NCBI GenBank assembly: GCA_021836865.1
Contig: JAKBHH010000017.1
Coordinates: forward strand, 1-50,489
Origin: Acidobacteriota bacterium
Lineage (GTDB): Bacteria; Acidobacteriota; Terriglobia; Terriglobales; Acidobacteriaceae
Length of the DNA stretch: 50,489 nucleotides
Reading direction: 5' to 3'
In this document: one piece after another, positions 1 through 50,489 of the stretch
Position numbering within the stretch: the first letter of the stretch is position 1
Layout of the letters: every line of letters starts with the position of its first letter
Made by a program: the position numbers and the translations under genes
Notes under the pieces: generated by a model
Seen by the model: only the letters and a program-made list of their open reading frames with translations
The model's database searches: none
What the model was told of the DNA's origin: nothing

Positions 1-912
1 GGGCAACAGTCCAGGACCGATGATGCCCCAGTGAGGGATGAGAAATAGCTCCTGCCAGACATAAAGGCTGTACGAGATCACACCCAGAAACTTCAGATGC
101 TTCCATTCAAGCAACTTTGAAGCGGCAAGTTTCTCGTTGGTGCTTGTGGACGCGATCATGGCGGCGATCAGAAGCGATTCCGAGAGGGTGATCAGTGCCT
201 GGTCGCGGTAGTAATAGACAACCCATATGTAGGCCGGAAGAGCTATCCGGAAGATCCAACTGCTGTGCCGGCCCAGCCAGATGCGGGCCGCATCCTTCTC
301 AAGCAATATCGCCAACGCACAGCCTATCAGTAGCGCATCGCAGCGGACCTCGGTGTGGGTCGCCAGCAAGGCCTGGTTGTAATGATTCCATTCCAGAAAG
401 CGAAAGAGCGCGCACGATCCAATCCCAAGGACTGCGAGGCGAAGCGACCATGCCCGTCCAAAATAGGCAAGAATGGGCGGCCATACCAGATAGAATTGCT
501 CCTCGATGGAAAGTGACCAGAAGTGAAGGGTAAGTGCGTTCGAATTGTTCTCGACCGGCGGAATATAGTTGCGCAGGAAGACAAGGCACGAGATCAAATC
601 CTTGCCTATGAGGTGGAGGCCTGTCAGGTGGGTGATCAGGACCAGAAAAAGCAGATAGGTCCAGGCGCAAGGCATAAGTCGAAAGAATCGCCGCCCATAA
701 AAGTGCCTGAGATCGATCCGTTCTTCTTTCAGCAGAAGCGAAGTGATCAGATAACCGCTCAGCACAAAAAAGATGGTGACGCCATGCGAACCAAGATTAA
801 GCCAGCTATAACTTCCTATCGGCCGGTTACGAAGGCCCACCTGCAAATGCGTCAACAGCACGAGCAGGATTGCTATACCGCGCCATCCATCGAGAGTAGG
901 AATCCGCTTCAT
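1..912 (-). CDS. Acyltransferase 3 family membrane protein (OafA/YrhL-like), 3' end outside window
   Basis: The minus strand reads open for 304 codons from an ATG at 912 down to base 1, so the C-terminus lies beyond the window. The protein starts MKRIPTLDGWRG and then has a hydrophobic helix containing the His of the family signature (His22). Next come FFVLSGYLIT near residue 50, an Arg-rich loop with FYGRRFFRL, and LSIEEQFYLVWPP near residue 135. These are hallmarks of the acyltransferase 3 family, integral membrane enzymes that O-acylate polysaccharides, lipid A or other cell-surface glycans. Several further hydrophobic segments follow to the edge. No strong ribosome binding site precedes the ATG. 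The exact acceptor cannot be told. Family assignment is firm; role in surface glycan modification is inferred. Confidence 0.9.
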   Translation of the reverse strand, partial: MKRIPTLDGWRGIAILLVLLTHLQVGLRNRPIGSYSWLNLGSHGVTIFFVLSGYLITSLLLKEERIDLRHFYGRRFFRLMPCAWTYLLFLVLITHLTGLHLIGKDLISCLVFLRNYIPPVENNSNALTLHFWSLSIEEQFYLVWPPILAYFGRAWSLRLAVLGIGSCALFRFLEWNHYNQALLATHTEVRCDALLIGCALAILLEKDAARIWLGRHSSWIFRIALPAYIWVVYYYRDQALITLSESLLIAAMIASTSTNEKLAASKLLEWKHLKFLGVISYSLYVWQELFLIPHWGIIGPGLLP

Positions 913-1189
913 CGAGTATCTGTTGAATAAGTAACCTTGCTTAGGGATCTAGGGCAGAGCCTGCATATTTGCGAGCGCTCCTCGTGTCATCAAAATACCA
1001 TAGACCCGGCCGCGGGATTGGAGCCGCGACTTAAGCCGCACTGCAAGCCACCTTTCCGTGATGGACGGGCTGTTCTCAGGCGCAAGGTCGTGCGGCCATG
1101 TGGTCCAACGAATGGGAGCGCTGGCCTCGGCCAGGGTGCGCAATAAAGATGCGCCCTGCCTTGCCGATGTAGGGATTGAAGAGGCAGGC

Positions 1190-2083
1190 ATGTCCGATCG
1201 CGTGGAGTTGATGGAAGCGGCGCTGGAAGGCCATCCGGAGGGCATTGCTCTGCTGAATGCGGCGGGCCGCGTGCTGTTCTGGAACCGTGCGGCGGAAGCG
1301 ATGACCGGGTTTGCGGGGATTGAGATGGTGGCGCGGACCGTTCCCTGGGCGCTGGAGCCGCTGCTGCACGTGGAAGGAGCCGAGGACGAAGCCGGTCCGC
1401 AGGAAGAGTCGCGCGGATTGCGCGGAGCACTGGTGCACGGCCAGCACAAGCTGGGGCACGACCTGGCCGTTGCGCTGCGAAGGCTGATTCTGCGCGGCGG
1501 CATGGGCGAGCGCATCGGCACGGCCATCCTGTTTCATCCCGCCGAGTGTGTGGATGCGCTGCCGCATGGCGAGGCCGGCGGCAACTCCGCGATGGAGGAG
1601 ACGCAGGCGAATCTGGAAGAGCGCGTGGAGGCGTTGCACGGAGAGTGTCTGCGTCGCGGCGCGCCGTTCGGTCTGCTGTGGATTACCGTGGATCAGGCGC
1701 ACGAGCTGCGCAAGACGCATGGGGCACGGGCCTGCGAGGCAATGCTGGAGCGGATGGAGCGTACGCTGGCAGCAGGATTGCATCCGAGCGAGGAAATGGG
1801 CAGATGGGGCGAGGATGAGTTTCTGGTGCTGGCGCATGAGTCCGATACCGTGGCACTGGCTGCACGGGCGCAGGCGTTGGCCGGATTGGCACGGACCGCG
1901 GAATTCCGCTGGTGGGGAGACAGGGTTTCGCTCACGGTAAGCGTGGGCGCGGGCCAGGCGGGGCCAGCCGAGACGCTGGCGGAGCTGCTGGAGCGAGCCC
2001 AGGCCGCGATGCGCGCCAGCATTCATGCGGGGGGCAATCACGTAACGGCAGCGCCGGGGAGGCCGACATGTTTGCGATCGTAG
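1190..2083 (+). CDS. PAS domain plus variant GGDEF (GEDEF) protein
   Basis: 297 residues from the ATG at 1190, chosen because an AGAGG-like site precedes it and the PAS-like domain starts immediately. Residues 8-60 look like a PAS fold (ALEGHPEGIALLNAAGRVLFWN). Residues about 135-290 are a GGDEF domain: RWGEDEF at 205-211 aligns with RYGGDEF, and AMRASIHAGGNHV near 273-285 aligns with the end of the domain. The second glycine of the signature is Glu, and the usual AK before the GRN-like end is AS, so diguanylate cyclase activity is doubtful; it could be weak, or the domain could act as a GTP or c-di-GMP-related sensor. The gene overlaps motA by 16 bases, suggesting translational coupling and a role linked to the flagellar motor (inference). 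Confidence 0.75.
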   Translation: MSDRVELMEAALEGHPEGIALLNAAGRVLFWNRAAEAMTGFAGIEMVARTVPWALEPLLHVEGAEDEAGPQEESRGLRGALVHGQHKLGHDLAVALRRLILRGGMGERIGTAILFHPAECVDALPHGEAGGNSAMEETQANLEERVEALHGECLRRGAPFGLLWITVDQAHELRKTHGARACEAMLERMERTLAAGLHPSEEMGRWGEDEFLVLAHESDTVALAARAQALAGLARTAEFRWWGDRVSLTVSVGAGQAGPAETLAELLERAQAAMRASIHAGGNHVTAAPGRPTCLRS

Positions 2084-2946
2084 GAATTCTGCTGGTCTTC
2101 GGCGCCGTGATCGGCGGCTTCCTGATGGAGAAGGGACATATCGAGGTCCTCATTCAACCGGCGGAGTTGCTGATTCTGGGTGGCGCGGCGATCGGAACGC
2201 TGCTGGTGGCCAATCCCATGCACATTCTGAAGGGGATTCTAGCCGGACTGAAGGGTGTGCTGGGCGGCTCGCCGTTTGGCAAGGCGCGCTACCTGAGCAC
2301 GCTGAAGATGATGTACCAGTTCCTGAACAAGGTGCGCAAAGAGGGATTGCTGAGCGTGGAGATGGATGTGGAGAAGCCGGGCGAGAGCGCGATCTTCAAG
2401 AACTATCCCGAGTTTCTCAAGGATCATCACGCGCGGGATTTCGTGTGCGACACGCTGCGCATGGCCATTACCGGCGGCGTGGAGCCGTTCGACATGGACC
2501 AGATGATGGAGCTGGACATGGAGGTGCATCACCACGACGCGACCCAGCCGATTGGCGCGCTTTCAACGGTGGCCGATGCGCTGCCGGGTCTGGGCATTGT
2601 GGCCGCCGTGCTGGGCGTGGTCATTACCATGGGCGCGCTGGGCGGCCCTCCGGAGGAGATTGGCCACAAGGTGGCTGCGGCGCTGGTGGGCACGTTTCTC
2701 GGCATTCTGATGTGCTACGGCGTGGTGGGGCCGCTGAGCTCGAACATGGCGAAGACGGCCGAGGACCACAACAGCTACCTGCATGTGCTGCGAGTGCTGT
2801 TGCTCTCGTTCCTAAAGGGTTCCGCGCCTATGATTGCCATCGAGATGGGACGGCGCGCGATTCCCGCGCATGTGCGGCCAAGCTTTGACGAGATGGAGAA
2901 GGGCTGCAAGAACCACCCGGCAGCGGCCGAGCCGGCGGCGGCATGA
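2068..2946 (+). CDS. motA: Flagellar motor stator protein MotA
   Basis: 292 residues. The ATG at 2068 follows GGGGAGG with good spacing and lies inside the end of the upstream GGDEF gene. Two N-terminal membrane helices (FAIVGILLVFGAVIGGFLME and AELLILGGAAIGTLLVANP) precede a cytoplasmic loop with the TLRMAITGG region. Two further helices follow: the proline-containing LPGLGIVAAVLGVVITMG and VAAALVGTFLGILMCYGVVGPL. This is the MotA/PomA arrangement of four helices with the charged torque-generating loop between helices 2 and 3. MotA and MotB form the proton-driven stator in the inner membrane. motB follows after 28 bases, so the two are surely co-transcribed. A short Ala/Pro-rich tail closes the protein. 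Confidence 0.95.
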   Translation: MFAIVGILLVFGAVIGGFLMEKGHIEVLIQPAELLILGGAAIGTLLVANPMHILKGILAGLKGVLGGSPFGKARYLSTLKMMYQFLNKVRKEGLLSVEMDVEKPGESAIFKNYPEFLKDHHARDFVCDTLRMAITGGVEPFDMDQMMELDMEVHHHDATQPIGALSTVADALPGLGIVAAVLGVVITMGALGGPPEEIGHKVAAALVGTFLGILMCYGVVGPLSSNMAKTAEDHNSYLHVLRVLLLSFLKGSAPMIAIEMGRRAIPAHVRPSFDEMEKGCKNHPAAAEPAAA

Positions 2947-2974
2947 AAGCTATGGGCATTGAAGGGAACAGGAG

Positions 2975-3889
2975 ATGATGCCAGCGAGCAAGACGCAGCC
3001 CATCATCATCATTAAGAAAAGGGGTGGGCACGGCGGTCATCATGGCGGCGCGTGGAAGGTGGCGTATGCCGACTTCGTCACGGCGATGATGTCGCTGTTC
3101 ATTGTGCTCTGGCTGATGAACTCAAGCGAGAAGATCAAGAAGGCCGTGGCTGGGTACTTCAACGATCCCAGAGGCACGGCGAGCATGATGGGCACGACGA
3201 TGAGCGGCAACGGCATCACGGTGGAGCAGGTGAGGAAAGACGCGATGCAGAAGCTGAAGGAGAAGCTCGAAGCGGAGATCAAGGCCCGGAAGGATCTAGA
3301 GAAGCTTTCCAAGCAGATTGAGATTACGATCACGCCGGAGGGGCTGCGCATCGAATTGTTGGAGACAAAGAGCGGCACGTTCTATGAGAGCGGCAGTGCG
3401 CGTTTGAGCGAAAGCGGGCAGGAGTTGCTGGCGCTGCTGGCCACCGAACTGAAGACTCTGCCCAATGATCTGCTGATAGAGGGACACACGGATGCGACGC
3501 CATACTCGCAGGAGGCAAGCTACAGCAATTGGGAGCTTTCTGCCGACCGAGCCAATGCGGCGCGGCGTCTGATGCAGGCCGACGGCGTGCGCGGCGATCA
3601 GGTCACGCAGGTGCGCGGGTATGCCGACCAGATGCTGCGCGTGAGGAGCAACCCCTATGATCCGTCGAATCGGCGGATTTCGATTCTCGTGAAGAACCAG
3701 GCGGCGCCGCTGCCGGGTGTCAAATTCGCGCAGGCGGCGGACGGCGCCCCAGCCCCAGAATTGCCCGCCACGACGGCAAAGCCGCCAATGGCCACTGCCG
3801 CGCAGCAGATTGCGCAGGCTAAACCGTCGCCTGCCGCCGGTGGAATGCTGAACCGACTGCAGGGTATACTGCCCAGTCATCCAAAGTAG
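2975..3889 (+). CDS. motB: Flagellar motor stator protein MotB
   Basis: 304 residues with an AGGAGA-type site before tandem ATGs at 2975 and 2978. The N-terminus is basic and His/Gly-rich, then AYADFVTAMMSLFIVLWLM forms the single membrane helix; Asp33 is the proton-binding aspartate. A linker and the plug-like region lead to an OmpA-like peptidoglycan-binding domain (about 120-240) with IEGHTDATP, NWELSADRANAARR and NRRISILV motifs. MotB anchors the stator ring to the cell wall. The C-terminal 60 residues are Ala/Pro-rich and low in complexity. It is the second gene of the GGDEF-motA-motB unit; no other flagellar genes lie in the window. Confidence 0.95.
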   Translation: MMPASKTQPIIIIKKRGGHGGHHGGAWKVAYADFVTAMMSLFIVLWLMNSSEKIKKAVAGYFNDPRGTASMMGTTMSGNGITVEQVRKDAMQKLKEKLEAEIKARKDLEKLSKQIEITITPEGLRIELLETKSGTFYESGSARLSESGQELLALLATELKTLPNDLLIEGHTDATPYSQEASYSNWELSADRANAARRLMQADGVRGDQVTQVRGYADQMLRVRSNPYDPSNRRISILVKNQAAPLPGVKFAQAADGAPAPELPATTAKPPMATAAQQIAQAKPSPAAGGMLNRLQGILPSHPK

Positions 3890-3959
3890 GCCGAGCATCC
3901 CCACAGGAGCGGGACTTGCCAGGTGGATGCGTGCATGGTGTACTCTGTAGAGAATTTAG

Positions 3960-3973
3960 AGAAAGCGTTTACT
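3960..3973 (+). promoter_or_regulatory. LacI/GalR-type operator upstream of araB
   Basis: The sequence AGAAAGCGTTTACT matches the core of the LacI/GalR (CRE-like) consensus TGWAANCGNTNWCA at all defined positions except the outermost three. It is a near palindrome centred on CG and lies 11 bases before the araB start, where a bound repressor would block transcription or initiation. A LacI-family regulator is encoded at 12493-13563. The match was made by eye; binding is inferred. Confidence 0.55.
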
Positions 3974-3984
3974 GGAGGCAGTGG

Positions 3985-5568
3985 ATGGCTATCGTAGCCG
4001 GGGTCGATTTCGGCACACTGAGTGTGCGCGTGACGCTGGTGGACGCCGCAAAGGGCCCGATCGGAACCGCATCTGCGCAATACCCGCTGCACCGCAGGCG
4101 GGACGACCCCAATTTTGCCACGCAGGCACACGCTGACCAGATGAAGGCGCTGGCTGAGGCCACGCGTGAGGTGCTGCGCACTGCGGGCGTGGACGGTGAG
4201 ACGGTGGCCGCGATCGCGCTCGACACCACGGGATCGAGCGTGATCCCTGTGGGCGAGGGGCTGGAACCGCTGGACGAATACTATCTCTGGTGCGATCATC
4301 GCGCCCACGCCGAGGCCGAAGAGATTACGGCCAAGGCCCATGAGACGCACCTGGAAGCGATCGAGTGGTGCGGCGGCGTCTACTCGCACGAGTGGGGCTT
4401 TGCCAAGCTGCTGCACTGGCTGCGCCACAACCCCGAGAAGCGCGACCGCTTTGTCACCGCGCTGGAACACTGCGACATGGTGGCGGCTACGCTGTGCGGC
4501 GTGAAGACGGTGAGCGCATTGAAGCGCAGCGTCTGCGCCATGGGGCACAAGTGGATGTGGAACCCCAAGTGGGGAGGGCTGCCGCCGGAAGAGTTTCTGG
4601 TGGCTGTGGACCCGCTGTTGAAGGGCGTGCGCGCCAGGATGGGCGGCGAATACCTGACCAGCGACCACCTGGCGGGACATCTCGCGCCGGAGTGGGCGGA
4701 GAAATTGGGGCTGCGCGCGGGCATTCCCATTCCAGTGGGCGCATTTGATGCGCACTGGGACGCGCTCGGATCGAACTGCCGCGAGGGCGATGTGGTGAAC
4801 GTGGTGGGCACTTCCACGTGCATCATCGCCATGGCCAAAAAGACAGAGTTGGTGCCGGGCGTGTGCGGCGTGGTGCCGGGCAGTGTGCATCCCGCTTACA
4901 CCGGCATCGAGGCCGGGCTGTCTGCGACGGGCGACATCTTTGAGGCGGTGGCCAAACGCGCCGGAACGACGGTGGCGGCGCTCTCTGAAGGGCTGGACGC
5001 TTACAAGGCTGGGCAGACGGGGCTGCTGCGCCTGAGTTGGGATAACGGCGACCGGACGGTGTTGGTGAATCCCGAGTTGGGCGGAGTGACGCTAGGATGG
5101 AACCTGGTGCACACGGCGCAGGATGAACTTTTTGCCGCCATTGAAGGAACGGCTTTTCACACGCGCATCATTCTGGAGCGCATGGCGGAGCATGGCGTGC
5201 GCGTGGACCGTGTGATCAATGCGGGCGGCGTGCCACAGAAGAGTGAAGTGCTGAATCGCGTCTACGCCAATGTGCTGAACAAGCCGGTGCTGGTCCCGGC
5301 GGGGATTCCCACGAGCCTGGGCTCGGGCATCATGGCGCTGCTGGCGGCTGGAGCATACAAGACGATTGAAGAGGCGCAGGCCGCGGTGTGCCTGCCGCTG
5401 CGCACTGTGGCGCCGGACGAAAAGGCAGCGGCCGTGTACGAACAGCTTTACCGGCACTATCGCGATGTGTATTTTGCGTTGGGGCTGCGGGAGGCGGCGC
5501 CGGTGGCGCTGGGGCGCGTGTTGCCGGAGCTGCGCAGGATCGCGGCCGAGGTGCGCAAGACGATGTAG
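3985..5568 (+). CDS. araB: L-ribulokinase AraB
   Basis: 527 residues, near the usual AraB length of about 560. The ATG at 3985 is preceded by GGAGG; the in-frame upstream extension has no family similarity. The protein opens with GVDFGTLSVRVTLVD, the phosphate-1 loop of the FGGY carbohydrate kinase family in the form typical of ribulokinase. It also has IALDTTGSSVIPV, LWCDHRAHAEAEEI, the VPVGAFDAHWDALG-type central region (seen as IPVGAFDAHWDALG), VVGTSTCIIA and INAGGVPQKSEVLNRVYANVL near residue 410. It phosphorylates L-ribulose to L-ribulose-5-phosphate in arabinose catabolism in the cytosol. No araA or araD lies beside it, so the pathway is dispersed. A LacI-type operator precedes it. Confidence 0.92.
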   Translation: MAIVAGVDFGTLSVRVTLVDAAKGPIGTASAQYPLHRRRDDPNFATQAHADQMKALAEATREVLRTAGVDGETVAAIALDTTGSSVIPVGEGLEPLDEYYLWCDHRAHAEAEEITAKAHETHLEAIEWCGGVYSHEWGFAKLLHWLRHNPEKRDRFVTALEHCDMVAATLCGVKTVSALKRSVCAMGHKWMWNPKWGGLPPEEFLVAVDPLLKGVRARMGGEYLTSDHLAGHLAPEWAEKLGLRAGIPIPVGAFDAHWDALGSNCREGDVVNVVGTSTCIIAMAKKTELVPGVCGVVPGSVHPAYTGIEAGLSATGDIFEAVAKRAGTTVAALSEGLDAYKAGQTGLLRLSWDNGDRTVLVNPELGGVTLGWNLVHTAQDELFAAIEGTAFHTRIILERMAEHGVRVDRVINAGGVPQKSEVLNRVYANVLNKPVLVPAGIPTSLGSGIMALLAAGAYKTIEEAQAAVCLPLRTVAPDEKAAAVYEQLYRHYRDVYFALGLREAAPVALGRVLPELRRIAAEVRKTM

Positions 5569-5581
5569 CGCGCCACGCGCG

Positions 5582-6565
5582 TCACTGCTGCTGCTGCATC
5601 TGCTGCAAGTCGATCGCTTGCATGCGAGGCGCAGAAGGCTGCTGCGCGCGTTCAACAAGCACGCTCCAGTCGTCGGGAATGGGCAGCTTGCGATCGAGCG
5701 CCGGGGGCTGCTCGCTGGCCTCCACCTGCACGGCGACATAGAGCTCGCTGTCAGCGTTGCCGCGAAAGATGCCGTGCGTTGGCGGCACGTCGGCATAGTC
5801 GCGGCCCACCGCGGCACGGATGTGGCGATGATGCGCAATCAGGTTGTTGGTGGGGTCGAAGCCCACCCAGCCAAGGTGGGGAAGCAGCACATCCACCCAG
5901 GCGTGCGTGGCGTCGGGCGTTGAGCGGTCATGGTCCTCACGGCTGCGATACAGATAGCCGGAGACATAGCGGGCCGGAATGCCGACATGACGCAGAAGCG
6001 CGATCATGGTATGGGCGAAGTCCTGGCAAACGCCCTTGCCGCTGACAATGGCTTCATCGATGGGCGAATCGACACGCGTGGAGCGTGGCACATATTCGAA
6101 GTACTCGAAGAGCCTCTGGTTCAGTTCGCGCACCAGCATGAGGGGATCATCGCGGCGGGTTGCGCTCAATTGCGACGCGAGCAGCGTAAGCGCAGGAGTC
6201 TCGACGGCAAAGGTGCTTGGCAGCAGCATCTCCCGGTAGTCGCCCTCGTCGATCATTGCGTCCAGTGCATCCCAGGCATCGGGCGCAAGAAAGCCAGGCA
6301 CATCCGGCAGTGTCTGGTGCTCCACAACGGATTCCGCCACGATCACGAGTTGCGTGTGTTCGCCGGGGATGTCGAAGTGTTGCACGTTGTTTCCCTGGTG
6401 ATCGCGATAGCTGAAGACGCGGCAGCGGGGGCTGACGGAGAGCGAAAAGGTGAGGCAGTGCTGGCTGGCGTCGGAGCGCGGATTCATGCGCGTCTCCATG
6501 ATACTTTCGCGGATGGGCGCCGAGTAGCGGAAGCGCGTGAGATGCCGGATGGAATAGAAATGCAT
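5582..6565 (-). CDS. Transglutaminase-like cysteine peptidase family protein
   Basis: 327 residues; the ATG at 6565 has GGAG eight bases upstream. The N-terminal 150 residues form the beta-rich bacterial transglutaminase N-domain (starts MHFYSIRHLTRFRYSAPI). The catalytic core follows: Cys180 in KGVCQDFAH, His221 in ATHAWVDV and Asp237 in GFDPTNN form the triad. In this family the proteins may cleave or form peptide bonds. The next two upstream genes encode alpha-E and circularly permuted ATP-grasp proteins, a conserved trio predicted to build or modify a peptide. The tail is Gln-rich (QQMQQQQ). It converges on araB with only 13 bases between the stops. Confidence 0.88.
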   Translation of the reverse strand: MHFYSIRHLTRFRYSAPIRESIMETRMNPRSDASQHCLTFSLSVSPRCRVFSYRDHQGNNVQHFDIPGEHTQLVIVAESVVEHQTLPDVPGFLAPDAWDALDAMIDEGDYREMLLPSTFAVETPALTLLASQLSATRRDDPLMLVRELNQRLFEYFEYVPRSTRVDSPIDEAIVSGKGVCQDFAHTMIALLRHVGIPARYVSGYLYRSREDHDRSTPDATHAWVDVLLPHLGWVGFDPTNNLIAHHRHIRAAVGRDYADVPPTHGIFRGNADSELYVAVQVEASEQPPALDRKLPIPDDWSVLVERAQQPSAPRMQAIDLQQMQQQQ

Positions 6566-6577
6566 GGTAGGACTCCG

Positions 6578-7540
6578 TCAGACAGCCAGCGCGGACTGGA
6601 TGGAATAGTGGATGTAGTAGCTGTAAATCAGCTCGTGGATGTGCAGGCACTGGGCGCGGATGTTGTGCAGGAATCGCGCCGAGTCGCCGGCAAGGATTTC
6701 TCCGATGGAGGTGTAGTCGAGCATGGCGTGCAGGCGTCCAATGCCCGCCGTGAGTTCATCGGGAGGCCGGCGTGCGCCGGTGCGCTGAATCGAAGTGACG
6801 GCTTGGCGAATGCCGTCGACCGAGTAGCGAATGGCGTGCGGAAAGTCGCGATTCAGCAGCAGGAATTCGAGGATGCGATCCGGGGTGAGATCGGCGGTAT
6901 AGACCTGGCAGTACGCTTCAAAGGCGGTGCAGCAGCGCAACAGGCCCACCTGCTCAAGATACTGGTAGCCGAAGTCTTCTCGTCCAGGGGCCTGGAAGAG
7001 ATTGGGCTGAAAGACCTCAAGCAGCGTCGCTGTGGCGTAAGCGCGTTCAAGGTAGCGGCCCAGGCGGATGAAGTGCCACCCCTGCCCATGAATCATCGTC
7101 GTATCCGTGACGCCTTTGAATAGGTGAATGCCGTCGATAATGGTCACGAGCATATCGCTGATGTTGGAGTCTGACCGGGCGGCCGTGCGCGGCGCATGGA
7201 TCTGGTGATAGAGGCGGTTGAGCCGTTGCCACTGCTCGGTCGAAATCTCTTCGCGCACCTGGCGAGCGTTCTCTCGTGCGGCGTTCACGGCATAGGTCAC
7301 TGATGCGGGGTCGAGGCTGTCGAAGACAAGGGTCTGCGCCATCTGATCGAGGTCGCCGTTCCAGTCCAGTCCCTTTGGATCGCCGAGTGCTGCCACAAGG
7401 CGGCGCCACCGCGATTCAGCGCTGGCGCCGGCCGTGTCAAGCATCAGGCTCATGGTTACGTCGACCTGACGCGCAGTGTTCTCTGCCCGCTCCAGATAGC
7501 GGCTCATCCAGTAGAGGCTGTCGGCTACGCGCGAAAGCAT
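6578..7540 (-). CDS. Alpha-E domain-containing protein
   Basis: 320 residues from the ATG at 7540, chosen because GGGAGGG lies just upstream and the family start MLSRVADSLYWMSRYLERAENTAR follows; a start at 7588 would overlap the upstream gene. The family (DUF403, alpha-E) is an all-helical protein of unknown biochemistry that nearly always accompanies a circularly permuted ATP-grasp and a transglutaminase, as here. Visible conserved parts include the MSRYLERAENTAR opening, the central MIHGQGWHFIRLGRYLERAYATA segment repeating the RYLERA motif, and FLLLNRDFPHAIRYSV. It lies 12 bases upstream of the transglutaminase start and is co-transcribed. Function is unknown beyond the association. Confidence 0.9.
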   Translation of the reverse strand: MLSRVADSLYWMSRYLERAENTARQVDVTMSLMLDTAGASAESRWRRLVAALGDPKGLDWNGDLDQMAQTLVFDSLDPASVTYAVNAARENARQVREEISTEQWQRLNRLYHQIHAPRTAARSDSNISDMLVTIIDGIHLFKGVTDTTMIHGQGWHFIRLGRYLERAYATATLLEVFQPNLFQAPGREDFGYQYLEQVGLLRCCTAFEAYCQVYTADLTPDRILEFLLLNRDFPHAIRYSVDGIRQAVTSIQRTGARRPPDELTAGIGRLHAMLDYTSIGEILAGDSARFLHNIRAQCLHIHELIYSYYIHYSIQSALAV

Positions 7541-7566
7541 CGTGCTACCCTCCCTGACCGTGCGGA

Positions 7567-9033
7567 TCACTGCGACTCCAGAACCCATGTGTCCTTGCTG
7601 CCGCCGCCCTGCGAGGAGTTGACGACCAGCGAGCCCTTCTCAAGCGCCACGCGGGTCAGCCCTCCGGGCACGATATTGACTTTGTCGCCAAAGAGAATGT
7701 AGGGCCGCAGATCCACGTGGCGCGGCTCAAGATGATTGCCGATCAGACACGGTGCGCGTGAAAAATCCAGCGTGGGCTGCGCGATGTAATTGCGGGGATT
7801 GGCTTCAATCTGGTGGGCAAACTCCTCGCGTTGCCGCGCGGTGGAGTGCGGACCGATCAACATGCCGTAACCGCCGCTCTCGCCCACGGCCTTGACGACC
7901 AACTTGTCCAGGTTGCCCAGCACATGCTGCCGGTCCTTTTCCTCGGTGAGGAGAAACGTCTCGACGTTGGGCAGGATGGCGTCTTCGTCGAGGTAGTAGC
8001 GGATGATGCGCGGTACATAAGCGTAGAGCGCCTTGTCGTCTGCCAGGCCAGTGCCGAAGGCGTTGGTGACAGTGACGTTGCCGGCGCGGTAGGCGTTGAA
8101 TAAGCCCGCGCATCCCAGCGAGGAGTCTCCGCGAAAAACCAGCGGATCGCTGAAGTCGTCGTCCACGCGGCGATAGATGACGTCCACGCGCTTCAGCCCG
8201 TCGGTGGTGCGCATGTAGACAATATTGTCGTGCGTGACAAGATCGCGGCCTTCAACCAGATCGATGCCCATCTGGCGCGCGAGATAGGTGTGTTCGTAAT
8301 AGGCGGAGTTGAAGACTCCCGGCGTCAGCAGCACGATGTTGGGCTCCGGCCGGCCTTCCGGCGCAAGAGAGCGCAGGGTGGAGAGCAGCAACTGCGGATA
8401 ATGTTCGATGGGTCGCACGCCGTAGCTCTGGAAGAGCTGCGGAAAGGTGCGCTTCATCACGCGCCGGTTGGCAAGCATGTAACTGACGCCGGACGGCACG
8501 CGCAGGTTGTCTTCCAGCACCACGAAATCGCCGTTGTCCATCCGCAGCAGATCAGAGCCCACGACGGCGATGTAGACATTGCGCGGCACCTGCAGGCCCC
8601 GCATCTGGCGCCGGTAGTGCTTGCAACTGTAGACCAGTTCGCGCGGGATCACGTGGTCGCTGAGGATTTTGGCATCCGAGTAAATGTCGCGAAGAAAAAG
8701 ATTCAGCGCGGTAATGCGCTGCGTGAGGCCCCGCTCAATGTGATTCCATTCCTGCGCCGTGATCAGGCGCGGCAGCAAATCGTAGGGAAAGATGCGCTCG
8801 GTGCCTTCTTCGCGTCCGTAGACGGTGAAGGTGATGCCCTGGGTGAGGAAGGAGAGCTCCGCACTCTGTTTGCGGCGCAGCAACTCGTCCTGGGGCAGGC
8901 GGGCCAGCGTCTCTGCTAACGCCCGATAGTGCGGCCGCAGATCGCCGCCCGACTCGCGCATCTCATCGAAAGCACGGTCAAGCGGATAGTCTCCGAAAAG
9001 CGTTTCTACCTCCGCGGGATGGCCAGGGCTCAT
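7567..9033 (-). CDS. Circularly permuted type 2 ATP-grasp protein
   Basis: 488 residues, first gene of the minus-strand trio; the ATG at 9033 has no strong Shine-Dalgarno. Family features include [21 protein letters not shown] near 75, [35 protein letters not shown] near 170 (metal and nucleotide binding), [29 protein letters not shown] near 325, [20 protein letters not shown] near 380 and LRPYILFG near 450. ATP-grasp enzymes ligate a carboxylate to an amine through an acyl phosphate. This permuted type was predicted by comparative genomics to make peptide bonds together with alpha-E and transglutaminase partners. The 26 bases between its stop and the next start support an operon. The product is unknown. 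Confidence 0.92.
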
Positions 9034-9202
9034 GCGGGTACGGCTTTCTTCGACTGCAAATTCAGGGATCTCTCAGCCCATGCGCGAGTCTCCTCGGGAT
9101 GCGGCTCTCCCGATTCTACCCCCTGGGCATCGTCCGTCTCGCCCTGTCCATTTTTTCTAACACTCGCGGCATAAGGGCAGCATCAGGAATCGACGCGTCC
9201 CA

Positions 9203-9219
9203 TGTGCGGGCCCCGCACA
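9203..9219. promoter_or_regulatory. Perfect inverted repeat between divergent genes
   Basis: TGTGCGGG-C-CCCGCACA is a perfect 8+1+8 dyad in the 304-base gap between the divergent ATP-grasp and M61 peptidase genes. It has no T-run on either side, so it looks more like a protein site or hairpin than a terminator. No regulator gene lies adjacent. Confidence 0.35.
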
Positions 9220-9309
9220 GGAAGGCGTCGCTTTTTGCCGCACATCGGCAGAGGCCTGCAAACGCCCGCACATCGTTCGCCAGCGGCGCATTCCGCGCGG
9301 ATACTGTAA

Positions 9310-9324
9310 CCTGAATTTTTCAGG
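9310..9324 (+). promoter_or_regulatory. Hairpin overlapping the ribosome binding site of the M61 gene
   Basis: CCTGAA-TTT-TTCAGG is a perfect 6-bp inverted repeat whose right arm shares AGG with the Shine-Dalgarno AGGAG at 9322-9326. Folded RNA would partly hide the site. Three-base loops are strained, so this may be fortuitous. Confidence 0.3.
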
Positions 9325-9337
9325 AGAACCGTTGACT

Positions 9338-10585
9338 ATGCCGATGCAGCGCGGGTTGTTGTTTCCAGCCACCGCTTTTTGTCTTGCCGCCTTTGCCTTT
9401 GCGTCTGCCATGGCGCAGAAGACGCCGATTCAGATCACAGCCGACCTGACCGATGCGCCGCGCAAGCTCTATCACGCGGAGATCGATCTGCCCGTACATG
9501 CCGGCCCTCTCACCCTAACCACACCGGAATGGATTCCCGGCGCGCACATGCCCGCCGGGCCTGCGGAGGACATCACCGGCGTAGTCTTCACCGTGAATGG
9601 CAAGCCGCTGCCGTGGCGACGCGACGATGTGGACCTCTACTCATTTCATCTCACCATTCCAGAAGGTGTGACGATGCTGCACGCGCACCTGGATTGCATC
9701 GTGACAGCGCGGGTCTCGCAGAAGATTGCGGTGCTGGAGTGGGAGAAACTGCTGATTTATCCCGCGCATATTCCGGTGCGCGAGATTCCCATTCAGCCTT
9801 CGCTGAAGGTGCCGGCGGGCTGGGGCGTGGGCACGGCGCTGACGCCGCTCGGCGCCGGACCCTATCCAGTGCCGGCCGCCGGCAGCATCACGCACTTTGC
9901 CGCGACCAACGTCGAGCAGTTGGAAGACTCGCCCATCATCGCCGGCGAGTATTTCCACGAGTACGCGCTGGCGCCGACGATCACGCCCAGGCATTATCTG
10001 GATGTAGTCTCGGACCAGCCCGAAGACTCAAAGCTGCGCCCGGCGTTTCTTGCCGAGGTCGGCAACCTGGTGCGTGAGGCCGATGCGCTGTATGCTTCGC
10101 ACCACTACAACGTCTACCACTTCCTGCTCACGCTTTCCGACGTTGCCGGCGGCGAGGGCCTTGAACATGGCCAGTCCTCAGACAACGGCGTGGGCGAAAA
10201 GGGCTTTGCAGATCCCGTGCATCAACTGGCGGACGCGGATCTGCTCTCGCACGAGTTTACGCACTCGTGGAACGGCAAGTATCGCCGCCCCGTCGGCCTC
10301 TATCAGCCGGACTTTGCCACCCCGCAGCAGGGGGCAATGCTGTGGGTCTATGAGGGCATGACGGAGTATCTGGGCAATGTGCTCGCCGCGCGCTCGGGCC
10401 TGAAGACCCAGGAGCAGTATCGCGATGTGCTCGCCTTCACCGCGGCGACGCTGGACTACAGGCCGGGGCGCGACTGGAGGCCCACAGAAGACACTGCGGT
10501 CGCGGCAAGCATTCTGCGCGGTCGCAATCAGGCGTGGGCCAACTGGCGGCGCGGTCAGGACTACTATTTTGAGGGTGAGTTGTAG
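9338..10585 (+). pseudogene. M61 family metallopeptidase, N-terminal part ending at an in-frame TAG
   Basis: Residues 1-415 of an M61 (glycyl aminopeptidase-like) enzyme; a TTG at 9332 is an alternative start, and AGGAG lies at 9322. A signal peptide (FPATAFCLAAFAFASAMAQ) precedes the beta-sandwich N-domain. The zinc motif SHEFTHSWNGKYRRP lies near residue 305 with WVYEGMTEYLG about 30 residues later as the third ligand region. Translation stops at TAG 10583-10585 within the conserved stretch YYFEGEL-stop-WLDADTLIRQ. The reading frame continues without interruption after the TAG to 11281, so one nonsense change (for example from TTG) separates the halves. The fragment keeps the active site but loses the end of the catalytic domain and the PDZ domain. 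Confidence 0.85.
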
Positions 10586-11281
10586 TGGCTCGATGCGGAC
10601 ACGCTCATCCGGCAGAGGACGAACAACAAAAAGTCGCTCGATGACTTTGAACATATCTTCCTGGCCAAGGGCGGCAACACGGGTCCGCTGATTGTGCCGT
10701 ACACCTTTGACGAACTGGTGCAGGACCTGAACGCCGTGACGCCCTATGACTGGGCCACGTTCCTGCATGATCGCATCGACAACATCAACCCCCGCGCCGA
10801 CCTCGCGGGTATTGATCAGGGCGGCTACAAGCTGGTGTACAAGGACCAGCCCAATGCAGCGGAGCGTACGATGTCGGCAGCCGGGGGCCGGAGCGGCGGC
10901 GGAGTGGAGTGCTGGTACTCGATTGGCCTTCGCGTGACCAAGGATGGAACCATCAGCGACGTGCGCTGGAACGGTCCTTCCGACAAGGCACAGCTCGCGC
11001 CCGGCGAAAAGATTCTGGCCGTGGATGGGCAGATCTTTTCCGCGGACCGGCTGCGGGAAGCGATTCGCGCTGCAAAAGGAACGAGCGAGCCGATCCATTT
11101 GATCGTGCAGGCGGATACCTACGTCTCCGCGGCGGAGATCGATTACCACGACGGCGAGCGCTATCCGGCGTTGGAGCGCGTAGATGGTTCGCCCGATTAT
11201 CTGGACAAGATCACCGCGCCCCGAACGACGCCGGAAAAGGTCGACGAAGCAAAGTCGCCTGGGGACGAAGCCGCGCAATAG
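10586..11281 (+). pseudogene. M61 family metallopeptidase, C-terminal part with PDZ domain
   Basis: In the same frame as the N-terminal part, directly after the TAG, the sequence reads WLDADTLIRQRTNNKKSLDD and on through the end of the M61 catalytic domain. A PDZ domain follows, with VTKDGTISDVRWNGPSDKAQLAPGEKILAVDG. The first possible internal start is a GTG at 10694 with no convincing ribosome binding site. Joined to the N-terminal half, the protein would be 647 residues, normal for secreted M61 peptidases of this group. Either the gene is a recent nonsense pseudogene, the TAG is read through, or there is a sequence error. It converges on the MFS gene with 37 bases between the stops. Confidence 0.82.
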
Positions 11282-11318
11282 CGCACAACCAGCCGGAGTC
11301 GACCCTGCGGCGTGCGCC

Positions 11319-12485
11319 TTATGTCGCGGGGTTGACGCTCCAGCCCGGATCTTCACCCTGGGGCCTGCGCAGCATCGGCAGCAGCAGTGTCATCACCGCC
11401 AGCGCCGCGGGAATCGTCAGCATCCCCATGCGAAGGCTGCCGGTGTGGGAGGAAATCCAGCCGGCAAGCCAGGGCAGGACGGAGCCTCCAAAACCGGCAG
11501 TAGCCAGAATCCAGCGTGTGTCTGAACTATGCCGGGCGCGCGCGAAAAATGAGGCAATCACCAGCGGATAGATTGGCGCGAGAGCCGCGCCCAGCAGCAG
11601 CATGGCCGCGCTCTGGCTGGCGGTTGAGGGCAGCACAAAGAGCAGCAGTGCCGCAGCCAGCGCGGTGAGCACTGCAAGCCGGAAGACACGCGTGGGGTCT
11701 GCGCGCAACAGCAGCAGGGACGAAAGGCCGCGCGAGGCGAGAAACCCCAGGAAGTAAAACGAGGAAGCGGCCGCGGCATGCGCGGCCCCGGCGCCGGTGG
11801 AGCGCAGAATAAAGCTGGCCAGCCAGGTGACCGCTGCATTCTCAACGCCGACCTGCAGAAATGTTGCGAAGGCAAAGACCAGAATCAGACGCAGGTGTGC
11901 GGTGCGTGTCGATGCGTGCACGGTGCGCGGCGCTTCGGGAGCATCCTGCAGCAGCAGAGCACAGGCCAGTGACGCGGCAGCGGCCAACCCTGAAAGCAGC
12001 AGATAGGCGGCACGCTCGTCATGATGCTGCAGCACGCGCGCAGCCAGCAGTGGCGCCATAAGAGCCCCGGCGCTCCAACTGAAGTTCAGAAAGGTGAGCA
12101 TCGGCGCGCAGCGCAGTGGAAAACTGCGGCCTACGAGCAGGTTCACGGCCGACATGGGAATGCCGTTGCTGATGCCGAGCAGAAAGAAGGCGAAGGGCAT
12201 CAAGGGGCGCGTCGCGATCGTTATCCCCAGACAGCAGGCAGACATCAGCAGAAAGCTCAGCGCCAGGCTGCGGGTGTAGTTTCCGCGGCAGAAGATGGCG
12301 CCCAGCGTGGTGCCGGCAAAGTAGCAGAGAAACAGCAGGCCCGACTGGTGATCGCGCAGATGGAAGCGAAGGGCGATCGAGGGTAGCAGCGGTCCGCCAA
12401 TTGCCTGGACGATCCCGGTGAGTGCGAACACCGGATGCAGCACAAGGAGAGTGCGCCGCGGAGAGGCTTCTGCGCCGGCCTGCAT
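11319..12485 (-). CDS. MFS transporter, FucP-like sugar permease
   Basis: 388 residues with about 12 predicted membrane helices. The N-terminal half has FALTGIVQAIGGPLLPSIALRF and a short loop between helices 2 and 3 followed by a run of hydrophobic helices. The C-terminal half ends in LRMGMLTIPAALAVMTLLLPML. The overall look is that of the fucose/glucose proton symporter branch of the major facilitator superfamily. The ATG at 12485 lies 7 bases after the stop of the LacI-family gene, so the two form one operon. By that context it probably imports the sugar, or a relative of the sugar, that the regulator senses. Substrate is not certain. Confidence 0.85.
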   Translation of the reverse strand: MQAGAEASPRRTLLVLHPVFALTGIVQAIGGPLLPSIALRFHLRDHQSGLLFLCYFAGTTLGAIFCRGNYTRSLALSFLLMSACCLGITIATRPLMPFAFFLLGISNGIPMSAVNLLVGRSFPLRCAPMLTFLNFSWSAGALMAPLLAARVLQHHDERAAYLLLSGLAAAASLACALLLQDAPEAPRTVHASTRTAHLRLILVFAFATFLQVGVENAAVTWLASFILRSTGAGAAHAAAASSFYFLGFLASRGLSSLLLLRADPTRVFRLAVLTALAAALLLFVLPSTASQSAAMLLLGAALAPIYPLVIASFFARARHSSDTRWILATAGFGGSVLPWLAGWISSHTGSLRMGMLTIPAALAVMTLLLPMLRRPQGEDPGWSVNPAT

Positions 12486-12492
12486 CGCTGGG

Positions 12493-13563
12493 TCAGCTCC
12501 GTTTTGCGCGCGCGCGTCGCGGGCCTGGCGGGCTTGTGGACTCGCGAATCACAAGCTCCGGATGAATCGGCACGATGTCTGGAAACGTTGCCTGTCCGCG
12601 AATGCGCTGCAGCAGAATGCGAGCCGCAACCTGGCCCATCTCCACCAGCGGCTGGCGAATGGTGGTGAGGCTGGGGTTGTGGAAAGATGCGCCCTGGATG
12701 TCGTCGAAGCCTACGACGGAGACATCCTTCGGCACGCGCAGTCCATGGTCCGCCAGCGCGCGGGTTGCTCCGATGGCGGAGATGTCGTTGTAGCAGACCA
12801 GGGCGGAGAAGTCGACGCCGCGCTCCAACAGCTCCTTGGCAGGCACATAACCGAGCTCCGGCGTAGAAGCCTTCAGGCGCAACTGCACCGTCAGCTCCGG
12901 CGGAACCGTTATCTTGAGCTCCCGCGCGACGGTCATCAGGCATTCCCAGCGGTCATCGGCGTCGGAGCTGTGGCTGCCGCCACGCATCATCGCGATGCGG
13001 CGATGGCCGAGCTGATGCAGATGGCGCAGGGCCAACTCCGCCGCTCGACGCTGATCGAGCACCACATTGGTCGCACCTTCAATTCTCTTATGGCCCGCCA
13101 CCACGACCGTGGGCAGGTTGAAGCCCTTCTCCAGAATGGTGTCGATGAGGATGAAGCCCTCGACCGAGCGGTCCATCAGCAGCCGCGGATACTCCTCGAT
13201 GAGGTCCGGCTTGCGGCGGTGGCTTACGGTCAGATAAAAATAGCCTTCTTCGATGAGGAACTCTTCAACGCCGGCCAGCACCTGGGTGGCGTAGCTGTCA
13301 CTCAACTCCGGCACGAGCACACCGATGGTGAAGGTCTGCCGCTTGCGCAGCGAACGCGCATAAAAGCTGGGCCGGTAGTCAAATTTGGCCGCGGCCTCGA
13401 TCACACGATTGCGTGTCTCCTGCGGTATCGATCGAACGCCCGGCGCGTTGTTCAGGACCAGAGAAATGGTCGCCGGTGAAAGATTCAGATATTCGCCCAG
13501 AACGCGCAGGCCGATAGGTTGACCGGGCTGCGGCTCCACGCCAGCTTTGATTCTCTTGGACAT
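12493..13563 (-). CDS. LacI-family transcriptional regulator
   Basis: 356 residues; the ATG at 13563 has AGGAG upstream. An N-terminal helix-turn-helix (about 18-41, VLGEYLNLSPATISLVLNN) and hinge helix region (YRPSFYARSLRKRQT) precede a periplasmic-binding-protein-like sensor domain. In that domain IGVLVPELSDSYATQVLAGVEEFL, RIAMMRGG, VCYNDISAIGATRAL, VSVVGFDDI and LTTIRQP are all family landmarks. It should bind a sugar or sugar derivative and repress from palindromic operators centred on CG. Such operators occur before araB and the GH3 gene. It is the promoter-proximal gene of a two-gene unit with the MFS transporter. Confidence 0.93.
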   Translation of the reverse strand: MSKRIKAGVEPQPGQPIGLRVLGEYLNLSPATISLVLNNAPGVRSIPQETRNRVIEAAAKFDYRPSFYARSLRKRQTFTIGVLVPELSDSYATQVLAGVEEFLIEEGYFYLTVSHRRKPDLIEEYPRLLMDRSVEGFILIDTILEKGFNLPTVVVAGHKRIEGATNVVLDQRRAAELALRHLHQLGHRRIAMMRGGSHSSDADDRWECLMTVARELKITVPPELTVQLRLKASTPELGYVPAKELLERGVDFSALVCYNDISAIGATRALADHGLRVPKDVSVVGFDDIQGASFHNPSLTTIRQPLVEMGQVAARILLQRIRGQATFPDIVPIHPELVIRESTSPPGPRRARAKRS

Positions 13564-13680
13564 TCACTCCTGTTGTAACATCTTTGGGCAGACTGGCGTG
13601 ACAGCGCCTGCGGCCAGCGCGCTTCACGAGCTGGAACGGCGGACGCGTTGCGGCACGCGGACCGGTCGTCAGAGACACGA

Positions 13681-13709
13681 CCGCCCCCCGGTGAAGGATC
13701 GGGAGGCGG
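13681..13709 (-). terminator. Hairpin after rplI
   Basis: On the minus strand CCGCCTCCC pairs with GGGGGGCGG (one G-T pair) around an 11-base loop, 24 bases after the rplI stop and before the lacI-type gene. No good T-run follows, so termination would be weak or factor-assisted. Confidence 0.4.
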
Positions 13710-13732
13710 CGCGGGGTGTTGGGTTGGCCGGG

Positions 13733-14212
13733 TTACTCGGCGACAGCGGCTTCCGCCACAGGCTCGCCGGCCTCGGCAGCAACCAGCACCTTGACGTGCG
13801 CCGAGACTTCGCGGTGCAGCCGGATGGCTACGGTGTAATCGCCCACGCTCTTCAGCGGCTCAGCCAGCTGAATCTTGCGGCGATCCACTTCGAAGCCCCT
13901 GGCCGCCAGTTCCCCGGCGATATCGGCCGAAGTTACGGAGCCGAACAGATGGCCATGGTCGCCGGACTTGCGGGTGAAGCTGAGAGTGAGTGCCTCAAAG
14001 GCAGGCACCTGTTGCTCGGCTTGCGCCTTTTCCGCAGCAGAGCGGCGTGCGGCGGCGTGTTTCATCTGATCGATGACGGCCTTGTTGGCCAGGGTAGCCT
14101 GCAGCGCCAGCTTGCGGGGCAGCAGAAAGTTGCGACCGTAGCCGTCTGCGACCTTTACCACGTCTCCGCGGTGGCCCAGGTTGACTACGTCTTCCTTCAA
14201 AATCACTTCCAT
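13733..14212 (-). CDS. rplI: 50S ribosomal protein bL9
   Basis: 159 residues. The ATG at 14212 follows GGAGA. The N-terminal domain MEVILKEDVVNLGHRGDVVKVADGYGRNFLLPRKLA is the bL9 signature; a long helix and a C-terminal domain with GHLFGSVTSADIA follow. bL9 binds 23S rRNA at the L1 stalk base. It ends the rpsF-rpsR-rplI series, although about 200 bases separate it from rpsR. The last 15 residues are Ala/Glu-rich. Confidence 0.97.
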   Translation of the reverse strand: MEVILKEDVVNLGHRGDVVKVADGYGRNFLLPRKLALQATLANKAVIDQMKHAAARRSAAEKAQAEQQVPAFEALTLSFTRKSGDHGHLFGSVTSADIAGELAARGFEVDRRKIQLAEPLKSVGDYTVAIRLHREVSAHVKVLVAAEAGEPVAEAAVAE

Positions 14213-14409
14213 CGGAAATTCTCCAGTGTTCCAGGCGGTGCTTGCCGGCTTGCCATATTGGTTTAGACACCAACGGAAGCCATCGGTTGCCCCGCGCAAC
14301 GTTCTTCAATCACATCCATCGTCTGGCCGCCAGCATAACCCGCTTTCTCCGTTCTGACCCTACAACAAATGGGCCAGTCCGGACGGATTTACCGGGGACC
14401 GCCGCCGGT

Positions 14410-14808
14410 TTAGTGGCGGGTGGCGAAGGGCAGCAGGGCGATGTTGCGGGCCTGCTTGATGGCGCGGGTGAGCCGACGCTGGTGCGTGGTGCAGACGCCG
14501 GTCAGGCGGCGGGGCACAATCTTGCCGCGCTCGGCCACAAATCCTTGCAGCAAACGCACATCGCGGTACGGAATCGCGTCAATCTTCTCGGTGCAGAACT
14601 TGCAGACCTTTTTGCGGCGGAAGAACTTGCCGCGTCCGCCGGGACCACCCGAGGGGCGGCCGCCGGGGCCTCCGCCAGGACGAGGTCCGCGCGGTGGCGC
14701 CCCTGAACCTGAACCTGAGCTCACGCTGGGGCCGGAATCCGCGCCGGAAGCGGCTTGCGGTGCTGCTGCGCCCGTCTCGGGCGCCTTGCCATTGGTTTCA
14801 TCAGACAT
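14410..14808 (-). CDS. rpsR: 30S ribosomal protein bS18 with long Gly/Pro-rich N-terminus
   Basis: 132 residues; the ATG at 14808 follows GAGGAAA. The bS18 core starts near residue 61: [23 protein letters not shown], then [38 protein letters not shown]. The first 60 residues are an extra Ser/Ala then Gly/Pro/Arg-rich tail not found in the standard 75-residue protein. The paired CKFC plus later Cys and His suggest the zinc-binding form. bS18 pairs with bS6, whose gene is just upstream. Confidence 0.96.
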
Positions 14809-14926
14809 AGTGTTTCCTCATGACTCTCTTCGCGTTCTGCGCCCTGGGGGCACAGTGACACAGGATCGGGCCGGACCCGGCTCGCCGATGGATCAGGCAG
14901 CCGCGAGCGGCAATTCATAACAAGCC

Positions 14927-15346
14927 TTAAGCGCTGGCCTGAACGGGCTCGGGAGCCTCCGCAGCTGGAGCAGCGGAAGGAGCCGCAGCAGCCGGCTCGG
15001 CGCTGACCTTGCGGCGGGTTCCGCGCAGCGCCTTTACCTTGGCCAGGCGCTTCTCTTCCTCGTCGATGCGCACGGTGATGAACTTGATCACCGGCTCGGA
15101 GACGCGCAGGCGGCGCTCGAGTTCCAGCACGACCGCACCATTGGCCTCGATGGTCATCAGCACGTAGTTGCCGTCATTGAACTTGCGCACCATATAGGCC
15201 AGTTTGCGACGGCCCATCTTTTCGACGGTCTTGATCGCGCCCCCGCCATTGGTCACGGAAGTGGTGAAGCCGGCGATCAGCTTGTCCACATCCTCCTCGG
15301 CCGCATCGGGCCGAACGATAAACATTACCTCATACAAACGCGACAT
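14927..15346 (-). CDS. rpsF: 30S ribosomal protein bS6
   Basis: 139 residues from the ATG at 15346 (AAGGAAA upstream); the nine in-frame codons before it lack family similarity. MSRLYEVMFIVRPDAAEEDVDKLI, GRRKLAYMVRKFNDGNYVL and VIKFITVRID are the conserved bS6 parts. The last 30 residues are an Ala/Pro/Glu-rich tail. First of the rpsF-rpsR-rplI series on the minus strand, 132 bases after pth. Confidence 0.97.
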   Translation of the reverse strand: MSRLYEVMFIVRPDAAEEDVDKLIAGFTTSVTNGGGAIKTVEKMGRRKLAYMVRKFNDGNYVLMTIEANGAVVLELERRLRVSEPVIKFITVRIDEEEKRLAKVKALRGTRRKVSAEPAAAAPSAAPAAEAPEPVQASA

Positions 15347-15478
15347 CCGGTTTCCTTTTCCGCTGGAGCCCACTTGCCCCAGCCGCTGCCGCCGGCAAAT
15401 ACCATAGCGGCCATTCCCTGTCAGCAGGTCTTCCTCCAGGTCCTCGGTCTTTCGTCCCTCGGTCCCCGCTCCTGCTGC

Positions 15479-16171
15479 CTACTCTTCCGCCGAGCCGTTT
15501 CGCTCACGGCGGTTGAACTCATTCATCGCGGCTGCCGGACCGGCTTCAATGATGCGCCGCGTGGCCGTAGCCGCTCGGTCCAACACTTCGTCCAGTACCG
15601 CCAACTCCCCCTTGCGCATGGGCGACAGCAGGTAATCCCTGCCGGGCCGTCTGCCGGAGGCTCTCGCCTCTGGAGGAAGATCCGGCCCCACGCCGATCCG
15701 CAGGCGCAGCCATTCCTGGCTGTTGAGGGCGCCGGTTACGCTGCGGGCTCCGTTGTGGCCGGCAGGCGAACCGCGCTCCCTGATCTTGAGGCTGCCGAAC
15801 GTCAAGTCCAACTCGTCGTAAATCACAAGCAGGTCTTTGGCCGGGTCAGCCTCAAACTCCCGCACCAGAGCGGCCACTGCGGCTCCGCTCAGGTTCATAA
15901 AGGTCTCCGGCTTGGCCAGAACCACCTCGCGCCCTGCAATACGGCAGGTAGCGGTTGTGGCCCGGCAGCGCCGGTTCTGCACCACAACGCCCTCTTGCTG
16001 GGCGATGCGGTCAATCGCCATGAACCCCGCGTTATGCGGCGTCCACAGGTATTCGAGGCCCGGATTGCCCAGCCCCACCACCAAAAAGGGGCCGGGGCGT
16101 CCGCTTGAGCCGGAGCCCCCAGCAAGTGATTTTGGCTCGCTGGGGTGAACGGACTCGCTTGATTCCGCCAA
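15479..16171 (-). CDS. pth: Peptidyl-tRNA hydrolase
   Basis: 230 residues if the TTG at 16171 is used; it lies 3 bases after the rplY stop, which supports coupled translation. The enzyme core begins near residue 29 (FLVVGLGNPGLEYLWTPHNAGFMAID), where the His of TPHNAGF is catalytic. KPETFMNLSG, VIYDELDLTFGSLKIRERGSPAGHNG and RLRIGVG follow. Pth releases amino acids or peptides from stalled peptidyl-tRNA in the cytosol. The Ser/Gly-rich first 28 residues are not part of the usual fold, so a later GTG/TTG start near PFLVVG is possible. Confidence 0.94.
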   Translation of the reverse strand: MAESSESVHPSEPKSLAGGSGSSGRPGPFLVVGLGNPGLEYLWTPHNAGFMAIDRIAQQEGVVVQNRRCRATTATCRIAGREVVLAKPETFMNLSGAAVAALVREFEADPAKDLLVIYDELDLTFGSLKIRERGSPAGHNGARSVTGALNSQEWLRLRIGVGPDLPPEARASGRRPGRDYLLSPMRKGELAVLDEVLDRAATATRRIIEAGPAAAMNEFNRRERNGSAEE

Positions 16172-16174
16172 GGC

Positions 16175-16858
16175 TTACTTCTTCGCCTCGGGCTTCTTGG
16201 CTGCAGCGTCTGCGTCGGTCTTGCCCTTCTTGGCCACTTCCGGCTCTGCCGTGGTGGGAGCAGCAGCGGCCTCAGCCTCCGGCGTAGCAGCCACCTCTTC
16301 GCGAATCGAGACCACGTGGGCCACGGTCGCGTCCTCGGCGTTCAGATACTCGATCTTGTCGGAGTGCGGCAGGTCGCTCACGCGCACCACCCCATGCAGG
16401 TTCAAACCGCTGACATCCACGTCGATGTGGCTGGGAATGTCGGCAGGCAGGCACTCGATTTCGACCTCGCGCAGCACCTGATCCAGGATGCCGCCGGCGG
16501 TCTTGACGCCCACCGGAATACCCAGCAGCTTGACGCGCACGCTCACACGCAGGGTCTTGTCCAGCGCAATCCGCTTCAGGTCAATGTGGATGAGCTGATC
16601 CTTGATCGGCTCGCGCTGCCAATCCACAATCATGGCCTTGGCCGAGGGATTGCCCGCAACCTCGACATCGAAAATTGTGTTGTGGCCGGTTTCGGAGAAA
16701 AGTATCCGGGAAATCTGCTTGGGGTCGACCTCAACGGCCACCGGCTCATGACCGGCGCCATACAGTACGGCAGGAATCTTGCCCGCGACACGTACACGGC
16801 GCGCGGCATTCTTGTTGAACTTGCCCACGCGGGGCTTGGCTACGACAACTTCAGGCAT
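16175..16858 (-). CDS. rplY: 50S ribosomal protein bL25 (Ctc form)
   Basis: 227 residues, the long two-domain Ctc type rather than the short E. coli L25. The N-terminal RNA-binding domain includes GKFNKNAARRVRVAGKIPAVLYG, VDPKQISRIL and LIHIDLKRI. The C-terminal TL5-like domain has LREVEIECLPADIPSHIDVDVSGL. A Lys/Ala-rich tail ends the protein. bL25 binds 5S rRNA. It is coupled to pth, as is common in bacteria, and lies 100 bases after prs. Confidence 0.96.
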   Translation of the reverse strand: MPEVVVAKPRVGKFNKNAARRVRVAGKIPAVLYGAGHEPVAVEVDPKQISRILFSETGHNTIFDVEVAGNPSAKAMIVDWQREPIKDQLIHIDLKRIALDKTLRVSVRVKLLGIPVGVKTAGGILDQVLREVEIECLPADIPSHIDVDVSGLNLHGVVRVSDLPHSDKIEYLNAEDATVAHVVSIREEVAATPEAEAAAAPTTAEPEVAKKGKTDADAAAKKPEAKK

Positions 16859-16958
16859 TCCGTCTCTCGTTTCTTGTTTTCGGGCACGGATTCAGTCCGC
16901 TCCCTTTGTTGGGGCCAGTCGTCCGATACCATTCCTGCGGACAGCCGGCCAGTGACAG

Positions 16959-18053
16959 CTACGAAAACAGCGAACTTACGCTGGTCTCCATGTGAATGCT
17001 CTCAATGGCCGCGCCCAGCAGGCCGGCAATGGAGAGCACCTTGATCTTGGACAGCTTCTGCGCCGCATCGCGTAAAGGAATCGTGTTGGTGACCACCACC
17101 TCTTCCAGACGCGAGTTGGCAATGCGGTCAATGGCCGGGCCGGAAAGCACCGCATGGCTGGCGCAGGCATACACCGCTGCCGCGCCGTTGGCATACAGCG
17201 CGTCCACGGTCTTCACCAGCGTGCCCGCGGTGTCAATAATGTCGTCGATGATAAGGCAGTTCTGGCCTTCCACATCACCCACCACGTTCATCACTTCGGC
17301 TACGTTGATGTCGGTGCGGCGTTTGTCCACAATGGCCAGCGGCGCGCCTACCTTTTGTGCGAAGAAGCGCGCCCGCTCCACGCCGCCCGCGTCGGGAGAA
17401 ACCACGGTCAGGTTGGGCAGGTTCAACTCGCGGAAGTAGCTCACCAGCACCGGGCTGGCAAAAAGATGGTCCACGGGAATGTTGAAGAAACCCTGAATCT
17501 GCGCCGCGTGCAGGTCCACAAAGAGGGCGCGATTGGCCCCGGCGGTCGTGACCAGGTCGGCGATGAGCTTGGCACTGATGGCGACGCGGGGACGGTCCTT
17601 GCGATCCTGCCGGGCGTATCCGTAATAGGGCACCACCACGGTGATCCTTGCCGCCGAGGCGCGCTTGAGCGCGTCAATCATCACCAGCAACTCCACCAGG
17701 TGCTGATCGACCGGGTAGCAGGTGGGCTGGACGACGAAGACATCGACGCCGCGCACATTCTCCAGCAACTGGAAGTAGACCTCGCCGTCGGCAAAGCGCT
17801 GCAGCTTGGCCTCGCCCACCTTGACGCCGATGTGGGTGGCAATCTCGTCGGCCAGCGGCCGGTTGGCCGTGCCCGAAAAGAGCTTGAATCGCTTGTCCTC
17901 GGTAAGGCTGCGGGCCCGCTTGCGCTCGGTTGCCGGCTTGGCATCCTTCGCCTTCGAGGCCTCCGGCGAGATGGCCTTGCCTGCGTCCTTCTGCGCGTCG
18001 CTTGCGTCCTGCGGCTTGTCTTCCAACGTGATCGTCACTGTTCCCACTTCCAT
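16959..18053 (-). CDS. prs: Ribose-phosphate pyrophosphokinase (PRPP synthetase)
   Basis: 364 residues from the ATG at 18053, which has GGAGGTG eight bases upstream; the TTG at 18071 overlaps that site and is unlikely. The enzyme core begins near residue 55 (FKLFSGTANRPLADEIA). It has FADGEVYFQL, VVQPTCYPVDQHLVELL, PYYGYARQDRKDRPRVAISAKL and the PRPP loop NCLIIDDIIDTAGTL. It makes 5-phosphoribosyl diphosphate from ribose-5-phosphate and ATP for nucleotide, His and Trp synthesis. An unusual Lys/Ala-rich extension of about 50 residues precedes the core. Downstream of tRNA-Gln and upstream of rplY on the minus strand. Confidence 0.96.
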   Translation of the reverse strand: MEVGTVTITLEDKPQDASDAQKDAGKAISPEASKAKDAKPATERKRARSLTEDKRFKLFSGTANRPLADEIATHIGVKVGEAKLQRFADGEVYFQLLENVRGVDVFVVQPTCYPVDQHLVELLVMIDALKRASAARITVVVPYYGYARQDRKDRPRVAISAKLIADLVTTAGANRALFVDLHAAQIQGFFNIPVDHLFASPVLVSYFRELNLPNLTVVSPDAGGVERARFFAQKVGAPLAIVDKRRTDINVAEVMNVVGDVEGQNCLIIDDIIDTAGTLVKTVDALYANGAAAVYACASHAVLSGPAIDRIANSRLEEVVVTNTIPLRDAAQKLSKIKVLSIAGLLGAAIESIHMETSVSSLFS

Positions 18054-18117
18054 CGTCTTGCGCACCTCCAAGCTGGTTGGCTTTGGCTGTGTTCCCAGGG
18101 GTCTTCCCCTTAAACTC

Positions 18118-18191
18118 TGGCTGGGCGACTAGGATTCGAACCTAGACAAGTGCCTCCAAAGGGCACTGTCCTACCATTAGACGATCGCCCA
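18118..18191 (-). tRNA. tRNA-Gln (anticodon TTG), CCA encoded
   Basis: On the minus strand a full cloverleaf can be drawn: acceptor TGGGCGA pairs with TCGCCCA; the anticodon stem GTGCC/GGCAC encloses CTTTGGA, giving anticodon TTG; the T arm is CTAGG-TTCGAAT-CCTAG. The discriminator is G and CCA is encoded. It sits between ispE and prs. Confidence 0.96.
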
Positions 18192-18269
18192 ACTTGGCGC
18201 ATTTCCAGCCTGTGCTGAAAACCACCCTCGGCAGCCGCACGTGAGTCTCTCGCGCACTCCAGTGGACTG

Positions 18270-19334
18270 TCAACCTGCCTGCGGAAGGAGCATTTCGCTC
18301 CAATAGCCGGACCGGGGCAGGGTGCGCGTCAACAGGCTTTCTACGCCCGCATCGGCGAGCCGCTTCCGGGCCGCTTCCGCATCTCCGCGGGTCAGGTACA
18401 ACCCGAAGAGCGCCGATCCGGACCCGGACAGCGAAGCATGGAGGGCTGCCTCCGGCGTGCCGGAAGCCGCAAGAAGGCGCTTGATCTCTGCAAGGGAAGG
18501 ATGCTGGCGGAAGACGACACGTTCAAAGTCGTTCCGGATCCAGCTACTGATCCCGGTGCGGACAAGCGCGGACTCTTGAGGTCCGGCCAGGTCCTTTCCC
18601 ACGGAAAGGACACCGGAGGAGCCTGCTCCCTGCCGACCTCCGGGGATTGCTCCCGCAAAGGCGCTGGCGTAGGCGCGGCTCAACTCATTCAGTTTAGCGG
18701 TACTGGCCTCCGCGGTCAAACCCTCTGCGACGCAAAGGGCGTCCCAGTCGCGAAAGGCCTGCGGCGTAGAGACGCCGACGGCAGGAGTGGCGACCACGCA
18801 CCAGACCGGCTCGATTTCCGGCAACGGGAAAACATCCTGACCGCGGTCCAGACCGAGCACGGTGCCGCCGATCAAAAACAAGGGCACATCGGAGCCCACC
18901 TGGGCCGCGATCGCAAGGCGCTTTGCCGCCCAGCCCGCTTGCCCATCTCCCTTAATTCCTTCAGTTTGCAGCACACCTAGCTCGGCTTCCAGCCCCACCA
19001 GCGCCGCCGCGGCATTGGCCGAGCCCGCGCCCAGCCCGCCCTGCACCGGCAGGCGCTTTTCAATCTGGATCTCGACCTCAGCGGTGAGGCTAAGTGCCTG
19101 CAATGCAAGCTGCACCATCTTCCATGCCGTATTGCGGCCATCGGTCGGAACCCGCCGGTCATTTGAGGCCAGCCGAATCGCCGTCGACCCTGCTCGAAGC
19201 GCAGTAACCGTCACCAGGTCATAGAGTTCCAGCGTTTGGTAGACAGTGGCCAGGGCGTGGAATCCATCGGAGCGCGGCGCTCCGATGCCGAGCCCCAGGT
19301 TGATCTTGGCGTGCGAGCGAACCGTGGCAGACAT
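18270..19334 (-). CDS. ispE: 4-diphosphocytidyl-2-C-methyl-D-erythritol kinase
   Basis: 354 residues from the ATG at 19334; upstream in-frame codons lack similarity. VRSHAKINLGLGI at the start is the GHMP-kinase IspE opening, with RSDGFHALATVYQTLELYD next. LPVQGGLGAGSANAAAAL near residue 90-107 is the ATP-binding loop, and LSGSGSALFGLY near 318 is the third GHMP motif. The enzyme phosphorylates CDP-methylerythritol in the MEP isoprenoid pathway. Compared with typical 290-residue IspE, it carries an insert of about 50 residues (roughly 215-275). It diverges from the aspartyl-protease gene. Confidence 0.94.
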   Translation of the reverse strand: MSATVRSHAKINLGLGIGAPRSDGFHALATVYQTLELYDLVTVTALRAGSTAIRLASNDRRVPTDGRNTAWKMVQLALQALSLTAEVEIQIEKRLPVQGGLGAGSANAAAALVGLEAELGVLQTEGIKGDGQAGWAAKRLAIAAQVGSDVPLFLIGGTVLGLDRGQDVFPLPEIEPVWCVVATPAVGVSTPQAFRDWDALCVAEGLTAEASTAKLNELSRAYASAFAGAIPGGRQGAGSSGVLSVGKDLAGPQESALVRTGISSWIRNDFERVVFRQHPSLAEIKRLLAASGTPEAALHASLSGSGSALFGLYLTRGDAEAARKRLADAGVESLLTRTLPRSGYWSEMLLPQAG

Positions 19335-19500
19335 ATCGGACCATTGTAGAGCCGCGCTTGTGACTTCCTCCGGTTGCGCCGTCGGTCGCCGGCGTTTTTG
19401 CCGGAACAATGTGGCCTTCCCGGACGTACAATCCCTGTGTACGCCCCAGGGCACTTCCCCGTGCTGGGCCGGTCTGGCCCTGTGGGCAAGGGGGGACTCG

Positions 19501-20439
19501 ATGCAGTCCATCCTCCAAACCGGCTCTGTGGTGTTGCTGGCTTTCGCCGCTTTGCCGGGGTGTGCCCAGCCCAGCGAAGCGCGGATGGACGTGGTGCACG
19601 GCAAGCCCTATGTGATGGTCATGGTCAACGGCAAGGGCCCGTTCCGGTTTGTGCTGGATACGGGAACGGGTGCCCAGGTACTGGTGACTGCGGCGCTGGC
19701 CAATCAGCTCCAAATGCCCGTGGTGGGCAAGGCCCGCCTGACGGACCCCAGCGGACAGGGCCCACAGCGAACCCCTGTGGTGCAGGTGGATTCCTTGAGC
19801 GTGGCGGGCATCGAGTTCACCCAGGTGCACGCCGTTCTGCATTCCCTTGCGGCCGAGGACATCAACTGCCAGGGCCTGTTGGGCTTTACGCTGTTTCGCG
19901 ACTACCTGCTGACGATGGATTATCCGGGCCAGAAGATGACGCTGGTCTTAGGCGCTCTCAAGCCGGACGGCGAACGCAGGGTGCTGCCGATGCGCATCAA
20001 AGATGGCTTGCCCATCGTCACGCTGACACTGGGCGAACAGCACCTCGATGCTGAACTGGATTCCGGCGGCATCGGGCTCAGCCTGCCGGAGCATATCGCA
20101 GCGCGGCTCCGGTTCGACGCCGATCCCGAGGCCTTCGCCAACAGCGAGTCGCTCACCACGCGTTTCCAGATCAAGGCCGGCAAGCTGGGCTCCGATGTGC
20201 ATGTGGGCCGCTACACGTTTGTGCATCCCTTTGTTGAAATCAACCCGGCGTTTCCCCTGGTGAACTTTGGCGCCAGCGCGATGCAGAACTTTGTCATCAC
20301 CTTTGACCAGGTAAACCTGCTGGTTCGGCTGGATGCGCGCGAGAAGCTCCTCCATCTGAGCCCTCTGCCTACGCTGATGCGTCTGCAGAATGCGCCGCCT
20401 GTGAAACCGGTCGATGCGACACTGGTGCCGGTGGGCTAG
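19501..20439 (+). CDS. Retropepsin-like aspartyl protease family lipoprotein
   Basis: 312 residues from the ATG at 19501, with AAGGGGGG just upstream. The N-terminus is a lipoprotein signal peptide: hydrophobic LLAFAALPGC with the lipobox Cys at 21, so the mature protein is probably lipid-anchored outside the cytosol. FRFVLDTGTGAQVLV (Asp53) is an aspartyl-protease active-site motif, and a second ELDSGGIGLSLP copy lies near residue 185. The protein thus looks like a two-lobed pepsin-like enzyme, although the second motif is DSGG rather than DTG or DSG-T. Substrate unknown. No operon partner: ispE diverges upstream and PadR follows after 260 bases. Confidence 0.82.
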   Translation: MQSILQTGSVVLLAFAALPGCAQPSEARMDVVHGKPYVMVMVNGKGPFRFVLDTGTGAQVLVTAALANQLQMPVVGKARLTDPSGQGPQRTPVVQVDSLSVAGIEFTQVHAVLHSLAAEDINCQGLLGFTLFRDYLLTMDYPGQKMTLVLGALKPDGERRVLPMRIKDGLPIVTLTLGEQHLDAELDSGGIGLSLPEHIAARLRFDADPEAFANSESLTTRFQIKAGKLGSDVHVGRYTFVHPFVEINPAFPLVNFGASAMQNFVITFDQVNLLVRLDAREKLLHLSPLPTLMRLQNAPPVKPVDATLVPVG

Positions 20440-20656
20440 CGCGAGGCGCCAAGGCGCGGCCGCTGGCTGTCCTCAGTTCGACAAGAGCGGCGCAAACAAT
20501 AAGCCGTGGCATGTGGTTCCGAGAGGATCGCGCAGTTTTATGCAGGCCCTTCCGACAGGGACCAAGGCTTTTGTTGCGAGCAGTGTGTCGTCCGGGCCTG
20601 ATCCGGCGGGTTGTGGCTGGACCTGCACTACGATGCGGAGTAGAGCCAGCGCGTTG

Positions 20657-20697
20657 ATGTAGACAACCTACACCCAGTGCGAGTAGAGTGTCTACAT
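20657..20697 (+). promoter_or_regulatory. PadR-type operator with nested dyads
   Basis: ATGTAGACA (20657-20665) and TGTCTACAT (20689-20697) form a perfect 9-bp inverted repeat 23 bases apart. Each half carries its own small dyad: TGTAG-N5-CTACA (20658-20672) and GTAGA-N3-TCTAC (20683-20695). Sites with ATGT/ACAT halves are typical for PadR regulators. The array ends 2 bases before the padR ATG, so it must overlap the promoter or leader and fits autorepression. Confidence 0.65.
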
Positions 20698-20699
20698 CC

Positions 20700-21065
20700 A
20701 TGCGCGAGAAGAACCACTATCGAAATCGGATCGAGCTGCTACAAGGCACACTAGACATGCTTATCCTTCAGACCCTGCAATGGGGCCCGCAGCACGGGTA
20801 TGGCATTGTCCAGGCATTGCGTTTACGTTCCGGAGAAGTTCTTCAGGTGGAAACGGGATCGCTCTACCCCGCGCTGCATCGGCTGGAGCGGCAAGGCTGG
20901 GTGCGATCGGAGTGGAAGCAGTCCGAGAGCAAGCAAACGGCGCGCTACTACCGGATCACGGCCGCCGGGAAGAAGCGGCTCGCCGTCGATCTGAGTAAAT
21001 GGGAGCGGATCGTGGATGCAATTGGTTCAATCATGCGCGGCAAGCCGGAGGAAAGTGAGACATGA
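20700..21065 (+). CDS. PadR-family transcriptional regulator
   Basis: 121 residues from the ATG at 20700; a GTG at 20688 lies inside the operator. The winged-helix domain (about 12-85) has LLQGTLDMLILQTLQWGPQHGYGIVQAL, TGSLYPALHRLERQGWV and RYYRITAAGKKRL, all PadR hallmarks. No Shine-Dalgarno is visible and the operator abuts the start, so the mRNA may be leaderless. The stop overlaps the ATG of the large permease gene (ATGA), meaning that both are translated from one message. The pair is a very common acidobacterial module, and the regulator probably controls the permease. Confidence 0.93.
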   Translation: MREKNHYRNRIELLQGTLDMLILQTLQWGPQHGYGIVQALRLRSGEVLQVETGSLYPALHRLERQGWVRSEWKQSESKQTARYYRITAAGKKRLAVDLSKWERIVDAIGSIMRGKPEESET

Positions 21066-23725
21066 GCCGGTTCTCGATTTTCGGCTTCGGACGGCGAAGG
21101 CGTGAGTTACAGGAAGAAATCGATGGTCATGTGCGGATGGCGATCGCAGAACGTGTGGACCGGGGCGAGACGGAGGAGGTGGCGCGTCAAGCCGTGATTC
21201 GTGAGTTCGGCAATGTGCTCTTGGTGCAGGATGTGACGCGCGAGACATGGGGATGGACCAGGCTGGAACAACTTGTTCAGGATTTTCACTACGCACTACG
21301 ACAAATCCGTCGCTCGCCGATGTTCGCGGCGACGGTCGTGGGCACGCTAGGGCTTGGGATTGCGGCTCCGGCAGCGATGTTCACAGTCGTAGACCATGTG
21401 CTTTTGCAACCCACGCCCTATCGAGATGCCGGGCAGCTCGTAGCAATTCAGGAGACGAACGGCTCGTCGGCTTATACGTGGCCTTCTCCTTGGTTAGACA
21501 TTGAAAGTTGGCAGGCCCAGAGTCGGTCGTTTAGCGAAATCGCCTTCTCAGCGAAATCAACCGGGCGCAATTTCATCACAGAACAGTCAGCGGCGGCAGA
21601 GGTCGACGGAGAGAGGATTAGTCCAAATCTTTTCAGCGTACTCGGTATACGACCTGTTTTGGGCCGTGGCTTCATTTCTGAAGCGCCGAGTCTCATTGCG
21701 GGCAAGAACGCCGGCATGATCGTGCTGAGCGACACCGTGTGGAGAGAGGTATTTGGCGGCGATCCCGGAATTCTCGGCAAGGTGGTGAGAGTTAATAGTG
21801 ATTCCTACACCGTATCTGGGGTAATGCCACCCGGGTTCCGGTATCCGGAAGGCTCCGGCGTTACGCCCCAAGTCTGGTTTCCCATTCAGTTGGGGAGTGA
21901 TGACGAGAGTCGTCACTTCAAAGCAATGCAATATACGGTGCTTGGGCGTCTGACGCACAATGCGACGATCGAGAGCGCAAGTGCGGAAATGGCACTGGTT
22001 CAAAAGCGCGTGGTGGCAGAATATACCGATCCCAATCTGCGCAAAGACCACAGCGTCGTCAGGATCGTACGCTACGCAGATCTGCTGGTGACCCACGACG
22101 TCCAGACCGCCTTGCTCGCTTTGCTGGGGGCGTCCGGGGTTCTATGGCTGATCGCCGTCGTGAACGCAACGAATCTGCTGCTCGCGCGCAGCACCGTGCG
22201 CCAGAGGGAGATTGCGATGCGCGGTGCGCTGGGCGCCAGCCGCTGGCGCGTGATGCAGCAGATGATTGTCGAGGGCATGACTCTCAGCGCGATGGCAGCA
22301 ACTCTGGGTATTGGACTGGCGCTCGGGTCCGTCCGACTTTTGGCTATCGAACTGAGCCATACGCTTCCCGTTCCAGCACCGGCGACTCCGGACGGATGGA
22401 TTGTGCTGGTCCTGGTCATGCTGACCGTGAGTTCTGCGCTGTTGTCAACGGCATGGCCTGCATTCCTGGCTGCGCGCGCTCCGATTGAAGTGGCGCTGAA
22501 GCGGGGCGGAGCCCAGTCAGGAACGAGCCGTGAACATCACCGTATCCGCGCTGTTCTGGTGGTGACGGAGATTGCAATGTCTATGACGCTTCTGGTGGTA
22601 TGCGGGCTACTGCTACGGAGCATCTACTCCCTGCGGCACGTGCCGCTGGGATTTCGTACCGACCACATCCTTGTGGCAAATCTCAGCATTCCTTCGTATC
22701 GCTTTGCGGGGCAGAACATGACCGAGACCCTGTACCGCCCATTGTTGGAACGCGCTCAGCGTTTACACGGCGTCGAGAGCGCGGGGCTCATCAGCGAGGT
22801 GCCGCTCGGTAAAACATTCGTGCTTCATTTGGAAATGAAATTGAGCGATTCCACTATCATCGCCTTCCTGAAAGCCGTCAGTCCGGAAACGCAGAAGGTG
22901 TTTGGCTTCAAAATGGAAGCGGGGCGATTCTTCGGGCCGGAAGACACTGCGAATTCTGAGCCGGTGGTGGTCGTGAACGAGGCATTCGCGCGTCTCTACT
23001 CCCCGGACAAGCACAATCCCGCGGCAGTACTGGGAGCGCAGCTCAGCAAAAACTCGCCGCTGCGGATCATCGGCATTCTGGATGATGAGCGGCAAAAGAC
23101 GGTTGCCGCCCCGGCCACGCCCGAGGTGGAGATTCCCATTCCGCAGCTGACGCCTGCGAGCGGCTTCTATCGTCCGATCGAGGGAATCGCGATGGATCTT
23201 GCCGTTCGAACCGATAAGCCCACGGCTGAGATGATTCCGGAACTGCGCGACGTCCTGCGCCAGGCGAGCCCGGAACTGAAGAATGCCACGATCACTACGA
23301 TGGACCAGATTGTGGAGGACTCGTATGGCAGCCAACGACTGGCTGCTCATCTGCTGGAGATCTTCGGAGGATTGGCGCTACTTCTCTCCGTAGCGGGGCT
23401 GTACGGACTGCTGGCCTACCTGGTGACGCAGCGGACGCATGAAATGGGGGTGCGGATTGCGCTGGGAGCGCTGCGCGGCAATCTGCTGTGGTTGGTGATG
23501 CGGCAGGCCGGAGCCATGCTCCTCACGGGTGTGGCCGTGGGCGCCGGTCTGGCTCTGGTTGCGGGGCGACTCGTGCGGGGGTTCCTCTACGGTGTGAACG
23601 CGCATGATGGCTGGACGCTGGCTGCCGCAGTGATGTTCCTGTTCGCCAGCGGGATGGCGGCGGCGTATCTGCCGGCGCGTCGAGCTGCAAGCGTCAATCC
23701 GATGGAAGCATTGCGGGCGGAATGA
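21062..23725 (+). CDS. Orphan MacB/FtsX-type ABC permease (acidobacterial duplicated permease, ADOP family)
   Basis: 887 residues. The N-terminal 80 residues are a cytoplasmic region with ELQEEIDGHVRMAIAERVDRG that is specific to PadR-linked permeases. Then comes the first unit: a membrane helix near 90-115, a large periplasmic MacB-type domain (to about 340), and three FtsX helices (about 345-470). A second unit follows: helix near 500-525, a second periplasmic domain, and three helices near 765-875 ending in PARRAASVNPMEALRAE. The first unit closes with the related ARAPIEVALKRGGAQS. No ATPase gene is adjacent, hence orphan. MacB relatives act in efflux or mechanotransmission; the role of this expanded family is unknown. 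Coupled to padR by a 4-base overlap. Confidence 0.92.
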   Translation: MSRFSIFGFGRRRRELQEEIDGHVRMAIAERVDRGETEEVARQAVIREFGNVLLVQDVTRETWGWTRLEQLVQDFHYALRQIRRSPMFAATVVGTLGLGIAAPAAMFTVVDHVLLQPTPYRDAGQLVAIQETNGSSAYTWPSPWLDIESWQAQSRSFSEIAFSAKSTGRNFITEQSAAAEVDGERISPNLFSVLGIRPVLGRGFISEAPSLIAGKNAGMIVLSDTVWREVFGGDPGILGKVVRVNSDSYTVSGVMPPGFRYPEGSGVTPQVWFPIQLGSDDESRHFKAMQYTVLGRLTHNATIESASAEMALVQKRVVAEYTDPNLRKDHSVVRIVRYADLLVTHDVQTALLALLGASGVLWLIAVVNATNLLLARSTVRQREIAMRGALGASRWRVMQQMIVEGMTLSAMAATLGIGLALGSVRLLAIELSHTLPVPAPATPDGWIVLVLVMLTVSSALLSTAWPAFLAARAPIEVALKRGGAQSGTSREHHRIRAVLVVTEIAMSMTLLVVCGLLLRSIYSLRHVPLGFRTDHILVANLSIPSYRFAGQNMTETLYRPLLERAQRLHGVESAGLISEVPLGKTFVLHLEMKLSDSTIIAFLKAVSPETQKVFGFKMEAGRFFGPEDTANSEPVVVVNEAFARLYSPDKHNPAAVLGAQLSKNSPLRIIGILDDERQKTVAAPATPEVEIPIPQLTPASGFYRPIEGIAMDLAVRTDKPTAEMIPELRDVLRQASPELKNATITTMDQIVEDSYGSQRLAAHLLEIFGGLALLLSVAGLYGLLAYLVTQRTHEMGVRIALGALRGNLLWLVMRQAGAMLLTGVAVGAGLALVAGRLVRGFLYGVNAHDGWTLAAAVMFLFASGMAAAYLPARRAASVNPMEALRAE

Positions 23726-24145
23726 AGAGCCAGGCCTGACCGAATCCTCCAAAGGCGAGCGGAAGATGATTTTTCGGGGTCAGAATGTTGCGGCCGTGCC
23801 GTGCAGGATAAGAGCTGTCAAGCCCCTTGCATGCAAGATATTTTCTAACGGGTTTATTTTTCTTTGATTTAGAAGACGCCTGAATTTGCAGATTATATAT
23901 CCGGAATTTCTTACCCTTGAAGAGTAGCCAGATAACCAGCGGAAGTGCCGTGCCCGGCGAATGAGCTCGCCCTCCTTGTTGCTACGGAGGGCGCCGGGGC
24001 GTGGGATCGCTGCGCGTCTGCGCGGCGGCTTGCTGCCGAATGCCTGCCGGAACCACGGCCCCTCGCCTTCGGGCAAGCCGCCACACTCCCAGTCCGGAGC
24101 GGGTCCGCTACCATCCTGCACCGGACCAGAAAAGGAAACATCGCG
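23726..24145 (+). other. 420-base gap with an AT-rich stretch, a palindrome and a hairpin
   Basis: No gene is evident. About 23830-23930 is strikingly AT-rich for this genome. CTTGCATGCAAG (23826-23837) is a perfect 12-base palindrome. CGCCCTCC and GGAGGGCG (23968-23975, 23986-23993) form an 8-bp hairpin with a 10-base loop. The stretch probably holds the 3' end of the permease transcript and the promoter of the small gene at 24146. Confidence 0.4.
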
Positions 24146-24424
24146 ATGGCAAACATTCTTGTCAACCTTGAAAAGGGAATTGAAATCGGCGCGGAGGACG
24201 CGCTGAAGTGGCTCACGGGAGCCAGCAAGGCGCTGCACGCCGCTCCTGCCGTGGTGGCGGCTTTGGCCACCCTGCTCGGCGCAGTGGAAAAGCCGCTGGG
24301 CGAACTTGCCGGCGCCGCTTCAAATCCGCTGAACATTGTTCTCGACGTTCAGACGGCGACTGATCTGAAGGCCGTCTGGCCCGAGGTCAAGCAGTTTCTG
24401 TCCAGCCTGGGTATCAAGCTCTAG
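24146..24424 (+). CDS. Small conserved-looking protein of unknown function
   Basis: 92 residues from the ATG at 24146, with AAAGGAAA upstream. The in-frame extension to 23945 is Arg/Cys-rich and looks non-coding. The sequence MANILVNLEKGIEIGAEDALKWLTG starts an amphipathic region; a middle Ala/Val/Leu-rich segment (AAPAVVAALATLLGAVEKPLGELAGAA written across about 32-58) could be a weak membrane helix or helical hairpin. The end is VWPEVKQFLSSLGIKL. No motif is recognised. A strong hairpin follows 18 bases after the stop, so it is probably a one-gene transcript. Confidence 0.6.
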   Translation: MANILVNLEKGIEIGAEDALKWLTGASKALHAAPAVVAALATLLGAVEKPLGELAGAASNPLNIVLDVQTATDLKAVWPEVKQFLSSLGIKL

Positions 24425-24441
24425 GAAGCTGCGAGTCGGGC

Positions 24442-24468
24442 GGGCCGCGATCAAACCGGTCGCGGCCC
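24442..24468 (+). terminator. Hairpin after the small gene
   Basis: GGGCCGCGA and TCGCGGCCC form a perfect 9-bp stem around TCAAACCGG, 18 bases after the stop at 24424. It is followed by CCC rather than a T-run, so it is at best a non-canonical terminator. Confidence 0.45.
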
Positions 24469-24560
24469 CCCACGGCTTCTGTGCAAATGCGTAACCCGAA
24501 CTGGCATGGGACGCGCGGCTGCGGCTATCTGGTAGCATCCTCTTCGGAGAAGTTTTCAGC

Positions 24561-24773
24561 ATGGATGGCATGAACAGCGCGAGCCTCGGCGCTCGCCGGA
24601 ATGAAGATATCGCTCTTGACCTGCTCAAGTTTGTCGCCGGGGTCACAGGCGTTGGCCGCACCGCCGTGCCTTCGACGGGCTTCAGCGGCACGGCCGCACC
24701 CAAGCCGGAGGAGCATGTGACCGAGTTGCTCCAGCTTTACAGCCGTTGCCTCAAGGCCGTGGAAGGCAAATAA
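24561..24773 (+). CDS. Small protein of unknown function upstream of the oxidoreductase
   Basis: 70 residues from the ATG at 24561; a second in-frame ATG lies at 24570, and CGGAGA is 11 bases before the first. The middle is Gly/Thr/Ser-rich (VTGVGRTAVPSTGF), and the ends look helical (DIALDLLKFVAGV and EEHVTELLQLYSRCLKAVE). No known motif. The GGAAGG in its last codons serves as the ribosome binding site of the next gene, which starts two bases after its TAA, so the two are translationally linked. Confidence 0.55.
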   Translation: MDGMNSASLGARRNEDIALDLLKFVAGVTGVGRTAVPSTGFSGTAAPKPEEHVTELLQLYSRCLKAVEGK

Positions 24774-24775
24774 GC

Positions 24776-25981
24776 TTGAGCGCAGGCAATCAGGCCGCTT
24801 TGCGCGTTGCCGTAGCCGGGGCCGGTGCCTTTGGCCGCAATCATCTCCGCGTTTATCGCGAGTTGGAGGCGGCGGGCGCGGGCGTGGCGCTGGTGGCCGC
24901 GGTGGAGCCGGATGCGGCCCGCGCGGCGGAGACGGCGGCGAAGTACGCGATGCCTGTCTTCTCCAGCGTAGATGATTTGCTGGCGGCGGATCTCAAGCTC
25001 CATGCGGTAACTGTCGCCGTACCTACCGTGCATCATCACGCCGTTTCTGCGCAGCTTCTGGAAGCGGGGCTCGATGTGCTCGTGGAGAAGCCGCTGGCTG
25101 CCACCCTGGCCGAGGCCGATGATCTGCTGGCGCTCGCCGCAAAGAGCGGACGCATCTTGCAGCCGGGGCACCTGGAGAGATTCAACCCTGCGGTTCTCGC
25201 CGTAGAACCGAAGCTGCACCGCCCCATGTTCTTTGAGGCGCATCGGCTCTCGGTGTTTACGCCGCGCGCGCTGGACGTGGATGTGGTGCTGGACCTGATG
25301 ATCCACGACCTGGATATTGTGCTCAGCTTTGCGCACTCGCCCGTGCGCGAGGTTCGCGCCGTCGGTCTGCCCATTCTTTCGCCCAAAGTGGACATCGCCA
25401 ACGTCCGCGTCGAGTTCGAGTCCGGCTGCGTGGCGAACTTTACCGCTTCGCGCGTCTCGACGGAGCGGGTGCGCAAGCTGCGCTTCTTTGAGCCGCGCCA
25501 GTACGTCTCCATCGACTATGCCCGCCGCGACGTGCTCGTCATCCGCATCGACGATCTCGCGGAAAGTTCAGTCTCGCCGCAGCTCGCTGCCGCGGCCGCT
25601 GAGTTTCTTTCGACCGGCACGCTCGATCCCGCAATCCTCCAGCGGCTTCTCGCGTCAGGGCAGATTCCCGCCGCACTGCTCGGGCAGATTATGGCGGCCC
25701 AGAAGGATCCAACTCGACTGCGGGAGATTGCGCAGACCCTGGCTGAACCGCCTGAAGGCCCCGCGCCGGGACTCCGCTTCGTCAAGCCCGAAGTCACGCC
25801 CGGCGAGCCTTTGCGTCTTGAGATTGAGTCGTTTCTGGATGCGGTACGCACCCGCCGCGCGCCCTCCGTCACGGGCCGGCAGGGCCGGGAGGCTCTTGCC
25901 CTCGCACTGGAGATCCAATCCTCGATGGCAGCACACGCGCAGCGCGCAGGCCTTGGCGATTTCTTCAGCCCTAACGCCTGA
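24776..25981 (+). CDS. Gfo/Idh/MocA-family NAD(P)-dependent oxidoreductase
   Basis: 401 residues from the TTG at 24776, which has GGAAGG nine bases upstream; the ten codons before it belong to the preceding gene in another frame. The Rossmann motif is VAVAGAGAFGRNHLRVY (about 11-27). EKPLAATLAEADDLLALA near 105 is the family EKP motif, and GHLERFNPAV and MIHDLDIVLSFA mark the C-terminal substrate domain. An extra segment of about 60 residues (roughly 270-335) interrupts the usual fold. Related enzymes include UDP-GlcNAc 3-dehydrogenase of lipid A synthesis; that function is possible but not shown. It converges on the membrane-protein gene at 25988. Confidence 0.88.
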   Translation: MSAGNQAALRVAVAGAGAFGRNHLRVYRELEAAGAGVALVAAVEPDAARAAETAAKYAMPVFSSVDDLLAADLKLHAVTVAVPTVHHHAVSAQLLEAGLDVLVEKPLAATLAEADDLLALAAKSGRILQPGHLERFNPAVLAVEPKLHRPMFFEAHRLSVFTPRALDVDVVLDLMIHDLDIVLSFAHSPVREVRAVGLPILSPKVDIANVRVEFESGCVANFTASRVSTERVRKLRFFEPRQYVSIDYARRDVLVIRIDDLAESSVSPQLAAAAAEFLSTGTLDPAILQRLLASGQIPAALLGQIMAAQKDPTRLREIAQTLAEPPEGPAPGLRFVKPEVTPGEPLRLEIESFLDAVRTRRAPSVTGRQGREALALALEIQSSMAAHAQRAGLGDFFSPNA

Positions 25982-25987
25982 GGCGAG

Positions 25988-26434
25988 TCAGCCGATTTCG
26001 AGTTCGCGGTTCAGAAAGCCCACAACATACTTCCACACCAGGTAGTAGCCTGCAAGGACGCACAGGAACACCGGCGCAATGAGCGCGTAGGGCACTGTGC
26101 ATGCGTGGAACCATGTCGCTCCATGCTCGCCGAGGTGCAGGACTCCCAGGCATGTGGCGACCAGTGCTCCCGACGGCAGCAGCAGGAAAGGCAGGATGGC
26201 GCCGTGCAGTCCTATGGGCAAATGCGTACGCGGATGCGAACCGAGCCACAGCATGTTCCACAGCGCCCAAAGCGTGGGTACCAGCGCCATGGGAAAGACC
26301 AGGCCGCGCTCGATGGGGACCGGAACCCGAAGCACCAGCCGGACGACGATGAACACAATGAGCATGAGAGGCAGTACCAACGTGGGCACAAACGCCCCCG
26401 CCAGGAAGGCGCGCAGGTAGGGATGGGTATTCAT
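25988..26434 (-). CDS. Membrane protein of unknown function in the sigma-factor operon
   Basis: 148 residues from the ATG at 26434; the upstream in-frame extension overlaps the preceding gene and is basic and unlikely. About four hydrophobic segments are visible: FLAGAFVPTLVLPLMLIVFIVV, GLVFPMALVPTLWALWNMLWLG, GAILPFLLLPSGALVATCLGVL and YALIAPVFLCVLAGYYLVWKYVV. No family recognised. It is the third gene after the ECF sigma factor and the small membrane protein, 38 bases downstream, so it is probably co-expressed with them and may be part of the signal chain. Confidence 0.65.
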   Translation of the reverse strand: MNTHPYLRAFLAGAFVPTLVLPLMLIVFIVVRLVLRVPVPIERGLVFPMALVPTLWALWNMLWLGSHPRTHLPIGLHGAILPFLLLPSGALVATCLGVLHLGEHGATWFHACTVPYALIAPVFLCVLAGYYLVWKYVVGFLNRELEIG

Positions 26435-26472
26435 GGGAATCTCGCTTTCTGCGGGAGAACGGGCTCCGCGGT

Positions 26473-26694
26473 TCACAGGTAGTAGAGCAACACGGGAATC
26501 GCCGCCGGCACGAAGACGGCGAAGGCGGCCAGTCCCGCGGCAAGGGCCAGATCGAACCATGGCAGCGCGGCGGGCCGCGCTTCCATGCGGCGGAGGAATG
26601 CGGGCCAGAGGTCGCGTGCGGGCTCGTCATTCGCTGTGGGCGGCAGTGCCTGCTGGAGCAAGTGTTTGATGTTCTCTTCATCGTGTGTGTTCAT
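26473..26694 (-). CDS. Small single-helix protein, putative anti-sigma partner
   Basis: 73 residues; its ATG overlaps the sigma-factor stop as ATGA, a sign of translational coupling. An acidic, helical cytoplasmic part (MNTHDEENIKHLLQQALPP, then ARDLWPAFLRRMEAR) is followed by one C-terminal membrane helix (WFDLALAAGLAAFAVFVPAA and on to the end). Position and design suggest an anti-sigma factor, but the zinc-binding HxxxCxxC motif is absent and there is no Cys at all. It has almost no extracytoplasmic part, so sensing would need another protein, possibly the next gene. Confidence 0.65.
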   Translation of the reverse strand: MNTHDEENIKHLLQQALPPTANDEPARDLWPAFLRRMEARPAALPWFDLALAAGLAAFAVFVPAAIPVLLYYL

Positions 26695-27224
26695 GGTGTA
26701 ATCCCCTGCTCTTGTAGATCCTTGCGAAGCAAACGTAGGGCGCGGAAGACGCGAAGTTTGACGGCTGCGACGGAGATGCCCAGCGCCTCGGCTACGTCTT
26801 TGTGCGGCAATTCCTCTACCACCGCTAGCACTGCCGCAACCCGCAGCTTGGGAGGCAGCCGCCCGAAGGCCAGCGTTGTCTTGCGGCGAATCTCCGCGGA
26901 AACGCCCGGATCGGCTGCGCGCGGATTGGCCAGATCGTCGGGTAACGCGTCCTCGGGCCGCTGTGTACGCAGCCAGTCCAGCGCCACGCGGGTTGCAATG
27001 CGGCGCGCCCAGGGCTCAAATCCACGCGCGGAATCAAAACGAGCGCGGGCCTTGTAGATGCGCCAGAGTGTCTCGACTGTCAAGTCTTCAGCGGCAGCGG
27101 GGTTGCGCACGATACGCACTACCCACCCGTAAACCGCACGTTGGTGAAGGCGGAAGAGAGCTTCGAAGGCGTCCACATTGCCTTTACGGAATTCATCGAG
27201 GAGGCTGCGCTCTTCGTTTGGCAT
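26691..27224 (-). CDS. ECF-type RNA polymerase sigma factor
   Basis: 177 residues; the ATG at 27224 has GGGGGAG upstream. Region 2 (about 10-80) includes FEALFRLHQRAVYGWVVRIV, AAEDLTVETLWRIYKARARFD and FEPWARRIATRVALDWLR. Region 4 (about 115-170) has LPPKLRVAAVLAVVEELPHKDVAEALGISVAAVKLRVFRALRLLR, a helix-turn-helix that recognises the -35 element. It directs polymerase to a small regulon. A candidate own promoter with the ECF pattern lies upstream, and a coupled small membrane protein follows, so autoregulation is likely. Confidence 0.93.
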   Translation of the reverse strand: MPNEERSLLDEFRKGNVDAFEALFRLHQRAVYGWVVRIVRNPAAAEDLTVETLWRIYKARARFDSARGFEPWARRIATRVALDWLRTQRPEDALPDDLANPRAADPGVSAEIRRKTTLAFGRLPPKLRVAAVLAVVEELPHKDVAEALGISVAAVKLRVFRALRLLRKDLQEQGITP

Positions 27225-27246
27225 CCGTGCTCCCCCTCTGTTTACC

Positions 27247-27274
27247 CTTACGGGCACCGGCGGAGAAAGGTTAC
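27247..27274 (-). promoter_or_regulatory. Candidate ECF promoter of the sigma operon
   Basis: On the minus strand GTAACC (27269-27274) and CGTAAG (27247-27252) are 16 bases apart and 22 bases before the sigma-factor start. An AAC -35 core and CGT -10 core with this spacing is the usual ECF layout, consistent with autoregulation. Match by eye. Confidence 0.5.
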
Positions 27275-27428
27275 ACGCATCCAGCCGACAACGCATTGCG
27301 GAGCCCCTGCGGAAGGTCGCGCTGCGCAACCAAATATACAGGAGTAAAGCGATTTTTAAAGCGAGTTCTGCAGATGCTCCACTTGACAGCCGGCGCTGCC
27401 GGAATTAGCGTTGGCAAGCGGAAGACAA

Positions 27429-27440
27429 GAGAACGTTTTC
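27429..27440 (+). promoter_or_regulatory. LacI-type operator-like site upstream of the GH3 gene
   Basis: GAGAACGTTTTC is a near palindrome centred on CG and fits most defined positions of the LacI/GalR consensus, resembling the araB site at 3960. A weaker relative, AAAGCGATTT, lies at 27346-27355. Both precede the GH3 start at 27488. Binding by the LacI-family protein at 12493-13563 is inferred. Confidence 0.4.
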
Positions 27441-27487
27441 CCGTCGTCTGCGCGCCGGGAAGAATCCAAATGTCCGAGAGGGTTGTG

Positions 27488-30154
27488 ATGAAGAGCTTAG
27501 GATTGCGAATTGCAGCGGCCGGGTTGGCCTGTTGCGCAATGGTGGGAGCGGCCTGGGGACAGGACGCGCAGAAGCCTGCGTACCTTGACACCAACCTGCC
27601 GGCCGAACAGCGCGCCGCCGACCTGGTGCACAGGATGACGCTGGAAGAAAAAGCCAGCCAGCTGGTCAACCAGGCGCGGGCCATTCCCCGGTTGCATGTG
27701 CCGTCGTATGACTGGTGGAGCGAGTCGCTGCACGGCGTGGCTGTCGATGGCACGACGGAGTTCCCGGAGCCCATCGGCCTGGCCGCGACCTTCGATCCGG
27801 CTGCGATTCATCACATGGGGGTGGATATCAGCACCGAGGGGCGCATCAAGTACATGCAGGCGATGCGCGCACAGGGCCACAGCAATATCTTTCAGGGCCT
27901 CGACTTCTGGGCGCCTAACCTCAACATCTTCCGCGATCCCCGCTGGGGCCGCGGCCAGGAGACCTACGGCGAAGACCCCTTCCTCACCGGGCGCATGGCT
28001 GTTGCCTTCGTCACCGGCATGCAGGGCGATGACCCCCGCTACTACCGCGCCATCGCAACGCCCAAGCATTATGCGGTCCACAGCGGCCCCGAGCCCACGC
28101 GCCACAAAGCCAATGTGGACGTGAGCAAGCACGACGAACTGGATACCTACGAACCGGCCTTTCGCGCCGCGGTGACCGAGGGCAAGGCAGGCTCGGTGAT
28201 GTGCGCCTATAACAGCATCAACGGCGAGCCGGCCTGCGCGAATGAGTTCCTTCTGCAGGATCAACTGCGCGGCAAGTGGGGTTTCCAGGGCTACGTGGTA
28301 TCAGACTGCGGCGCGGTGATTGACATCTTCAGCGGCCACCACTACAAGCCCACGCAGGCGGAAGCCTCGGCCATCAGCCTGCAACGCGGCATGGACAACG
28401 AGTGCGCCGACTTCTTTGCCAAGGTGAAGGACGACCACGACTACAAGCCTTACCTCGATGCGGTGAAAGAAGGCTACCTGAAGGAGAGCGACATCGACAC
28501 GGCCGTGACGCGCCTGTTCACTGCGCGCATGAAGCTGGGCCTCTTTGATCCTCCGGCGATGGTGCCCTATACGCACATCAACGAGGATGCGTTGAACAGC
28601 GCCGGCCACAAGGCTCTGGCGCTGCATCTTGCCAACGAGTCGATGGTGCTGTTGAAGAACGATGGCACGCTGCCGCTGAAGACGCAGGGCATCAAGATTG
28701 CGCTGATCGGCCCGCTGGCCAGGCAGACGAAGTTCCTGCTGGGCAACTACAACGGCATTCCTACGCATACGGTCTCGATTTTCGAGGGCATGCAGAACGA
28801 GTTTGCCAATGACACGATTCACTACGTGGAAGGCACACAGTTCCTGAGCAAGAGCGCGGAGCCTGTTCCCGCCGGCGCGCTGAAGGTGGATGGCAAGCCC
28901 GGCGTGAAGGCCACGTACACCGAGCGGCCTCCGATGGATCTGAGCGCGCTGACCGCCAAGCCGAAGGTGCTGGTCTCGCGTAACGAGACCGGCATTGACA
29001 CTTCCGCGCAGGCACTGCCCACTGAAGTCGCGGGCAAGGGAGCGATCGCCATCCACTGGGAAGGCACGCTGACTGCGCCCGAGACGGCGGATTACAACCT
29101 TGGCCTGGAGGCCAACGGCTTCTTCCGCATCTCGCTGGACGGCAAGCCCGTGACCATGGAGTTCCGCGGCGACGAAGTTGCGACGAAACTCGGACTGGTT
29201 CATATGGAAAAGGGCAAGGCCTATCCCATCACAGTGGACTACGCGCAGCCTGATTCCCAGACGACGAGCGCGCGGCTGGTCTGGTCCAAGGTGGACCTGG
29301 CGCCGCAGCCCGAAGCGATTGAAGCGGCGAAGAGCTCCGACGTTGTCGTTGCGGTTGTCGGCATCACCAGCGAGCTGGAAGGCGAAGAGATGCAGGTGAA
29401 GCAGCCCGGATTCCTGGGCGGCGACCGTACCAGCATCGATCTGCCCAAGCCGGAAGAGGACCTGCTCGAGGCGCTGGCTGCAACGGGCAAGCCGCTCGTG
29501 GTGGTGCTGACCAACGGCAGTGCGCTCGGCGTGAACTGGGCCAACGACCACGCCAACGCGATTGTGGACGCGTGGTATCCGGGAGAGGAAGGCGGCGAGG
29601 CCGTTGCGCAGACTCTCTCCGGCTGGAACAACCCTGCTGGCCGTCTGCCGGTCACCTTCTACAAGGATGTGAACCAGCTGCCGCCGTTTGAAGACTACTC
29701 GATGAAGAACCGCACGTATCGGTACTTCACCGGCACGCCGCTTTATCCCTTCGGCTACGGGCTCAGTTACACCAAGTTTGCCTATAGCGGCCTCACGCTG
29801 CCCACGGCGCCGGTTCATGCGGGCGACGCGATGACGGCTGAGGTGACAGTGACCAACACCGGTGACCGCCCGGGCGACGAAGTGGCGCAGCTCTACCTGA
29901 GTTTCCCCAATGTGGCCGGCGCTCCACTGCGCGCTCTGCGTGCTTTCCAGCGTGTGCATCTGGAGCCCGGCGCATCAAAGAAGGTGAGCTTCTATCTCAA
30001 GCCGCGCGACCTGAGCATGGTGACGGAAGCGGGCGAGCCGGTGATTGCCGAGGGCGATTACTCCGTCGCCGTGGGCGGCGGACAACCGAACACAGCGGCG
30101 CCAACGGTTTCGGGAACCTTCAAGGTGAACGGAACGGTGACGCTGCCGGAATAG
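27488..30154 (+). CDS. Secreted GH3 beta-glycosidase with PA14 insert (xylosidase/arabinofuranosidase-like)
   Basis: 888 residues from the ATG at 27488 (GAGAGGG upstream); an in-frame ATG at 27470 is an alternative. A signal peptide ends at AAWGQ near residue 25. The GH3 barrel runs to about 390: WWSESLHGV, FWAPNLNIFRDPRWGRGQETYGEDP, TPKHYAVHSG, and GYVVSDCGAV with the nucleophile Asp273. The second GH3 domain is split by a PA14-type domain (about 465-600), and a fibronectin-like domain closes the protein (about 780-885). YNSINGEPACANEFLL and SDCG resemble plant-type beta-xylosidases. It probably trims xylan or arabinoxylan side chains in the periplasm or outside. This fits araB in the same window and the shared operator type. 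Confidence 0.92.
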   Translation: MKSLGLRIAAAGLACCAMVGAAWGQDAQKPAYLDTNLPAEQRAADLVHRMTLEEKASQLVNQARAIPRLHVPSYDWWSESLHGVAVDGTTEFPEPIGLAATFDPAAIHHMGVDISTEGRIKYMQAMRAQGHSNIFQGLDFWAPNLNIFRDPRWGRGQETYGEDPFLTGRMAVAFVTGMQGDDPRYYRAIATPKHYAVHSGPEPTRHKANVDVSKHDELDTYEPAFRAAVTEGKAGSVMCAYNSINGEPACANEFLLQDQLRGKWGFQGYVVSDCGAVIDIFSGHHYKPTQAEASAISLQRGMDNECADFFAKVKDDHDYKPYLDAVKEGYLKESDIDTAVTRLFTARMKLGLFDPPAMVPYTHINEDALNSAGHKALALHLANESMVLLKNDGTLPLKTQGIKIALIGPLARQTKFLLGNYNGIPTHTVSIFEGMQNEFANDTIHYVEGTQFLSKSAEPVPAGALKVDGKPGVKATYTERPPMDLSALTAKPKVLVSRNETGIDTSAQALPTEVAGKGAIAIHWEGTLTAPETADYNLGLEANGFFRISLDGKPVTMEFRGDEVATKLGLVHMEKGKAYPITVDYAQPDSQTTSARLVWSKVDLAPQPEAIEAAKSSDVVVAVVGITSELEGEEMQVKQPGFLGGDRTSIDLPKPEEDLLEALAATGKPLVVVLTNGSALGVNWANDHANAIVDAWYPGEEGGEAVAQTLSGWNNPAGRLPVTFYKDVNQLPPFEDYSMKNRTYRYFTGTPLYPFGYGLSYTKFAYSGLTLPTAPVHAGDAMTAEVTVTNTGDRPGDEVAQLYLSFPNVAGAPLRALRAFQRVHLEPGASKKVSFYLKPRDLSMVTEAGEPVIAEGDYSVAVGGGQPNTAAPTVSGTFKVNGTVTLPE

Positions 30155-30171
30155 CTTTGAACGCAAAAGGG

Positions 30172-30209
30172 GCGTGGGGCTTGCAGCGCGAGCGTTGCCG
30201 GCCCCACGC
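30172..30209 (+). terminator. Terminator-like hairpin after the GH3 gene
   Basis: GCGTGGGGC (30172-30180) and GCCCCACGC (30201-30209) form a perfect 9-bp stem, 17 bases after the stop, with a 20-base loop that can itself pair partly. AACTTTATCTC follows, a short T-rich tail. A plausible intrinsic terminator. Confidence 0.6.
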
Positions 30210-30390
30210 AACTTTATCTCAACGCGCCCGCCGCGAGCCGCCATTCGGCTGAGCCAGCGGCGGAGACAAGACCCTGCAGTGCGCGTTGCCCAACAACGCC
30301 TGCAGCTTCTTCAGTTTGAGTCCTCATCTTCCGTTCCTTATGACCAAAGGCACAATTCATCGAGACAGATAAATTCTGTTCGGCCCGAGA

Positions 30391-30422
30391 GTATGCCATA
30401 CTATATTCGAAGGATCGAATAT
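30391..30422 (+). promoter_or_regulatory. Double dyad operator upstream of arsR-type gene
   Basis: GTATG-C-CATAC (30391-30401) lies one base from ATATTCGA-AGGA-TCGAATAT (30403-30422), both perfect. ArsR-type repressors bind AT-rich dyads of this second kind near their own promoter. The larger dyad ends 22 bases before the ATG at 30445. Confidence 0.65.
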
Positions 30423-30444
30423 TCAAATGGATCGGAAGGTGGCC

Positions 30445-30789
30445 ATGCCAGACTCATTGCGCCGTTTTAAGGCCGACATCTTCCAGGCGCTTGCGCATCC
30501 TACGCGGATTGCAATTATCGAGCTGCTGGCGAACGGAGAACTCTCTGCCGGCGAGCTCATCGCAAAGCTAGGAATGGAGCAGGCAAATGTCTCTCAACAT
30601 TTGGCAGTGCTCCGGACAAAGCAACTGGTCGTCAATCGCAAGGCAGGGAATCAGGTTTTCTATGCCGTTCGAGACCCCATCATCATTAAGGTTCTTGCTC
30701 TCATGCGGCGCTATTTCCAAAAGAATCTCAAGGGGGCATTGGAGCTGCTGAATGAGATAGATAACATGCCCGCTGATTCTGGCCGATGA
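30445..30789 (+). CDS. ArsR-family transcriptional regulator
   Basis: 114 residues from the ATG at 30445, chosen for the GGAAGG six bases upstream; an ATG at 30427 is next to the operator and has no such site. The winged helix has FQALAHPTRIAIIELLANGELSAGELIAKLGMEQANVSQHLAVLRTKQLVVNRKAGNQVFYAV written across residues about 12-75. The metal-binding ELCVCDL motif of arsenic and cadmium sensors is absent and no Cys is present, so it is not a classic metal sensor. It lies 94 bases before the hydrogenase-4-like genes in the same direction and probably controls them; its signal is unknown. Confidence 0.9.
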   Translation: MPDSLRRFKADIFQALAHPTRIAIIELLANGELSAGELIAKLGMEQANVSQHLAVLRTKQLVVNRKAGNQVFYAVRDPIIIKVLALMRRYFQKNLKGALELLNEIDNMPADSGR

Positions 30790-30883
30790 CAGCTTGCCCT
30801 GCGCTGAGATCGGTACCTGTTCATCTCCAACGGGTAAGCGAATCTATCTTTACTGGGCGATTATTTGAGGTGTTGGTTACAGA

Positions 30884-32959
30884 GTGCAATTGCAGTTTGG
30901 AGGCGACAGAGACTTGGTTTTGAGCGCTTACCATTGGATTTCCGCGCTGGCTGAAGCTCTGGCGGGCCATGAACTCCGCTTCATGCTCTGCATTGTCGCC
31001 GCGTGGATGATTCTAGGCCTTGCGGGCTTCCTGCGGCCCCACAGCATACGATTCGTTGCGCATCTGCTTTTTCCCGCAGGAGGAGTTCTGTGTCTTGGCG
31101 TCGCTGTCCTGGCGGGCTTGTACCTGGGCTCAGGGCGGGGGCCGCAGACTGCGATTCTTCCGCTCGGCCTCCCCGATCTGCCTTTCCACATTCGGTTGGA
31201 TGTGTTGTCAGGGTTCTTTCTCTTGCTGCTGGGTGTGGCCGGCGCCGGCATTTCAACGTTCGCGGCGGGCTACTTCCGCTCGGGCGAGGGCACTGCGCCG
31301 GCATTGCTTGGTCTGCATTATCACCTGTTCCTCGCCAGCATGGCTTTGGTGATGCTTGCCGACGATGCGTACATGTTTATGGTTGCGTGGGAAACGATGG
31401 CCCTCACGTCCTATTTTCTTGTCACCTCCCATCATCGAATTCCCGAAATCCGCCGGGCCGGATTCTTGTACCTGCTCATGGCTCATGTTGGCGCTGTCTG
31501 CATCCTGCTCTGCTTTGGCGTTTTGCAGGGCGGAAGTTGGCAATTCACGTTCGATGCCATGCGCGGCGCTCCTCTTGCTCCGGTCTGGGCAACCACCGCG
31601 TTTCTGCTCGCCCTGTTGGGTTTTGGAGCCAAAGCCGGTCTTGTTCCCATGCATGTGTGGCTCCCGGAAGCGCACCCGGCAGCGCCATCGCCGGTCTCGG
31701 CAATGATGAGCGGAATCATGCTCAAAACCGCAATCTATGGATTGTTGCGGGTCAGCTTCGATCTGCTCAATGTCCGCTTCTGGCAGTGGGGCGCACTTTT
31801 GCTCGGGCTCGGGCTCTTCTCCGCATTGTTCGGTGCAATCTTCGCCGCCGTGCAGACCGACATGAAACGGTTGCTGGCATATTCGTCGATTGAAAATGTT
31901 GGACTGATTTTTACCGGTATCGGCCTTGCGGTCCTCTTTCAGACAAACAACATGCCGCTGTTTGCGGCGCTTGCGCTCACAGCCGCTTTGGTCCATTCCC
32001 TCAACCACTCGCTTTTCAAGAGCCTGCTTTTTCTTACGACCGGTTCAGTGCTCCACGCCACAAGACAGAGGAGTCTTGGAAAACTTGGCGGCCTGATCCG
32101 CCCCATGCCCTGGGTTGCAAGTCTGGCGCTGGTCGGCACACTGTCCATCGCCGGCCTGCCGCCGTTCAACGGCTTTATCTCGGAGTGGTTGTTGCTGCAG
32201 TCGTTTCTTTTCACCCCGCAGCTTCCCCACGCATTTCTCAACATGCTCATCCCGCTCGGAGCCGCGGCTCTTGCGCTTACAGCGGCTCTCGCAGCCTACG
32301 TGATGGTGAAGTTTTACGGTGTGATTTTTCTGGGTCAGCCGCGGGAAGGCTCACTGGAAAGCGCCCACGATGCTAATTGGCTGGAGCGCCTGGGTCTCGG
32401 CTGGCTCGCGTTTGGGTGCATCCTGATCGGCGCCGTGCCGCAACTCGCACTGAATGCGGTGGCACCGGTCACGGGCAAATTGCTGGGCGACTCTGTCAGG
32501 CCCAGTTCCACTGTCTGGTGGATAGCTCCGATTGCACAGCAACAGGCTTCCTATAGCGGACTGATTCTGCTTGCCGGAATTGTTGCGGTTGTGGCTGCAA
32601 CCTTCGTGTTCGTTCGCCTGCTGGCCCACGGGCGCATGCGGCGCACCGCTCCCTGGGACTGCGGTTACCCGTGGCAGAACTCACGCATGCAGGATACGGC
32701 GGAGGGTTTTGGGCAACCAATCCGTCACATGTTCGGAGCGTTCTTTCGCATGGAGCGTCATTTGCCGTCAGCGGCCGACACTGCCCCGCGGTACAGGGTC
32801 TACATTGAAGATCGGCTTTGGCGGGGAATCTATCTGCCCATTGCCCGGGGCGTTCAAGGCCTCGCAGATGCAATCGGAGTCCTGCAACGTGGACGACTTG
32901 CGGTCTACCTGCTCTACAGCTTTCTTACCCTGCTTGGCTTACTGGTGTTCGTCTTATGA
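30884..32959 (+). CDS. hyfB: HyfB-like antiporter-type subunit of a group 4 hydrogenase-related complex
   Basis: 691 residues from the GTG at 30884 (TGAGG ten bases upstream). It belongs to the NuoL/MrpA antiporter family: about 16 membrane helices, with LGFGAKAGLVPMHVWLPEAHPAAPSPVSAMMSG near 245-277 and MKRLLAYSSIENVGLI near 325-340, holding the conserved Lys residues of the ion channel. HSLNHSLFKSLLFLTTGSVLHATRQR follows near 370. The C-terminal part (PWDCGYPWQNSRMQDTAEGFGQPI) is typical of HyfB/HycC. The symbol names the homologue. It probably pumps protons or sodium in the inner membrane. First structural gene of the six-gene cluster; its stop overlaps the next start. Confidence 0.9.
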   Translation: MQLQFGGDRDLVLSAYHWISALAEALAGHELRFMLCIVAAWMILGLAGFLRPHSIRFVAHLLFPAGGVLCLGVAVLAGLYLGSGRGPQTAILPLGLPDLPFHIRLDVLSGFFLLLLGVAGAGISTFAAGYFRSGEGTAPALLGLHYHLFLASMALVMLADDAYMFMVAWETMALTSYFLVTSHHRIPEIRRAGFLYLLMAHVGAVCILLCFGVLQGGSWQFTFDAMRGAPLAPVWATTAFLLALLGFGAKAGLVPMHVWLPEAHPAAPSPVSAMMSGIMLKTAIYGLLRVSFDLLNVRFWQWGALLLGLGLFSALFGAIFAAVQTDMKRLLAYSSIENVGLIFTGIGLAVLFQTNNMPLFAALALTAALVHSLNHSLFKSLLFLTTGSVLHATRQRSLGKLGGLIRPMPWVASLALVGTLSIAGLPPFNGFISEWLLLQSFLFTPQLPHAFLNMLIPLGAAALALTAALAAYVMVKFYGVIFLGQPREGSLESAHDANWLERLGLGWLAFGCILIGAVPQLALNAVAPVTGKLLGDSVRPSSTVWWIAPIAQQQASYSGLILLAGIVAVVAATFVFVRLLAHGRMRRTAPWDCGYPWQNSRMQDTAEGFGQPIRHMFGAFFRMERHLPSAADTAPRYRVYIEDRLWRGIYLPIARGVQGLADAIGVLQRGRLAVYLLYSFLTLLGLLVFVL

Positions 32960-33909
32960 GAGCGATCAGCTTCGTTCGGCAGTTCCTCGAAGTCGTGCTG
33001 GCGATTGCGATCGCACCGTTGTTCACGGGATGGATTGCGCAATGCCGCGCCTGGCTGCAGAATCGTTCAGCGCCGTCGTTGCTGCAGCCGTATCGGATGC
33101 TGCGCAAGCTCTTCTTCAAAGATGTTGTGCTGGCGCAGAATGCCTCAGCGCTCTTTCGGGCAACTCCGTATGTGCTGTTTGGAACAATGGTGCTTGCGGC
33201 GGCGATTATTCCTTCGCTGGTCACCGATCTTCCCCTGGCGCGGGTGGCTGACTCGATTGCGCTCGTTGGACTTTTTGCAACAGCGCGTGTCTTCCTGTCG
33301 CTCGCGGCCATGGATATCGGCACGGCCTTCGGAACCCTCGGCGCGCGCCGGGAGATGATGATTGGCTTCCTTGCGGAACCCGCGCTCCTGATGGTGCTGT
33401 TCAACGCTTTCATGCTCTTTGGGAGCACATCGCTACCCAGTCTGGTAGACGGCTACCGCGCGCATCAGTCAGTTGTCGATCCAAGCGTAATCTTCGCGGC
33501 GGTCGCTTTCGTCATGGTGCTTTTGGCTGAAAACGCTCGAATCCCAATCGACAATCCATCCACTCATCTTGAGTTGACAATGATTCACGAAGCAATGCTG
33601 CTGGAGTATTCAGCACGTCACCTTGCGCTGGTCGAGTGGGCATCGAGCCTCAAGCTTTTCAATTATGCCTGTATCGGATTCGCATTGTTTCTTCCCTGGG
33701 GAATCGCCACACACGGCGCGGATGGCGGCTGGCCGTTGCTGGTTGCTATTGCCGCGTTGCTTGGAAAACTTGTAATCGCCGGCGCGGCGCTCGCGCTGAT
33801 TGAATCGTTGTCGGCCAAGCTGCGAATCTTTCGCGCTCCCGAGTATCTCGCGATGGCTTTTCTGCTCGCAGTGCTCGGCTTGCTCGTTCATCTTTTGCTG
33901 GGGGCATAA
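32956..33909 (+). CDS. hyfC: HyfC/NuoH-like membrane anchor subunit
   Basis: 317 residues from the ATG at 32956, overlapping the hyfB-like stop (ATGA). It is the NuoH family: eight or so helices. PLFTGWIAQCRAWLQNRSAPSLLQPYRMLRKLFFKD near 22-56 is the HycD/HyfC form of the NuoH amphipathic start. ENARIPIDNPSTHLELTMIHEAMLLEYSARHLALVEWAS near 190-230 holds the acidic loop that couples the peripheral arm to the ion path. The subunit anchors the HyfG/HyfI-like module to the membrane. Confidence 0.92.
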   Translation: MRAISFVRQFLEVVLAIAIAPLFTGWIAQCRAWLQNRSAPSLLQPYRMLRKLFFKDVVLAQNASALFRATPYVLFGTMVLAAAIIPSLVTDLPLARVADSIALVGLFATARVFLSLAAMDIGTAFGTLGARREMMIGFLAEPALLMVLFNAFMLFGSTSLPSLVDGYRAHQSVVDPSVIFAAVAFVMVLLAENARIPIDNPSTHLELTMIHEAMLLEYSARHLALVEWASSLKLFNYACIGFALFLPWGIATHGADGGWPLLVAIAALLGKLVIAGAALALIESLSAKLRIFRAPEYLAMAFLLAVLGLLVHLLLGA

Positions 33910-33914
33910 TCAAG

Positions 33915-34580
33915 ATGCACCATTCTGAACTCATCGCCCAGCTGTTGAAGGTCATTGCCGCAGGACTGCTGCTCATCTCGTTTGCCATGCTCGCGAGTCG
34001 CCGTACGCAGCAATTGATCACGCTGTTCGCCTGGCAGGGCGCCATGCTCTTTGTCTCAACCTGCCTTGTGGCCTATAGCTCAGGCCTGACCGAGATGTAT
34101 TACTCCGCAGGACTCACTCTGTTGCTGAAGGTCATTGCCCTGCCGTGGATTCTTCATCGCTTGATCCACCGGCTCGGGGCGCAATGGGACAGCGAGCAGC
34201 TAGTGAATGTGCCTACGACCATGATGGCAGGATTAGCGCTGGTGATCTTTGCCTTTGGATTAGCTCAACCGATAACTTCGATGGCCACAACCATCACGCG
34301 CCACACGCTGGGCATTGCTCTGGCTGTGATCCTGCTTGCCTTCCTGATGATGATTACCCGTCGCAAGGCGGTGACGCAGGTAATTGGCTTTCTTGCCATG
34401 GAGAATGGCCTGTTTTTCGCCGCCACCAGCGCAACGTATGGCATGCCGATGGTCATCGAGTTAGGGATTGCGCTCGATCTGCTCGTCGGTGTCTTTATCC
34501 TGGGTATCTTTTTCTTCCAGATTCGGGAGCAATTCGACAGTCTCGACCTGAGTAACCTGGAATCGCTCAAGGAGGACTGA
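33915..34580 (+). CDS. hyfE: HyfE-like membrane subunit
   Basis: 221 residues, starting five bases after the hyfC-like stop. Strongly hydrophobic with about seven helices, including LKVIAAGLLLISFAMLASRR, YYSAGLTLLLKVIALPWILHRLI and MPMVIELGIALDLLVGVFILGIFFFQI. HyfE is a NuoK-related subunit; MENGLFFAATSATYG and ELGIALDLLVGVF keep the acidic residues of that family. It is followed directly by the HyfF-like gene with no gap. Confidence 0.9.
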   Translation: MHHSELIAQLLKVIAAGLLLISFAMLASRRTQQLITLFAWQGAMLFVSTCLVAYSSGLTEMYYSAGLTLLLKVIALPWILHRLIHRLGAQWDSEQLVNVPTTMMAGLALVIFAFGLAQPITSMATTITRHTLGIALAVILLAFLMMITRRKAVTQVIGFLAMENGLFFAATSATYGMPMVIELGIALDLLVGVFILGIFFFQIREQFDSLDLSNLESLKED

Positions 34581-36032
34581 ATGGAAATACTCATGGTTCT
34601 AGGCTTGCCCCTTCTGGGAGCCGCTCTGCTGGCAGTCTTCGGCGCCCGCCGCTTTGCAGCCGAACTCAATGCAGGCATGAGCCTGGCCACTCTGATCGCC
34701 GCGTCCTTCCTTGTCCTGCGCGTCATCCGGCATGGACCCTTGCTCGCCGGCCATGAGCAATTCTTTGTCGATCCCTTCAATGTGTTCCTGGTCGCGCTGA
34801 CGGCCTTCGTCGGCTTCACCACCGCGCTCTTCTCTCGCCCCTACATGCGGATCGAGGAGCATCATGGGCGTTTGAACCCGGGGCGACTTCGCCTCTATCA
34901 CAGCATGTACCAGCTCTTCATGGCCGCGATGCTGCTCGCTCTTCTCACCAACAACATGGGCCTGCTCTGGGTGGCAATGGAAGCAGCTACGCTTTCGACA
35001 GTGCTGCTGGTCTCGCTCTATCGCACGCGGGCCAGCCTGGAAGCGGCCTGGAAGTATTTCATCCTGTGCGGCGTCGGTATTGCGCAGGCGCTGTTCGGCA
35101 CGATTCTGCTGTATTTTGCCGCGGAGAAGGCTCTAGGGCGTCAAGGCATGACTGCGCTCTTGTGGACCCATCTCAATGCTGTAAAGGGCCAACTCGAGCC
35201 ACGGGTTCTGGGGCTCGCGTTTGTCTTTCTTCTTGTTGGATACGGAACAAAGGTCGGGCTTGCGCCCCTGCACAACTGGCTTCCGGACGCACATGCCGAA
35301 GGCCCCACGCCTGTTTCCGCTGTACTTTCCGGACTCCTGCTGAATGTGGCGCTCTATGCGGTCATCCGTTGCAAAGTGCTTGTCGAAGGCTCAATCGGTC
35401 ATATTCTTCCAGGCCGCATGTTGATGACCTTTGGGCTCCTTTCTGCTGTGCTCGGCGCCTTTTTTATCTGGAGACAGCGCGACATCAAGCGCCTCTTCGG
35501 CTATTCCTCAATTGAACATATGGGTATCATCACATTCGCTTTCGGTCTCGGCGGCCCGGTGGCCAATTTCGCCGCTCTGCTGCACATGACCGTTCATTCG
35601 CTGACAAAGTCGTCTATCTTCTTCACTGCGGGCCACGCGTCACAGACCGCCGGGACACAGCAAATGGACGGCATTCGCGGCCTGGTAGGCATCAGCCCAA
35701 CCATTGGATGGGGACTTATGCTGGGTTCTCTTTCCATTCTTGGCATGCCGCCATTCGGCGTCTTCGCAAGCGAGTTTCTCATTCTGACAACGGCCATGCG
35801 AGAGCATCCGTGGACAACGCCATTCCTGCTGATTGCACTCGGAGTCGCTTTCGCCGGAATCTTCAGCCGCGTTCAACCGATGGTCTTTGGCGAGAGCGAT
35901 GCGCCGCCCCTGCCGCACTCTCCCGCCCTGCTGCCGGTCTTCGTTCATCTGGGAATGGTGCTGCTGCTGGGAGTCTACATGCCCGCGGCACTCGCTGAGT
36001 GGTATCGCGCGGCAGCGCGGTTGATAGGGTGA
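34581..36032 (+). CDS. hyfF: HyfF-like second antiporter-type subunit
   Basis: 483 residues, starting one base after the hyfE-like stop. Another member of the NuoL/M/N antiporter family: GYGTKVGLAPLHNWLPDAHAEGPTPVSAVLSG near 215-246 and IKRLFGYSSIEHMGIITFAFG near 300-320, with HMTVHSLTKSSIFFTAGHASQ. It is shorter than the HyfB-like protein and lacks its C-terminal extension. Together they give two channel-type subunits. HyfD, a third antiporter-type subunit of E. coli hydrogenase-4, is missing here. Confidence 0.9.
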   Translation: MEILMVLGLPLLGAALLAVFGARRFAAELNAGMSLATLIAASFLVLRVIRHGPLLAGHEQFFVDPFNVFLVALTAFVGFTTALFSRPYMRIEEHHGRLNPGRLRLYHSMYQLFMAAMLLALLTNNMGLLWVAMEAATLSTVLLVSLYRTRASLEAAWKYFILCGVGIAQALFGTILLYFAAEKALGRQGMTALLWTHLNAVKGQLEPRVLGLAFVFLLVGYGTKVGLAPLHNWLPDAHAEGPTPVSAVLSGLLLNVALYAVIRCKVLVEGSIGHILPGRMLMTFGLLSAVLGAFFIWRQRDIKRLFGYSSIEHMGIITFAFGLGGPVANFAALLHMTVHSLTKSSIFFTAGHASQTAGTQQMDGIRGLVGISPTIGWGLMLGSLSILGMPPFGVFASEFLILTTAMREHPWTTPFLLIALGVAFAGIFSRVQPMVFGESDAPPLPHSPALLPVFVHLGMVLLLGVYMPAALAEWYRAAARLIG

Positions 36033-36037
36033 TACGT

Positions 36038-37582
36038 ATGATGCATGAACCTGAAAGGTCCATTGGGAACTTACTGTCGAATCTGCCATGCAAGTCCAAG
36101 GTCGTCGGTGCTCTGGACTGGCACAGGGAGGCCGGGAATGTGCGCGCCGCCGGAGGGCAACTGTTGACTCTTTGGGGCGCGGACGATCGCGATCGCGACG
36201 GCAGTTTTCGCATCTTTGCCGCCTACCTCCTCGATGACGGGATCGAGGTCCTGGAACATGCGATGGGAAATGGTATAACTCCCACTTACCCCAGCCTTGC
36301 GGAACTGTTTCCCTGTGCCTTGCATATGGAGCGCGCGGTCTACGATCTGCTGGGGATAGCAAGCATGGAGCCCGATCATCGCGGCTGGTTGCGTCATGGG
36401 GGTTGGCCGCGGTCTGAGTTTCCTCTACGAAGGGATTTCGACGCAAGCCGGCAGTTTGCCATCGACTCGCAGCCATATCCGTTTGTCCAGGTAGAAGGCG
36501 ACGGCGTCCACGAGATCGCCGTTGGGCCGGTTCACGCCGGCACCATCGAGCCTGGGCACTTTCGATTCTCAGTGGTCGGTGAAAAGGTTCTTCGCCTTGA
36601 AGAGCGCCTTGGCTATACGCATAAAGGTGTCTCGAAGCGATTTGAGCAGATGCAGCAAGCGGAAGGGCACCGCCTTGCAGCGCGTTTATCCGGCGATTCT
36701 GCGGTCGCTTTTTCATGGGCCTATTGTGCTGCGCTGGAGGCGATCACCCATACCGGCTGTCCTCCGCGAGCCGCCAACCTGCGCGCGCTTGCACTGGAGC
36801 ACGAGCGACTCGCGAATCATCTGGGTGACCTGGGAGCGCTGGGCAATGACGCCGGATTTGCCTTTGGACTCACCCAATTCTCGCGCATGAAAGAGGACCT
36901 TCTTAGGTTGAATGTAGCCGCCTTTGGAGCACGCTATCTGCTTGACTTCGTCCAGCCGGGTGGAGTGGCAACGGAATTGCCCGAAGATACGCCTCGGCTA
37001 CTTCTCGATCATTACCTGGTGCTGGAAGAGAGGGTTTCCGGTCTGCGCGTCATCTACGATAACCATGCAGGCCTCCAGGATCGCTTTCGCGAAGCGGGAA
37101 CTCTGAGCCGGGAATCGGCGGTAAAACTCGGCGCAGTCGGCCTGGCCGGGCGCGCCTCCGGCGTTCCTCTCGACCTGCGCGTGCATCATCCATGGCCGCC
37201 CTACGACCGGATGAAGCCTAAGCTCGTAATGCAATCCACGGGCGATGTCGCGGCGCGCGTCTACCAGAGGTTTGACGAGGTATTCGAATCGCTTCGGCTC
37301 TGCCGCATGATCCTTGAGAACTCCGTTGCAGGGCCGATACAGGCAGATTGCCCGCTGGCTGAACCGGATCGCCTCGGACTCGGCCTGATCGAATCCTGGC
37401 GCGGTCCGGTGATCATCGCACTGGAAAGCGGCCCCGGCGGGACCATCCGCCGTTGCCATGCACACGATTCTTCATGGCAGAACTGGCCTCTGATCGAATA
37501 CGCAATCCTCAGCAACATCGTGCCTGATTTTCCATTGATCAACAAATCCTTCAACCTGTCCTACAGCGGACATGACGGATGA
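36038..37582 (+). CDS. hyfG: HyfG-like (NuoCD fusion) large subunit lacking all Ni ligands
   Basis: 514 residues from the ATG at 36038 with AGGGTG upstream; a GTG at 36029 overlapping the hyfF stop is an alternative. Residues 1-150 are NuoC-like (FPCALHMERAVYDLLGI near 91-107). Residues 160-514 are the large-subunit domain, with VGPVHAGTIEPGHFRF near 162-177 and LEERLGYTHKGVSKRFE near 187-203. Where a hydrogenase has RxCGxC, this protein has R216-LSGDS-221, with both cysteines replaced by Ser. At the C-terminus, where DPCxxC is expected, it has SFNLSYSGHDG. No CxxC occurs anywhere. It therefore cannot bind a NiFe centre and is not a hydrogenase. It fits the Ehr complexes described from genome surveys; substrate unknown. 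Confidence 0.9.
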   Translation: MMHEPERSIGNLLSNLPCKSKVVGALDWHREAGNVRAAGGQLLTLWGADDRDRDGSFRIFAAYLLDDGIEVLEHAMGNGITPTYPSLAELFPCALHMERAVYDLLGIASMEPDHRGWLRHGGWPRSEFPLRRDFDASRQFAIDSQPYPFVQVEGDGVHEIAVGPVHAGTIEPGHFRFSVVGEKVLRLEERLGYTHKGVSKRFEQMQQAEGHRLAARLSGDSAVAFSWAYCAALEAITHTGCPPRAANLRALALEHERLANHLGDLGALGNDAGFAFGLTQFSRMKEDLLRLNVAAFGARYLLDFVQPGGVATELPEDTPRLLLDHYLVLEERVSGLRVIYDNHAGLQDRFREAGTLSRESAVKLGAVGLAGRASGVPLDLRVHHPWPPYDRMKPKLVMQSTGDVAARVYQRFDEVFESLRLCRMILENSVAGPIQADCPLAEPDRLGLGLIESWRGPVIIALESGPGGTIRRCHAHDSSWQNWPLIEYAILSNIVPDFPLINKSFNLSYSGHDG

Positions 37583-38096
37583 GGCAAGCATGATTAACAC
37601 GCTATCGCGCATGATACGCACGGGCATATTGACTGAGACCTTTCCGGCTCCGGCGTCCGCTTCGCCCGCCATGGATAGGCTGCAGAAGGATATGAGAAAT
37701 ATCCTGGGCCGTGCTCTCTGCATTCGCCATGTCGATGCCGGCTCCTGCAATGGATGCGAACTCGAGATTCATGCACTCAATAATCCCTACTACAACATCG
37801 AAGGCATCGGCATGAAATTCGTAGCGAGCCCCAGACATGCCGATCTTCTGCTCGTCACGGGTCCAGTCACCGCGAACATGGAAGAGGCATTGAAACGTAC
37901 TTTGGATGCCATGCCGGACCCCAAACTCGTTGTCGCGGTGGGTGATTGCGGAGCTTGCGGCGGAGTGTTTGGGAAGAGCTACGCCAGCCGTGGTGCGGTT
38001 GCGAATGTCATTCCCGTGCAGCGAACGGTGGCCGGCTGTCCGCCCAGCCCCGTGGCAATCCTGGAGGCCATTCGGTCCGCAGTCATCGAAGCTTGA
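37572..38096 (+). CDS. hyfI: HyfI-like (NuoB-like) iron-sulfur subunit
   Basis: 174 residues; the ATG at 37572 overlaps the end of the large subunit, and an in-frame ATG at 37590 with GAGG upstream may be the real start. The four cysteines of the proximal 4Fe-4S cluster are all present: Cys59 and Cys62 in SCNGCELEIH, Cys126 in GDCGACGG, and Cys156 in GCPPSP. The acidic residue after the CxxC, typical of NuoB and Hyf/Ech small subunits, is kept. So the electron path is intact although the NiFe site of its partner is gone. Last gene of the cluster; no HyfH-type ferredoxin subunit or maturation genes follow. Confidence 0.92.
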   Translation: MTDEASMINTLSRMIRTGILTETFPAPASASPAMDRLQKDMRNILGRALCIRHVDAGSCNGCELEIHALNNPYYNIEGIGMKFVASPRHADLLLVTGPVTANMEEALKRTLDAMPDPKLVVAVGDCGACGGVFGKSYASRGAVANVIPVQRTVAGCPPSPVAILEAIRSAVIEA

Positions 38097-38207
38097 TTTG
38101 CACTCGGCTACAGCGGAGGCAGCCGGTTGGCAAGGCGAAAGATTCCTTGGCGGTCCACGGACATCCATTGGACTGCTCGATTCTGCTCCGATCCGCAAGC
38201 CTCATGA

Positions 38208-38450
38208 TCGTGCATAGCCGCTGCCCGGGAAGGGGCCGAGCGTGCGGGCTATCAAGTGGAAGGACTCGCGCCTACATCGTGGGCTCAGTGTGATATGCAG
38301 ATATACACGAACGACGCGAAGGCCCTGGGATACCAATTGAGCCGCGACGTGTCGCATCCGACGGCGACCCAGCAAGAGGCAGCGGCAACACAAAAAATCG
38401 AGCCGCAATCGGGAACCGTACAGGTCGCGCAGGGCTTGAGCGTGGGCTGA
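38208..38450 (+). pseudogene. Relic of a conjugative relaxase-helicase (TrwC/TraI, MobF type)
   Basis: In one frame, AREGAERAGYQVEGLAPTS is the sequence found just after the Walker A region of the relaxase helicase domain. It runs directly into QIYTNDAKALGYQLSRDVSH, the motif near the C-terminus of these relaxases, and then to a stop at 38448-38450. Hundreds of residues that normally separate the two parts are missing, and a TGA closes the frame at 38205. So it is an internally deleted fragment with no start. It lies in the 438-base gap after the hydrogenase-4-like genes and shows past insertion of a plasmid or conjugative element. Nothing else is recognisable at 38097-38207 or 38451-38534. 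Confidence 0.68.
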
Positions 38451-38534
38451 GGAATGATCATCTGCGGCTTTGGTGGTCGTCCAGCTTGGCTTTCCACGAG
38501 GTCAGCTTGGTGCTTGTTGTAGCTCAGCAGTTGT

Positions 38535-39548
38535 CTAGTCCGTCGTGTATAGCCTGAGCCTGATCTTGACCCTTTCGCGGTGGATGACGGCGATCTGCCT
38601 GCCGTCAGGAGAGAGAGTTGCTGACGTATACGCGGGACCGTCAATGCGGGCCACAATCTGTTTCGAGTCCACGTCGAACAGGGCGATTCTGCTGTAGCCG
38701 AAAATAGCATCCAGATCGCCGTCTGTGTAGAAATGAGCGCCTACGCAAATCGCGAGAAAGCGTCTGGGTTCAATCGCGGATACTTCACCAGAACAGTTGC
38801 CGTCGTTCGGCGTCCACCGTTCCGACGAGACCGGCTCAGGAGAGCGGCCCACCTTGGAGCTTGTCAGGACTCCGTGCTTGTCGAAGTACCAAACATGATC
38901 ATCGTCTACACGCCACGCCATGCGAGAGTAAGGAGAGGTCGAAATCCCGTATGTAGCAGCAACATTCGGGTAGGGGTCTTTCGGGGTACCCGAGCCCTGA
39001 ATTGCTAGGTCAGCTCCGGGACCCGATAATTGTGCGGGTAATCCTTGATAGAAATCGCAGTGCTCTGTGGTGCCCAGAATAGAGCAGAGAGCGAAGTCGC
39101 TTTTAGCTGATCCTGTGGGAGAAGGAAAAACTGCGCAGACCTTATTCGCTGGGCATGCAAGGCTCTGCTCCACTTTGAGATTCGGTCTCATCAGATCGAC
39201 CGTAACTCCGCGACCCACGAGTACAGCGCCAGCAGGCCCGCGCGCAAGCCTCACTGTGTCCGTGCTCTGGAGGACTTTTGCTTTTCCGTCTGTAGTGACG
39301 AAGACCAATTCGCTTAGACTTTTGCTTTTCTGCCGGTCCTGCGTTGTGCATGAGGCAATCAGCCAAACCACCAGGTTCTTATTATCGACCCATATCGCAG
39401 TGTTCGGAAAAAGCACCCAACTACCGTCACACCAGGTTGCCTTGGGTGCGAGCGGGCTCAGGTCCAATGTTTTGAACGGCGTGATGGCGGATGCAGTGCA
39501 ATCTGCAAAGCAGACTGCAAGAGCTAACATGAAGAACACCTTCCTCAT
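38535..39548 (-). CDS. Secreted protein of unknown function, propeller-like C-terminus
   Basis: 337 residues. An N-terminal signal peptide (MRKVFFMLALAVCFADCTASA) is clear. The mature protein is Cys-rich and lacks a known catalytic motif. The C-terminal third (SRIALFDVDSKQIVARIDG, then SATLSPDGRQIAVIHRERVKIRLRLY) looks like one blade of a WD40/beta-propeller, as in many acidobacterial exported proteins. It reads toward the hydrogenase-4-like cluster. The gene at 39636-40133, upstream on the same strand after 87 bases, also encodes a secreted unknown. Confidence 0.7.
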   Translation of the reverse strand: MRKVFFMLALAVCFADCTASAITPFKTLDLSPLAPKATWCDGSWVLFPNTAIWVDNKNLVVWLIASCTTQDRQKSKSLSELVFVTTDGKAKVLQSTDTVRLARGPAGAVLVGRGVTVDLMRPNLKVEQSLACPANKVCAVFPSPTGSAKSDFALCSILGTTEHCDFYQGLPAQLSGPGADLAIQGSGTPKDPYPNVAATYGISTSPYSRMAWRVDDDHVWYFDKHGVLTSSKVGRSPEPVSSERWTPNDGNCSGEVSAIEPRRFLAICVGAHFYTDGDLDAIFGYSRIALFDVDSKQIVARIDGPAYTSATLSPDGRQIAVIHRERVKIRLRLYTTD

Positions 39549-39635
39549 GGACGATAGTTTAGCGCGTCTTCCGCGAGGTCAGTTTGGCGGGCAGACTGCT
39601 TTGGACCGTGCGGCATTCGGAATCGGATCAATGGG

Positions 39636-40133
39636 CTATTGCTTCAGTTCTTCCCAGAAAGTTAGGGGCCTGACGAAGACGATGACCTCACCTGGAATCG
39701 GCGCTGCCGTCGCTTTGCCGCATGTATTCTCGCTAACAATGCCTTGCTCAAGAATCCTTTTCGTCGAAAACGTTGTGACGGCGAGCCAGGAATAGTTCGA
39801 CCCATGGCGCTGGCAAAGGGCAAACGGGATGTGGACGCGGAAGTTATCGTTGTATTTCACTACCGGATTCGCGGCCCCAGCGTTGACGCCAGCATCGTTA
39901 TCCGTAAGTCGAAACCAGGCGACACCTTCCTTGTCCGTCGGAATCGTCAACATAGAGACAATGTTGCCAATCCCAAGGTCGACCCATTTGTTTGCCATGG
40001 GTTGCCCATCACGTCCATTTACAAGCTTGATCTTGATTGTCTGGGCACCAAGGTGCAACTGAAGTGCAGCACAAGCAAGAAAAATGGAGAGAGCAGCTCT
40101 TCTGCACGCTGCGTAGATTCTTCCGCCAGTCAC
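39636..40133 (-). CDS. Secreted protein of unknown function
   Basis: 165 residues from the GTG at 40133, which has GAGGGG upstream. A signal peptide (RRAALSIFLACAALQLHLGAQ) precedes a mature part that begins IKIKLVNGRDGQPMANKWVDLGIG. This is reminiscent of the start of a carboxypeptidase-regulatory or transthyretin-like beta-sandwich domain, followed by TDKEGVAWFRL, which supports that reading. The domain call is tentative. It and the gene at 38535 are separated by 87 bases and may be an operon. Confidence 0.65.
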   Translation of the reverse strand: MTGGRIYAACRRAALSIFLACAALQLHLGAQTIKIKLVNGRDGQPMANKWVDLGIGNIVSMLTIPTDKEGVAWFRLTDNDAGVNAGAANPVVKYNDNFRVHIPFALCQRHGSNYSWLAVTTFSTKRILEQGIVSENTCGKATAAPIPGEVIVFVRPLTFWEELKQ

Positions 40134-40241
40134 TTTACCCCTCGCTCCGACCGAAATTATATAAGCGAACGCCAGGAAATCGCCGTATGAGGAATTCGCT
40201 GCCGTGGAGTCTCTGACCTACTGTTGTGCAAATTTCCTCAT

Positions 40242-40287
40242 GGCCGAGTGGTGAAGTTGGCAGCTACAGCAGACTTCGGGTCAGCCT
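40242..40287 (+). other. tRNA-like 5' fragment upstream of tRNA-Leu
   Basis: GGCCGAGTGGTGAAGTTGG followed by CAGCTACAGCAGACTTCGGG resembles the acceptor, D-arm and start of the anticodon arm of a Leu-type tRNA. No T arm or 3' acceptor follows. It ends 25 bases before the intact tRNA-Leu. Possibly a broken tRNA copy left by recombination; the match is by eye. Confidence 0.35.
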
Positions 40288-40311
40288 TTTGTATGGTCTA
40301 ATAGAGATATT

Positions 40312-40398
40312 GGCGGGTTGGCGGAACTGGCAGACGCAGAGGTCTCAAAAACCTCCGAGAGCAATCTCATATCGGTTCGATTCCGATACCCGCCACCA
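40312..40398 (+). tRNA. tRNA-Leu (anticodon CAA), CCA encoded
   Basis: Acceptor GGCGGGT pairs with ACCCGCC; the anticodon stem GAGGT/ACCTC encloses CTCAAAA, giving anticodon CAA; a long variable arm (CGAGAGCAATCTCAT) marks a class II tRNA; T arm ATCGG-TTCGATT-CCGAT. Discriminator A and CCA are encoded. Confidence 0.96.
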
Positions 40399-40474
40399 TC
40401 TGGCATCTTCCCCAAAAATCCATCCGTGGCCAGGCTCTTGCGACTCGTTAGCTGTTGTGGCTAGACTCCTTCGC

Positions 40475-41404
40475 ATGACCATATCGATTCCCCAGGTTGT
40501 CAAACTCACTGCCGCTCTGCTGCTCCCACTCGCTGCCGCTTCCAGCCAGGCGCAGGACTGGGCCAGAGCCCGGCTCGACGCATCCCCCCGCCACCACGAG
40601 TACGTTGCCCTTAAGCACGGCGGCCGCACCGTGCAGGCCTTTGTCGTGTACCCCGAGGTAAAAGACAAAGCCACCGTCGTCATTCTTATTCACGAGATAT
40701 TCGGCCTCAGCGACTGGGCCAAGGAGATGGCTGACGAACTCGCGGGGCAAGGGTTTATTGTCGTTGCGCCGGATCTGCTTTCAGGCTTTGGTCCCAACGG
40801 CGGAGGGTCCAGCGCGTTTCCCAGCCAGGATGCCACGATCAAAGCCGTCTCCGGTCTTGATCCGGACGTCGTCAACGCCGATCTGGATGCGGCCGCCGAC
40901 TACGGAAAGCATATTCCTGCGGCCAACGGCAAGATCGCTACGGTTGGGTTCTGCTGGGGCGGAAGCAAGTCATTCGCCTTCGCTGCTCACCGCAAAGATC
41001 TTTCCGCGTCCTTCGTTTTCTATGGACAGGGCCCCGCGGATGTTACTTCGATCACTGCTCCTGTTTACGGATTCTATGCCGGCAACGATGCTCGAATCGG
41101 CGCCACCATTCCGGACACGATTGCGGCCATGAAGAAAGCCGGTAAGACGTATGAGCCTGTGACCTACGATGGCGCCGGCCACGGCTTCATGCGTGCCGGA
41201 GAAGACCCTGCAAACACTGTCCCCGGCAACAAGACCGCCCGCGAGCAAGGCTTTGCTCGCCTTGTAAAGCTCCTCAACGGATTGCAAAACAAACCGACGG
41301 TGAGAAGCACAACGCACAACTACACGCTGGCCAAAAAGTCGACAGGTCCAGCCGTAACCTGCCATGACACCGGTGGGGCGTCCACGGCCGGAGCGACAAT
41401 GTAG
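40475..41404 (+). CDS. Secreted dienelactone hydrolase family protein
   Basis: 309 residues from the ATG at 40475; the in-frame extension upstream runs through the tRNA and is not coding. A signal peptide (VVKLTAALLLPLAAASSQAQ) precedes an alpha/beta-hydrolase: VVILIHEIFGLSDWAKEMADELA, then the nucleophile Cys160 in VGFCWGG, Asp205 in YAGNDARIG and His236 in GAGHGFMR. The Cys nucleophile identifies the dienelactone hydrolase branch, which opens lactone rings or cleaves small esters. Catalytic parts end near residue 275. About 35 further Thr/Ala-rich residues follow that the family does not need. Single gene. Confidence 0.88.
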   Translation: MTISIPQVVKLTAALLLPLAAASSQAQDWARARLDASPRHHEYVALKHGGRTVQAFVVYPEVKDKATVVILIHEIFGLSDWAKEMADELAGQGFIVVAPDLLSGFGPNGGGSSAFPSQDATIKAVSGLDPDVVNADLDAAADYGKHIPAANGKIATVGFCWGGSKSFAFAAHRKDLSASFVFYGQGPADVTSITAPVYGFYAGNDARIGATIPDTIAAMKKAGKTYEPVTYDGAGHGFMRAGEDPANTVPGNKTAREQGFARLVKLLNGLQNKPTVRSTTHNYTLAKKSTGPAVTCHDTGGASTAGATM

Positions 41405-41733
41405 GCTCTTCCGCGGCTCCGGGCGTGTGCGGTCAACCCGCGTGCATGCTTCCTGTGCCGCCAGTTGTTCACTGCACAGCCTCACCAGCCGCATGTGCAA
41501 TGCTTGTTCCGATCCGGCGTTCCACTGCCAGGCCGCTCCCAGCGTGAAGCACATCGAAATGGCGCCAGGCGTACTCCTCGCGGAGTTGTCAGGGTTCTTG
41601 TCTTTACGATTCTTAAATCATCGCGACAGCGGAGCGTCGGACGAGCGTTAACGCCGGCGCTCTCTTCCACTCCGGCTTGATCTCCTGTTCCACCGCGCGG
41701 TCCGGCACTCAATAAATTTGGGCCCGGATCCGA
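41405..41733. other. 329-base gap between convergent genes
   Basis: The dienelactone hydrolase and the glycosyltransferase genes converge here. I see no gene, no clear terminator hairpin with a T-run, and no repeat. Short open frames exist on both strands but none has a start signal or family similarity. Confidence 0.4.
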
Positions 41734-43527
41734 CTATGCGCAATCCGATGATCTTCGGCCAAGGTGCCTCAGTGCCTCTTTGAGCCTCGATCGCAACGCC
41801 AGTTTGATGCGCAGATCGCCGAGCCACCTGGCTTCTCTTCTCCAGCGGAAACCAACGGCAGCATCAAGCAGCAAATCATCCGGCCCGACGTATCTGCGTT
41901 TCATAAGATGCGGGTCGTCCCTAAGGCAATTCAGGCCCTCACCCACGCCGAACGCGAGGTCGAACTCCGCTCGAACCAATTCGCGGACGGTATCACTGAC
42001 GTGGCCGTAAGGATACGCGAACGAAACCACCGGCGCTCCAAGCAGGTTCGCCAGGTCACTCTTGCTTCCAGCAATCTCTGCCGCGCATTTGTCGGCAGGT
42101 AGTTGGGTCAAATCGGCATGAGTCCGACTGTGCGCTCCAAATTCGATTCCTTCTGCGGCCCAATACCGGATTTGCTCAGCGGTCATCAGTTGGAGAGTGC
42201 CGCGACCTTCGGCTTCGTCCCAGGTGTTGGTGCCGCCGATTCGTTCCGTCACAACGAAGACCGCCGCTCCGAATCCGTATCGCCGGAGGATTGGCAAGGC
42301 ATATTCCGCGGTCTCTGCGTAGGCATCGTCAAAAGTAATCAGTATCGGCTTCCTGGGAAGCCCTGTGCCTTCTCTCCGCCAGCGAAGCCAATCTGAGGGT
42401 TTGATCCCGGTGTAACCCCAGCGCGCGAGCCATCGGATCTGCCGCTCAAATTGCCTGGGTGACACCGTCAACTCTCGAAAGGTGCCAGGATGTGACGGCC
42501 CGACGTGGTGATACATGAGTCCGGGGCAGAGAATGCCAAACTCTTGCTTCAGCGCTTTGCAGGAACCGGCAACTGACAAGGCGCTGCGCAGTTGTGCAAT
42601 CCTGGCCGCAAGAGTGAACAAATGTACGCCCGCGCTGCGCAAAGGGTCACACCGGTAATACCACTTCTCCAGGCGCAGGGGCAGAGCCAGGAACCAGACG
42701 GGCGATACAGGAGAGCGCATCAATGCGCTCCTCAGCCATCTTTTCGCCGTACCTGTGGTTCCCAAGGTTGAGAGTGCTGAATACGGTCTGTACTCCGGAT
42801 GTTTGCGGCTGGTGAGGATGTCACCGGCCCCCAATGCTCTAGCCTGAGTCCACAGGTACTGCCACGAAGATTTGTCATAGAGCTCGTAAGCTACAGCAGC
42901 CGGTTGATAGCGGAATGATGCTCCCATCTTCCACAATCGGAGCTTCAGTTCTAAATCCTCCGCTGCAAGAATCTTCTCGTCGAAGCCTCCGCTCCGTAGC
43001 AGCAAGTCCCTGGGCATGGAGCTATTCGCAATTGAAGGAGTTACGGTGATACCGGGTGGGATGGACTTGGGATCGTGCGCATCCATGACCGGCTCCATAG
43101 AAAGGTATACGGGATCAGTAAGCTCGGTAAGGTGCCGGACGACCGTCTTTGCGCTATCGGGAGCTGTACGGATGCGACCGTTTACGATACGCGCTTCAGG
43201 GAGTGAATGCGATGCGCAGTGCTGCCGGAGTAAATCCTTGGCACCGATGAGGTCGTCGTCCAGGAAGAGTATCAGGTCACCGGAAGCGGCCTGAATGCCC
43301 AGGTTGCGAGCAGAACTGGCGCCACGATGCGGCGATTGCAGCGCGCGAAAGGCGCAATGTGCCTTCCAGCCGCGCAACAGTTCGCTCGTGTCATCGGTCG
43401 ATCCGTCGTCGACGACGATGATTTCAAAATCTTCGGCCGGAAGGTCCTGGTCCAGCAGCGCGGATAGGGAACGCTCAAGAACCGATCGGCGATTAAACGT
43501 AGGAATAACGACGGACAACTTGGTCAT
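41734..43527 (-). CDS. GT2 glycosyltransferase fused to a polysaccharide deacetylase
   Basis: 597 residues; the ATG at 43527 has AGGA upstream. Residues 1-250 are a GT-A family 2 glycosyltransferase: LSVVIPTFNRRSVLERSLSALL, VVDDGSTDDT, and LFLDDD with the metal-binding Asp near 90-92, then a GGFDEKILAAEDLELKLRL acceptor motif. Residues about 330-560 are a NodB/CE4 deacetylase: MYHHVG, LITFDDAYAET (Asp400, Asp401) and FGAHSRTHADL (His466, His470). Coupling sugar transfer with N- or O-deacetylation in one chain suggests that the added sugar, probably an N-acetylhexosamine, is deacetylated during chain building. Last gene of the minus-strand glycan unit. Confidence 0.92.
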   Translation of the reverse strand: MTKLSVVIPTFNRRSVLERSLSALLDQDLPAEDFEIIVVDDGSTDDTSELLRGWKAHCAFRALQSPHRGASSARNLGIQAASGDLILFLDDDLIGAKDLLRQHCASHSLPEARIVNGRIRTAPDSAKTVVRHLTELTDPVYLSMEPVMDAHDPKSIPPGITVTPSIANSSMPRDLLLRSGGFDEKILAAEDLELKLRLWKMGASFRYQPAAVAYELYDKSSWQYLWTQARALGAGDILTSRKHPEYRPYSALSTLGTTGTAKRWLRSALMRSPVSPVWFLALPLRLEKWYYRCDPLRSAGVHLFTLAARIAQLRSALSVAGSCKALKQEFGILCPGLMYHHVGPSHPGTFRELTVSPRQFERQIRWLARWGYTGIKPSDWLRWRREGTGLPRKPILITFDDAYAETAEYALPILRRYGFGAAVFVVTERIGGTNTWDEAEGRGTLQLMTAEQIRYWAAEGIEFGAHSRTHADLTQLPADKCAAEIAGSKSDLANLLGAPVVSFAYPYGHVSDTVRELVRAEFDLAFGVGEGLNCLRDDPHLMKRRYVGPDDLLLDAAVGFRWRREARWLGDLRIKLALRSRLKEALRHLGRRSSDCA

Positions 43528-43539
43528 CTGGAGTCCTGT

Positions 43540-44319
43540 CTAGTCTGCAGGTTTCGTAAATGCGTAATGGACGTAAGGGGAAAAGTAAGTATCTACTCGC
43601 TCGTTCGAGAACCTTGAAAAGCCTTTCCTCTCAAGCAACCTCAAGCCAAAACTTTCCGTTTGCCGCACAACAAAGTCAGGCGATGCATAAAACAAATACT
43701 CGTCTTCTTCCAGGACATAGGCCCATTCCTTGAACGCCTTGGCGCTGTTGCGTAGTTTCCAACGCAAGCGGCCTCTGTAATAAGGAGAAATCCAATGAAG
43801 GGACTTGAGGTTATGCGACGAGTAAATGAAAGTGCCGCCTGGTTTCAAAACACGAGCGCACTCGCGCAGTGCGGCGGCTCTTTGCACGGCGGGATATGCG
43901 CAGTCAATTCCGTTAAACGAAATCAGGATATGGGCGAAAGAGGAATCTTCCTCCTCGATGTGGTCATAGCTCCCGACGTGCAGATCTAGATAAGGCAATC
44001 GCCTCCTGGCTATGTCAATGAAGATCTCGGAACGGTCGACGCCACGCACCTTCAGCCCCATCTCGTGCAACAGCAGGGTTGTTCTGCCCATTCCGCAGGC
44101 AAGATCCAGAATGCTTTCACCCGCTTTGTAGCATTTAGGGAATAGATACTCCTCTTCCGGATATAGCTTATAGACGGAGAATTCAGCGACTGCTCCGGCA
44201 TTGTTATAAGACGCGAGATTCTTAGCCAATTCCGGAGGAATCTCTTCCGGCACACCGCACCTCTCTTCTAAAGGCATAGGTCCCTGCGGCGCTCTGGCCT
44301 TGCCTTTTCTACTGCCCAT
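43540..44319 (-). CDS. Class I SAM-dependent methyltransferase
   Basis: 259 residues from the ATG at 44319; an ATG at 44277 is an alternative with AGGG close upstream. The SAM-binding motif ILDLACGMGRTTLLLHEMGLKVRGVDRSE lies near 69-98, the acidic end of strand 2 being VRGVD. ISFNGIDCAY and LRECARVLKPGGTFIYSSHN follow. The substrate is not known; in this locus it may methylate a sugar or a chain end. Its start overlaps the stop of the acetyltransferase-like gene by 11 bases, and the glycosyltransferase follows after 12 bases, so the three are one operon. The base composition is noticeably more AT-rich than that of the housekeeping block. Confidence 0.88.
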   Translation of the reverse strand: MGSRKGKARAPQGPMPLEERCGVPEEIPPELAKNLASYNNAGAVAEFSVYKLYPEEEYLFPKCYKAGESILDLACGMGRTTLLLHEMGLKVRGVDRSEIFIDIARRRLPYLDLHVGSYDHIEEEDSSFAHILISFNGIDCAYPAVQRAAALRECARVLKPGGTFIYSSHNLKSLHWISPYYRGRLRWKLRNSAKAFKEWAYVLEEDEYLFYASPDFVVRQTESFGLRLLERKGFSRFSNERVDTYFSPYVHYAFTKPAD

Positions 44320-45520
44320 GCATTGGGTCTTCCATCGAGGTCACCTGATTTTGCGTCTGCGGACGCGCCTGCAACTTGAGATAGGCGAATGCGCATAAGG
44401 TCGAAATCCAGCGCGGATTCCATAGGAGTAATCGGTACGTCCTATGGAAGCCCGTGGCCCACTTCAGCTTATAGGATTCCTCTCCACTCAGAAAATCGTA
44501 CTCAGTGAAGCCGCGAGAAAATCCATAATCGATAAAGGCGGGAAGGAGCATGGTGCCTGGAGACAACCGCGCAAACTCGTGGTCGTATGCGCCTTGATAG
44601 CTCCAGAGTTTCCTGCCGCAACGAAAAACAAGTTCCCAGCCGAGCAATCGCTCCCGCATCTCCATCACGCCGACAGCCAGCCATCCGCGCTGCCCCAGCG
44701 TCCTGAACAGGGATGAAAATGCTTCCGGGTAGCGGCCGAGAAACGGAGAGGTCAACTTGCCGCCAACGCGCTTCTGCGCCTCAATGGAAATCATCTTCTG
44801 AAGCAGGCCGGGCTCCTCATGCGGCCGCTCGACAATCCGCACACGCAAATCCTCTGCGGCCATTCCTTTCAGGCGAGTTTCCATCCTCCGGAAGGTGCCA
44901 CGCGTTCGACTTGACCTGCGATTGAGTATCTCGGAGAATGGGCCGTCGATCGTCATATACGGGCATCGGTCTCTCTCTGAATAAAGACGATGCGCCAATC
45001 CGGCAAGCCGCAAAGCGCCCTCGATCCGCCGTATCCCCTCCGGCGTGGCATGTAATTGCCTGAGATCAACAATGTCCCACTCCTTGCTTTTCCGCGCCAG
45101 AAGATCTATGACAGCCCGGGTTTGGTCCGCAGGTTCTGCTCCCAGGACAAGCTCGTTATAGTCTGCGTAAGGTGTCACGAACTCCAACTTGCGTAGGCGC
45201 AAGCCGAATTGGGAAGTAACTACGCGCATGAACGGAGCGATGCCTGTGACTTTTCCGTCCTGCCGCAGGACGAGTACGTACGGCTGAAAGCGGCGGCGCT
45301 GATGCGTTTCGACAAGTTCCAAGGCCCAGGTCCGGAACCAAGCAAATGTAGTGAACACATTCGGGAAAGCCGCGGCTTCGCTGAGCCGGTTCCAGTCAGC
45401 CTCAATCCCGAGAAGCTCCGCTTCGGACTCGCAGGTATCGATGGAATAGGGAACAGCAGGCTTGCCTCCGAAGGAATCGGAGGTCGGACAGGCCTGTATC
45501 TCATAGCCATCAGGCTGCAT
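44309..45520 (-). CDS. FemAB/GNAT-like acyltransferase (BioF2-like, acetyltransferase 6 type)
   Basis: 403 residues from the ATG at 45520, which has AGGAA about nine bases upstream; the open frame continues to 46144 but its extension overlaps a relic of another gene and lacks similarity. The protein has a first GNAT-like domain (FTTFAWFRTWALELV, PYVLVLRQDGKVTGIAPFMRV) and a second one near 230-370 (LGWELVFRCGRKLWSYQGAYDHEFARLSPGTMLLPAFIDYG). This double fold is shared by FemAB-type aminoacyl and acetyl transferases in exopolysaccharide loci. It probably acylates a sugar precursor in the cytosol. First of three overlapping genes. Confidence 0.85.
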   Translation of the reverse strand: MQPDGYEIQACPTSDSFGGKPAVPYSIDTCESEAELLGIEADWNRLSEAAAFPNVFTTFAWFRTWALELVETHQRRRFQPYVLVLRQDGKVTGIAPFMRVVTSQFGLRLRKLEFVTPYADYNELVLGAEPADQTRAVIDLLARKSKEWDIVDLRQLHATPEGIRRIEGALRLAGLAHRLYSERDRCPYMTIDGPFSEILNRRSSRTRGTFRRMETRLKGMAAEDLRVRIVERPHEEPGLLQKMISIEAQKRVGGKLTSPFLGRYPEAFSSLFRTLGQRGWLAVGVMEMRERLLGWELVFRCGRKLWSYQGAYDHEFARLSPGTMLLPAFIDYGFSRGFTEYDFLSGEESYKLKWATGFHRTYRLLLWNPRWISTLCAFAYLKLQARPQTQNQVTSMEDPMHGQ

Positions 45521-45525
45521 GTGCA

Positions 45526-45834
45526 TCATTTCCTGTGATGAACCCCGGCGAAGGAAGTCGGAAGCGGCGCGAACTGTTCTGTTATCCACTCCAGACGCGG
45601 CGCTAAGGCGCCTGGCCATTCTTCGGAATGGATCCCGCGAGGTTGGATCAAAGCCCATTCCAACTCTAAAGCCGTCTGCCTGGAACGTACTTTGATATCT
45701 CGCCAGGTAAGGAAGTACAGCAGCTCGCGATGCCGCCGCAGTGCTCTCAGACGAAGGCCCCAGGAGGACTCTGCGCCCCGGATCATCGCGCTGGTAGCGG
45801 AGCCCGCATGATGCGATTGTGATGAAGATGTCAT
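45526..45834 (-). pseudogene. Truncated ABC-2 type polysaccharide export permease (Wzm/KpsM-like)
   Basis: A 102-codon frame. LRALRRHRELLYFLTWRDIK followed by VRSRQTALELEWALIQP matches the N-terminal signature of capsule or O-antigen export permeases (YRELLYFL-WRDIKVRYKQT-LG-AWA-LQP). After QP, where the first membrane helix should begin, the sequence becomes unrelated (RGIHSEEWPG), and no membrane helix follows. So only the cytoplasmic N-terminus survives, joined to foreign or shifted sequence. No partner ATPase gene is present. The three downstream genes and the glycosyltransferase upstream suggest a former ABC-transporter-dependent polysaccharide locus. Confidence 0.7.
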
Positions 45835-46513
45835 GCTCGACTTGTGTGGGACGGGTTATCTCGACGGAGTTCCGGTACAGGATAGCAGGAAGGACAACGC
45901 CAGCAACCACATGGACTCGGCCGCGGCAGGCGTTCCATTTGGAGCTGTCGCAACTTGCGCGCCTGGCCGAGTTTGCATGGTGTCTCCAGCGATCATCGCG
46001 GGTTTGCGGTTCTGACAGGCACTGCCCGCTGCGCAACCGGGCGCATCTTTCTCCCGGCGGTAAAGGTCCGCACCCCTGTTGAAGAGAATGCACGATGATC
46101 GGCAGGGTGGACTCGCGAAGGACCTTGAAATCGTCAGAGGCCAAAAGCTGCTCGTTGTTGCCCTGACGGGGAACCTCCCTCCAGTCAAATCTGGACCGAG
46201 CTCTCGCTCAAACGGACTTCATCCATGCAAAGGAAGTCGAGCATTGAAGTATGGACAGGGTGAGCCCGTTACCGGGAAAAATTCTCAAGCTGGGCCCGCC
46301 AAAGAATCTTCTGCACAAACGGAGGATGCTGAATGGGAATGAAAACCGACGGACGGAAGTTGCGGCGGGTCATGTCAGGTGTTGCGAGCGAGGAAGAATC
46401 CATCTGGAGTGCTCCGGGCCTGCCACGTGTAGGGGAAAGAATTCATGCGACTGATTTTTCCAGTTAAGACTCGGCTCGCTCATCGATACGCCACGCCGCG
46501 ACCAGCCATCAGA
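45835..46513 (-). other. 679-base gap inside the polysaccharide locus
   Basis: No intact gene seen between the glycosyltransferase at 46514 and the permease relic. A 44-codon minus-strand frame at 46269-46403 has no recognisable similarity. The stretch may be decayed remains of lost export genes, but I cannot identify any. An extended open frame of the acyltransferase crosses part of it and is rejected. Confidence 0.4.
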
Positions 46514-47587
46514 CTATGCGGAGCGATGTGCGCCGCGACCCGGAAGTCTGTCGTAGAGTTCAACAGTTCGACGCGCCATGAGATCGGTGGAGAAGTGCGT
46601 CTGGGCACGTCTCCACCCTTCGGCCCCCATCAGCGCCCACCGCTGACGGTCGTTCGCTGCCTCCGTGATGCACCGAACCAGCGCGTCCGTATCACCAGGA
46701 GGAAAAAGCCTTCCCGTCATTCCATCGACGACCAGCTCGCAAAGACCGCCGACCCGGCTTGCCACAACCGGCCGGCCCGCCGCCATCGCTTCGAGCACGG
46801 AAAGTCCGAAGCCTTCTTCAAGAGACGGCATCACCAGAAGATCCCACGATGCCAAGAGCTTCTTCACGTCTGCGTCCCAGCCAAGAAAGCGCACCCGCTC
46901 GCTCACACCAAGGCTCAAGACGAGCGCTCGCAGCGAAGATTCCGATGGGCCGGAGCCGGCAATCTCGGTCTGAACATCAATACCTTTCGCCGCAAGGAGG
47001 GCAGTGGCTCTGATCAGGGCTTCGATATTCTTCAGCGGAACCAGCCGGGCGAGAGCTCCCAGCCTGAGCGGCCCGGCCTGGGGCGCAGCAGCGGGGGGTT
47101 GAGAACCCGTCTCGATGCCCGCATAGATGACTTCAGTCCGATATCCACGGACGCAATCGGCTACGGCATGGGAACACGCGATGACAGCATCCGGCGCGGG
47201 AAAGTTCAACTCTGATGCCTGTACCCCATTGGCCTCGTTGATCCGGCCGTGCAAATGCTGCACAACAGAGCCCACGCCGGCAAAGCGGCATACCGCCCGA
47301 ACCACCCCTCCCCCGTGATGCAGGTGAGCGATCTCCGCTCGGTGTCTCCGAAGCCATCGCCACATTTGCCATGCGCCTGACAGATCGCTGCGCTTGCCTG
47401 TCCATGCAATCGAACTCGACGGAATGCCCGCATCCCTCACGGTCGTCATCAACGGCCCGTCTTCAAGGAAGAGCACAGAAATCTCGTATCCCAAGGGGCG
47501 GAGATGTCTCGCCAGCTCCATGACGATTCGGCAGATTCCAGTACATTCCGGGAGGGCACTTTTCACAATGTGGACGCAGGTTCGCAA
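46514..47587 (-). CDS. Family 4 glycosyltransferase
   Basis: 357 residues from the TTG at 47587, which is preceded by GGAGGGG at ideal spacing. The N-terminal domain has GICRIVMELARHLRPLGYEISVLFLEDGPL and a HLHHGGGVVRAV motif. The C-terminal domain has LGALARLVPLKNIEALIRATALL, IAGSGPSESSLRAL, VRFLGW and SLEEGFGLSVLEAMAAGRPVVAS, in which E-x7-E is the GT4 donor-binding motif. It is a GT-B retaining enzyme that adds a sugar in the cytosol. It starts the minus-strand glycan locus; the relic and about 990 bases separate it from the next intact gene. Confidence 0.92.
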   Translation of the reverse strand: MRTCVHIVKSALPECTGICRIVMELARHLRPLGYEISVLFLEDGPLMTTVRDAGIPSSSIAWTGKRSDLSGAWQMWRWLRRHRAEIAHLHHGGGVVRAVCRFAGVGSVVQHLHGRINEANGVQASELNFPAPDAVIACSHAVADCVRGYRTEVIYAGIETGSQPPAAAPQAGPLRLGALARLVPLKNIEALIRATALLAAKGIDVQTEIAGSGPSESSLRALVLSLGVSERVRFLGWDADVKKLLASWDLLVMPSLEEGFGLSVLEAMAAGRPVVASRVGGLCELVVDGMTGRLFPPGDTDALVRCITEAANDRQRWALMGAEGWRRAQTHFSTDLMARRTVELYDRLPGRGAHRSA

Positions 47588-48029
47588 TGGAGTCCCCTCC
47601 GCAAACGGGGTGCAGGTGTCATCGGACGCAGCCTCTCTGCTGGCCGTCTACCTTCCCCGATGGCAGTGAAAAGGCACACAGATATTGCCTGTGGCGCTCG
47701 CTCTCGCGGTTGTTGTGCCGATAGTAGCCGCACGGGATTGGTTCGCCCCATCCTTCGTGCCGCGTCGGGCGTCAGTTTAGCAGACGACGCGATTGCCAAT
47801 TCAAAACACCCGAATTCGCGTGGAGGTTGGTCTCGCCGGGCAAGGTTGGGCGCCGGGGGCTGTCCGATCTCCGCGCTTATTCGGAGCAGGCGCGATACCA
47901 GCCGACAGGCCGCTTTCTGGACCCCCTTGAGAAACTTGGAACTTGCAAGGCGGCCAGACCTGCAGATCGCAAATGCTGCTCGACTGCTCAAGCGCGGGCC
48001 GCGCATTCCCGCCGAGCCTGCGCTTCGCT
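47588..48029 (-). other. 442-base gap upstream of the glycosyltransferase
   Basis: I see no gene. The glycosyltransferase ribosome binding site (GGAGGGG) is at its low end. A weak minus-strand promoter-like pair, TTGAAT and TAAACT about 19 bases apart, lies near 47775-47805. Long GC-rich open frames here have no family similarity. Confidence 0.35.
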
Positions 48030-49238
48030 TCATTCCTTCTGCAGGCGCGCCAGCACCACGACAATCGCCAGCGCGGCGAGCACGCAGCCCAGCGCGAACA
48101 GGAAAGCGCTGGGGTAGCCGTATATTCCAATAAGCGTGCCCGCGGTAGGGCCCACGAGGAAGAATGAAACGTCTGAAAAGCCCGTGTACACGCCCAGCGC
48201 CGTGCCGCGATTGAACTCCGGCACTCGCTTCACCGCCTCCACGCCCAGCGAGGGGAAGACCAGCGAGAAGCCGAACCCCGTCAACGCCGCCGCAGCAAAG
48301 GCCGTCCACGGCGAGCCGGCTCGCCACAGCAACAGCACGCCGGCGGATTCGATCGACAGGCAGGTGATGCCGACCGGAAAGCCGCCAAAACGGTTAATCG
48401 TATTGATAAATGCAAGTCGGGCCACGATGAAGGCGACCCCGAACGAGGTCAGACATAATGCTGCGCCGTCCCAATGGCGGTTGGCGTAGAACAGCGTGAC
48501 GAAGGTGGCCAGTACGCTGTAACCTACGCCGCCCAGCGCCAGTCCCATGCCGTGAGGCGTCACGCGCACGAGCACATCGCGGAAGGGCAGGTGCTCGCCC
48601 GGCGTTACCGGTGCCGGCGCTTTGAGGCTGGCCATCAGCAGGCTCGCTCCGCACACGGCGATCGTCAACAGTCCGATTGCGCCAAGGCCCCAATGTTGCT
48701 CCAGCACCACGCCCAGCGGAGCTCCCAGCGCCAGCGCGCCATAAGTGCTGATGCCGTTAAAGGAGATGACCTTGGCGGTGTGCTCCTGCCCCGCGCTCGT
48801 GATGCCCCACAACGTTGCGCCCGTTGAGCCCAGGCTTTCGCCGGTGCCCAGTGCCAACCGGCTTGCCAACAGGATACCGAGGCTGAGCCAGGAGGGTTGG
48901 CGATGCAGCAGCGCCGCCAGCAATAGCAGCCCGCCGCTCAGTGTGCAGGCAGCCATGCCCCACTGCACTGAGACCTTTGCACCCGAGTGGTCTGAGATGC
49001 GCCCCGCCCACGGCCGGCTGATGAACGTGGCAATGTATTGCACGCTGATGACCAGGCCCGCCAGTGCGGCGCTGTAGCCCAGCCGCAGATGTACATAGGG
49101 CGGCAATATCGCCAGCGGCAGGCCGATGGACAGATAGCAAATGAAGGTAAACGAGGTGAAGGTCAGAATCTGCCGAGTGCTGCCGTTCGGCGCGTCCAGC
49201 GCCGTGGCGGATGAGCTGTCGATAGCAGAATTCTCCAT
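48030..49238 (-). CDS. MFS transporter (YhhS/arabinose-efflux-like)
   Basis: 402 residues from the ATG at 49238, with twelve predicted helices. Family motif A-like sequence RPWAGRISDHSGAKVSVQWG lies in the loop between helices 2 and 3, and GTGESLGSTGATLWGI is the motif of helix 5. LVFPSLGVEAVKRVPEFNRGTALGVY marks the C-terminal half. Such proteins are proton-driven exporters of drugs or small metabolites; substrate unknown. No clear Shine-Dalgarno is present. It is not obviously linked to the glycan locus, since 442 bases separate them. Confidence 0.87.
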   Translation of the reverse strand: MENSAIDSSSATALDAPNGSTRQILTFTSFTFICYLSIGLPLAILPPYVHLRLGYSAALAGLVISVQYIATFISRPWAGRISDHSGAKVSVQWGMAACTLSGGLLLLAALLHRQPSWLSLGILLASRLALGTGESLGSTGATLWGITSAGQEHTAKVISFNGISTYGALALGAPLGVVLEQHWGLGAIGLLTIAVCGASLLMASLKAPAPVTPGEHLPFRDVLVRVTPHGMGLALGGVGYSVLATFVTLFYANRHWDGAALCLTSFGVAFIVARLAFINTINRFGGFPVGITCLSIESAGVLLLWRAGSPWTAFAAAALTGFGFSLVFPSLGVEAVKRVPEFNRGTALGVYTGFSDVSFFLVGPTAGTLIGIYGYPSAFLFALGCVLAALAIVVVLARLQKE

Positions 49239-49424
49239 GCGTGGCGTTACGGAACCGGCAGAGATGTGCGGTTACGTCCAGTATAACGGAGGCATTGCGC
49301 ACCCGAGAGAGGCGGAACCTCTCGCATCGGAGTCGTTCCGCAGCGCAAGTGGCCGCCGCGGGTTTGCGGACTCCCATTCCGGTTCGCGCCCAACCATCCA
49401 TCGGCTGGTCCCGGGGTGAACCCT

Positions 49425-50489
49425 TCAGCCTGCCGGGTCACTCACTGCCGGCGGCTCCGCAGGCGCCTGGGAGCCGCCCGCGCTGCGGTCTCGCCAGATC
49501 TGCAGCAGTGTCTCGGTGACGCTGAAAGCAATCGGCCCCAGAATCAGGCCACTCACTCCAAACAGCACCACCCCGCCCAGCATCGCCAGAAAGATGGGCG
49601 CAGAGTGCAGTTGCAGCCGCGACCCCACCAGAATTGGATAGAGCACATTGTCCAGCGTGCTGATCACCAGCGACCCTGCGCCGAGCAGAATCAACGCCTG
49701 CACCCAATGATGAATCGCAAACAGATACCCCACCACGGGTAGCCACACCACAAACGCGCCCACGGCTGGAACCAGCGCAAACAGCATGGTCAAGGCACCC
49801 AGCAGCGTGGCCGCGCCCACGCCCAGCAGCGCATAGGCAATCCCCGCGAGCAAGCCCTGCAGCGCCGCCACGGCAAAGCGGCCCAGCACCAGCGCCCGCA
49901 CTGCCAGCTCCACGCGCGTCAGCAAAAAGTCCGTTTCATCCGCACGCAGAGGAATCATGCGCCGCGTCGCCGCCAGGGCCGCATCGCTGTCGCGATAGAG
50001 AAAAAACAGCAGGAACAGCATCACGATCACCTGCGTGAAGGCGGAGATCGACTTGCCCAGCACCGACGCCACCTGACCCGCCACCTCGCCTGCGGCTCTC
50101 TGCGTCGCCACGTCCATGTCCACGTTGTCCATCACGTATTTGAGCCCGCCGCTCAGCGCAGGATGGCTGGCCACAAACAGCCGCAGGTTTGCCTCCGATG
50201 CGCCGGTCTGCGCGTTCCGCATCAATATCAGCACATGGTTGCCCGCGCTCAGCATCACCATCATGGAAGGAACCACAATGCTGAGTGACACCAGGATCAG
50301 CGTCACCGTCGCGGCCAGTGTGGGCCGCCGAAGCCGCGCCGCAATCCAGCGATACACGGGCTGGGTCACAATGGCCAGCACCACCGCCCACGTCATCCCC
50401 GCAACAAACGGCGCCACGATCCAAAGGCATACCCCTACGGCGCCAGTCGAAACCAGGAAGAGCGTCAAGCCACCCCAATCAACCCTGCC
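49425..50489 (-). CDS. AI-2E family transporter, 5' end outside window
   Basis: The frame is open to the last base of the window and the true start is beyond it, since the family has residues before the first helix (WGGLTLFLVSTGAVGVCL). At least 350 residues are visible. Features are a first helix pair, a hydrophilic middle with VMDNVDMDVATQRAAGEV, and a C-terminal helix group with FALVPAVGAFVVWLPV and NVLYPILVGSRLQLHSAPIFLAMLGG. The last part (GVSGLILGPI) is the family signature. Members (YdiK, TqsA, PerM) are presumed exporters; the autoinducer role is known for few. The C-terminus is Pro/Ala-rich. Confidence 0.88.
   Translation of the reverse strand, partial: GRVDWGGLTLFLVSTGAVGVCLWIVAPFVAGMTWAVVLAIVTQPVYRWIAARLRRPTLAATVTLILVSLSIVVPSMMVMLSAGNHVLILMRNAQTGASEANLRLFVASHPALSGGLKYVMDNVDMDVATQRAAGEVAGQVASVLGKSISAFTQVIVMLFLLFFLYRDSDAALAATRRMIPLRADETDFLLTRVELAVRALVLGRFAVAALQGLLAGIAYALLGVGAATLLGALTMLFALVPAVGAFVVWLPVVGYLFAIHHWVQALILLGAGSLVISTLDNVLYPILVGSRLQLHSAPIFLAMLGGVVLFGVSGLILGPIAFSVTETLLQIWRDRSAGGSQAPAEPPAVSDPAG

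Follow-up and report, generated by a model that had tools for sequence, protein, structure and literature searches.

Gene content of the locus

The window, by which we mean the whole stretch of 50,489 nucleotides that was analysed, contains a seven-gene unit in which the gene of an ArsR-type regulator (30427-30789) precedes six hyf-like genes (30884-38096). Matches to Pfam and NCBIfam-style NF profiles, together with a PDB match, identified the six products as homologues of HyfB, HyfC, HyfE, HyfF, HyfG and HyfI, at the gene positions claimed in a preliminary description of this DNA, and the start of the HyfC gene was corrected to 32956, where it overlaps the HyfB gene in ATGA. The features are as follows.

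30403-30422, no strand assigned: palindromic operator candidate ATATTCGA-N4-TCGAATAT, immediately 5' of the ArsR gene
30427-30789, + strand: ArsR/SmtB-type repressor (HTH_5, 47.3 bits; NF033788, 91.5 bits)
30884-32959, + strand: HyfB-like antiporter subunit, 691 aa (NF005086 hydrogenase 4 subunit B, 862 bits, cut-off 667)
32956-33909, + strand: HyfC/NuoH-like membrane anchor, 317 aa (PF00146, 108 bits)
33915-34580, + strand: HyfE-like membrane subunit, 221 aa (NF008556, 86.9 bits, under its cut-off of 136)
34581-36032, + strand: HyfF-like antiporter subunit, 483 aa (NF005045 hydrogenase 4 subunit F, 853 bits, cut-off 543)
36038-37582, + strand: HyfG-like large subunit, a fusion of NuoC+NuoD type, 514 aa (PF00329 and PF00346)
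36683-36700, + strand: RLSGDS, residues 216-221 of the large subunit, replacing RxCGxC (by alignment; RVCGIC in E. coli HycE)
37547-37570, + strand: SFNLSYSG, residues 504-511 of the large subunit, replacing DPCxxC and followed by three residues (SLDPCYSC in HycE)
37572-38096, + strand: HyfI-like small subunit, 174 aa, with four [4Fe-4S] cysteines (PF01058, 102.6 bits)
37590-37649, + strand: N-terminal tail MINTLSRMIRTGILTETFPA of the small subunit, matching the N-terminus of the HyfH ferredoxin domain

Pfam gave no match for the HyfE-like subunit (33915-34580). E. coli HyfA, HyfD, HyfH, HypA to HypD and HycI, used as queries, found no separate match inside the window, in line with the absence of HyfD and HyfH noted earlier; the accompanying remark that hyp genes are lacking holds for the window and fails for the genome, which encodes HypD on another contig (C113). 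Wherever the contig shows it, the gene order B-C-E-F-G-I is common to the named relatives.

Complexes of this kind are known as Ehr, for energy-converting or Ech hydrogenase-related complexes, with examples in Nitrospira and Geobacter sulfurreducens (GSU0739-45); the available text of the published work describes them as hydrogenase 4-like, near group 4f, devoid of the CxxC Ni ligands and of unknown function (PMC10284858, PMC12342949, PMC6349859, PMC7894505). They are present in numerous soil and sediment bacteria. In the same body of work their role is treated as an open question, and the coupling of a redox reaction to ion translocation is proposed rather than demonstrated; for Ehr complexes this literature cites Marreiros (2013).

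The window encodes the Ehr subunit set, with a small subunit carrying a proximal [4Fe-4S] cluster site, a NuoH-like anchor and antiporter-like subunits. In the pump and anchor subunits, previously described as intact, the charged residues considered, from columns at least 95% conserved in relatives, are retained: E170 and K250 (59/59 relatives) and K379 and E434 (60/60) in HyfB; D197 (62/62) and E204, E210 and E215 (63/63) in HyfC; E182 and D188 (65/65) in HyfE; and E134 (70/70), K224 (72/72), and K343 and E398 (74/74) in HyfF. Two HyfC histidines, H202 (62/62) and H209 (63/63), occupy positions that are not histidine in E. coli HyfC, HycD or NuoH, and together with D220 and N506 of HyfG they offer family-specific targets for mutation and structure studies.

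The ArsR-type repressor has zero cysteines and is therefore hardly a thiol sensor; it would turn on the whole unit together. When up to three mismatches are allowed, nothing else in the window matches the operator candidate (0.04 matches expected), and it is the sole exact site in the genome, where one site with two mismatches lies on contig C142, within an ORF. An arsR gene also adjoins the Ehr operon in loci L149, L150, L151, L156, L160, L161 and L162. The candidate operator precedes arsR exactly in L160 and with one mismatch in L161 and L156, is partial in L162, L172, L173 and L174, and was looked for and not seen at L149, L150 and L151. At 14 loci of the window type, several of them on short contigs, the gene clusters present in at least three loci were, judged by their coordinates, arsR, the six genes and overlapping frames.

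We take M. tuberculosis rv0081 to belong to the ArsR family and rv0082 to hycE to correspond to I, B, C, E, F and G; if these identities hold, Rv0081-Rv0087 combine a regulator with the I-B-C-E-F-G order seen in L149 and L150. In the available text on this cluster, rv0081 is followed by rv0082, rv0083, hycD, hycP, hycQ and hycE, called a putative NiFe hydrogenase (PMC6901956).

The large subunit and its former Ni site

Comparison with E. coli HycE confirmed the two replacements in the large subunit that had been reported from the sequence, RLSGDS and SFNLSYSG. Its cysteines lie at positions 18, 93, 230, 241, 422, 438 and 473, so that the protein is without any CxxC, again as reported, and all four Ni-binding cysteines of group 4 [NiFe] hydrogenases are missing. 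The best PDB match was HycE (7z0s_E), in sequence (E 1.1e-52, residues 80-511) as well as in fold (Z 47.5, with 504 residues superposed at an rmsd of 2.0 and the fold alignment stopping at HycE residue 537), and the complex I 49 kDa subunit (NuoD) was matched at Z 43-45 among the matches listed. In a structure model built from 16 alignment rows the site fell below pLDDT 50; an 87-row model averaged 92, with loop 165-172 below 50.

Ni ligands were found in one of 83 large-subunit ORFs from 80 named loci and the window (the C-terminus of L082 being unread), namely the upstream copy of L054. D220, N506, Y509 and D513 are present in all rows of a 43-row tree sample of the Ehr clade, and the polar residues of the cavity in the window protein are S218, D220, S221, N506, S508, Y509 and D513. 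The replacement signature, G-D-[S/T] with NKS...Y...D, is common to relatives in Acidobacteriota, Proteobacteria and Nitrospirae. According to these alignments, the former Ni pocket carries a conserved polar replacement.

The question whether a quinone-type cavity had taken the place of the NiFe site was addressed by alignment with T. thermophilus Nqo4. H38 and Y87 of the complex I 49 kDa subunit (T. thermophilus numbering), which we take to be quinone contacts, align with I170 and G219, and these positions hold I in 43/43 and G in 42/43 rows of the clade sample; a canonical complex I quinone site is thus unlikely and finds no support here. D271 aligns with T. thermophilus D139, with D in 3/3 NuoD rows and 43/43 Ehr rows. 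The window unit shares with respiratory complex I this aspartate, the NuoD fold, a NuoH-like anchor and antiporter subunits, and differs from it in lacking the H38 and Y87 equivalents and, in the operon, the NADH arm, and in having a small subunit of the CxxC type, whereas NuoB has tandem cysteines.

A tree of the large subunit was computed without the ligand columns from 140 of 151 large-subunit matches; L003, L014 and L015 (copies), L121, L139 and L122-L124 (group 1/3 hydrogenases) and short matches were left out, L018 was dropped as a truncated sequence, and the remainder was thinned to 63 rows. The window protein lies inside a Ni-less clade (support 97/93) and outside the Ni-intact rows. 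This clade adjoins one Ni-intact clade carrying the four cysteines (support 94/83), which consists of L143, L144 and the upstream copy of L054, the last situated directly upstream of an Ehr operon. In the strict sense, then, the protein does not sit among active group 4 hydrogenases, though a Ni-intact clade is its neighbour. The tree places that clade between two Ni-less clades; an AU test did not reject the union of the two (p 0.497), so a single loss of the Ni site is possible.

A Nitrospirae MAG locus (L089) falls within the Ni-less clade and a Geobacter MAG locus (L102) bears the signature; both have the same signature as the window and a small subunit that also lacks the ferredoxin core. 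Locus L037 belongs to Rhodanobacter lindaniclasticus DSM 17932, a laboratory strain that bears the operon. Compared by description, the window shows no established difference from the published Ehr complexes of Nitrospira and G. sulfurreducens. The unit is a match to the published NiFe-free Ehr complexes, a kind already known in many bacteria; it is akin to a group 4f-like NiFe hydrogenase and has probably descended from one. The family placement of the Ehr-like, redox-driven pump proposed earlier is upheld by the Ni-less clade, and its redox drive is something that we infer.

The small subunit and its ferredoxin-like tail

The small subunit (37572-38096) retains C59, C62, C126 and C156, as had been noted, in the CxxC...C...C arrangement of the group 4 proximal cluster. 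BLAST recovered 81 small-subunit ORFs, and 80 of these have the four cysteines; the one that does not (L034) is truncated where its contig ends. An alternative count of 94/94 is nearly circular, the finder having already required three of them.

We read the N-terminal tail MINTLSRMIRTGILTETFPA as a remnant of the HyfH ferredoxin domain, judging from its sequence match. Among 88 small subunits that lack a ferredoxin core, 71 carry a broad form of the motif (3% in shuffled sequence) and 12 match a narrower pattern. Some relatives hold a ferredoxin core between the tail and HyfI, and across the relatives the fused ferredoxin domain has two clusters, one or none. Because the window protein keeps only the tail, a single [4Fe-4S] site is left, and the HyfA/HyfH ferredoxins required by formate hydrogenlyase-2 are represented by the tail alone. 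We found no earlier report of this tail in the available literature on Ehr.

The Ni-intact sister clade shows the same gene order where visible, an NKSF...Y motif and the same small-subunit tail; it differs in having RxCGxC and CYxC and a small subunit with a single ferredoxin cluster motif. The placement of this clade, the ferredoxin-cluster series and the absent complex I quinone contacts are new details, and the ligand-bearing sister clade together with the series of two, one and no ferredoxin clusters constitutes a natural series on the requirements of a complex I-type pump.

Candidate functions and genomic context

The E. coli formate hydrogenlyase and hydrogenase 4 have six homologous subunits, and the HycE fold is shared; compared with hydrogenase 4, the window lacks the Ni ligands, HyfA, HyfH, a separate HyfD and the stretch past HycE residue 537. 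A hyfBCEFGI cluster is described in the available text on Acidithiobacillus ferrooxidans and Nitrospira, with the A. ferrooxidans large subunit scored as a non-hydrogenase (PMC7735108, PMC5596200); compared by description, it has the same six gene names as the window. The cluster of Ca. N. nitrosa is described as adjoining a CO dehydrogenase (PMC5596200), unlike the window-type operons, beside which no CO dehydrogenase was recognised.

We consider it somewhat better than an even bet that the unit is an Ehr complex acting as a complex I-type, ion-translocating membrane complex that is redox-driven and fed by a soluble carrier. A diffusible one-electron carrier of the ferredoxin or flavodoxin type would dock at the former ferredoxin-domain site and reduce the lone HyfI cluster, from which electrons would move on to the cavity that once housed Ni, where HyfG, HyfI and HyfC meet, to reduce an organic acceptor. 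This reaction would power the passage of H+ or Na+ through HyfC-E-F-B, or would be reversed at the cost of the ion gradient. Quinone is the leading guess for the acceptor, with about one chance in three.

Since the replaced pocket is polar, a hydrophilic ligand would suit it too, and it is conceivable, though not probable, that in the same pump the former Ni cavity takes a small hydrophilic acceptor or donor instead of quinone. The invariant D220, N506, Y509 and D513 and the missing H38 and Y87 equivalents favour such a ligand. The model would be the sulfane reductase MBS/Mbx, in which the Ni ligands are partly lost and polysulfide is reduced at a cluster; against it, 6u8y_L, annotated as NADH dehydrogenase subunit D and presumably an MBS chain, matches the window large subunit only weakly (E 2e-13), and no matching pathway gene was recognised beside the operon.

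According to the available text (PMC7894505), the abundance of Ehr in G. sulfurreducens is higher on formate, and H2 formation is a possibility that the authors weigh; in the literature on Ehr available to us we found no assay of electron transfer. Both points count against the redox-driven pump. Formate dehydrogenase-like genes, counted at matches of at least 550 bits, did not co-occur significantly with Ehr of any type (9/22 vs 13/38 genomes, p 0.78) or of the window type (6/9 vs 16/51, p 0.06; within the genus 5/8 vs 12/28, p 0.43), which speaks against the hydrophilic ligand and led us to set aside formate dehydrogenase as the donor. In genome G210 such a gene lies 2.1 kb past a large-subunit fragment; judged by its neighbours, it looks like an assimilatory nitrate reductase.

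The recurring neighbours of 80 named loci included a SulP-type transporter (10), a MetG-like protein (10), a spermidine synthase-like protein (11), DUF1275 (5) and others, three of these clusters having been named by Pfam and the others, including MetG, by eye; no redox partner was recognised among them. No donor gene is linked to the operon, which counts against the favoured explanation.

Less likely, in our judgement, an energy-transducing complex of the complex I family lost both redox ends stepwise, the Ni site before the ferredoxin clusters (from two through one to none), whereas the pump and a new polar pocket remained conserved. Instead of acting as any known oxidoreductase, it would then translocate ions, either gated or driven by a ligand, or its former Ni cavity would host a chemistry not seen before. 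Still more doubtful is a non-redox ion translocator stripped of its redox ends, with the lone cluster structural or serving as a sensor and ligand binding or an ion gradient driving the antiporter subunits. There are no Ni ligands, ferredoxin clusters or recognised donor gene, yet the membrane residues are conserved, which favours this idea; the near-universal cluster cysteines (80/81), by contrast, argue for a working cluster.

That the complex is a hydrogenase holding its metal site in an unusual manner is very improbable. Outside the window the genome encodes, besides HypD, the large subunits of two NiFe hydrogenases whose ligands are intact (RVCGVC/DPCLAC on C124, RICGIC/DPCLSC on C89), and the nearest fold is HycE. 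HypD accompanies window-type Ehr in 9/9 genomes, as against 32/51 others (p 0.046), and because window-type Ehr is found only in HypD-bearing genomes, a link to Ni metabolism is possible; for Ehr of any type the figures are 17/22 and 24/38 (p 0.39). However, HypD was not seen in 5/22 Ehr-bearing relatives (genomes 73-100% complete), all four ligands are replaced, and no row of the 43-row clade sample has both cysteines of either pair, so hidden ligands were rejected.

A decaying or mis-sequenced hydrogenase operon, to which the patchy occurrence of the window type (8/36 genomes searched within the genus) might point, is scarcely credible, because independent genomes of several phyla share the replacement signature, and the dN/dS between the window and G211, for this one pair with dS >1, is 0.09 for HyfG, 0.09 for HyfI and 0.03 for HyfF.

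A large subunit with a conserved site in place of the nickel ligands

The window belongs to a draft genome of 3.98 Mb, and the named nearest relatives are an Acidobacteriaceae MAG (72%) and a Granulicella MAG (62%), from which we read the source as an acidobacterium. The features considered are the following.

30427-38096, seven genes on one strand: ArsR-type regulator (30427-30789) and homologues of HyfB, HyfC, HyfE, HyfF, HyfG (large subunit, 36038-37582) and HyfI (small subunit, 37572-38096)
Immediately upstream of arsR: perfect palindrome ATATTCGA-N4-TCGAATAT, operator candidate
21062-23722: MacB/FtsX-type permease, 887 aa
20688-21062: small ORF preceding the permease, which looks like a PadR-type regulator

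Complexes like this one are already published as Ehr, the NiFe-free complexes related to energy-converting hydrogenases. In the portions of these accounts consulted, Ehr is placed near group 4f and lacks CxxC (PMC10284858), occurs in about half of the Nitrospirales genomes, with function unknown (PMC12342949), in Margulisbacteria (PMC6349859) and in CPR bacteria (PMC7304191), and its subunits in G. sulfurreducens are more abundant on formate than under H2 conditions (PMC7894505). Those portions, which do not extend to Marreiros 2013 (cited there), showed no mention of the sister clade, of the tandem pair, of the ferredoxin series or of the site signature described below.

HyfG residues 80-511 match HycE of E. 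coli in sequence (E 1.1e-52). Of the chains with which the HyfG model was compared, HycE is also the closest in fold (504 residues, rmsd 2.0, Z 47.5), followed by NuoD (Z 43-45). The Ni-ligand positions are occupied by S218, S221, S508 and G511. In a clade sample of 43 tree rows, thinned at 66% identity, cysteine is found at position 218 in six rows, at 221 in one and never at 508 or 511; a cysteine pair at the ligand positions does not occur in any row, whereas D220, N506, Y509 and D513 are present in 43/43. Mean conservation is 0.82 in the motif regions (214-223 and 497-513) versus 0.60 in the domain, and dN/dS against the relative genome G211 is 0.09 (one pair; dS 1.3). The absent ligands, their conserved replacement and the low dN/dS are what one sees in a protein in use. 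Among 83 large-subunit ORFs from 80 named loci and the window (the C-terminus of L082 being unread), Ni ligands were found only in the upstream copy of L054. A lone cysteine at the first ligand position, its partner missing, was observed in L023, L037, L038, L044, L064 and L078 (6/43 clade rows).

Loss of maturation does not account for the missing ligands, since the source genome encodes HypD and two intact NiFe hydrogenases outside the window. Among 22 Ehr-bearing relatives, HypD was not found in five (genome completeness 73-100%). HypD is present in 9/9 genomes with the window-type Ehr versus 32/51 other genomes (p 0.046); this confinement leaves room for a link to Ni metabolism.

Electron path and putative pumping function

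In the alignment with T. thermophilus Nqo4, H38 and Y87 correspond to I170 and G219 of HyfG, and D139 is kept as D271, which is aspartate in 43/43 Ehr rows and 3/3 NuoD rows; leucine is commonest in Ni-intact rows (5/12). The former Ni cavity is predicted to be polar. Together, these replacements and the polar cavity do not fit a NiFe site, and a standard quinone site does not match them either.

Of the 81 small subunits that BLAST found, 80 have all four HyfI cluster cysteines; the remaining one is cut at a contig end. Ferredoxin cluster motifs are absent from the window, L148-L151 and other small subunits without a fused ferredoxin core, those of the Nitrospirae and Geobacter loci among them. 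Having a single cluster and lacking a fused ferredoxin, the complex would receive electrons from a soluble carrier, or none. We read it as a redox-driven ion pump in which a soluble carrier would donate electrons, an organic acceptor, with quinone as the leading guess, would take them, and this reaction would drive ion pumping. An alternative in keeping with the polar cavity is that a polar substrate is bound there; a non-redox role is another. The pump-typical charged residues of HyfB, HyfC, HyfE and HyfF are invariant among relatives and mostly common to E. coli (only columns at least 95% conserved were displayed). HyfC has the family-specific histidines H202 (62/62) and H209 (63/63), which are replaced by E and Q in E. 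coli HyfC; by position, we take these to lie in the loop facing the large subunit in complex I.

Phylogeny of the large subunit and the ferredoxin domain

In a tree of 63 large-subunit cores, from which the ligand columns were left out, the window's clade received support of 97/93 and a second Ni-less clade, "FGLS", 99/98. The latter (L125, L126, L129, L132, L133), with FGL replacing the DPC of DPCxxC, is well separated from the window's clade. Adjoining the window's clade are three Ni-intact rows that form a clade of their own (94/83), and a constraint uniting both Ni-less clades was not rejected (p 0.497). This topology suggests that the Ni-ligand cysteines were lost once or twice; the putative direction is taken from the Ni-intact rows further out. 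All three Ni-intact sisters come from genomes that also carry an Ehr, in tandem in L054 and elsewhere in the genome in G005 and G098. On L054, a betaproteobacterial contig, a Ni-intact hydrogenase set (1-4380; RICGVC, CYSCTDR; ferredoxin-fused small subunit; start beyond the locus) immediately precedes an Ehr set that is complete (4747-12155). L047 carries two complete Ehr operons in tandem (4708-12006 and 12106-19437) with differing large-subunit signatures.

At its N-terminus, the small subunit of the Ni-intact sisters (L143, L144, L054) carries a HyfH-like ferredoxin domain that bears a single cluster motif, and that of one Ehr branch (L153, L154, L155, L163) has two; CxxCxxC motifs number one in L156 and L158 and two in L157. 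In the window, the putative remnant of this domain is an N-terminal tail, MINTLSRMIRTGILTETFP, fused straight onto HyfI; its counterparts are MLRTLIQSLRDGVVTTRYP (L144) and MLKLLKTIMRAGTATVKYP (E. coli HyfH). A broad tail motif occurs in 71/88 core-less small subunits versus 3% of shuffled sequences, and the narrower, first pattern in 12/88 versus 0.2%. Mapping core presence on the tree needs two changes over 45 scored rows (18/63 unscored; 16 loci hand-scored; L152 has a masked stretch; E. coli entered as core-present although its HyfH is a separate gene). We infer that the ferredoxin domain was lost, not gained.

The window's nearest row among the 63 is Rhodanobacter L037, and the window type was found in 8/36 genomes searched of its own genus; transfer between phyla may well have occurred. 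An Ehr operon is also present on the MAG contig L058, whose label, Bordetella parapertussis, may result from misbinning or misnaming.

Regulation and gene neighbourhood

Within the unit, genes B/C and G/I overlap. With up to 3 mismatches allowed, the window contains the palindrome once, where 0.04 sites would be expected, and the source genome has no second exact copy. Identical or 1-mismatch versions lie upstream of arsR in L160, L161 and L156 (ArsR 61-89% identical) and partial ones in four further loci; none was seen before arsR in L149, L150 and L151. Its position at arsR in the window and relatives suggests that the unit is likely self-regulated.

A SulP-type anion transporter with a STAS domain lies near the Ehr operon in 10/80 named loci, for example at L076:1965-3773 (PF00916, 366 bits). 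The order ArsR-HyfI-B-C-E-F-G in L149 (3172-10718) and L150 (2788-10597) resembles, by gene names alone, M. tuberculosis Rv0081-Rv0087 as named in the consulted part of PMC6901956, which on those names may be an Ehr and not a hydrogenase.
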